Below are positions 1 through 36,918 of a stretch of DNA of 36,918 nucleotides, piece after piece; within the stretch, counting starts at the first letter, position 1, and the number at the start of each line of letters is the position of its first letter. Under the pieces are notes generated by a model. That model made no database searches. It saw only the letters and a list, made by a program, of their open reading frames with translations, and had not been told where the DNA came from. The translations under genes were made by a program, and so were the position numbers. The stretch spans positions 1 through 36,918 of the forward strand of contig CAMYJO010000023.1 of the NCBI GenBank assembly GCA_947258755.1, in the 5' to 3' direction. The stretch comes from an uncultured Gammaproteobacteria bacterium (GTDB lineage: Bacteria; Pseudomonadota; Gammaproteobacteria; JAADHQ01).

Positions 1-1
1 A

Positions 2-316
2 ATAATCGATGGACTCAAGGCCGCTGATGCCGAGGAATTGGCTAAAGGCCACCAGGAACTGGATGCCGAGTTTCGTTCCAGCATGCGTCGACTAACCACT
101 TTCGTATTGGAGGATGCACGCAATGTTGGCCATGCTATCTACATCACCCTGATCATCAAAGCACTCGAGCGAATTGGCGATCATTCCAGAAACCTGGCCG
201 AATATGTCGTTTATCTGACAAGCGGTGATGATATACGCCATCGACTACGGCAACTTAACCCTGAAACCGACCCCTGTGATAGCCATAATCCCGGCGGTCC
301 TGGCAATACACCATAG
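2..316 (+). CDS. PhoU-family protein, C-terminal part (5' end outside window)
   Basis: The reading frame is open from the first base of the window and ends at a TAG at 314-316, so only the last ~104 residues are seen. The segment ALERIGDHSRNLAEYVVYL followed by a GDDIRH stretch is the hallmark C-terminal helix of PhoU. It closely matches the same region of the complete phoU at 2459-3178 (RALERIGDHSRNICEYVIYL). PhoU proteins are three-helix-bundle metal-binding regulators that damp PhoR signalling and restrain Pst phosphate uptake. The first ATG in the frame is far inside the domain, and a TTG at 38 is not a credible start, so the gene must begin upstream. A second phoU paralogue next to a pst operon is common, but pst is not visible here. 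Family assignment is firm; paralogue role is inferred. Confidence 0.85.
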   Translation: MIDGLKAADAEELAKGHQELDAEFRSSMRRLTTFVLEDARNVGHAIYITLIIKALERIGDHSRNLAEYVVYLTSGDDIRHRLRQLNPETDPCDSHNPGGPGNTP

Positions 317-327
317 TCAGCCTGCCT

Positions 328-534
328 ATGTCATCCAGGGTTGATAATCAAACCAGTCATCCAGGTCAACCCGGCAACTGGCTGCAGCTGGATGAGGAGC
401 AGCAGACCAGGCTATTGGTCGAATTCGGTTATTACCTTGATACATTACCACCAAGCTGTTCACTGACAACAAAAAAGCAGCGCTTAGCCGAATGGTTGGC
501 AAAAAAAAATATAATCTACACGACTGAAAAATAG
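328..534 (+). CDS. Small conserved-looking protein of unknown function
   Basis: A 68-residue ORF begins 11 bases after the PhoU-family stop on the same strand, so it is probably co-transcribed with it. The body reads WLQLDEEQQTRLLVEFGYYL, then a Pro-Pro-Ser-Cys turn, then a basic helix ending near KKNIIY. It has no signal peptide or membrane segment and looks like a small helical cytosolic protein. I do not recognise a named domain. The alternation of amphipathic helices and the tight spacing to phoU argue that it is a real gene and not chance ORF. No function is claimed. Confidence 0.55.
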   Translation: MSSRVDNQTSHPGQPGNWLQLDEEQQTRLLVEFGYYLDTLPPSCSLTTKKQRLAEWLAKKNIIYTTEK

Positions 535-613
535 TATCTGCGACGTCCAGTTATTGACTCGTTCATATTTCTGTTTCGATAAATAACATCGCAGCTACGA
601 GTCACTCGCCAGG

Positions 614-787
614 CTAAGCGGAGTGTTTCTTGATAAAAGCCTGAATAAAAATACGAATTTCCCTGGCAGCGCTGGTATCCATTTCTTCACACATCGTGAT
701 GAAGGCATCACGGTTTTTCCGATTAATGCGGATAACCAGTTGACTGTCTTTTTTATTGGATTTTTTACGCTTCTTATTATCCGCCAT
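614..787 (-). CDS. Small ribbon-helix-helix-like protein
   Basis: The chosen ATG at 787 gives 57 residues beginning MADNKKRKKSNKKDSQ. A GTG at 829 would add 14 residues. After the Lys-rich N-terminus comes a short beta-like strand (QLVIRIN), then a helix (KNRDAFITMCEEM), a turn (DTSAA) and a second helix (REIRIFIQAFIKKH). That is the order of a ribbon-helix-helix DNA-binding fold, as in Arc/MetJ-type repressors and many antitoxins. No toxin-like ORF flanks it. It lies ~100 bp downstream of the metzincin-like gene on the same strand, so it could share that transcript. The fold is inferred from pattern only. Confidence 0.5.
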   Translation of the reverse strand: MADNKKRKKSNKKDSQLVIRINRKNRDAFITMCEEMDTSAAREIRIFIQAFIKKHSA

Positions 788-887
788 GATCAACCCATCC
801 ACATGCTCTTTGCTACCCAAGTTTATCACTGCGGACCAGGACGCCTATAACAGTGAGCCTGATGATCAAGTGCAATACCATGATCGG

Positions 888-1832
888 CTAGTCATACATC
901 GTGCGCATTTCCAGCTTCAGTTGGTCATAGCCTTTCGTGCGCCACAGACGGGCCTGCTGTTTTTTACTGGCGTCCCATAACTCATTATCTTTCAGGATAT
1001 CACAGGCGCGTAACTGGAATTTCCTGTTACTGTCCTGATCAGCTATAAAGTCACTACCACCGAAAAAACAGGTTTCGTACAGATCAACCACATCAGGGTG
1101 TAAGTTCGTATGTGCATGCCCCAGCCAGTGCACCATTTCATGGAAAGCCAGTGCCTTCAGATTCTGATAACGATGCAGAGGCTCGATGCGCTGTGGATTG
1201 CCGGCCAGATGTTCGGCTATCTGTTGCTCATTCAGTTTAAAGAAATCACGATAAGTGCTCGGTGCATGCGTGCGTGTCAGAAAACCACTCAATCGATAGG
1301 TATCGATGGCAACGCCGGGATAGGGAATATCACGTATGACCTCGGCAATCTGATACTGTCTGAACAACTTGGGAGGCGGCTTTGATACGGCATAGGCAAA
1401 CGTCTTGTCCTCGACACAACGAAAGGTTTTCTGTTGCCCATCCTCCAAAAGGTCCAGTAACTGTATAGCCTGCCTTCTGTGATAGGGATGTAATGCCCCC
1501 ATAGGCCCATGACCAGCCATCGCCTGTATACCAATGCGCAAACCTTCACGTATATCTTTTGCCAGAGCCGTGTATCCTTGTACCGCGGTCTGCTGCTGAT
1601 GGTAGGGATAATTGGCGCAGTTCTCTATTCGAATCCCGGGGCCTACGATCATGACAGTGGGCGTTTTGCGATGACTAGTTGGCGTAAGGGCTGACTGTAC
1701 AGTCATACTGGCTACGAGCCTGTCGATGCGCCCGGACAAGGGGTCTTTCTGTGGCGCAAACGCGAAGGCATCCACGCGCAGCAAGGATGTCGCCAGGAAG
1801 ATCACTAATAACTGTATTCCAGATCTATTCAT
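888..1832 (-). CDS. Secreted metzincin-like zinc metalloprotease
   Basis: This 314-residue protein starts with a classical signal peptide: a short basic N-terminus, a hydrophobic run around residues 7-19, and an Ala-rich cleavage region near residues 22-26. It is therefore probably exported to the periplasm or beyond. Residues 231-241 read HEMVHWLGHAH, an exact HExxHxxGxxH metzincin motif in which three His bind zinc and Glu is the catalytic base. Four Cys (about 72, 139, 255, 277) could form disulfides. A possible Met-turn lies near the C-terminus (residues 309-312) but is not convincing. The rest matches no family I can name, so substrate and role are unknown. A good candidate promoter lies at 1958-1987. 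Reverse-strand ORFs over it are shadows. Confidence 0.7.
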   Translation of the reverse strand: MNRSGIQLLVIFLATSLLRVDAFAFAPQKDPLSGRIDRLVASMTVQSALTPTSHRKTPTVMIVGPGIRIENCANYPYHQQQTAVQGYTALAKDIREGLRIGIQAMAGHGPMGALHPYHRRQAIQLLDLLEDGQQKTFRCVEDKTFAYAVSKPPPKLFRQYQIAEVIRDIPYPGVAIDTYRLSGFLTRTHAPSTYRDFFKLNEQQIAEHLAGNPQRIEPLHRYQNLKALAFHEMVHWLGHAHTNLHPDVVDLYETCFFGGSDFIADQDSNRKFQLRACDILKDNELWDASKKQQARLWRTKGYDQLKLEMRTMYD

Positions 1833-1901
1833 CGCCCCAAATCACAGTCTTGATATAAGTTATAACGGACAAATGCATAAAAACTGTTGAAAATCGCCTT
1901 C

Positions 1902-1926
1902 TATTCCCTATTAGTTATAGGGAATA
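1902..1926. repeat. Perfect 10-bp inverted repeat, 5-nt loop
   Basis: TATTCCCTAT and its exact reverse complement ATAGGGAATA are separated by TAGTT. It lies 32 bp downstream of the predicted -10 of the metzincin gene and ~70 bp before its start codon, so it would be a hairpin in the mRNA leader, or an operator for a dimeric repressor. It has no T-run on the reverse strand, so it is not a typical terminator. Confidence 0.5.
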
Positions 1927-1957
1927 ATGGCATTTTGCTTATACATTGTATATACAT

Positions 1958-1987
1958 AAGATAGACAAGCCGCCAAACTTTTGTCAA
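1958..1987 (-). promoter_or_regulatory. Candidate sigma-70 promoter for the metzincin-like gene
   Basis: On the reverse strand a perfect -35 TTGACA (1982-1987) is followed by an 18-bp spacer and a -10-like TATCTT (1958-1963). The distance to the start codon at 1832 gives a leader of about 120 nt that contains the 1902-1926 hairpin. Confidence 0.45.
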
Positions 1988-2092
1988 GGCAGCCAGCAAA
2001 ATTACCGGCTCGAACCGGGTAATCGAGACGACAGGGCAGTGATGCTCGGCCTGGGTGGATAAATTGACAGGGCTGAAACAGACAGTGATGTC

Positions 2093-2126
2093 CGGTAAAC
2101 GTAGTGTCATAAACAGGAATTAATAT
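2093..2126 (+). promoter_or_regulatory. Pho-box-like promoter of the small lipoprotein gene
   Basis: Two 11-bp-phased units, CGGTAAA (2093-2099) and GTGTCAT (2104-2110), match the PhoB half-site CTGTCAT at 4 and 6 of 7 positions. Ten bases later comes the -10-like TAATAT (2121-2126), which is the box-to--10 spacing seen in E. coli phoA. No separate -35 is visible, as expected for a PhoB-activated promoter. Predicted start of transcription is near 2133, 35 nt before the ATG. Confidence 0.45.
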
Positions 2127-2167
2127 AACCGGCTAAGTATGTCATTCATCAATTGCAGGAGAATAAA

Positions 2168-2317
2168 ATGAAATCAACAATGCTTTCCGGCCTGGTTTTG
2201 CTTGCTACCGTGTTCATGGCAGGCTGCGCAACTGAAAACACCAGGCAAACCGTTGCCAATGACCAAAGCGCATGGTGTAAACAGTATCCGAAGTCAGCCG
2301 TCTGCCCCGGTAACTAG
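2168..2317 (+). CDS. Small outer- or inner-membrane lipoprotein (49 aa)
   Basis: ATG at 2168 is preceded by a strong AGGAG (2157-2161) with 6-nt spacing. The protein has a lipoprotein signal: MKSTMLSG, a hydrophobic run LVLLATVF, then MAGC with the lipidated Cys at residue 20. The mature part is only ~30 residues with two further Cys (residues 37 and 46), which could form a disulfide, in a WCKQYP...AVCPGN tail. Small lipoproteins of this shape are often conserved but unannotated. A Pho-box-like promoter directly upstream suggests induction under phosphate limitation, and a strong hairpin follows. Function is unknown; the gene call itself is well supported by RBS, lipobox, promoter and terminator. 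Confidence 0.75.
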   Translation: MKSTMLSGLVLLATVFMAGCATENTRQTVANDQSAWCKQYPKSAVCPGN

Positions 2318-2383
2318 GACAAGGTATGGACTGCTTTTATATCCCTTTACAGTGAGGGGTATTACATAAAAAGGACTTGAACA

Positions 2384-2409
2384 AAAGCGCCGCATGCGGC
2401 GCTTTCTTT
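2384..2409. terminator. Rho-independent terminator, likely bidirectional
   Basis: A perfect 22-bp palindrome (2384-2405, AAAGCGCCGC-AT-GCGGCGCTTT) is followed by CTTTA on the plus strand and flanked by A-rich sequence on the other side. It sits between the convergent lipoprotein gene and phoU and can end both transcripts. Confidence 0.8.
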
Positions 2410-2458
2410 ATATATTACGTATTGACAGGAGGGGCTGGGCAACTGACAGGATTTTCTG

Positions 2459-3178
2459 CTAGTCCTCCTCCATTGCGGTTTGTTCCATCTGCTTCAGGCT
2501 GATATGCCGCACATCTTTACCCTTGACGAGATAGATAACATATTCGCAAATATTTCGGGAATGATCACCAATGCGTTCCAGCGCCCGCGCTGCCCACATA
2601 ACATCCAGTGAGCGCGCAATCGAACGTGGGTCCTCCATCATATGGGTAATACGTTGACGCATAATGGCCTCATATTGACTATCGACATTCAGGTCTTCAT
2701 GAGCGACATTCAATGCCGCTTCGACATCCAGTCGCGCATAGGCGTCCAGTGCCTTATGCAGCATTTCTTTCACTTGTTTACCCATATTACGAAGTTCAAG
2801 GTAGCCGTTTTTAGGGCGCTCCGCATCGGCCAGACGCAGGGCCATATGCGCAACCTTTTCCGCCTGATCACCAATACGTTCAAGATCGGTAATGGTCTTG
2901 ATCACGGCCACAATCAAACGTAGATCACCGGCTGCCGGCTGGCGACGGGCCAGTATCAGCGTACACTCCTCATCGATATTGACCTCCATGGCATTGACCT
3001 GATAATCAGAGGTAATCACATGATCGGCCAACTCGATATCACCCTCATACAGAGCCCCGACCGCATCTGCGATTTGTTTTTCAACCAAACCACCCATTGC
3101 CAGTACGCGATTACGCAGCTCTTCCAGCTCTTCATTATATTGCTGAGATATATGGTGACCGATATCACTTTTTTCCAT
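2459..3178 (-). CDS. phoU: Phosphate-specific transport system accessory protein PhoU
   Basis: The 239-residue protein has the two PhoU three-helix repeats. The first contains the conserved segment DLERIGDQAEKVAH and the second RALERIGDHSRNICEYVIYL; the Glu/Asp residues in these are the metal-binding positions. PhoU links the Pst transporter to the PhoR kinase and keeps the Pho regulon off when phosphate is ample. The start at 3178 is chosen because MEKSDIGHH fits family N-termini and AAAGAGG lies 9 nt upstream; an in-frame start at 3220 would add 14 unlikely residues. Unlike E. coli, it is monocistronic here, apart from pst, and no convincing Pho box precedes it. A partial second PhoU-family gene lies at the window edge. 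Confidence 0.95.
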   Translation of the reverse strand: MEKSDIGHHISQQYNEELEELRNRVLAMGGLVEKQIADAVGALYEGDIELADHVITSDYQVNAMEVNIDEECTLILARRQPAAGDLRLIVAVIKTITDLERIGDQAEKVAHMALRLADAERPKNGYLELRNMGKQVKEMLHKALDAYARLDVEAALNVAHEDLNVDSQYEAIMRQRITHMMEDPRSIARSLDVMWAARALERIGDHSRNICEYVIYLVKGKDVRHISLKQMEQTAMEED

Positions 3179-3594
3179 AATTGATAGCCTCTTTGCCAGG
3201 CAATACAACCAAAGCCACAAATTAGCCCGTTGCTTACCAGGATTAAAATTATCTTGTTGTTATCTGCAAATTCTACCAGATAGCGTCATTAGTTTCATGC
3301 CAAGCTACCGGCAATGAATCAGCCTGCAACATTCTTTTACAGATATAACTGAAGTGTAGTCTTTTTTTGGCCTTTATATAAGTACATCTTTCCATATTTA
3401 ACAAACTGGCAACGAGCCCTTGCCTGTCTGAAAACAGAAAAAAACCAAAGCCTGAACACGTTGTTCATTCAGCAGTGTAACGGCAAAAAATTAATTTAGT
3501 TGAATGGAGAGCAGCGATTAAAACTGCCGGGGCACTACAGGCGTAGTGATAAACAGGAGGTGCATAATAGATATCAAGGCTGAATTAAAGTCGG
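3179..3594. other. Intergenic region upstream of phoU, no gene seen
   Basis: About 415 bp of AT-rich DNA between the phoU start and the porin terminator. I see no ORF with a ribosome-binding site, no Pho box and no RNA gene. The 10-bp inverted repeat GATATCAAGG/CCTTGATATC (3570-3579 and 3606-3615) partly overlaps the terminator hairpin and could be an alternative pairing. Confidence 0.5.
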
Positions 3595-3618
3595 GTGGAC
3601 ATCATCCTTGATATCCAC
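3595..3618 (-). terminator. Terminator downstream of the porin gene
   Basis: On the reverse strand GTGGATATCA pairs with TGATGTCCAC through 10 pairs (one G-U) around the tetraloop AGGA, starting 20 bp after the porin stop codon. The following tract is only moderately T-rich (CTTTAATT). Confidence 0.6.
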
Positions 3619-3637
3619 TTCCAACAAATGGTGCGGC

Positions 3638-4708
3638 TTAGAACTTGTATTCAATACCGACTGAGAACGCAGATGGTGTACCACCGGCTGCTGTTTTCAC
3701 TTCGTCACCATGACCACCGTCAACACCCTGGTATGCGGCATTGGCATCGTTATCAGTCTGTGCGTAAGCCACATACATCTTGGTCTTCTTGTCAAACTTC
3801 TTGAACAAGGCGAGACCTATTCGTGTTGCTGCAGTATCGGCACCCGCATCAGAATCGTCGGCGATCAGGACTTCACCACGCAGATCCAGGCCGTTACCCA
3901 GTTTGAACAGACCGTTGATACCATAAACAGAGCGATTCAGCGCAGCATCATCACTAGTGATGTCTTCATAGATGAAGCCGACCTTACCGAAACCGGCCTT
4001 GTAACCAGCCATCAGACGGTAGCCGTCAGTCTCATTTCCTTTCAGCTGATCCCAGTCTTCATAGGCGGCACCGAAGTACAGCGGAGAATTCTTGCTCTTG
4101 TACAGGACACCGACACTTTTCATAGTATCACCCTTGGTATCGACAACATTTTGATCATCATCTGAAGCGTCGGCAGAGTACATGACCATCGCTTTCACAT
4201 CACCGAATTTCTTCGACCACATCAGGGCATTTTCACCACGTTGATTCATGGTATTACCACCGCTGGATTTTGCACCCAGTACCGCACGACGCTCAGCTAC
4301 GCTGTCACCCATGACACTCCACTTGCCACCAACTATCTTGAAAGGTGTATCATGCTTACCGGCAATGACCTGTCCGAAACCACCCTTGACACCAACATAG
4401 GTATTACGCGTGGTGAAGGTATCAGCACTACCACTACCAACACTGACTTCCTGCTCGAGCTTGTAAACTGCAGTCAGTCCGCTGTCACCCATCTTGTGCT
4501 TGCCTTTGAAACCCAGACGGCTGGAGTTACTGGAAACACTGAAGTCCTGTGTATTATCAGGACCGCTGATATCCCTGTCGCTGGCATCAATCGATAAATG
4601 GATCTTGCCGTAAATTTCCAGTGCATCCCCCGCTACCTTGGCGGCATTGGCTGAAACAGGTGCAAGCAATGCTGTCGCTACGGCAGCAGCTATCATATTT
4701 CTTTTCAT
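3638..4708 (-). CDS. Gram-negative porin, candidate phosphate-starvation porin
   Basis: The start at 4708 is preceded by GAGGAG with 6-nt spacing and gives 356 residues. A clear signal peptide (MKRNMIAAAVATALLAP, cleavage after ANA near residue 23) is followed by repeated amphipathic beta strands (for example LEIYGKIHLSID, SSRLGFKGKH, AGYKAGFGKVGFIYED) and a terminal ...VGIEYKF. The terminal Phe is the BAM recognition signal of outer-membrane barrels. Length and strands fit the 16-stranded trimeric general-porin family (Porin_4/OmpC type). A Pho-box-like promoter upstream and the surrounding pho genes suggest induction at low phosphate, like PhoE or OprP, but selectivity cannot be told from sequence. 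Longer ORFs on the opposite strand are shadows. Confidence 0.88.
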   Translation of the reverse strand: MKRNMIAAAVATALLAPVSANAAKVAGDALEIYGKIHLSIDASDRDISGPDNTQDFSVSSNSSRLGFKGKHKMGDSGLTAVYKLEQEVSVGSGSADTFTTRNTYVGVKGGFGQVIAGKHDTPFKIVGGKWSVMGDSVAERRAVLGAKSSGGNTMNQRGENALMWSKKFGDVKAMVMYSADASDDDQNVVDTKGDTMKSVGVLYKSKNSPLYFGAAYEDWDQLKGNETDGYRLMAGYKAGFGKVGFIYEDITSDDAALNRSVYGINGLFKLGNGLDLRGEVLIADDSDAGADTAATRIGLALFKKFDKKTKMYVAYAQTDNDANAAYQGVDGGHGDEVKTAAGGTPSAFSVGIEYKF

Positions 4709-4797
4709 GAATGTCTCCTCAGACGTGTTCATTATTACCGGTCATAACGAGAATTCATGCCGGCCCATTAAGTTGAGCCACAAAGCTTAGTCAGCGA

Positions 4798-4828
4798 ATA
4801 TTAAACATTGTTTACAGTTTTATGAACA
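4798..4828 (-). promoter_or_regulatory. Pho-box-like promoter of the porin gene
   Basis: Read on the reverse strand, TGTTCAT-AAAA-CTGTAAA (4811-4828) matches 13 of 18 positions of the PhoB consensus. A -10-like TAATAT (4798-4803) follows after 7 bp, slightly closer than the usual 10. The porin start codon lies ~90 bp downstream. The extent of agreement is suggestive but below a perfect site. Confidence 0.4.
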
Positions 4829-5120
4829 AAATATTAAATCCACACGGCGTTGTATCAATGCAACATCCGCTCAGGAGTGCATGGAAATAATGCTTTTAAT
4901 TACAAAAACTTACTATGATTCCCCGGGGCATTTTTTCGCAGCACAGCGGCCACCGTCATCGCCACTCGGGGTCATGTGGGCACAGGCGAACACCGCCATA
5001 GGCCGCCCTGATAACAGAATTAAATTGCAGCCCTGCTGCGGAAAGCGCTTGTCGACATGAGCATATAAAAATGACTGCAATTTTCATCGCGACGTACCGC
5101 ATAGACAGTACAAGATCGCA
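4829..5120. other. Intergenic region between porin and glycosyltransferase, no gene seen
   Basis: About 290 bp of divergent intergenic DNA between two Pho-box-like elements. A 28-codon ORF from 4974 has no convincing ribosome-binding site and is not called. No RNA gene or repeat is evident. Confidence 0.45.
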
Positions 5121-5149
5121 CCTTCATAAAAACTTCATGTCATGGTCAC
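5121..5149 (+). promoter_or_regulatory. Pho-box-like triple repeat upstream of GT4 gene
   Basis: Three units at exact 11-bp phase, CCTTCAT (5121-5127), ACTTCAT (5132-5138) and TGGTCAC (5143-5149), share the core of the PhoB half-site (5, 4 and 5 of 7 matches). A promoter placed here would start transcription close to or after 5166, which favours 5205 as the translation start of the downstream gene. The -10 is not clear. Confidence 0.4.
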
Positions 5150-5204
5150 AGAGTCGTAACCCAATATGAGAACACTGGCGTGTATTGATACAAGGACATT
5201 TCGT

Positions 5205-6419
5205 ATGAGAATACTCATGATTTCTGATGTTTATTACCCACGTATCAATGGCGTTTCCACCTCAATACATAGTTTCCGCAATTACCTGTCACAGGCCGGT
5301 CATGAAGTAATCCTGCTCGCACCTGAATATAACAACCGAACTGCTGACGATCCTGATGACATTATCCGCATCCCGTCGCTGCCAGTTATTTTCGATCCGG
5401 AAGACAGATTTATGCGCGCAGGAAAGATTCGCAAGCTGGTGCCTAGATTGAAGCAATATAATTTTGACATCATCCACATCCAGACCCCCTTCGTTGCACA
5501 TTACCTTGGCTTGCATCTGGCGCGTGAATTGGGCATAGCCTGTATTGAAACCTATCACACTTTCTTTGAAGAATATCTGTACCACTATATTCCACTGGTT
5601 CCGAGAAGCTGGCTGCGCACACTGGCTCGCAACTTCAGCACACGTCAATGCAATCGTGTCGACCATATCATCGTGCCATCGACCGCTATGCAACAAACGC
5701 TGATGGATTACGGCGTCAAGACAGAAATGACTATCCTGCCAACCGGCCTTGAGCAGCAAGCATTCCAGACGGGCGACGGTGAACGTTTTCGACGTCAATA
5801 TAATATTCCGCCGGACAGACCGGTGTTGCTCAATGTCAGCAGAATCGCACATGAAAAAAACATCGACTTTCTTATCAGGATGTTGACCCATGTCTGGCAG
5901 GAAATACCGAATGTGCTGTTGATCATCACTGGTGACGGATCGGCGAAAAAACACTTGCAAAGACTAAGTAAAAAGCTAGGGCTGGAAGACAATATTATGT
6001 TTATCGGCTACCTGGATCGCGAAAAGGAATTATCTGACTGTTATTGTGGCAGTGACATCTTTATCTTTTCGTCGCGTACAGAAACCCAGGGCCTGGTGCT
6101 GCTGGAAGCGATGGCACTCGGTGTACCGGTTATTTCCACAGCCATCATGGGTACCAGGGATATTTTACAGGACAATCCCGGTGCCATCATCGCCGATGAG
6201 GACGAAGTAAAATTCGCTTGCAAGGTCAAGCGCTTGTTATCCAATGACATGCAACGTAAGGAACTGGGTCAGCAGGCACGACTAGCCGCGCAACAATGGT
6301 CAGCCGAGATCATGAGCGGACGCATGTGGCAACTATACTGTAAAGTTAGCGGCATTGATCCGCTTGATACTAAGCGGAATACGATTGCGCGAAAGGCTAA
6401 ATTCCTGACCCCGACCTGA
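5205..6419 (+). CDS. GT4 glycosyltransferase, probable diacylglycerol glycosyltransferase
   Basis: From the ATG at 5205 (AAGGA 8 nt upstream; the in-frame ATG at 5166 lacks one and precedes the GT-B fold) the protein has 404 residues. The N-terminal Rossmann half begins MRILMISDVYYPRINGVS, with the glycine-rich acceptor loop and a YHTFFEEY segment typical of diacylglycerol-glucosyltransferase-like GT4 enzymes. The C-terminal half contains LPTG, GDGS and the nucleotide-sugar signature ETQGLVLLE (EX7E). Such enzymes transfer a hexose from UDP- or GDP-sugar to lipid acceptors at the inner membrane surface. It converges on the agt-plcP operon with a 25-bp gap and has its own Pho-box-like repeats. 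I infer a second glycolipid synthase or a second-sugar transferase; polysaccharide assembly is the alternative. Confidence 0.75.
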   Translation: MRILMISDVYYPRINGVSTSIHSFRNYLSQAGHEVILLAPEYNNRTADDPDDIIRIPSLPVIFDPEDRFMRAGKIRKLVPRLKQYNFDIIHIQTPFVAHYLGLHLARELGIACIETYHTFFEEYLYHYIPLVPRSWLRTLARNFSTRQCNRVDHIIVPSTAMQQTLMDYGVKTEMTILPTGLEQQAFQTGDGERFRRQYNIPPDRPVLLNVSRIAHEKNIDFLIRMLTHVWQEIPNVLLIITGDGSAKKHLQRLSKKLGLEDNIMFIGYLDREKELSDCYCGSDIFIFSSRTETQGLVLLEAMALGVPVISTAIMGTRDILQDNPGAIIADEDEVKFACKVKRLLSNDMQRKELGQQARLAAQQWSAEIMSGRMWQLYCKVSGIDPLDTKRNTIARKAKFLTPT

Positions 6420-6444
6420 CAAGCACATACAGTGGCCTACCAGC

Positions 6445-7452
6445 CTAGGCGGAATCCATGATGGGCTCAAGATGTCCGATAAACTGCTGTGTACAATCCA
6501 GCCAGGTATGGCTCAATGCATAGGCGCGTGGCGCCTCCCTGTCCAGTTCCAGCGCCTGTATGGCGGCCTCCCCCAGATCATCTCGCATGACGCCAGTCAC
6601 GCCCTGTTGAATAACATCGATCGGCCCCGTTACCGGGTAGGCGGCCACTGGCACACCACAAGCCATGGCCTCCAGCATAACCAGGCCAAAGGTGTCAGTT
6701 CTGCTTGGAAAAACAAACACATCAGCGGAAGCCAACAGCCCGGCCAGCTCCTTGCCATATTTAAAACCTGTAAACACGGCATCGGGGTATTTGCCTTTAA
6801 GTGTATGCATATCCGGGCCATCACCGACAACATATTTTTTCCCGGGTAAATCAAGCTGCAGAAAACTGTCCAGGTTTTTTTCCACCGCGACCCGGCCGGT
6901 ATACATGAATACCGGCCCGTCATCGTTGCTCAATTCACGCTCTCGCGGCTTGAATAGTGTTGTATCAACCCCGCGGGACCAGATCATGACGTTACGGAAT
7001 CGCCACTGCTCCAACTCCTTACGCTGTGACTCGGAAGGCACCATGGTCCTGACAGCCGGTGAATGAAACCAGCGCAGAAAGGCATATGTCCAACTCAATG
7101 GAATCGGCGCGCGCATACGAACATACTGTGGTGATTGCGTATGGTACGAAGTGGTAAACGGCACACCTTTGCGAATGCAATAGCGGCGTACTGCGAGGCC
7201 AACAGGACCCTCGGTCGCGACATGCACCGCATCCGGCTGGTATTGATCCAACATCCTGCGCGTCTGACGTCCGGGTAAAATAGCCAAACGTATTGATTTA
7301 TATGTTGGCAGTGGAATCGACTTAAAAGGTTCCGGCGTCAGGAACAGGACTTCATGCCCAAGGGATTCAAGCATCTGTGCCGTTGTTCGCAATGTCGTCA
7401 CCACGCCATTGGTTTGTGGCAGCCATGCATCAGTGGCAATGGCTATTTTCAT
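6445..7452 (-). CDS. agt: Agt-like GT4 glycosyltransferase of phosphate-starvation lipid remodelling
   Basis: The start at 7452 gives 335 residues beginning MKIAIATDAWLPQTNGVVTT; its ATG overlaps the plcP stop codon (ATGA), so the two are translationally coupled. The fold is GT-B with acceptor region TSYHTQSPQYVRMR in the N-terminal half and DTFGLVMLE in the C-terminal half, an EX7E motif with Asp in place of the first Glu. In marine alphaproteobacteria and others, Agt glycosylates the diacylglycerol made by PlcP to give monoglucosyl- or glucuronosyl-diacylglycerol, replacing phospholipids when phosphate is scarce. Synteny with plcP is the main support for this role; the sugar donor cannot be read. 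An upstream GTG extension to 7518 would lie inside plcP and is rejected. Confidence 0.8.
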   Translation of the reverse strand: MKIAIATDAWLPQTNGVVTTLRTTAQMLESLGHEVLFLTPEPFKSIPLPTYKSIRLAILPGRQTRRMLDQYQPDAVHVATEGPVGLAVRRYCIRKGVPFTTSYHTQSPQYVRMRAPIPLSWTYAFLRWFHSPAVRTMVPSESQRKELEQWRFRNVMIWSRGVDTTLFKPRERELSNDDGPVFMYTGRVAVEKNLDSFLQLDLPGKKYVVGDGPDMHTLKGKYPDAVFTGFKYGKELAGLLASADVFVFPSRTDTFGLVMLEAMACGVPVAAYPVTGPIDVIQQGVTGVMRDDLGEAAIQALELDREAPRAYALSHTWLDCTQQFIGHLEPIMDSA

Positions 7453-8264
7453 GCAATTTGTCGCCCTTCCTCTTCTGCAGAGGGATGACTTTTCATCGAC
7501 TGCATCTGATCTGACCAATGCAGTATTTCCAGGGTGCCATCCTGGTGTTCAACCATGGCCGTACAACTTTCGACCCAATCACCATCATTGCAGTACAGTA
7601 CATCATTTATTTTTCTGATCTCCGCATGATGGATATGCCCGCACACCAGACCATCGACATTGCGTCGGTCGGCTTCATGGGCCACGGCCTTTTCAAAATT
7701 ACTGATCACATTCACAGCGTTTTTAACTTTATGTTTGAGATAGGCGGAAATCGACCAGTAAGGAAACCCGAGCCGGCGACGAACAACATTGACCCACCTG
7801 TTCAGATAGAGCAGGAAATCATAGGCGGTATCGCCCAGGTAACCAACCAGGCGACTACAACGAATCACGCTGTCGAACTCATCGCCATGCAACATCAACA
7901 GGCGTCGACCGTCTGCGGTTTCATGAATGTAGTCCTGGTGAATCTCAACATTACCGAACACCTGGCCGGCATAGTCGCGTAGAATCTCGTCGTGGTTGCC
8001 GGGTATGTACACCACCCGGGTACCATGTTTGGCCTTACCCAGAACGGTCCTGATGACATTATTGTGTGCTTGCGGCCAATACAAACCCCTGCGTTTCATT
8101 GACCAGATATCGATGATATCTCCGACCAGATAGAGATTTTCGCATTCTGTCGAGCGTAAAAAATCAAGCAGGTAGTCGGCCTTACAACCACGATAACCAA
8201 GGTGAATATCAGAGAGCCAGATCGTACGATAGCGTAGCGGACGCATTTGATGAACCGAAGCCAT
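7449..8264 (-). CDS. plcP: PlcP-like phospholipase C (calcineurin-type metallophosphoesterase)
   Basis: The 271-residue protein carries all five calcineurin-fold metal-binding blocks in order: SDIHLGY, VGDIIDIW, GNHDE, LHGDEFD and CGHIHHAE. The start at 8264 has GGGAG upstream. It belongs to the COG2908 group that contains both LpxH and PlcP. It lacks the compact LpxH N-terminus and has the ...LYWPQAHN... and YLKHKVKNAV insertions of the PlcP branch. PlcP cleaves phosphatidylcholine and other phospholipids to diacylglycerol plus a phosphorylated head group under phosphate limitation. The overlap with agt, the neighbouring phoBR and an upstream Pho-box-like site all point to this role and not lipid A synthesis. 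An LpxH function is the main alternative. Confidence 0.8.
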   Translation of the reverse strand: MASVHQMRPLRYRTIWLSDIHLGYRGCKADYLLDFLRSTECENLYLVGDIIDIWSMKRRGLYWPQAHNNVIRTVLGKAKHGTRVVYIPGNHDEILRDYAGQVFGNVEIHQDYIHETADGRRLLMLHGDEFDSVIRCSRLVGYLGDTAYDFLLYLNRWVNVVRRRLGFPYWSISAYLKHKVKNAVNVISNFEKAVAHEADRRNVDGLVCGHIHHAEIRKINDVLYCNDGDWVESCTAMVEHQDGTLEILHWSDQMQSMKSHPSAEEEGRQIA

Positions 8265-8330
8265 AACACTCTCCCATGCATGAGTTCGGTCAAATGTAGT
8301 TCGTCAAGATGACTGTCAGACTAAGCTTTA

Positions 8331-8348
8331 TTGAAACATTTATGACAA
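8331..8348 (-). promoter_or_regulatory. Pho-box-like site upstream of plcP-agt
   Basis: On the reverse strand TTGTCAT-AAAT-GTTTCAA matches the PhoB consensus at 6/7 and 4/7 of the half-site positions, with an A/T-rich linker. It lies 66 bp upstream of the plcP start, in the only gap between phoR and plcP. A weak TAGTCT follows after 7 bp as a possible -10. Confidence 0.45.
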
Positions 8349-8372
8349 CAAGGGAATGGCAGAGCGTGGCTT

Positions 8373-9671
8373 CTATGCTACTTCTCGCTCCATGATCAGG
8401 CTACTGGGGAAATGGCAACGGAAGGTGCTGCCCTTGTCAACCTCACTATCGATCTCGAGTGTAGCATCATGACGTCCTAACACATGCTTGACGATGGCCA
8501 GACCAAGTCCTGTCCCGCCAGTCGCACGCGAACGCCCAACATCCACCCGATAGAAACGTTCGGTCAAACGCGCTATATGCTGCGGCGCAATACCTACACC
8601 GGTATCTTGCACTTCAAAATGAGCACCCTGCTCATCAGCATACCAACGTATATTGATATCACCGCCTTGCGGTGTATATTTCACCGCATTGTAAATCAGA
8701 TTGGAAAAAACGCTGACCAGTTCTTCGCTGTTGGCACGCAGGCACAACTGCGGGTCTGAATCGAGCGTGATGGTATGACGGCCATGACTGAGGGACTCAC
8801 CGTCCTCCTTGGTCATTTTCAACATCGCCGGTACATCGACGGTCTGTTTCTTATTGGTTTTTTCTTCTGTTTCAAGACGCGACAACAGCAGCAAATCAGC
8901 AACGATATTCTGCATGCGCATAGACTGTTGCAACATAGCCTTGAAGCTACCTTCATTTTCACGCACCCAGTCCTCATCATCTTCGAGCATCGACTCAAGG
9001 TAACCGGAAATCACCGTTAACGGGGTGCGCAATTCATGCGAGACATTGGCAATAAAGTCCTGTCGCATCTGCTCAAGTTTATGCAAACGACTGATGTCAC
9101 GCACCATCAATAAACGCTGATTCTTTCCATAGGGAACCACCCTGATAGACAGTTGCACGTCCTCATTAAAAGGCGAAGGCAGTTGTAGATTATTGGTATA
9201 TTCATCGCTATTCAGATATTGGATGAATTGCGGCTGACGCATCAGGTTGGTAATGGGCCGATGTGCGTCCTGTTTGCGTAGCTTAAGCAGTTTTGCAGCT
9301 GTCTTGTTCCAGTTTTCGATATTACCATTGACATCCAGGACCACGGCAGCATCCGGCAGGGCATTGGTTGATTCACGAAAACGGTTTACCATCGACGCTA
9401 ATCTTTTCTTGCGGCGACGATTACGCTGCTGTAGACGATACAGATGGTGATAAACATCGGCCCACGCGCCCTCGACAGCATGGGGTATACCCGCACGCTT
9501 ACCCTGCAGCCACTGATCCAGTCGGTACAGATTGCGTAAGTGCCAGATCAGGTAGATCGAGATAATGAAAAACAGTGTCCAGGCGACATTACCGATCGCA
9601 GCGCCGATCAATAATCCCAGCAACATAAGCCCCACTAATCGCCAAATTTCTGTAGACCAGGAACTTCCCAC
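8373..9671 (-). CDS. phoR: Phosphate regulon sensor histidine kinase PhoR
   Basis: The 432-residue protein has an N-terminal membrane hairpin (residues ~11-44), then a PAS-like sensing domain (~95-195), the dimerisation/phosphoacceptor helix with FIANVSHELRTPL (His212) and a complete HATPase_c domain (NLIYNAVKYTP, DTGVGIAP, GTGLGLAIVKH). The short cytoplasm-facing architecture without a periplasmic loop is that of PhoR, which senses phosphate through Pst/PhoU contact and phosphorylates PhoB. The start is a GTG at 9671 with AAGGG five bases upstream. It lies 150 bp downstream of phoB on the same strand, with its own candidate promoter and a hairpin in the gap. Directly downstream comes plcP-agt. 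Confidence 0.95.
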   Translation of the reverse strand: MGSSWSTEIWRLVGLMLLGLLIGAAIGNVAWTLFFIISIYLIWHLRNLYRLDQWLQGKRAGIPHAVEGAWADVYHHLYRLQQRNRRRKKRLASMVNRFRESTNALPDAAVVLDVNGNIENWNKTAAKLLKLRKQDAHRPITNLMRQPQFIQYLNSDEYTNNLQLPSPFNEDVQLSIRVVPYGKNQRLLMVRDISRLHKLEQMRQDFIANVSHELRTPLTVISGYLESMLEDDEDWVRENEGSFKAMLQQSMRMQNIVADLLLLSRLETEEKTNKKQTVDVPAMLKMTKEDGESLSHGRHTITLDSDPQLCLRANSEELVSVFSNLIYNAVKYTPQGGDINIRWYADEQGAHFEVQDTGVGIAPQHIARLTERFYRVDVGRSRATGGTGLGLAIVKHVLGRHDATLEIDSEVDKGSTFRCHFPSSLIMEREVA

Positions 9672-9707
9672 TCGATACCCTTAACAATTCACCCAACTCG
9701 GATAGGC

Positions 9708-9737
9708 AGGATAGCACTGTTTTTTATGCATTGTCAG
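9708..9737 (-). promoter_or_regulatory. Candidate promoter for phoR
   Basis: On the reverse strand CTGACA (9732-9737, 5/6 of -35) is followed by an 18-bp spacer and TATCCT (9708-9713, 4/6 of -10), about 40 bp before the GTG start. It would allow phoR expression independent of phoB. Confidence 0.35.
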
Positions 9738-9754
9738 CCGTTTCTGCAGGAATC

Positions 9755-9784
9755 TTGAATCGAAAATATTTCCTTTTGATTCAA
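9755..9784. repeat. Inverted repeat in the phoB-phoR gap
   Basis: TTGAATC (9755-9761) and GATTCAA (9778-9784) pair, and the stem extends inward through AAAA/TTTT past one bulged G to give about 11 pairs and a 7-nt loop. There is no T-run, so it may be an mRNA processing or attenuation structure and not a full terminator. Confidence 0.4.
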
Positions 9785-9822
9785 TAATTAAATAAGCTCA
9801 CGATGCTTGGCAAAGATCGAAA

Positions 9823-10518
9823 TCAGGTCTGCTCGGAAAAACGATAGCCGGCACCGCGTACCGTCTGAATCATTTTATCGCAACCGTGGGTAGCCAGCTC
9901 CTTGCGCAGGCGCCTGATATGCACATCGACAGTACGCTCTTCAATATACACATTCTGACCCCAGACCCGGTCCAGCAATTGCTCACGACTATAAACGCGT
10001 TCCGGATGGGTCATGAAAAAATGCAATAAACGAAACTCAGTGGGGCCCAGGCTGACTTTCTCCCCTTCAAAACCGACCCGATGCGTGCTCGGATCCAGCT
10101 CCAGCCCACGCATACAAAGACCGGCATCGTCCTGTTGTGGTTCGGCCCGGCGCAGCACGGCATTAATGCGCGCAATCAGTTCACGGGTCGAGAAGGGTTT
10201 GGTGACATAGTCATCAACACCCACTTCAAAGCCACGCAACTTGTCGCCCTCTTCCGCCCGCGCCGTCAACATGATGATCGGTATCGATTTGCTAAGCTCA
10301 TCACGCTTGAGTCGACGCGCGAGGTCCACGCCGCTAATATCCGGCAACATCCAGTCCAGCAGGATCAGGTCGGGCTTGGACTCAGCAATACGGCTCATGG
10401 CCTGCATAGAATCTTCGGCCAACATCAGCCTAAAGCCGGTGCGCTTGAGGGCAAACTCAACCATATCCAGGATGGCCGGTTCATCGTCTACGACCAGAAT
10501 GTATTTTTCTTCAGACAT
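9823..10518 (-). CDS. phoB: Phosphate regulon response regulator PhoB
   Basis: From the ATG at 10518 the protein has 231 residues. The receiver domain contains the acidic pair DDE (11-13), the phosphoacceptor Asp55 in LILLDWMLP, and the conserved T and K (MLTARAEEG, DDYVTKPF). The OmpR/PhoB-type winged-helix domain follows, with GPTEFRLLHFFM and the recognition segment RTVDVHIRRLRKEL. The C-terminus VRGAGYRF is typical. PhoB dimerises on phosphorylation and binds Pho boxes upstream of -10 elements. A TTG at 10533 is possible but the ATG fits family length better. A three-unit Pho box lies just upstream, indicating autoregulation. phoR follows on the same strand, and other window promoters may be targets. 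Confidence 0.96.
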   Translation of the reverse strand: MSEEKYILVVDDEPAILDMVEFALKRTGFRLMLAEDSMQAMSRIAESKPDLILLDWMLPDISGVDLARRLKRDELSKSIPIIMLTARAEEGDKLRGFEVGVDDYVTKPFSTRELIARINAVLRRAEPQQDDAGLCMRGLELDPSTHRVGFEGEKVSLGPTEFRLLHFFMTHPERVYSREQLLDRVWGQNVYIEERTVDVHIRRLRKELATHGCDKMIQTVRGAGYRFSEQT

Positions 10519-10551
10519 AGCATCAATATTCAATTGTTAAATACATGTCAT

Positions 10552-10585
10552 ATTTAATGACAATAATATTACAGCCATATGACAG
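10552..10585 (-). promoter_or_regulatory. Pho box and promoter of phoB (autoregulatory)
   Basis: Reading the reverse strand, three half-sites are in 11-bp phase: CTGTCAT (7/7), CTGTAAT (6/7) and TTGTCAT (6/7), spanning 10557-10585. Ten bases after the second unit comes TTAAAT (10552-10557, 4/6 of -10). This is the best-formed site in the window and matches the known autoregulation of phoB. Confidence 0.75.
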
Positions 10586-10597
10586 AAAGGCAGGAGA

Positions 10598-10694
10598 AAG
10601 ATAAAAGATACAAGGGTAAAGGGCCGGAGGGCCGGTGCTACCGGCCCGATTCAATATAAACGCAAGCTTTGCTTGCTCATTACCTTTTATCTTT
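10598..10694. repeat. Hairpin-rich inverted-repeat element at the ilvD 3' end
   Basis: The 11-mer AAAGATAAAAG (10598-10608) recurs as its reverse complement at 10684-10694, inside the last codons of ilvD. Between them lie two hairpins: a GC-rich GGGCCGGT-GCT-ACCGGCCC (10629-10647) and GCAAGC-TTT-GCTTGC (10662-10676). The GC-rich hairpin could terminate ilvD, but the flanking inverted arms make the whole ~100 bp look like a small mobile or REP-type element. Confidence 0.5.
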
Positions 10695-12542
10695 TACCTG
10701 TAATTGCTCCACATCACGCACCGCCCCACGGGCCGCCGAGGTCGTCATGGCCGCATAGGCCTTGAGCGCAGCAGAGACCTGACGCTCGCGCTTCAACGGT
10801 TGCCATGCCTGCGCACCCCGGGCCTCCATCTGCTGGCGACGCTCGGCCAGTTGCTCATCACTGAGGGCCACGCGTATGGTCCGATTGGGGATATCGATCT
10901 CGATCAGATCACCCTCTTCAACCAGGCCGATGGCACCGCCTTCAGCGGCCTCGGGGGAGGCATGGCCAATTGACAGGCCGGAGGTACCTCCGGAGAAACG
11001 CCCATCGGTCAGCAATGCGCAAGCCTTGCCCAAGCCCTTGGATTTGAGATAACTGGTCGGGTATAACATTTCCTGCATGCCCGGCCCACCACGCGGGCCT
11101 TCGTAACGGATAACAACGACATCGCCTTCCTTGATCTGGTCCGCCAGAATAGCTTCGACCGCTGCATCCTGACTTTCAAATAGACGCGTCGGGCCCGAGA
11201 ACACCAGAATGCTATCGTCGACGCCGGCCGTTTTGACCACGCAACCGTCAATAGCGATATTGCCGTACAACACAGCGAGTCCACCATCCTTGCTATAGGC
11301 GTGCTCGATGTTGCGGATGCAACCATCTTCGCGATCGTCATCCAGGGATGGCCAACGTTTGCTCTGACTGAATGCAATTTGTGTCGGCACATTACCGGGA
11401 CCGGCCATAAAGAACTCTTTCACCTCGCTACTATTGGTCTGCATAATGTCCCACATCTTTAGGGCGCTAGCCATGCTCTCACTATGAATGGTTGATATAT
11501 CGGAATGCAACAAACCGGCGCGATCAAGCTCGCCCAGTATCGCCATAACACCACCCGCTCTGTGCACATCCTCCATATGGTACTTCTGCGTCGAAGGTGC
11601 CACCTTGCAAAGATTCGGCACCTTACGCGACAAGCGATCGATATCATCCATTGTAAAAGGCACTTCACCTTCCTGTGCTGCCGCCAGTAAATGCAAGATG
11701 GTATTGGTCGAACCACCCATGGCGATATCCAGTGACATCGCATTTTCAAAGGCTTCGAATGTGGCAACCGAACGTGGCAATACCGAATCATCGTCGTGCT
11801 CGTAATAACGCTTGGCATTGGCAACAATCAAACGTCCCGCCTCAAGGAACAAGCGTTCACGATCGGCATGTGTCGCCAGGGTGCTGCCATTGCCAGGCAA
11901 GGACAGACCAAGGGCCTCGGTCAGACAATTCATGGAATTGGCAGTAAACATACCGGAACAGGAACCACAGGTTGGACAGGCCGAACGCTCCATGGTCATT
12001 ACATCTTCATCACTGACACTGTCATCTGCGGCCGAGACCATCGCATCGACCAGATCCAAATGCACTTCCTTGCCATCGATAATGCTCTTGCCCGATTCCA
12101 TCGGTCCGCCGGAGACGAACACTGCCGGGATATTCAATCGCATCGCCGCGTTCAGCATTCCCGGGGTGATCTTGTCACAGTTGGAAATACAGACCAGGGC
12201 ATCGGCACAATGCGCATTGACCATATACTCGACCGCATCGGTAATCAACTCGCGCGAAGGTAATGAATACAGCATGCCGCCATGACCCATGGCGATACCA
12301 TCATCTACCGCAATGGTATTGAATTCCTTGGCGACGCCACCGGCCTTTTCTATTTCTCGCGCGACCAGCTGACCCATGTCCTTCAGATGCACGTGGCCCG
12401 GCACGAATTGGGTGAAGGAATTGGCAATCGCAATAATCGGCTTATCAAAGTCCTCATCTTTCATACCGGTAGCGCGCCATAGGGAACGGGCACCCGCCAT
12501 GTTTCTCCCGTGAGTCGTGGTTCTTGATCGATATTCAGGCAT
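10680..12542 (-). CDS. ilvD: Dihydroxy-acid dehydratase
   Basis: The 620-residue protein has the full IlvD/Edd-family length. It shows the Fe-S cluster cysteine motifs [10 protein letters not shown] and [11 protein letters not shown], the segment [12 protein letters not shown], the C-terminal domain loop [20 protein letters not shown] and the N-terminal [10 protein letters not shown]. It dehydrates 2,3-dihydroxy-3-methylvalerate and 2,3-dihydroxyisovalerate to the 2-keto acid precursors of isoleucine and valine, using an Fe-S cluster and Mg2+. AGAGG lies 6 nt before the ATG. It stands alone, divergent from argA, with its last codons inside a repeat element that may also supply its terminator. 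The short basic tail KDKR comes from that repeat. Identity is certain at family level; Edd would lack the [10 protein letters not shown] context and TSGLS loop. Confidence 0.97.
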
Positions 12543-12746
12543 TAGGGACCTCTGTCAGCAAAATTAACTGTCCCGATTCTAGCAGATTTTCACCCCGCCA
12601 AGCAGACCAGCAGCCTAAAAACGCCGGTGTCAGCAAGCGGATTAACCTGCCATTTAGATCAGATCATTGCATTCTGTACTGTTTTGCATTGAAAATAGCG
12701 CCTTAAAACGTTAACTTGGCTATAAAACATAGATTGAGTAAGACCA

Positions 12747-14078
12747 TTGAACAACAAAAACGACAATGATCAAACACAGGCATTTGTTAATGGCTTTCGC
12801 GCTGCCTCACCGTATGTGAATGCACATCGGGGCCGCACCTTTGTGCTGATGTTTGCCGGTGAGGCTGTTCAGGACAAGCAGTTTGATACTCTGATACATG
12901 ATATTGCCATCCTCAGCAGTATCGGTATTCGCCTGCTGCTAGTGCACGGCGCGCGCCCGCAAATTGAGAAAAGGCTCAAGCGCGAACAAATCGACACCGA
13001 ATACCAAAATGGCCTGCGTATCACCGATAGCCAGACCTTGGAATGCGTCAAAGAGGCCGTGGGCAGTATCCGTGTTGAAATTGAATCCTTACTATCGATG
13101 GGTGTCGCCAATACGCCCATGGCCGGTGCACACATACGTGTGGCCTCGGGCAATTTTGTCACCGCACAACCCCTGGGTGTTCGCGATGGTGTCGATTTCC
13201 AGCATACTGGTGAAGTCAGGCGCCTCGATGTCGACGCCATCAGAGACCGACTCGATCACGGCGATATCGTGCTGCTGTCACCATCGGGTTATTCGCCGAC
13301 CGGAGAGATCTTCAACCTGAGCGCAGAAGATGTAGCGACGACAACAGCAACAGAACTGCAGGCCGATAAGCTCATTTTTCTGCTGGAAGGCGCTAACCTG
13401 CTCGATAGCAGCCGACAACTCATCCGTGAGATCTCCCCGGCCGAGGCCGACCGCTTACTTGATAGTAAGCGGAAACTGTCGGATGAATTGCGCACCCATT
13501 TGCGTAGCGCTGTGCATGCCTGTCGTTTCGGTGTCGCCAGGGCACATCTTATTCAACGCAAAACGGATGGCGTCTTACTGCAAGAGCTGTTTACCCGAGA
13601 CGGAGTCGGCACACTGATTACCGGCGAAACAGTCGAGTCATTGCGTGCCGCGACGATAGATGATGTCGGCGGTATTATCGAGTTGCTTAAGCCTCTGGAG
13701 GAATCCGGCGTGCTGGTTAAACGCTCACGCGAACTGCTGGAAGTCGAAATCGATCAGTACACCGTCATCGAGCGTGAGGGCATGATCATTGGTTGTGCCG
13801 CCTTGCATCCCTACCACCAGGAACGCGTGGCCGAACTCGCCTGCCTGGCTGTACACCCGCAATACCAGGATAATGGCCGCGGCGAACACATGCTGAATCA
13901 TATAGAAAAACAGGCCTCAGCCCAGGGCATGACAAAGCTACTCGTTTTAACCACGCAGACGGCGCATTGGTTCCAGGAAAAAGGCTTTGTCGAGACACAG
14001 ATAAAATCCCTGCCGGTAAAGCGAAAAAATCTCTATAACATCCAGAGAAAGTCAAAAATATTCTATAAATTACTGTAA
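12747..14078 (+). CDS. argA: Amino-acid N-acetyltransferase (N-acetylglutamate synthase)
   Basis: The 443-residue protein joins an N-terminal amino-acid-kinase-like domain (LLLVHGARPQI, DIVLLSPSGYSPTGEIFNLS) to a C-terminal GNAT domain (residues ~295-430, with ELACLAVHPQYQDNGRGEHML as acetyl-CoA loop). This is the classical ArgA that makes N-acetylglutamate from glutamate and acetyl-CoA, the first step of arginine synthesis; in this type the kinase-like domain serves arginine feedback inhibition. The start is a TTG at 12747, the only sensible start that keeps the N-terminal AAK helix, with GAGTAAGA just upstream; the next ATG lies inside the fold. It is divergent from ilvD across ~200 bp, where I found no clear ArgR box. 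Confidence 0.95.
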   Translation: MNNKNDNDQTQAFVNGFRAASPYVNAHRGRTFVLMFAGEAVQDKQFDTLIHDIAILSSIGIRLLLVHGARPQIEKRLKREQIDTEYQNGLRITDSQTLECVKEAVGSIRVEIESLLSMGVANTPMAGAHIRVASGNFVTAQPLGVRDGVDFQHTGEVRRLDVDAIRDRLDHGDIVLLSPSGYSPTGEIFNLSAEDVATTTATELQADKLIFLLEGANLLDSSRQLIREISPAEADRLLDSKRKLSDELRTHLRSAVHACRFGVARAHLIQRKTDGVLLQELFTRDGVGTLITGETVESLRAATIDDVGGIIELLKPLEESGVLVKRSRELLEVEIDQYTVIEREGMIIGCAALHPYHQERVAELACLAVHPQYQDNGRGEHMLNHIEKQASAQGMTKLLVLTTQTAHWFQEKGFVETQIKSLPVKRKNLYNIQRKSKIFYKLL

Positions 14079-14154
14079 CTTACGATGCTCCTTGCTACCG
14101 AGATGATAAGTCGTTAGAGTCATAGAATGCAATAATTCCAACGAGGTTGATGCC

Positions 14155-14490
14155 ATGACGAAAGTGCATATGCTGGAAATCTATGATCTCGATAATTATG
14201 CTGGACCTAACCCGGTCAAGTTGGAAGGCCAGTTTGTCGTGCGCGGGCCCGAGGGGAGTCAATATTATATTCTTCGACCCAGCGACGCACTACAGCTAGA
14301 AGGCATACTTATCAAATGCATCGCCGTGCGCCCTCATTATGACGGTGACCCAATCGCGAATGTCATGGAAAGTATCTGCACAGTTGGTATCGCCCTGCCC
14401 TGCAATGGTGACGATTATCAGGAAGGCATGACCTATGGCTTTAACGACTTTAACTTCTGGAAGGTCGGAAAAATAAATCCACCCCATTAA
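14155..14490 (+). CDS. Conserved-looking hypothetical protein
   Basis: A 111-residue protein starting MTKVHMLEIYDLDNYAG, with AGG upstream of the ATG. It shows alternating beta-like segments (FVVRGPEGSQYYILRPSD, ILIKCIAVRPHYDGDP) and two Cys (residues ~62 and ~82). There is no signal peptide or membrane segment. The sequence reads like a small globular beta-rich protein. I do not recognise a named family. It follows argA on the same strand by ~75 bp, without obvious promoter or terminator, so it may be co-transcribed. The opposite-strand ORF over it is a shadow. Confidence 0.55.
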   Translation: MTKVHMLEIYDLDNYAGPNPVKLEGQFVVRGPEGSQYYILRPSDALQLEGILIKCIAVRPHYDGDPIANVMESICTVGIALPCNGDDYQEGMTYGFNDFNFWKVGKINPPH

Positions 14491-14527
14491 GATTTTTCAG
14501 GACGCCGGATAATTCTCCGCAACAAGC

Positions 14528-15040
14528 TTAGACAATCATGCTACTTGCACCGAGACGCCGGTGTACCTGTAAGTCATACAGGTGGCGCTCTGCATCGACA
14601 AGATGCTGACCCCAATGCCACAAATAACTGCCATACCAGACATCGACGGCGCGGGTTAATGCATTCGGCTCCTCGCCCAATAACTCCAGGCCTTTTTTCA
14701 ATTCAAAGTAGATATCGGTAAAATCATCGGCCAGACTACCACTCATGTCCTCAAGTTCTTCCGGCTTGTCAAAATCGAGCACATAGCCATCATGATCACC
14801 GAGTAATTTACGTAAGCGGGTATACAGTTCAAAGCGCAAATCGATATCAATGTCCGGAAAGCACGGGCAGGCATCGATATGGTGTTCAGGGATGGCGCTA
14901 ACGGCGGCATGAATGCGCGGCAGCAGCGCGGAAAGGTTTTCAAGCCAATCCGCATTGACCTGATCCAGATGTTCGATCAGATAACAATACTCGGTTGCTG
15001 AACTGGCCAGCAACTGGTTCCATTCGGCAGCTAAGGGCAT
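14528..15040 (-). CDS. DUF5063-like protein
   Basis: The 170-residue, mostly helical, acidic protein carries SLADDFTDIYFELKKGLELL and, near its end, AVDVWYGSYLWHWGQHLVDAE. The D-x-W-x-x-x-Y-x-x-H-W-G-x-H pattern is the signature I associate with DUF5063. The family has no assigned function that I know. It has no signal peptide or membrane segment and has several acidic patches (CPCFPDIDIDLRFEL). It lies on the same strand as the rubredoxin gene 187 bp upstream, so a shared transcript is possible. Confidence 0.6.
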   Translation of the reverse strand: MPLAAEWNQLLASSATEYCYLIEHLDQVNADWLENLSALLPRIHAAVSAIPEHHIDACPCFPDIDIDLRFELYTRLRKLLGDHDGYVLDFDKPEELEDMSGSLADDFTDIYFELKKGLELLGEEPNALTRAVDVWYGSYLWHWGQHLVDAERHLYDLQVHRRLGASSMIV

Positions 15041-15227
15041 GACAGCTTCTAGTAATCCTCGCCATTGACTTACTCAAGTGTAGACGAAAATTCAGCACTT
15101 TTCGCAGGCCGCACTCTGCGCCCGCCACCTGGCCCTATCGGTGATTAAATGATGACAAAAATGGTAGTCATTACAGGAAATTATCGACGCATTGGCCGAT
15201 AACCGTTAAATATGAATGGGAAAAGGT

Positions 15228-15392
15228 CTAGACCTCAATCATCTCAAAGTCATCTTTACTGGCACCACATTCAGGACAAACCCAGTTCAGAGGGATATCG
15301 TCCCAACGCGTACCGGGCGGAAAACCTTCATCCGGCAGCCCCTTATTCTCGTCGTAAATATAACCGCAAATGACGCACATATAAGTTTTCAT
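15228..15392 (-). CDS. Rubredoxin
   Basis: A 54-residue ORF on the reverse strand, with AGGG 9 nt before the ATG. It begins [15 protein letters not shown] and contains the two knuckles CVICGY and CPECGA that hold one iron through four Cys, plus the conserved loop around [12 protein letters not shown] and NWVCPECG. It is the full length of a classical rubredoxin. Rubredoxins carry one electron in the cytosol, for example to alkane hydroxylases or to oxygen- and superoxide-detoxifying enzymes. No obvious partner enzyme is adjacent, so the redox partner is not known. The plus-strand ORF over it is a shadow. Confidence 0.93.
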
Positions 15393-15504
15393 ACTAGCCA
15401 ACCCTGTTGAGATAAATAAATTTCATATTCAATCATCGCATGTTTTTCAAATCGGAAAAACTGTTCATGTCAATAATATCACTTTCTGTACTGACTGGGA
15501 TTAA

Positions 15505-15513
15505 TGTTATAAT
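15505..15513 (+). promoter_or_regulatory. Extended -10 promoter giving a leaderless thiD mRNA
   Basis: TG-T-TATAAT (15505-15513) is a perfect extended -10 with no strong -35. Its 3' end is only 6 bases from the thiD ATG at 15520, so transcription should start at or within a base or two of the start codon. Confidence 0.55.
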
Positions 15514-15519
15514 AATTAA

Positions 15520-16311
15520 ATGTCACAGCGAATTCCTGCGGTACTCATCTTCTCTGGCCTCGACCCCAGTGGTGGAGCGGGCATACAGGCCGATATCGAG
15601 ACCCTAGCCAGTCAGGGCTGCCATGCCTGCCCACTGATCACAACCTTGACCACGCAGGACACACGCGATGTCAAAAACACCATGGCCGTTGCCCCGGACC
15701 TGTTACGGGACCAGGCCAGAACCATATTGGATGATATCCCAGTCGCGGCGGTCAAGATCGGCCTAATCGACAGCACCGATATTGTTCAGGTGATTCATGA
15801 AGTGCTATCCGACCTGCCGGATATCCCGGTCATCCTCGACCCGGTACTGGCCAGTGGCGCCAACAAGAGCTTGGCCGGCCAGGAATTGCAATCTGCGTTA
15901 CGCGAGTTATTGATGCCAATGACGACCGTACTAACGCCGAATTCCAGAGAGGCTCGACAACTGGCACCGCAAGCCGACACACTTGATGCCTGTGCAATGT
16001 CCTTACTCGATGATGGCAATGAATTCGTGTTGATAACCGGCACACACGAGCCCACAGAAAAAGTCGCCAACACCTTGTATACCCTGCACCGCAAGCTGGA
16101 GACATTCCATTGGCCGCGTTTAGCGGCAGAGCATCACGGTTCAGGTTGCACCCTGGCCTCCAGCATTGCCGGGCTACTGGCCCAGGGCAATGAACCCTTG
16201 TCCGCTATTCATGAGGCCCAGGAATATACCTGGCAAAGCCTGCATCATGGCTACCGCATTGGAAAGGGGCAATACATACCCAACCGTATTTTCTGGGCCA
16301 ACCACGACTGA
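15520..16311 (+). CDS. thiD: Hydroxymethylpyrimidine/phosphomethylpyrimidine kinase
   Basis: The 263-residue protein starts MSQRIPAVLIFSGLDPSGGAGIQADIET-like, with the ribokinase-fold HMP-binding DPSGGAG loop, then DPVLASGA and the C-terminal ATP-site AEHHGSGCTLASSIA. It phosphorylates hydroxymethylpyrimidine twice to give HMP-PP for thiamine synthesis. There is no Shine-Dalgarno sequence, and no alternative start upstream of the conserved N-terminus, so the ATG at 15520 follows the promoter directly (leaderless). thiE follows 9 bases after the stop, forming a thiD-thiE operon. No thiamin-pyrophosphate riboswitch is visible upstream. Confidence 0.95.
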   Translation: MSQRIPAVLIFSGLDPSGGAGIQADIETLASQGCHACPLITTLTTQDTRDVKNTMAVAPDLLRDQARTILDDIPVAAVKIGLIDSTDIVQVIHEVLSDLPDIPVILDPVLASGANKSLAGQELQSALRELLMPMTTVLTPNSREARQLAPQADTLDACAMSLLDDGNEFVLITGTHEPTEKVANTLYTLHRKLETFHWPRLAAEHHGSGCTLASSIAGLLAQGNEPLSAIHEAQEYTWQSLHHGYRIGKGQYIPNRIFWANHD

Positions 16312-16320
16312 ATAGTGTCT

Positions 16321-16959
16321 ATGCAGAACGCTGAACATTTGCAGGGCTTGTACGTCCTGACTAACGAACACCTGCAAGCACCGGATCAACTGCTGCCCGC
16401 GGTTGCCGCGGCCATCGCCGGTGGCTGTCGCATAGTCCAGTACCGCGATAAAACTTCCAGTGACATATTGCGTGCGCAACAAGCGCGCCAACTGCAAGCA
16501 TTGTGTCGTGACACAAAAACCCTGTTGATTATCAATGACGATATAAGACTGGCACGCGAGTGTCGCGCGCATGGGTTACATCTCGGCAAGGACGATGCCG
16601 ACATACAAACCGCACGCAAGCAACTGGGGAATGACTGCATTATCGGCGTTTCTTGTTATAACGACATCAGCCTCGCCCTGACTGCCGAAAAAGCCGGGGC
16701 CGATTATGTCGCCTTCGGTAGCTTTTACAAGTCAGGGATAAAACCCGATGCCGTGCAGGCCGAATTAGACATGCTAACCAGTGCTCGGAAAAAACTGCGC
16801 ATACCGATTGTTGCCATCGGCGGCATCTCTGCTGAAAATGCCCCGCAACTGATTAGCGCAGGCGCCGATATGCTGGCTGTTATTTCTGCCGTCTTTGCTC
16901 AAACCAACATCGAAGCCAGCGCACGGGAACTGAGTGATCTGTTTATCAGCAGCCGCTAA
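16321..16959 (+). CDS. thiE: Thiamine-phosphate synthase
   Basis: The protein has about 212 residues and the TIM-barrel motifs of ThiE: VQYRDK, LIINDDIRLARE, GLHLGKDDAD, GVSCYND, GADYVAFGSFYKS and IVAIGGISAENA. It joins HMP-PP, made by the upstream ThiD, to the thiazole phosphate to give thiamine monophosphate. ATG at 16321 is chosen; a GTG at 16315 is in frame 6 bases earlier. The stop of thiD lies at 16309-16311 and there is no clear ribosome-binding site, so coupling with thiD translation is likely. The FGSFYKSG stretch differs from the commoner VGPVF-x-T form but keeps the phosphate loop, as in gammaproteobacterial homologues. Confidence 0.93.
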   Translation: MQNAEHLQGLYVLTNEHLQAPDQLLPAVAAAIAGGCRIVQYRDKTSSDILRAQQARQLQALCRDTKTLLIINDDIRLARECRAHGLHLGKDDADIQTARKQLGNDCIIGVSCYNDISLALTAEKAGADYVAFGSFYKSGIKPDAVQAELDMLTSARKKLRIPIVAIGGISAENAPQLISAGADMLAVISAVFAQTNIEASARELSDLFISSR

Positions 16960-16983
16960 CAATAAAAATCCTGCATCAATCAG

Positions 16984-17439
16984 TCAGGTATCGATAGTCA
17001 TAATCGTGACCTGGCAGTGCCGATACGTTGTTACTTCCAATGCCTGCCAACCGAGTCGTTGATAAAACGATACCTGGTCGGGTGTGAATAGATATAGCCT
17101 GTCGATACCGTGCAGTCCAGCCTGTTCTACGATATGCCGAACCAGGCTGGATGCGACCCCCTGACTACGATAGGCCTTATCCACATAAACACTGGCCAGC
17201 CACGGTGACAGCTCGCAGCGATCATCCATGTCACATTCGACAATGGCGGCCGAGCCCAGTAATTGCGGATCGCAGGCAACATAGGTCGTGGGAATAAAAT
17301 CGTCTTGCATATAGGACTGCATTTTCTCAATACGTTGCACCAGGGTTAGACCGGGATTCAAGGCCTGCCACTGTTGATGATGCCAATTCGCCAATGTATC
17401 GATGTATTCTGGCGCCTCGGCCAGGTCAATGATACGCAT
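16984..17439 (-). CDS. GNAT-family N-acetyltransferase
   Basis: Starting at the ATG 17439 (AGAGGGG upstream), the protein has about 151 residues. It carries the GNAT acetyl-CoA loop in [20 protein letters not shown] (R/Q-x-x-G-x-A/G type) and the C-terminal [17 protein letters not shown] motif. It transfers an acetyl group from acetyl-CoA to an unknown small molecule or protein amine. Its 5' end is within ~75 bp of the divergent hemL start, and the two promoter regions overlap. It converges on thiE. The substrate cannot be told from sequence. An upstream start at 17466 overlaps the hemL promoter and is rejected. Confidence 0.85.
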
Positions 17440-17447
17440 ATCCCCTC

Positions 17448-17476
17448 TTCTTACCCGTGCCCGCATACTCTATAAT
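17448..17476 (+). promoter_or_regulatory. Candidate promoter for hemL
   Basis: A perfect -10 TATAAT (17471-17476) is preceded at 17 bp by a weak -35 TTCTTA (17448-17453). The hemL start lies ~38 bp downstream. It overlaps the start region of the divergent GNAT gene. Confidence 0.5.
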
Positions 17477-17513
17477 AGACGCCATTATGAACCCGAACGA
17501 TAAGGACCCGAGC

Positions 17514-18794
17514 ATGCCACATTCGCACGAATTATTCACCCAGGCACAACAGCATATTCCCGGCGGCGTTAACTCACCGGTACGTGCATTTAAAGGTGTT
17601 GGCGGAGAACCCATTTTCTTCAAACGTGCACAGGGTGCCTATGTATGGTCTGAAAGCGACCAACGTTATATCGACTATGTCGGCTCATGGGGACCGATGG
17701 TCGTCGGCCATGCGCACCCGGAGGTTATCAAGGTCGTCCAGGAAACCGCCGCTAACGGCCTCAGCTTTGGCGCACCGACCGTGATCGAAACGGAAATGGC
17801 CGACAGGGTATGCGAACTGGTGCCATCAATGGATATGGTGCGCATGGTCAGTTCCGGCACCGAGGCGACCATGAGTGCGATCAGACTTGCACGCGGCTTT
17901 ACCGGCAGAGATAAAATCATCAAGTTTGAAGGCTGTTACCACGGTCATTCAGATTCCTTGCTGGTCAAGGCCGGCTCTGGCGCCCTGACCCTGGGTGTAC
18001 CAACCTCGCCCGGTGTTCCGGTGGCCCTGGCTGAACATACCATTACCGTGCAATACAATAATATTGACGAAGTCCGCGAAGTCTTCAATCATGTCGGCGC
18101 ACAGATAGCCTGCATCATTGTCGAACCGGTCGCAGGCAACATGAATTGCATTCCGCCCGTGCCCGGATTTCTCGAAGGCTTGCGCGAGGTCTGCGATGAA
18201 TACCAAAGTGTGCTGGTTTTTGATGAGGTCATGACCGGCTTTCGCGTTGCCCTTGGCGGCGCGCAGGCCTACTACAATGTAAGACCTGATCTGACCACAC
18301 TCGGCAAGGTCATCGGCGGCGGTATGCCGGTCGGCGCCTTTGGCGGCAAACGTGAGATCATGGAACATATCGCCCCGCTCGGCCCCGTCTATCAGGCCGG
18401 CACCTTATCCGGCAACCCGGTCGCCATGGCCGCGGGACTAAAAACCATGGAGTTAATCAGCCGTGACGGCTTCTATAGTGATTTGACTGCTAAGACAGAA
18501 ACCCTGGTCAACGGCGTCCTTGCGCAGGCCAAGGCTGCCGGTATCCCACTCAGTGCCAACACCCTGGGCGGTATGTTCGGGTTCTTTTTCAGCGACGAAC
18601 AACAAATCAGCAACTTCTATCAGGTCAACAATTGTAACCTTGATCGCTTTAAACTGTTTTTCCACGGCATGCTCGAACAAGGCGTGTACCTGGCGCCATC
18701 GGCATTCGAAGCCGGTTTCGTTTCGGCCAGCCACAGCGATGAGGACCTGCAACAGACCATTGACGCGGCAGGACGGGTATTTGCTAAATTATAA
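17514..18794 (+). CDS. hemL: Glutamate-1-semialdehyde 2,1-aminomutase
   Basis: From ATG 17514 (AAGGA, 7-nt spacing) the protein has 426 residues, the normal HemL length; upstream in-frame starts at 17457 and 17487 add non-conserved residues. Class-III PLP aminotransferase features are clear: [20 protein letters not shown], the [19 protein letters not shown] loop, [11 protein letters not shown], and the PLP lysine in [18 protein letters not shown]. It converts glutamate-1-semialdehyde to 5-aminolevulinate, the last step of the C5 route to haem precursors. The first C5 enzymes are not in the window. The gene stands alone between GNAT and the DedA-PAP2 gene. Confidence 0.96.
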
Positions 18795-18857
18795 AAGATG
18801 CTTATTGGATCCATGTTGGTTTAAGCAAACTCCCGATTCAATGACAATATAGATCAC

Positions 18858-20867
18858 ATGGAACAAGTCACCCACCCACAGCTTGCCTGGATTGTTGACT
18901 GGATTAACCAGTATCCGATATTAACTGGCGTATTTATATTCTCTGTCGCCATGCTGGAATCCATGCTCCTGATCGGCATACCGGTACCCGGCGCCATACT
19001 GGTCATTTCATTTGGCGCCCTGATCGCACTGGGATACCTCGATTTCACCACAACCATGTTGCTCTGCATCGCCGGCGCCATCGCCGGCGATGGTATCAGT
19101 TTCTGGATTGGCTACCGGTATCAGAAACAACTGAAAAAGATCTGGCCCTTCAAGCACTTCAAATCTCAATTCCAGCTTGGTGAGGATTTTTTTCGAAAAC
19201 ACGGAGGTAAAAGCATCGCCTTCGGCCGCTTTATAGGGCCGGTGCGAGCCGTTATACCCACCATCGCCGGCATGATGGGTATGTCTCCCATGCGCTTCGC
19301 TATTATCAATGTGTTGTCGGCCATCGCATGGGCGCCCGCGTATCTACTGCCAGGCATGGTATTCGGCGCCTCACTGGAACTGGCTTCGGAAGTCGCCATC
19401 AGACTGGTTACGCTGATTATCACAGTTATAGTGGCATTGTTCATCATGCGTTGGCTAATACGCAAAACACTGCGTTATCTACAACCCAGAACCGATCGCA
19501 TTAGCAGCCAAAGCCTGCATTGGGCACGCCGGCACAGGATATTTGGCCCTGCCATTCAAGCACTCATCGATCCGCGCCAACCTGAATCACCAGCGCTGTT
19601 ATTTTTCGGTCTGATCCTGATTCTGTCTGGCCTCAGCTTCTATTTTATACTCGACTCACTGGCCGCTCAGTCGTTAGTGATCGACCAACGTGCATACGAA
19701 CTAATGCAAAGCCTGCGCACGCCATGGATGGACCAGCTGATGACCTGGGTCACAATGTTGGGCGATACCTACGTCATCACCGGCATGACTGTCGGCGTAC
19801 TCGCGTGGCTATTATACAAACACAATGTACCGGCCGCATTACATTGGGGTGCAGCCATCATATTTGGCTCGATCCTGACACGGGTATTAAAAATAAGCCT
19901 GCAAATCCCCAGGCCTGATCCATCCCTGTTTCCAGACTCATCTCACTACTCGTTCCCGAGCGCGCACAGCACTATGGCCATGTTGATGTATGGCTTCCTG
20001 TCTATCATCATTGCTCGTGAAATACGCCCTGAAAAACGCAACCACGTCTATGTCACTGCCGGTATTATCATCAGCCTGATTGCCATCTCCCGTTTGTACC
20101 TGGGCGCCCACTGGCTTTCGGATGTCTTTGGTGGTCTGACCCTCGGGCTCATCTGGATCACATTACTGGGCATAGCCTATCGCCGCCATCCATCGCCTGC
20201 ACTGGCAGCCAGGCCACTCCTTGCCGTCAGCCTAACGGCATTCGTATTGATAGTAATATCACATTGGCATTTCAACTTTGAGCGTGAACTTCTACGTTAT
20301 ACAGCCAGGGAGGAGATACCGGTACAGGCACTGTCCAATTGGCCCGAGCATGATTGGAAAAACCTGACCACTTACCGCAATGATCTAGCCAACTCCGCAG
20401 GCTATCCATTTAATATCCAATGGAATGCGTCTATCGATACGATTACGCAAACGCTTCAGGAACAGGGCTGGGGACCTGCTCTGGAACTGACTTTTCCCAA
20501 TTCAATGAAGTGGCTGAGCAAGCAGACACCCCTGAATGAACGCCCGATTTTGCCCCAGGTCCATAAAGGTAAACATGAGACCATGACGATGACCTACTAT
20601 GATGGCAACAGCAAAGCGCTATGGGCCATTCGCTTCTGGCCAACGACTAATTCCTGGAACAACAAACCGATATGGATCGGACAACTGGCAGGGATGAAAG
20701 CAAAATCATTTCTAAATTTGTTCCATTACCCGATAACGCACCGTGACTTCAACAGTCCGTTAGTACTCTTGCAACAACAACTCACGCAGATAAAAATCAA
20801 GCATGTATTCAGAAAGCTGGAACATAAGCGCTGGAGCGGGGAAGTACTATTGATAGAGACGCCGTGA
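18858..20867 (+). CDS. DedA-PAP2-LssY fusion membrane protein
   Basis: This 669-residue protein joins three modules. Residues ~15-205 are a DedA/SNARE-associated membrane domain (GIPVPGAILVISFG, FGRFIGPVRAVIPTIAG). Residues ~245-445 are a PAP2 lipid-phosphatase domain with all three motifs: KX6RP at 345-353 (K345, R352, P353), PSAH at 367-370 and S411-R412...H418...D422. Residues ~480-665 form a soluble tail that fits the LssY C-terminal domain. The same arrangement is known in Legionella LssY and relatives. PAP2 domains dephosphorylate phosphatidic acid or undecaprenyl/isoprenoid diphosphates; DedA domains help flip the C55 or phospholipid substrate. The function of the tail is unknown. No clear ribosome-binding site precedes the ATG at 18858. 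Confidence 0.85.
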   Translation: MEQVTHPQLAWIVDWINQYPILTGVFIFSVAMLESMLLIGIPVPGAILVISFGALIALGYLDFTTTMLLCIAGAIAGDGISFWIGYRYQKQLKKIWPFKHFKSQFQLGEDFFRKHGGKSIAFGRFIGPVRAVIPTIAGMMGMSPMRFAIINVLSAIAWAPAYLLPGMVFGASLELASEVAIRLVTLIITVIVALFIMRWLIRKTLRYLQPRTDRISSQSLHWARRHRIFGPAIQALIDPRQPESPALLFFGLILILSGLSFYFILDSLAAQSLVIDQRAYELMQSLRTPWMDQLMTWVTMLGDTYVITGMTVGVLAWLLYKHNVPAALHWGAAIIFGSILTRVLKISLQIPRPDPSLFPDSSHYSFPSAHSTMAMLMYGFLSIIIAREIRPEKRNHVYVTAGIIISLIAISRLYLGAHWLSDVFGGLTLGLIWITLLGIAYRRHPSPALAARPLLAVSLTAFVLIVISHWHFNFERELLRYTAREEIPVQALSNWPEHDWKNLTTYRNDLANSAGYPFNIQWNASIDTITQTLQEQGWGPALELTFPNSMKWLSKQTPLNERPILPQVHKGKHETMTMTYYDGNSKALWAIRFWPTTNSWNNKPIWIGQLAGMKAKSFLNLFHYPITHRDFNSPLVLLQQQLTQIKIKHVFRKLEHKRWSGEVLLIETP

Positions 20868-20919
20868 CCAGCAAACGAAGCGTACATCACTGCGTAGCCA
20901 CGAAAATTAATTCACTCCC

Positions 20920-21072
20920 CCTGTGGGAGCGGTCCTTGACCGCGAAATCAAGTAGCGAAGGATGAGTTGCTAGTGGCTAGGTAAAGAGAATAATCTTAAT
21001 TCTTTAATCCTCGCTACTAGCCACTAGCAACTCGCCACTGTTTTATCGCGGCCAAGGGAACGCTCCCACAGG
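20920..21072. repeat. 153-bp palindromic REP/MITE-like element
   Basis: Perfect 12-bp terminal inverted repeats, CCTGTGGGAGCG (20920-20931) and CGCTCCCACAGG (21061-21072), extend as an imperfect arm to ~30 bp through a CCTTG(A/G)CCGCGA core that resembles Pseudomonas-type REP sequences. Inside is a second perfect 17-bp pair, 20964-20980 and 21017-21033 (GAGTTGCTAGTGGCTAG and its complement). AGTAGCGAAGGAT-like copies flank the inner pair. No ORF lies within. It is a non-autonomous element and may also act as terminator between the LssY-like and LON-domain genes. Confidence 0.8.
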
Positions 21073-21117
21073 ATTATAGCAATGGATTGGGGTCCCTACG
21101 ACTTTATGTATCCACGC

Positions 21118-21705
21118 TCAAACCACCTGCATACCTTCCAGCATTTGGAAAAGCTCTTCCAACCTCGCAATCGGATCATCCATTTCCAGGAAGAGCTGCT
21201 TCTGCTTCATTTCGATCGGCAATAATTCCAGCAGCCGATATGACACCCAGCCGGCATCACCATAATGCCGTGGCAAACTGGCATAGTGATGCCCCGCCGA
21301 GTCGATCAGGCGCATCAACATATCGACCATTGGCAGATAACGGTCGGGTAGTTCTATGACGGGATCGTTTTCAAGTAATTCCACGCGGGCGACAGTGAGT
21401 TGATTATCCTGCACCTTCACCGATGCAATCCTGAAACGCTGCACGCCTATCGCAGTAATCCCCAGCAGCCCATCATGGCGTTGGTGCCAATCAGCAATAC
21501 GGGCGACTACGCCCATATTCTCGGTACTGGCAGGCGCACCGACTTCCCTGCCATGACTGATCATACAAACACCGAATCCGCTGTCGGTCTGCAGGCATTG
21601 ACTCACCATGTCCAGATAACGCGCCTCAAAAATCCGTAACGGCAACGGGCCACCTGGAAACAATACGGTGTGTAATGGGAAAAGTGGTATCTGGATAGTG
21701 TTCAT
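21118..21705 (-). CDS. LON peptidase N-terminal (substrate-binding) domain protein
   Basis: The 195-residue protein begins IQIPLFPLHTVLFPGGPLPLRIFEARYLDMV, the standard start of the LON N-terminal domain. It lacks the AAA+ and Ser-Lys protease parts of Lon and is the free-standing form common in proteobacteria. The domain may bind unfolded or substrate proteins, but no biochemical role is established for the stand-alone form. It is the last gene of an apparent mpl-ubiX-LON run on the reverse strand, 29 bp after ubiX, and its 3' end abuts the palindromic element. Confidence 0.88.
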   Translation of the reverse strand: MNTIQIPLFPLHTVLFPGGPLPLRIFEARYLDMVSQCLQTDSGFGVCMISHGREVGAPASTENMGVVARIADWHQRHDGLLGITAIGVQRFRIASVKVQDNQLTVARVELLENDPVIELPDRYLPMVDMLMRLIDSAGHHYASLPRHYGDAGWVSYRLLELLPIEMKQKQLFLEMDDPIARLEELFQMLEGMQVV

Positions 21706-21734
21706 AGCAACCGGAACCTGATCGATAGCTGGCT

Positions 21735-22352
21735 CTATTCCTCTACGCCCCAGCGTGGCAGTAATGTATGCGCCACGCCCAGATGGTCTAGAATACGGGC
21801 AACGACAAAATCAATCATATCCTGAAGACTCTCGGGCCGATAATAAAAACCGGGGTTAGGCGGCAAAATGATTGCACCTGCACGCGCCAATTTCAACATG
21901 TTCTCCAAATGGATCTCGGAAAAAGGTGACTCCCGTGGTACCAATATTAATTTCTTGCGTTCTTTCAATACCACATCGGCGGCACGGTCGATCAAATTGT
22001 TACTGCTGCCACAGGCAATCGAAGACAAGGTGCCGGTGGTACAAGGACATACGACCATCGCTTCCGGGACACCACTGCCACTGGCCACAGGTGCCGTCCA
22101 TTCCTCTTTACCGAATACCTGAATCTGATCCGGTTTGGCATCGTACAGGGCTGTTAAATACTGCTGCATCTCGCGAGGACGCGCCGGTAGCTTAAGATCG
22201 GTTTCCATATCGATAACTATTTGCGCGGGAGCTGACACCAGCAAATAGACTGATTCACCCGCATCCACCAAACATTTCAACAGGCTCAGTGCATATTGAA
22301 TCCCAGAAGCACCGGTAATGGCTAAACAAATATTAGCAGGCTTATATTTCAT
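21735..22352 (-). CDS. ubiX: Flavin prenyltransferase UbiX
   Basis: The 205-residue protein has the UbiX/Pad1 flavin-binding motifs ITGASGIQYALSLLK, a VCPCTTGTLSSIACG stretch, and the C-terminal VPRESPFSEIHLENMLKLA plus ILPPNPGFYYRP. It joins dimethylallyl phosphate to FMN to make prenylated FMN, the cofactor of UbiD decarboxylase in ubiquinone synthesis. It sits between mpl and the LON-domain gene on the same strand, with 73 bp to mpl and 29 bp to the LON gene. No ubiD is in the window. The start ATG at 22352 has only a weak ribosome-binding site. Confidence 0.95.
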   Translation of the reverse strand: MKYKPANICLAITGASGIQYALSLLKCLVDAGESVYLLVSAPAQIVIDMETDLKLPARPREMQQYLTALYDAKPDQIQVFGKEEWTAPVASGSGVPEAMVVCPCTTGTLSSIACGSSNNLIDRAADVVLKERKKLILVPRESPFSEIHLENMLKLARAGAIILPPNPGFYYRPESLQDMIDFVVARILDHLGVAHTLLPRWGVEE

Positions 22353-22425
22353 CGTATTCGTTTTTTCCTATTTTAAACCGTGCAGGCACCCTGGCAGTCT
22401 TTCTGCTAGCTCCCACCCCTCTTTA

Positions 22426-23793
22426 CTATAGCAGTTTTAGCATATTTTCCAGTTTCAGGTGAATACCGGAAAAACTACCGTTACTCATGACAATAATGTT
22501 GTCACCCGGCCGCAGCTGTGCGCGCAATGTTTCGACAATCACATCAATATCGGTATAGACCGACGCCTTGTCCCCAAGGTCGGCGGCGACAGTGGACAGA
22601 TCCCAGTCCATATCATCAGGTTGGTAAAGACAAACCACATTCGCATTGTCGAGCGACGCGGCCAGTTGCTGCTGATGTATACCCATACGCATGGTGTTGG
22701 ATCGCGGCTCGAGTAGCACCCATATCCTGTGTTCACCAACATGACCACGCATCCCGGCCAGGGTCGATGCTATCGCGGTTGGGTGGTGGGCAAAATCATC
22801 GTATAAACGGATATCATTCACATCGGCACGTAATTCCAGTCGACGTTTAACACCGGTAAATTGTTGCAGGGCCTGCAGCGAGACCGACACCGGTACCCCC
22901 GCATGTCGGGCTGCTGCGATTGCAGCCAGGGCATTATTGACGTTGTGACTACCAAGCTGAGACCAGTGCAAACTCCCTTGCAATTCATGCTCAAAGTACA
23001 CATCAAAACGGCTGCCATCTGCATTGATATCGCGCGCTTGCCAGGCGTCCATCATGTCCGCTGTGGTAAAGAATCGTTCCACTGGTGTCCAGCAGCCCAT
23101 CTCCAGGACCTCATCCAGTGCCTGACTTTCACCATTGCAAATTATTTTTCCTTGACCCGGGACAGTCCGCAATAAATGATGAAACTGGCGTTGAATAGCT
23201 ACCAGGTCTTCGAATATATCCGCATGATCAAATTCAAGGTTATTGGCGATCAGCGTGCGCGGATGGTAATGAACAAACTTGGAACGCTTGTCGAAAAAGG
23301 CGGTATCGTATTCATCCGCTTCAACAACAAAAAAGGGAGCATCGCCTAATCGCGCCGAGAGCCCGAAATTACTCGGCACACCACCAATAAGATAACCGGG
23401 ACTCATACCCGCGTGTTCCAGTATCCAGGCCAGCATACTACTGGTTGTGGTCTTGCCATGGGTGCCGGCGACGGCCAGTACCCAACGATCCTTAAGGACA
23501 TGTTCAGACAACCATTGTGGCCCGGATGTGTACGCCAGGCCTTTATTCAACACTGCCTCTACCATCGGGTTGCCGCGACTCATGACATTACCGATGACGA
23601 CCATGTCCGGCTCATTGTCCAGGTGCGCCGGGTCGTAGCCTTCCATCAACTCGATACCCTGCTCCTGCAATTGCGTGCTCATAGGCGGATAGACGTTCAG
23701 ATCCGAGCCGCTGACCTGGTGCCCGGCCTGTCTTGCCAATAGCGCAACTCCGCCCATGAAGGTCCCGCAAATACCTAGAATGTGAATATGCAT
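22426..23793 (-). CDS. mpl: UDP-N-acetylmuramate:tripeptide ligase Mpl
   Basis: The 455-residue protein has the Mur-ligase order: the Rossmann N-terminal domain (HILGICGTFMGGVALLA), the ATP P-loop AGTHGKTTTSSMLAWIL, the central NNLEFDHADIF and SHNVNNALAAIAAARH segments, and the C-terminal domain YDDFAHHPTAIASTLAGMR. That order and the MGGVALLA start identify Mpl and not MurC. It attaches recycled L-Ala-gamma-D-Glu-meso-Dap to UDP-MurNAc in the cytosol, for murein recycling. AAGG lies 6 nt before the start at 23793. It heads the mpl-ubiX-LON run and is divergent from pgl. Confidence 0.95.
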   Translation of the reverse strand: MHIHILGICGTFMGGVALLARQAGHQVSGSDLNVYPPMSTQLQEQGIELMEGYDPAHLDNEPDMVVIGNVMSRGNPMVEAVLNKGLAYTSGPQWLSEHVLKDRWVLAVAGTHGKTTTSSMLAWILEHAGMSPGYLIGGVPSNFGLSARLGDAPFFVVEADEYDTAFFDKRSKFVHYHPRTLIANNLEFDHADIFEDLVAIQRQFHHLLRTVPGQGKIICNGESQALDEVLEMGCWTPVERFFTTADMMDAWQARDINADGSRFDVYFEHELQGSLHWSQLGSHNVNNALAAIAAARHAGVPVSVSLQALQQFTGVKRRLELRADVNDIRLYDDFAHHPTAIASTLAGMRGHVGEHRIWVLLEPRSNTMRMGIHQQQLAASLDNANVVCLYQPDDMDWDLSTVAADLGDKASVYTDIDVIVETLRAQLRPGDNIIVMSNGSFSGIHLKLENMLKLL

Positions 23794-23826
23794 TTATCGC
23801 CTTGTAAATATCGTCTGTAACGCCGC

Positions 23827-23855
23827 TTGACCGTGACAACAAGCTTATCTATGTT
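23827..23855 (+). promoter_or_regulatory. Candidate promoter for pgl
   Basis: TTGACC (23827-23832, 5/6 of -35), a 17-bp spacer and TATGTT (23850-23855, 4/6 of -10) lie upstream of pgl in the short mpl-pgl divergent gap. Predicted start of transcription is near 23862. Confidence 0.45.
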
Positions 23856-23887
23856 ATGCTTAAGCCTTGCAACGAGACATTGACCGC

Positions 23888-24622
23888 ATGCCTTATAAAC
23901 CCGACCAATTTCATATTTCTGAAAACGCGGATCGGCTTTTTCTCGAATGTGCAGAGAATATTGTCGAGTATGCCAGACAATGCGTCAAGGAACATGGCTC
24001 GTTCAGCATGGCGCTGGCCGGTGGCTCCACACCAAAACAACTATACCTGCAACTTTCCACTAGTCCATTGTTAGAGCAAATGCCGTGGGCATCCTGTCAG
24101 TTCTATTTTGGCGATGAACGCATGGTAGCACATGATCATACCGACAGTAATTACGCCATGGCTAAGCAAGCGCTGTTTGAGCGCGCGCCCGTTGCCGCCG
24201 AAAACATACACCCTATGCCTACCGACTGTACCCAGGCGGCGGACTGCGCTGCTAAATATCAGCGACAGATAACAGACGCCACACCATTTGACCTGGTCTT
24301 ATTGGGAATGGGGCCGGATGGTCACACGGCATCCTTATTTCCCGATACCGATATCCTGACGGAAAATAAAAAGTCGGTTGCTGCAGTCTACGTAGACAAA
24401 TTGGCCGCCTGGCGAATTAGCCTGACCTTTGCCTGTATCAATCGCAGTAAACGCGTCATCGTCCTGACGCAGGGCAAAGGAAAAAAAGATATTATTCAAG
24501 AGATACTCTACGGTGATACACCACAACAATATCCGATAACAGGCATACGCCCAGCCGGGCTGCTAAGCTGGTACCTTGATAAGGACGCCCTTCCGCAACA
24601 TGCCAATAACGAGGCACCTTAG
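23888..24622 (+). CDS. pgl: 6-phosphogluconolactonase
   Basis: The 244-residue DevB/SOL-type protein carries SMALAGGSTPKQLY, the DERMVAHDHTDSNYAMAK catalytic region and GMGPDGHTASLFPDT. It hydrolyses 6-phosphogluconolactone in the oxidative pentose phosphate or Entner-Doudoroff route, between the zwf and gnd products encoded further along. ATG 23888 is chosen; an in-frame TTG at 23867 would add 7 residues and is less likely. It is divergent from mpl and upstream of ppx. A chemically unrelated YbhE-type lactonase is not seen. Placement next to ppx instead of zwf is less usual but the cluster still groups sugar-phosphate and polyphosphate genes. Confidence 0.93.
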   Translation: MPYKPDQFHISENADRLFLECAENIVEYARQCVKEHGSFSMALAGGSTPKQLYLQLSTSPLLEQMPWASCQFYFGDERMVAHDHTDSNYAMAKQALFERAPVAAENIHPMPTDCTQAADCAAKYQRQITDATPFDLVLLGMGPDGHTASLFPDTDILTENKKSVAAVYVDKLAAWRISLTFACINRSKRVIVLTQGKGKKDIIQEILYGDTPQQYPITGIRPAGLLSWYLDKDALPQHANNEAP

Positions 24623-24702
24623 GAAGCCTCGGTGACTGGCACAAACAAAGTCTCATCTGTTAATATATAAACTTAGCAAAGCACGAGTAGTCATAATATA
24701 AA

Positions 24703-26193
24703 ATGCACAATATATTTGCAGCGATTGACTTGGGTTCAAACAGCTTTCATATGATTGTCGGACAACATAAATCCGGACAAATCATCATCCTGGATAAATT
24801 GCGTGAAATGGTCCGACTGGCTTCAGGTCTGGACGAACACAAGAACATCTCACCCGAAGTCATGCAGAAGGCCCTCGACTGCCTGTCACGCTTTGGCGAA
24901 AGGATACGGCACCTGCATGCCGATGTAGTCCGCATCGTCGGCACCAATACACTGCGTCAGGCACGCAACTCTGCTGAATTTATGCACAAAGCCGAAGCCC
25001 TCCTCGGCCACCCGATCGAAATTATTTCAGGTATGGAAGAAGCCCGCCTGATCTATTCAGGCGTGTCGCATAATGTCGATGTCGATAATGGCAAACGCCT
25101 GGTCGTTGATATCGGTGGCGGTAGCACCGAGATCATTATTGGCGAACGTTTCCAACCTTTAATGATGGAAAGTCTGTACATGGGCTGCGTCAGCATGACC
25201 AAGCGTTTTTTTGCCAGCGGCAATATCACCAGCAAGAAACTCGACAAGGCAAAAATGTATACCATGATGGAGCTGGAACCACACATCAAGGCCTACAGGA
25301 AACTAGGCTGGGATGATGCCATAGGTGCTTCCGGCACCGCCAGAGCACTGCGCAGCATTGCTCTGGAAGAAGGCTTGACCGACTATGGTATTACCAAGAA
25401 GGCGCTGAAAGAAATTCTGGAAAAATTACTGCAAGCAGGCAGTATTGACAACATCTCCCTGAAAGGTCTGAAGTCCGAGCGCAAACCCGTCATTCTTGGC
25501 GGCGCGATAGTGTTGAGTGCCATTTTCGAGGCCTTTGACATCAAGACAATGACAGTATCCGGTGGCGCCTTGCGTGAAGGCATCCTGTATGATCTCATCG
25601 GTCGCGGTGAAAACCAGGATTCACGTTCAGAAAGTGTCGAGACGTTTGCGCGACGCTTTGTCGTTGATCACGCCCATAGTGAACGGGTTGTCGATACTGC
25701 CACACTGTTATTAAAACAGGTCAGCGACGACTGGTTTGATCAGGACAATCAGGAAGAGGCAGAAAAACATCTAGGCTGGGCGGCACGCCTGCACGAAGTG
25801 GGACTGTGTATCGCGCATAGTCAGTATTATGCACATGGGGCCTATATGGTGGGACAGGCCGACCTGATGGGTTTTTCAAGGCAGGACCAGAAACTACTGG
25901 CGGCCATGATACAACTCCACAGACGTACAATACGCATGGAACTGTTTGATGATTTTGATTCTGGCAATAAAAAAATGGGCAAGCGCTTGCTAATCCTGTT
26001 GCGACTTGCGGTACTGCTGAACAGAAGCCGAGCCGATAGCCCGCCACCACTACCCGAGATTGCAGTAGATAAAAAATCTATATCCCTGACATTCAAAGAT
26101 GACTGGTTACAACAGCACCCGCTGACGCAAAGTGACCTGGAATCCGAGATTAACTACCTGGACAAGGCCGGCTACCAGCTAAGCATCGGGTAA
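24703..26193 (+). CDS. ppx: Exopolyphosphatase (Ppx/GppA family)
   Basis: The 496-residue protein begins IFAAIDLGSNSFHMIVGQ, the first phosphate loop of the actin-like ASKHA fold, with the second VVDIGGGSTEIIIGE and the third GGAIVLSAIFEAF. The C-terminal HD-like helical domain is present, so the length is that of E. coli Ppx. It removes terminal phosphates from inorganic polyphosphate; GppA (pppGpp hydrolase) is the near relative. Linkage with ppk1 supports Ppx. It converges on ppk1 with only 20 bp between the stop codons. There is no Shine-Dalgarno and a CATAAT (24692-24697) lies 5 nt before the ATG at 24703, so this mRNA may also have a very short leader. Confidence 0.93.
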   Translation: MHNIFAAIDLGSNSFHMIVGQHKSGQIIILDKLREMVRLASGLDEHKNISPEVMQKALDCLSRFGERIRHLHADVVRIVGTNTLRQARNSAEFMHKAEALLGHPIEIISGMEEARLIYSGVSHNVDVDNGKRLVVDIGGGSTEIIIGERFQPLMMESLYMGCVSMTKRFFASGNITSKKLDKAKMYTMMELEPHIKAYRKLGWDDAIGASGTARALRSIALEEGLTDYGITKKALKEILEKLLQAGSIDNISLKGLKSERKPVILGGAIVLSAIFEAFDIKTMTVSGGALREGILYDLIGRGENQDSRSESVETFARRFVVDHAHSERVVDTATLLLKQVSDDWFDQDNQEEAEKHLGWAARLHEVGLCIAHSQYYAHGAYMVGQADLMGFSRQDQKLLAAMIQLHRRTIRMELFDDFDSGNKKMGKRLLILLRLAVLLNRSRADSPPPLPEIAVDKKSISLTFKDDWLQQHPLTQSDLESEINYLDKAGYQLSIG

Positions 26194-26213
26194 GCCGCAG
26201 GTATTATCGCAAC

Positions 26214-28319
26214 CTAGTGCTTGGACAGGTCTTCCAGCAATTGTGTCTGCGCACTGAAAGCTGGATTATCATCAGTATAGCGACAGTAGTTACCATCCGG
26301 CATTAATACCCAGCTCTGGGTATTGTCTTTCAGGTAATAGTGTAGCTGCTTGCTAATCATGTTGCTGATACGCTTGGTCTGAATTGGAAAACAAACTTCA
26401 ACACGCTGCACCAGATTTCTCTCCATCCAGTCGGCACTGGCACAATAGACCTCCGGAGAGTCATCATTCTGAAAATAGAATACGCGAGTGTGTTCGAGAA
26501 AGCGACCGACGATAGAACGCACTGTTATGTTTTCAGAGACACCCTCAATCCCAGGACGTAGACAGCAAACTCCGCGCACAATCAGATCAATCTCGACACC
26601 GGCAATCGAAGCGCGGTAAAGCGCTTGAATCATCTTCACCTCGGTCAAGGCATTCATCTTGGCGATGATGCGTGCCGGCTTACCTTTACTGGCATTGTCT
26701 GTTTCACGATCGATCTTTTTCAACAGAGCTGTATGCAAGGTAAAAGGCGACTGCAGCAATTTGTGTAATTTGGACACTTTACCCAGGCTGGTCAATTGCA
26801 TGAACACCTTGTGCACGTCCTCACCAATTTGTTGGTCGCTGGTAAACAGCCCATAGTCAGTATAGAAGCGGGTCGTACCCGGGTGATAATTTCCGGTCCC
26901 CAGATGCACGTAGTTTCGTAGTACCTTGCCTTCACGGCGAACCACCAGTGCCATTTTCGCATGTGTCTTGTAGCCAACGACACCATAGACCACATGGGCA
27001 CCCGCCTCCTGCAAACGGTTGGCCAACGCGATATTATCGGCCTCATCAAAACGCGCCCGCAGCTCAATAACAACCGAGACCTCTTTTCCCGAGCGTGCAG
27101 CCTCAACCAGCGCATCGACGATGCTTGATTTAGGGCCGGTGCGATACAAGGTTTGCTTGATCACCAGGACTTTTTCGTCAGACGCGGCCTTATGCAGGAA
27201 ATCCACGACCGGCACAAACGATTCAAACGGATGATGCAACAGGATATCCTGTCGACGTAATACAGAAAAAATGTCCGCACCACCGGCAAGCTTGACCGGT
27301 ATACTCGGCGTAAACGGTTTGAAACGCAGATCCGGCCTGTCTTCCAGGTCACATAACTGCATCAGGCGGTTCAGGTTTACAGGTCCATTAACCTTATAGA
27401 TCTCATCTTCGTCGAGTTTAAAGTTTTTACGCAGGAAATTGACTACATCTTCAGGGCAGTCACTATCAATCTCCAGCCTGACCATGTCACCATAGCGCCT
27501 GGATAACAACTCACCTTCCATCGCCCGCAACAGGTTTTCAACTTCCTCGGCATCCACAAACAAATCACTGTTGCGAGTGGCGCGAAACTGAAATGAACCC
27601 TTGACCTTCATACCATGAAAAAGCTCATCAACATTTTCATGTATGATAGACGACAGAAACACAAAGTCCTGCTTACCCGTTCCTTTAACGCTTTCGGGGA
27701 TCTTGATCAAACGTGGCAACGAACGCGGCGCTTGAACAACGGCCATATCACAACTGCGACCAAAGGCATCCTTACCTTCCAGGGAGATAACAAAAGATAA
27801 ACTTTTATTAAGGATTCGCGGGAACGGGTGCGCCGGATCCAAGCCCATCGGCGTTAACACCGGTAACAGTGAATCCTGGAAATAGCGATAAAGCCATTCG
27901 GCCTGATCTTTATTCCAGTCACTACGCCGAATAAAACGAATATCTTCTTTTTCCAGTTCAGGCAACAGTATCTCATTGAGTATGCGATATTGTTCATCAA
28001 CCAGTTCCACAGCGCGGATACGTATTTCTTTCAGTGCTTCCTGGGCTGTGCGTCCATCGTCACTGACATTGCCTAAACCCAATTCCGCCTTGTGCTTCAA
28101 CCCGGAAACACGAACCTCGAAGAATTCATCCAGGTTGGTACTGGAAATACATAGAAAACGCAGGCGCTCCAACAATGGCGCCTGCTCGTCCATGGCTTGC
28201 TCAAGCACACGACGATTAAATTCCAGCAGACTTAACTCGCGGTTAAGAAACAACTCGGGGGACTTCAGGTCTGTATTATTTTGCTCCGACATATGCTCTT
28301 GATCTTCGTTTAATGCCAT
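26214..28319 (-). CDS. ppk1: Polyphosphate kinase 1
   Basis: The ~701-residue protein has the PPK1 domain order: N-terminal helical domain from LFLNRELSLLEFNRRVLEQA, middle domain, and the two phospholipase-D-like C-terminal domains. The latter show ELRARFDEADNI and the active-site region HLGTGNYHPGTTRFYTDYG with its phosphorylated His, then a second domain with ...IVRGVCCLRPG. It makes polyphosphate reversibly from ATP. Three starts are possible (28331, 28319, 28292); 28319 is a compromise because the domain begins later and each ribosome-binding site is weak. It converges on ppx and a Pho-box-like site lies ~36 bp upstream, overlapping the stop of the gene before it. Confidence 0.95.
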   Translation of the reverse strand: MALNEDQEHMSEQNNTDLKSPELFLNRELSLLEFNRRVLEQAMDEQAPLLERLRFLCISSTNLDEFFEVRVSGLKHKAELGLGNVSDDGRTAQEALKEIRIRAVELVDEQYRILNEILLPELEKEDIRFIRRSDWNKDQAEWLYRYFQDSLLPVLTPMGLDPAHPFPRILNKSLSFVISLEGKDAFGRSCDMAVVQAPRSLPRLIKIPESVKGTGKQDFVFLSSIIHENVDELFHGMKVKGSFQFRATRNSDLFVDAEEVENLLRAMEGELLSRRYGDMVRLEIDSDCPEDVVNFLRKNFKLDEDEIYKVNGPVNLNRLMQLCDLEDRPDLRFKPFTPSIPVKLAGGADIFSVLRRQDILLHHPFESFVPVVDFLHKAASDEKVLVIKQTLYRTGPKSSIVDALVEAARSGKEVSVVIELRARFDEADNIALANRLQEAGAHVVYGVVGYKTHAKMALVVRREGKVLRNYVHLGTGNYHPGTTRFYTDYGLFTSDQQIGEDVHKVFMQLTSLGKVSKLHKLLQSPFTLHTALLKKIDRETDNASKGKPARIIAKMNALTEVKMIQALYRASIAGVEIDLIVRGVCCLRPGIEGVSENITVRSIVGRFLEHTRVFYFQNDDSPEVYCASADWMERNLVQRVEVCFPIQTKRISNMISKQLHYYLKDNTQSWVLMPDGNYCRYTDDNPAFSAQTQLLEDLSKH

Positions 28320-28338
28320 GTTCCGTATCATTAAAAAA

Positions 28339-28372
28339 CAGATAACATGACTTGATGACTATTTCGTGACAA
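28339..28372 (-). promoter_or_regulatory. Pho-box-like promoter of ppk1
   Basis: On the reverse strand TTGTCAC-GAAA-TAGTCAT (28355-28372) has two half-sites at 11-bp phase with 6/7 and 5/7 matches. Ten bases later comes TATCTG (28339-28344, 3/6 of -10). The site straddles the last codons and stop of the DUF4442 gene, so part of its sequence is constrained by coding. Confidence 0.45.
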
Positions 28373-28766
28373 ACCAGTGATAAATGGCGTGGGTTGTTAC
28401 TTCACCGGCTGCTGTCTTTAGTTTAACATCTACCGCGACCAGTGCGCGACCCTTGGCCAGCAATTGTTTTTCCAATTTTTCTTCATCAGCCTGCTCAATA
28501 GAGGGGAAAGCGATCAGCGTAGAATTTACCGGCTTACTGTATTTTATCTCGGCTCGCCTGACCACGGCAAGCACCTGCCCCTCCCATGCTGGAAAACGCT
28601 GGCGCAAGTAATCGCCGCTACTGATCTCGGCCAGCGCGAATTGTGCACTCGCATGCATATTACCGACATGATTCTGGACCTGTTCGGTGAAAGGCAGTTG
28701 TAATAACGGACCTTCGGGTTCGCGCTCAATGCCCAGAAGGCGCGCAAACATAACATCCTTGCTCAT
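28359..28766 (-). CDS. DUF4442-like hotdog-fold protein
   Basis: The chosen ATG at 28766 gives about 135 residues; a GTG at 28775 is the alternative. The segments HVGNMHASAQFALAEISSG and VDVKLKTAAGEVTTHAIYHWFV fit the DUF4442/YiiD-C hotdog fold, related to acyl-CoA thioesterases such as PaaI, with substrate unknown. The gene begins 16 bp after the zwf stop and ends 40 bp before ppk1, so it belongs to a gnd-zwf-this-ppk1 run. Position between carbon flux and polyphosphate genes gives no further clue to function. No signal peptide is present. Confidence 0.65.
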   Translation of the reverse strand: MSKDVMFARLLGIEREPEGPLLQLPFTEQVQNHVGNMHASAQFALAEISSGDYLRQRFPAWEGQVLAVVRRAEIKYSKPVNSTLIAFPSIEQADEEKLEKQLLAKGRALVAVDVKLKTAAGEVTTHAIYHWFVTK

Positions 28767-28782
28767 GAGGCCCACTTTTGCT

Positions 28783-30264
28783 TCAGGATTCTTCCTCTAT
28801 CGCGTTTCGCCAGTATTGGTCTTCACGATCAAAGACCCGGTTGGCCTCTTGCGGCCCCCAGCTGCCTGCCGGGTAGGTATGGATATAATCACGCTCCGTT
28901 GACCATACCTTTAATACTGGATCCATGACATCCCAGGCCCATTTGATTTCGTCATAACGCAAAAACAGGGAATGATCATCCTCGATGGCGTCCAGCAACA
29001 GGCCTTCATAGGCATCGATCTTGATATCCGATGACAGCCCGGAACTGGCATCCAATTGCGTTGTTTGAGTCAATAATTCAAGACCATTTTTCTTCGTCTG
29101 CATCTCCATACGCAGGCACTCATTCGGCTGTATACCCAACATAATCCAGTTCGGCTTTAATTGCTCTATCTGCGATTGACGAAATAATTGTTGCGGCGGA
29201 TGCTTGAAACGAATACTGATCAAAGAACTATTCTGCGCCATGCGTTTACCGGTACGCAAATAAAACGGAACATTGCGCCAACGCCAGTTATCGACATAGA
29301 GCTTAAGTGACGCAAAGGTTTCCGTGGTACTCATCGGCGGAATATCTTTTTCTTCAAGGTATCCGGCCAGTTTGTCGCCATCCACATTACCGGAGGCGTA
29401 TTGGGCACGAAATGCGTGCGCATGCACGGCATGCTTGGGGATAGGGCGGATAGACTTAAGCACCTTAACCTTTTCATCACGTAGGGACTCGGCATCAAGA
29501 GCTGGCGGCGGCTCCATCGCCACCAGCGTTAACATTTGCAGCAAATGACTTTGCAACATATCGCGTAATGCGCCCGCTTCGTCATAATATCCGGCACGGC
29601 CCTCGATGCCCTGGCTTTCCGAATGCGTTATCTGGATATGATCAATATAGTTTCGGTTCCACAAGGGCTCCAGCATCAGGTTGGCAAAACGAAAAACCAG
29701 TACGTTCTGTACCATGCTCTTGCCCAGGTAGTGATCGATCCTGAAGATCTGGCTTTCCTTGAAATTCCTGTGTAGTGCCTGCTCCAGGATTTGCGCACTC
29801 TCACCATCATAACCAAACGGTTTTTCGATAATCAGTCTGCGCCAGGCATGCTCCTCATTATTCAGGCCTGCCTCGCTCAGCGAATGTCCTACGCGACCAT
29901 ATTCGGACGGCGGTATCGATAGGTAAAAAAGCACATTGGGACTAAACTGAGCGTCGTTGCTGACCAGTTCGGCAATTTGATTATAGGTCTGCTGCTCATG
30001 AAGATCACCGCTACGGTAATGCAGACGCTCGGCCAGCGCCGCAAACACCTCTTCATTCAATGATCCGCGTGCGCGTGATTGCAATAAGTCGCGTACATAT
30101 TCATGCCATTGTTCGCGCGAATATTCCTTTCTACCCATGCAGATAATCGTCATGCCATCTGATAACTTGCCGGATTCCTGTAAATGATACAGTGCTGGCA
30201 ATAATTTGTTACGGGCAAGATTACCGGTTGCACCAAAGATTACGAATGTACATGACTCACTCAT
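28783..30264 (-). CDS. zwf: Glucose-6-phosphate 1-dehydrogenase
   Basis: The 493-residue protein begins with the NADP-binding [16 protein letters not shown], then [13 protein letters not shown], and the substrate/active-site signature [13 protein letters not shown]. The length and tail ...[13 protein letters not shown] are standard. It oxidises glucose-6-phosphate to the lactone hydrolysed by Pgl. A RBS (AGGTG, 7 nt) precedes the start. gnd lies 18 bp upstream, so gnd-zwf are an operon, with the DUF4442 gene and ppk1 probably in the same run. Confidence 0.97.
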
Positions 30265-30282
30265 AAGAAAACACCTATTCAG

Positions 30283-31194
30283 TTATTTTTTTTCTTTGAC
30301 CAAATGACCGCCAAAAGCATTACGCATCATGGATAACAGCCGATTGCCATAGCCTTCCTGGTCCTGACTGCTAAAACGCATTTGCAAGGCCAGGGCCAGC
30401 ACCGGCGCTGCAACGCCCTGGTCGATCGACTCTACTACAGTCCAACGCCCTTCACCGGAGTCGGCCACAAAGGGCTCGATATCTGCAAGCTGCTGGTCTT
30501 CAGAGAGGAAATCGGCCATTAGATCCAGCAACCAACTGCGCACCACTGAACTGTGTCGCCACAGTTCCGAGATTTGCGCCATATCCAGATTGAATTCTTC
30601 TTTACCACGCATCAATGCAAAACCTTCTGCAAAGGCCTGCATCATCCCATACTCGATACCATTATGAATCATTTTGGTAAAGTGACCGGAGCCAACGGGG
30701 CCGACGTGCGCCCAACCCCTGTCTTCGGCTGGTGCCAATGCTTTCAATGCGGGCTCTATTTGTTTGACCACATCATCTTCACCACCGACCATCAAGCAAT
30801 AACCGTTTTTCAGACCCCATACACCACCCGAGGTGCCGGCATCAACAAAACCGATGTCGCTTTTGGCGAGCATGGCCGCATGGCGCTGACTGTCATGATA
30901 ATTGGAATTACCGCCATCAATAACGATATCACCCGCCTCCAGCATCGACGCCAGCTCATGTAACGCGCTATCGGTGGGGGCGCCACTAGGAATCATCAGC
31001 CACACAACCCGCGGAGCCTGTAGCTGTTGCACGGCATGTAACATGGAGTCAGCAGGTAACATACCCTCCTCCGCTGCCAGCTCTTCAGTAATTTCAGGCG
31101 TGCGATTATAGCCAACCACTTCAACGCCGTTGCTGATTAAACGGCGCGCCATGTTTGCCCCCATCTTACCCAATCCTATTAACGCCAATCGCAT
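30283..31194 (-). CDS. gnd: 6-phosphogluconate dehydrogenase, decarboxylating (short form)
   Basis: The 303-residue protein begins MRLALIGLGKMGANMARRL, a Rossmann dinucleotide site. It contains the substrate region DAGTSGGVWGLKNGYCLMVGG and the catalytic GSGHFTKMIHNGIEYGMM. It has the short, ~300-residue form of Gnd (as in YqeC/GntZ types, often NAD-preferring), and not the ~470-residue long form. It oxidatively decarboxylates 6-phosphogluconate to ribulose-5-phosphate. GAGGAG lies just upstream of the ATG. A short dyad (31228-31243) precedes it. The genes pgl, zwf and gnd together complete the oxidative pentose phosphate branch. Confidence 0.95.
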   Translation of the reverse strand: MRLALIGLGKMGANMARRLISNGVEVVGYNRTPEITEELAAEEGMLPADSMLHAVQQLQAPRVVWLMIPSGAPTDSALHELASMLEAGDIVIDGGNSNYHDSQRHAAMLAKSDIGFVDAGTSGGVWGLKNGYCLMVGGEDDVVKQIEPALKALAPAEDRGWAHVGPVGSGHFTKMIHNGIEYGMMQAFAEGFALMRGKEEFNLDMAQISELWRHSSVVRSWLLDLMADFLSEDQQLADIEPFVADSGEGRWTVVESIDQGVAAPVLALALQMRFSSQDQEGYGNRLLSMMRNAFGGHLVKEKK

Positions 31195-31227
31195 GTCATT
31201 CTCCTCATTAATATAGTTAGCATGAAT

Positions 31228-31243
31228 GAGTTGCTCGCAACTC
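31228..31243. repeat. 16-bp dyad upstream of gnd
   Basis: GAGTTGC-TC-GCAACTC is a perfect 7-bp dyad with a 2-bp centre, ~34 bp before the gnd start. It could be a binding site for a repressor of the gnd-zwf run; no known consensus (for example HexR) matches. Confidence 0.35.
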
Positions 31244-31635
31244 TACGCGCATTTGATCAGTGCTACCGTCCACAGCTAGATAGGGATATTAATCCACCCC
31301 CGCATACATAAGCTCATGATTGCTACCGGGGCCAAGCCCAATCAGAACAAATCGCCTATTTCTTTTTAAAGCCGCGCAAACGACAGCACGAAGGCATGAT
31401 TAATCCTGATCTGTAGTCATCACTATAATGCATAAAATCAGATAATCCACAGTAAAGCCACACTTATCACCTCGGTATCGGTCGATATCTCAATAACTTA
31501 ACTGACGAACGTATTTCCAGGGGAAAAAGGTAAAACAACGGTTAATTTCGATTGTAGGCACATATCGTTGTGCTCAATAAGCCCGCTTTAGTCGCACGCA
31601 TTGATTACTTCAGATCGGCAATCTAAGCTCAATAT
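31244..31635. other. Intergenic region between gnd and glgA, no gene seen
   Basis: About 390 bp holding the glgA 3' flank and gnd upstream DNA. A lone TATAAT at 31424-31429 has no fitting -35 and no gene downstream. I see no ORF, tRNA or strong terminator. Confidence 0.45.
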
Positions 31636-33075
31636 TCAATGCAGTTGATCATAAAGCTGAATATATTCACGCGCACTATGGTCCCAGGAAAAGTCACGCC
31701 ACATCGCAGTGATTTGCAACTTCTTCCAGACCAGGTCTTCATTATAGTACTTTAAGGCGTGACCCAAGGTCTGCACCAGATCGCTCGGGCGGTCGCCACT
31801 AAAAACAAAACCATTGGCCTCGCCGTTAGCCAAGGTATCGGCATCGGTGTTGACCACGGTATCGGCAAGGCCGCCGACCTTGCGCACCACCGGCAAGGTA
31901 CCGTAATGCAAACTGTACATCTGATTAAGGCCGCAGGGTTCAAACCGGGACGGCATCAAAAACAGATCGGATCCAGCTTCTATACGATGCGCGAATGCTT
32001 CATTGTAGCCAATCGTTACCGCAATACGACCTGGGTACTTTTTTGCGAAACGTAACAATGCCTGTTGATAGTCTTCTTCGCCGCTGCCTAAAAAGATCAA
32101 CTGTATCGGCAACTGCATGATGTCATCGATCGCCTCAAGGATAATATCGATGCCCTTTTGGTACACCAGCCTGCCAATAAAACCCGCCAGCGCCACATCG
32201 TCTTTGCGCAAAGCAGAACTTTGCTGCAAGGCCTTCTTATTTAATTGTTTATACTCAACGTTACGCACACTATAGGGCTCGAGAATCAACGGGTCGGTTT
32301 CCGTATTCCAGACATCGGTATCGATACCATTGACTATGCCGCTCAGTGAAGCAGACCGATGCTGCAACAGCCCCTCCAGACCATAACCAAACTCCTGCGT
32401 CTGGATCTCTTTGGCATAGGTAGGACTGACCGTGGTTATTTTGTCGGCATAGACCAAACCACCTTTGATAAAGGATAGCTGGCCATGAAATTCAAGCCCA
32501 TCATGTGACCATAGACTGTCTGGCAAATCGAGTTCAACGAAATTGGCATGCGGGAACAGGCCCTGATAGGCCATATTATGAATAGTGAACACGGTCGGTG
32601 GCGCCTGCTCTTCCAATGACAACAAGGCGGGCACCAGTCCGGTTTGCCAGTCATTACAATGGATGATATCCGGCTTCCATTTCAAGCTAGTACGTCGCAT
32701 GGCAATTTCGACAATAACGCGACAAAACAGATCAAAGCGAGCGGCGTTATCCGACCATGGCTGGCCATCAGGACCCATGTACGGGTTACCGGCACGAGTG
32801 AACAAAGCGGGAAAATCGACCAACCAGACTTTAACAGAACTACCCGGTAGGTCGCCCATTAATATCCTGACCTTACCCTGCGGCATATCTAATCGGGCCA
32901 TGCAGCGTGTTGGCCCCATATTGTCTATAACTTCGGGATAGGCTGGCAGGATAATACGCACGTCCTGCCGCAGTGCGCACAATGCTCGCGGCAAGCTACC
33001 GGCAACATCAGCAAGACCACCCGTCTTCACCAGCGGAAACACCTCGCTGGAAGCAAATAACACCTTGCGCAGCAT
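31636..33075 (-). CDS. glgA: Glycogen synthase (ADP-glucose type)
   Basis: The 479-residue GT5 protein begins KVLFASSEVFPLVKTGGLADVAGSLPRAL, with the KTGGL ADP-glucose-binding loop. It contains HCNDWQTGLVP, GFIGRLVYQKG and the C-terminal SRFEPCGLNQMYSLHYGTLPVVR. It elongates alpha-1,4-glucan chains from ADP-glucose. Its ATG overlaps the glgB stop by one base (TGATG), so glgB and glgA are translationally coupled on the reverse strand. glgC, which supplies ADP-glucose, lies divergently upstream of glgB. No terminator is evident after the stop. Confidence 0.97.
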   Translation of the reverse strand: MLRKVLFASSEVFPLVKTGGLADVAGSLPRALCALRQDVRIILPAYPEVIDNMGPTRCMARLDMPQGKVRILMGDLPGSSVKVWLVDFPALFTRAGNPYMGPDGQPWSDNAARFDLFCRVIVEIAMRRTSLKWKPDIIHCNDWQTGLVPALLSLEEQAPPTVFTIHNMAYQGLFPHANFVELDLPDSLWSHDGLEFHGQLSFIKGGLVYADKITTVSPTYAKEIQTQEFGYGLEGLLQHRSASLSGIVNGIDTDVWNTETDPLILEPYSVRNVEYKQLNKKALQQSSALRKDDVALAGFIGRLVYQKGIDIILEAIDDIMQLPIQLIFLGSGEEDYQQALLRFAKKYPGRIAVTIGYNEAFAHRIEAGSDLFLMPSRFEPCGLNQMYSLHYGTLPVVRKVGGLADTVVNTDADTLANGEANGFVFSGDRPSDLVQTLGHALKYYNEDLVWKKLQITAMWRDFSWDHSAREYIQLYDQLH

Positions 33076-35261
33076 CAGACTTTCTTAAAGACCACTGCAG
33101 ATAAAGGTGGCAGTGTTATATTTATGGAGTCCTGCCGGTCCATCCATGCCACCGCCTCACTGTGAACACCGCCATCGTTGCCAACATTACTGCCACCATA
33201 TATTTCTGAATCTGAATTGAGTATTTCCTGATAGTAACCGGGTTCTGGTACTCCCAGACGATACTGTTTTCTCGTCACCGGGGTAAAATTAAGTACGACC
33301 AACATGCATTCATCATCCGCACGACGCACATAACTCAAGACTGACTGCGCCGCATCATGGCAATCAATCCATTCAAAGCCGTGGCTATCGAAATCAAATT
33401 TATACAGCGCATTATTATTGCAATATACCTTATTAAGATCGGCAACGAGACGCTGTATCCCTTGATGCAAGGCATAGTCCAGCACATACCAATCCATTGT
33501 TTTGTCGTGATCCCACTCGCTACCCTGGCCAAATTCACAACCCATGAACAACAGCTTTTTACCCGGATAGGTAAACATATAGCTGTAAAGCAGTCGTAAA
33601 TTTGAAAAGCGCTGCCATTCATCTCCGGGCATTTTATTTAACATTGAGCCCTTGCCATGGACAACCTCATCATGCGAGAAAGGCAACAGGAAATTCTCGG
33701 TAAAGGCATATAGCAGACCAAAGGTCAGCTGGTCATGATGATAGTGACGGTATACCGGGTCCTGATGCATATATTGCAAGGAATCATGCATCCAACCCAT
33801 ATTCCACTTCATCGAGAATCCCAGCCCCCCTAACCAGACAGGACGTGTCACCTGCGGCCAGGACGTGGACTCTTCAGCTATCACCATCGTACCGGGATGC
33901 TCGGCATGGGTAACAGTATTCAACTCACGAACAAAATCGATGGCCTCGAGATTTTCATTACCGCCATGAATATTTGGCAACCAGTCACCGTGCTCGCGTG
34001 AGTAATCCAGATACAGCATCGATGCGACCGCATCGACGCGCAGGCCATCGATATGAAACTCCTGCAACCAGAACAGGGCGCTGGACAACAGAAAGTTCCT
34101 AACCTCATTACGTCCGTAGTTATAAATCAGTGTGCCCCAGTCACGGTGTTCACCTCGGCGTGGATCTTCATGCTCATACAAGGGGCTACCATCGAAACGG
34201 GCCAGACCATGGCTGTCTTTCGGAAAGTGTGCCGGCACCCAGTCGAGGATCACGCCGATGCCAAAGGCATGGCAATAATCGACAAAATAACGAAAGTCAT
34301 CCGGCTCACCAAAACGTGACGTTGGTGCAAAATAGCCGGTTGTCTGATAACCCCAGGAGGCGTCCAGCGGATGCTCGGTAATCGGTAATAACTCGATAAA
34401 ATTAAAACCCAGCGGTAACAGATAATCCACCAGGCGTTGCGCCAATTCGCGGTAGTCTAAAAATTCACCATTCTCATCGCGCTGCCATGAACCCAGATGG
34501 ACCTCGTACACCGACATCGGCTCATGCAGCCAGTCTTTGTGTACACGCTGCTCCATCCAGAATGTATCCAACCACTGATATTCATTGGCATGTACGACCT
34601 TCGAGGCTGTATGCGGCCGCCGCTCAAACTGCTGTGCATAGGGATCGGTTTTCAGATGGATGCTGCCGCTCTCACGATGACGAATCTCGTATTTATACAG
34701 GTCACCCGCAGTCAGTCCTGGCACAAACAGCTCCCAGACCCCACTGTCACCACACGAGCGCATCGGTCGACTGCGGCCGTCCCACACATTGAAATCGCCG
34801 ACCACACTGACCCTTTCCGCATTAGGTGCCCAGGTCGCAAACAGTACCCCACTAACACCATCTACTTCACGTAAATGAGAGCCCAGGTGTTGATACAGAT
34901 GCCAATGCTTACCTTCACCAAACAGGTGCAAGTCAAAATCTGACAGAATTGGTGCGAATGTATAAGGATCTATGTAACTGTAGACATGCCCACTGCTATC
35001 CGTGCAGTGCAACCGATAGTGGTCCGGCAGGGCACGGGTATCACCGCTCCATTCGAAAATATCGGTGTCTGCAAGCCGCCGCATGGGCCTGGTATTATCC
35101 TCAATCTGCACACTTGCTGCACCAGGAACGAACACGCGCACCTTGCCTTGCGCACCAATAATGACCTTACCCAGTACTGAAAAAGGGTCATGCTGACTGC
35201 CATGTAGTAGACGCCTCAGGGCAGGATCCAAGGCAGTAGCTGATTTATCGGTTGTTAACAT
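33075..35261 (-). CDS. glgB: 1,4-alpha-glucan branching enzyme
   Basis: From ATG 35261 (AGGA, 5-nt spacing) the protein has 728 residues, the same as E. coli GlgB; an upstream start at 35300 would add 13 unlikely residues. It has the N-terminal and CBM48 domains (residues ~20-220), then a GH13 barrel with [23 protein letters not shown] (nucleophile Asp), [10 protein letters not shown] (acid/base Glu) and [12 protein letters not shown]. It makes the alpha-1,6 branches of glycogen. It is translationally coupled to glgA and divergent from glgC across ~180 bp with a strong Pho box. Confidence 0.97.
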
Positions 35262-35300
35262 CTTGTTCCTGATATGTGAGCAATAGTCATTGGTGATCAA

Positions 35301-35318
35301 CTGTCATACAGATGTCAT
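35301..35318 (+). promoter_or_regulatory. Strong Pho box between glgB and glgC
   Basis: CTGTCAT-ACAG-ATGTCAT (35301-35318) has one perfect and one 6/7 half-site at 11-bp phase. It points toward glgC, ~127 bp before that start codon, and is 39 bp upstream of the glgB start on the other strand. No good -10 follows at the usual distance, so its role as a classical activator site is not clear. Confidence 0.5.
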
Positions 35319-35444
35319 ATTGTAAGCAACAAACGAGCCAAACAAAATTTTTTGTATCCATCTGTTATCTTGTCGGAATATCCAGTATCTTACTCATATT
35401 AGACCCAAGTTATCAAATCCAGCCCACAGGGAGCTTTTCATTCA

Positions 35445-36713
35445 ATGAAGCCTGAACTACAACCTCGCTTTATCAGCCTTCTAACCCGAGACACCATGGC
35501 ACTAATCCTTGCCGGTGGGCGTGGATCACGCCTAAAGCAGCTGACCTACTGGCGCGCGAAGCCCTCGGTACCCTTCGGCGGTAAATTCCGCATTATCGAT
35601 TTCCCACTATCGAACTGCGTTAACTCAGGGATTCGTCGTATTGGCGTCATCACCCAGTATAAAGCGCATTCCCTGATCCTGCATATCCAGCAAGGCTGGG
35701 GGCATCTACGCGGCCAGTTTGGCGAATTTGTTGAGCTATTACCTGCACAACAGCGTATCGAAACCTCATGGTACCAGGGAACAGCCGATGCGGTTTACCA
35801 GAATCTGGATATCATACGCAATCACGATCCCTCCTATGTCCTGATCCTCGCCGGTGACCATATTTATAAAATGGACTATGGTCCGATGCTAGCTACACAT
35901 GTAGATCGAGAAGCCGACATGACCATCGGCTGCATTGAGGTGCCCTTAGAAACGGCACGCGAATTCGGCGTCATTGGCATTAATGAAAGCGAGCGCATAC
36001 ACAGCTTCAGCGAAAAACCCGATAACCCGGAACCCATACCAGGCAAACCTGATACCGCACTGGCCTCGATGGGCATTTATATATTCAATCGTGACTTCCT
36101 GTTTGAACAATTGATCAAGGATGCAGACAATAATAGATCAAGCCATGACTTCGGTAATGACCTGATTCCGTCCGTAATCAATAGATACAAGGTCTACTCC
36201 TACTCATTCCTTGACCCGAAAACACAGCAACATGCCTTCTGGCGTGATGTCGGAACAGTCGACGCCTTCTGGGAGGCAAACCTGGAATTGATCGGCGTGA
36301 CCCCGGAGTTAAATCTATATGACAAGGAATGGCCTATCTGGACCCATCAGGAACAACTACCCCCGGCAAAGTTCGTTTTTGATGATAATGACCGCCGTGG
36401 TATGGCTGTTGATTCGATGGTCTCCGGTGGCTGCATTATTTCCGGCGCGATTATCAGGCATTCCTTATTGTTTTCCAACGTCACCGTACACTCGCATTCG
36501 CATATAGAAAACTCCGTTATTCTGCCTGATGTTAGCATAGGTGAACATTGCAAGATCCGCGATGCAGTCATCGATAAAGGCTGTGTAATACCCCAGCATA
36601 CGGAGATTGGCATCAACCGGGAACAGGATGAAGCACGCTTTCACATTACTCCAAAAGGCATCGTGCTGGTGACACCCGAAATGCTGGGGCAGGAATTACA
36701 TTATGTCAGATAA
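35445..36713 (+). CDS. glgC: Glucose-1-phosphate adenylyltransferase (ADP-glucose pyrophosphorylase)
   Basis: The 422-residue protein has [16 protein letters not shown], the pyrophosphorylase loop, [20 protein letters not shown] and the C-terminal left-handed beta helix ending ...[10 protein letters not shown]. It makes ADP-glucose from glucose-1-phosphate and ATP, the committed step of glycogen synthesis. The N-terminal arginine/lysine residues (RGSRLKQL) are those linked to allosteric control by sugar phosphates in gammaproteobacterial GlgC. Its 3' end overlaps the next gene by 11 bp. AGGGAG lies before the start, at an 11-nt spacing that is a little long. Confidence 0.97.
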
Positions 36714-36918
36714 GACAAAACTCAATGTCGCCTTGATGTGGCATATGCATCAACCCGAGTATCGCGATCTGCGCACGGATGAGTACCAGTTACCCTGGAC
36801 CTACCTGCATGGCATTAAGGACTATGTCGACATGGCCGCGCATCTGGAACGTAATGTAAAAGCACGGGCGGTAGTCAATTTCGCCCCGGTCTTACTCGAC
36901 CAGATCCAGGACTATAAC
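36703..36918 (+). CDS. GH57-family alpha-glucan enzyme, N-terminal part (cut by window end)
   Basis: The ATG at 36703 overlaps the glgC 3' end and has AGGA with 8-nt spacing. The 72 visible codons have no stop and run to the window end. The start [15 protein letters not shown], then ...[16 protein letters not shown] and [14 protein letters not shown], is the standard N-terminal block of glycoside hydrolase family 57, with HMHQP holding the conserved His-Gln. GH57 includes alpha-amylases, 4-alpha-glucanotransferases and branching enzymes; which type this is cannot be told from 72 residues. Overlap with glgC suggests co-expression for glycogen metabolism. Confidence 0.85.

Follow-up and report, generated by a model that had tools for sequence, protein, structure and literature searches.

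A candidate PhoB-responsive promoter region between the divergent glycogen genes glgB and glgC of a gammaproteobacterium

The window analysed here, that is, the whole stretch of 36,918 nucleotides, belongs to a 3.2 Mb genome whose nearest relatives are Gammaproteobacteria. In it the genes for glycogen branching enzyme (glgB) and ADP-glucose pyrophosphorylase (glgC) diverge from a gap of 183 bp, with the ATG of glgB at 35261 on the minus strand and the ATG of glgC at 35445 on the plus strand. A sequence-only reading of this DNA had placed a Pho box between divergent glg genes, and family scans agree with that arrangement. No RNA element or tRNA was found in the gap, and no intrinsic terminator was found near it. 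The features that concern us are listed by position.

8373-9671, minus strand: phoR, sensor kinase of PhoB (TIGR02966 and PRK11006, over cut-off)
9823-10533, minus strand: phoB, the regulator expected at the candidate boxes (TIGR02154, over cut-off)
10557-10585, minus strand: the phoB Pho box, made up of three half-sites in phase; a positive control
31636-33075: glgA, following glgB (GlgA by family scan)
33075-35261, minus strand: glgB, glycogen branching enzyme (NCBIfam PRK05402, over cut-off)
35301-35318, plus strand: CTGTCAT-acag-ATGTCAT (CTGTCATacagATGTCAT), the Pho box of the sequence-only reading, species-specific and proposed as an accessory PhoB site
35327-35400: conserved block of the gap, a probable promoter region (60 of 74 bases, or 81%, identical in the sister species G002)
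35351-35368, plus strand: phased half-sites TTTGTAT-ccat-CTGTTAT (TTTGTATccatCTGTTAT), a genus-conserved Pho-motif position from the four-genome footprint
35379-35384, plus strand: TATCCA, a poor -10-like hexamer located from the alignment, 17 nt past the start of the second half-site
35387-35416, minus strand: TTGATA-18-TAAGAT, a possible sigma-70 promoter toward glgB (consensus match only; 1 found against 0.7 expected in shuffles)
35445-36713, plus strand: glgC, ADP-glucose pyrophosphorylase (NCBIfam TIGR02091 and PRK00725, over cut-off)

The two proteins expected of any genome with a Pho regulon, PhoB and PhoR, are both encoded in the window, where family scans also put PhoU, polyphosphate kinase, and exopolyphosphatase. 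Adjoining phoR-phoB are genes for a calcineurin-like phosphoesterase (7449-8264) and two GT4 glycosyltransferases (5166-6419 and 6445-7518), a cluster (5166-8264) that is kept together in the related genomes G002 and G001 and looks like the cassette of PlcP and glycolipid glycosyltransferases that acts in lipid remodelling under phosphorus deficiency (PMC4796936). A Porin_4 family porin (3638-4732), encoded between phoU and the glycosyltransferases and present in G002 too, might be a phosphate-starvation porin. Genes for a phosphate transporter of the pstS-pstC type (L164, G000:C19:40846-44738) lie off the phoU-phoR-phoB contig, preceded by a conserved CTGTAGTaaaaCTGTAAC box with TATAGT after it. 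The genome also encodes a second divergent GlgC homologue, 48% identical, at G000:C25:47477-48676; G002 has one as well, and no Pho box with two or fewer mismatches was found near the copy at G000:C25:47477-48676.

The box at 35301-35318 consists of two CTGTCAT-like 7-nt direct repeats at the 11-bp pitch of a Pho box, CTGTCAT at 35301-35307 (7 of 7) and ATGTCAT at 35312-35318 (6 of 7), both on the plus strand. The perfect and 6/7 half-sites in phase that had been reported are therefore exact in sequence and position. The box is oriented toward glgC and lies 39 nt before the start codon of glgB. Scored with a Pho motif matrix that was written by hand from the Escherichia coli consensus before relatives were scored, it reaches 18.6 bits, which was equalled in 6 of 20,000 dinucleotide shuffles of the gap. 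Genome-wide, the motif shows no excess, either at one mismatch or fewer (3 sites against 2 for the reversed control motif) or at two mismatches (29 against 28), and the string by itself is therefore weak evidence; what is unusual about it is its placement within a promoter gap. Across the class (56 genomes), near-perfect Pho sites exceed the control, with 63 against 19 among the matches listed. The only perfect Pho box of the host genome, CTGTCATcataCTGTCAT at G000:C2:14249-14266 (L001, L163), precedes the gene of a large ATPase, of SbcC type by eye and not an obvious phosphate gene, and follows a small gene of cupin-like type. Also as reported, no usual -10 element follows the box at 35301-35318: the hexamer 17 nt past the start of its second half-site is ACAAAC, and the best -10 score at the spacing of PhoB-activated promoters is -1.1 bits.

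Conservation was compared over four genomes of the genus, including that of the host. In the nearest sister species, G002, whose GlgC is 87% identical, 9 of the 18 bases of the 35301-35318 box are kept, much as in the flanking background, and the Pho score at the aligned place drops to 2.6 bits. The box is also absent from the aligned place in G001 and G003, and so close relatives do not keep it in front of their glgC; from this alignment it is private to its own species. By contrast, two Pho boxes taken as positive controls do persist: all four genomes retain that of phoB, and in G002 the pstS box and its TATAGT are almost unchanged. The box had been called strong, which holds for the match itself but not for its conservation in the sister species. 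A Pho-like site in G002 (CTGTCATcatgTTGCTAT) was set aside because it overlaps the glgB start codon.

Summed over the four-species alignment, the Pho-motif score peaks at a single outstanding position, 35351-35368, with 48.5 bits from these four genomes of one genus. This position lies within the conserved block 35327-35400, 50 bp downstream of the upstream box and 76 nt before glgC, and has half-sites that are shared with relatives, phased at an 11-bp pitch, and directed toward glgC. None of 300 column-permuted motifs reaches the same sum (the highest gives 34.7), and other half-site spacings give 20.3 bits or less; because column-permuted motifs benefit equally from conservation, they control for it. 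The site reads TTTGTATccatCTGTTAT in the host, TTGATATccttCTGTTAT in G002, TTTTCATattaCTGTCAT in G003, and ATGTTATataaATTTAAT in G001. The G002 and G003 boxes score 14.7 and 16.5 bits, and shuffling the respective gap gives such a score less than once in 1000 times. The G001 box is weak (7.4 bits), and the host box is degenerate, with 9.9 bits and a shuffle p that varies with the stretch tested, from 0.019 to 0.07. Because the box is weak in the host species alone, the evidence for this position comes from the set of species. All four genomes have a TATnnA hexamer 17 nt past the start of the second half-site (TATCCA in the host, with TATCTA and TATTTA among the relatives), where the place is right and the match is poor.

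The most serious alternative is that the 35301-35318 box has no function, being a chance or transient match, and that the conserved block is simply the core promoter region of glgC and glgB, in which Pho-like letters occur by accident. This explanation accommodates the absence of the box from relatives, the lack of a genome-wide excess of the motif in the host, and the weakness of the shared box in two of the four species. It has difficulty, however, with a footprint that none of the 300 permuted motifs reproduced despite being equally favoured by conservation, and with the boxes directed toward glgC that three of the four species carry in the glgB-glgC gap, each at a shuffle p below 0.001. 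We consider it unlikely, while giving it appreciable weight. The idea that non-conservation of the upstream box refutes a link to phosphate was dropped in view of the four-genome footprint.

The divergent arrangement of glgB and glgC is common in the class, and we assembled a panel of 162 non-redundant glgB-glgC gaps, excluding that of the host. Toward glgC, 6 of the 162 gaps have a box of at least 14 bits, where shuffles give a mean of 0.35 and other half-site spacings 0 to 3. Raising the threshold to 16 bits leaves 4 gaps, where shuffles give 0.08 and other spacings 0 to 1. These matches are partly related: the host genus accounts for two of them and a single family for another two. Boxes directed toward glgB show a smaller excess, with 2 gaps at 14 bits and none at 16. 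The -10 offset was rejected as a discriminator in this panel, offsets of 12 to 29 giving similar counts. In one group of three (L239, L241, and L025), TTATACTGTCATTT falls within the longest stretch of the gap that does not vary, and two members have TATAAT or TAAAAT at +17, which looks like a near-textbook PhoB promoter for glgC. Most gaps of the panel have no Pho box, and the Pho wiring of glgC is therefore scattered. We tentatively suggest that in several gammaproteobacterial lineages PhoB could activate glgC directly at the divergent glgB-glgC promoter, through sites that turn over rapidly, a dedicated transcriptional link by which phosphate starvation would channel carbon into glycogen.

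A second alternative is that PhoB at 35301-35318 mainly affects glgB, the box lying in the glgB leader where bound protein could block transcription. The box does sit between the possible glgB promoter (35416-35387) and the glgB start, and no -10 for glgC is found at the expected distance from it, but the promoter call is no better than chance, the excess toward glgB in the class panel is weak, and the box itself is oriented to glgC; we regard this as improbable. The sequence-only reading had allowed for an accessory or a repressor role, of which the accessory role fits these data, while repression, though possible, is unsupported. Equally improbable, if not slightly more so, is use of the conserved position by a different OmpR-family regulator that recognizes similar 11-bp direct repeats: the genus encodes several further response regulators of this kind and the conserved half-sites depart from CTGTCAT, but the matrix was built on the PhoB consensus and recovers the phoB boxes of the genus.

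The neighbouring polyphosphate genes had been offered as an argument for phosphate control of glycogen. This argument is weak, since no Pho box with two or fewer mismatches was found before ppk or ppx. The best match near ppk, TTGTCACgaaaTAGTCAT at 28355-28372 on the minus strand, scores 12.7 bits and ends 24 nt before the ppk open reading frame. Its first half-site encodes the last residues of the upstream DUF4442 product, so that the match overlaps the 3′ end of that gene. G002 and G001 keep part of the match, and TATCTG lies 17 nt past the start of the second half-site in the host and G002. As many as 13 of 300 permuted motifs score as well as its footprint. With no box of two or fewer mismatches and a best match that does not pass the permutation control, Pho control of ppk or ppx was rejected as support. 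In this part of the window, gnd, zwf, the DUF4442 gene, and ppk form a tight run on the minus strand (26214-31194) and pgl and ppx lie together on the plus strand (23867-26193), so that pentose-phosphate and polyphosphate genes are interleaved.

The reading that we favour, by a modest measure, is that the glgB-glgC gap is a predicted PhoB-responsive promoter region mainly serving glgC. PhoB control of glgC is plausible on the same footing, somewhat better than an even call, with the 35301-35318 box as a species-specific accessory site. Under phosphate starvation, phosphorylated PhoB would bind the strong upstream box and also the weak promoter-proximal box at 35351-35368, perhaps aided by the upstream one. 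From the proximal box it could recruit RNA polymerase to glgC, and activation of glgC would then yield more ADP-glucose and glycogen at a time when growth halts and carbon is left over. The box at 35301-35318, having no -10, may have been acquired in this species as an accessory site that perhaps offsets decay of the proximal box, and a strong box without a -10 beside a degenerate shared box would represent binding-site turnover. Activation would also make metabolic sense, since building glycogen sets phosphate free from sugar phosphates and puts carbon into store once growth has stopped for lack of phosphate. Phosphate shortage thus probably influences glycogen storage in this species, as had been proposed, although the support comes mainly from the 35351-35368 footprint and related genomes and not from the site originally named, which none of the sister species keeps. 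If true, this model would place the first committed step of glycogen synthesis under direct PhoB control, explaining carbon storage under phosphate limitation at one promoter, and would offer a clear example of regulatory-site turnover within a genus.

In the literature searched, which was largely that outside subscription journals, we found no description of divergent glgB and glgC genes with a PhoB-type promoter in their gap, and other links are indirect; on the sequence evidence above, glgC would be a new member of the Pho regulon. A link between phosphate and glycogen is known in general from reports on Streptomyces and Salmonella. In Streptomyces coelicolor the phosphate regulator PhoP also acts on glycogen metabolism, but it represses glycogen catabolism (cited in PMC4415409), whereas here synthesis would be activated, and the lineage is unrelated and has another box consensus. 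In Salmonella at low phosphate, proteins of glycogen metabolism are raised (cited in PMC12351708), in the same direction as proposed here; that paper does not mention a Pho box at glgC. The glg genes of enteric bacteria form an operon, glgBXCAP (PMC4301808), in contrast to the divergent glgB and glgC described here. The closest comparison is with the promoters of E. coli phoA and of phoB in the host genus, which likewise have two 7-nt half-sites at an 11-bp pitch directed toward the gene. The TATnnA at +17 of the conserved position corresponds to TATAGT in E. coli phoA and TTAAAT in the host phoB. The glgB-glgC gap differs from these promoters in that its target is a glycogen gene, its strong box lacks both a -10 and conservation, and its conserved box is degenerate and followed by a poor -10.
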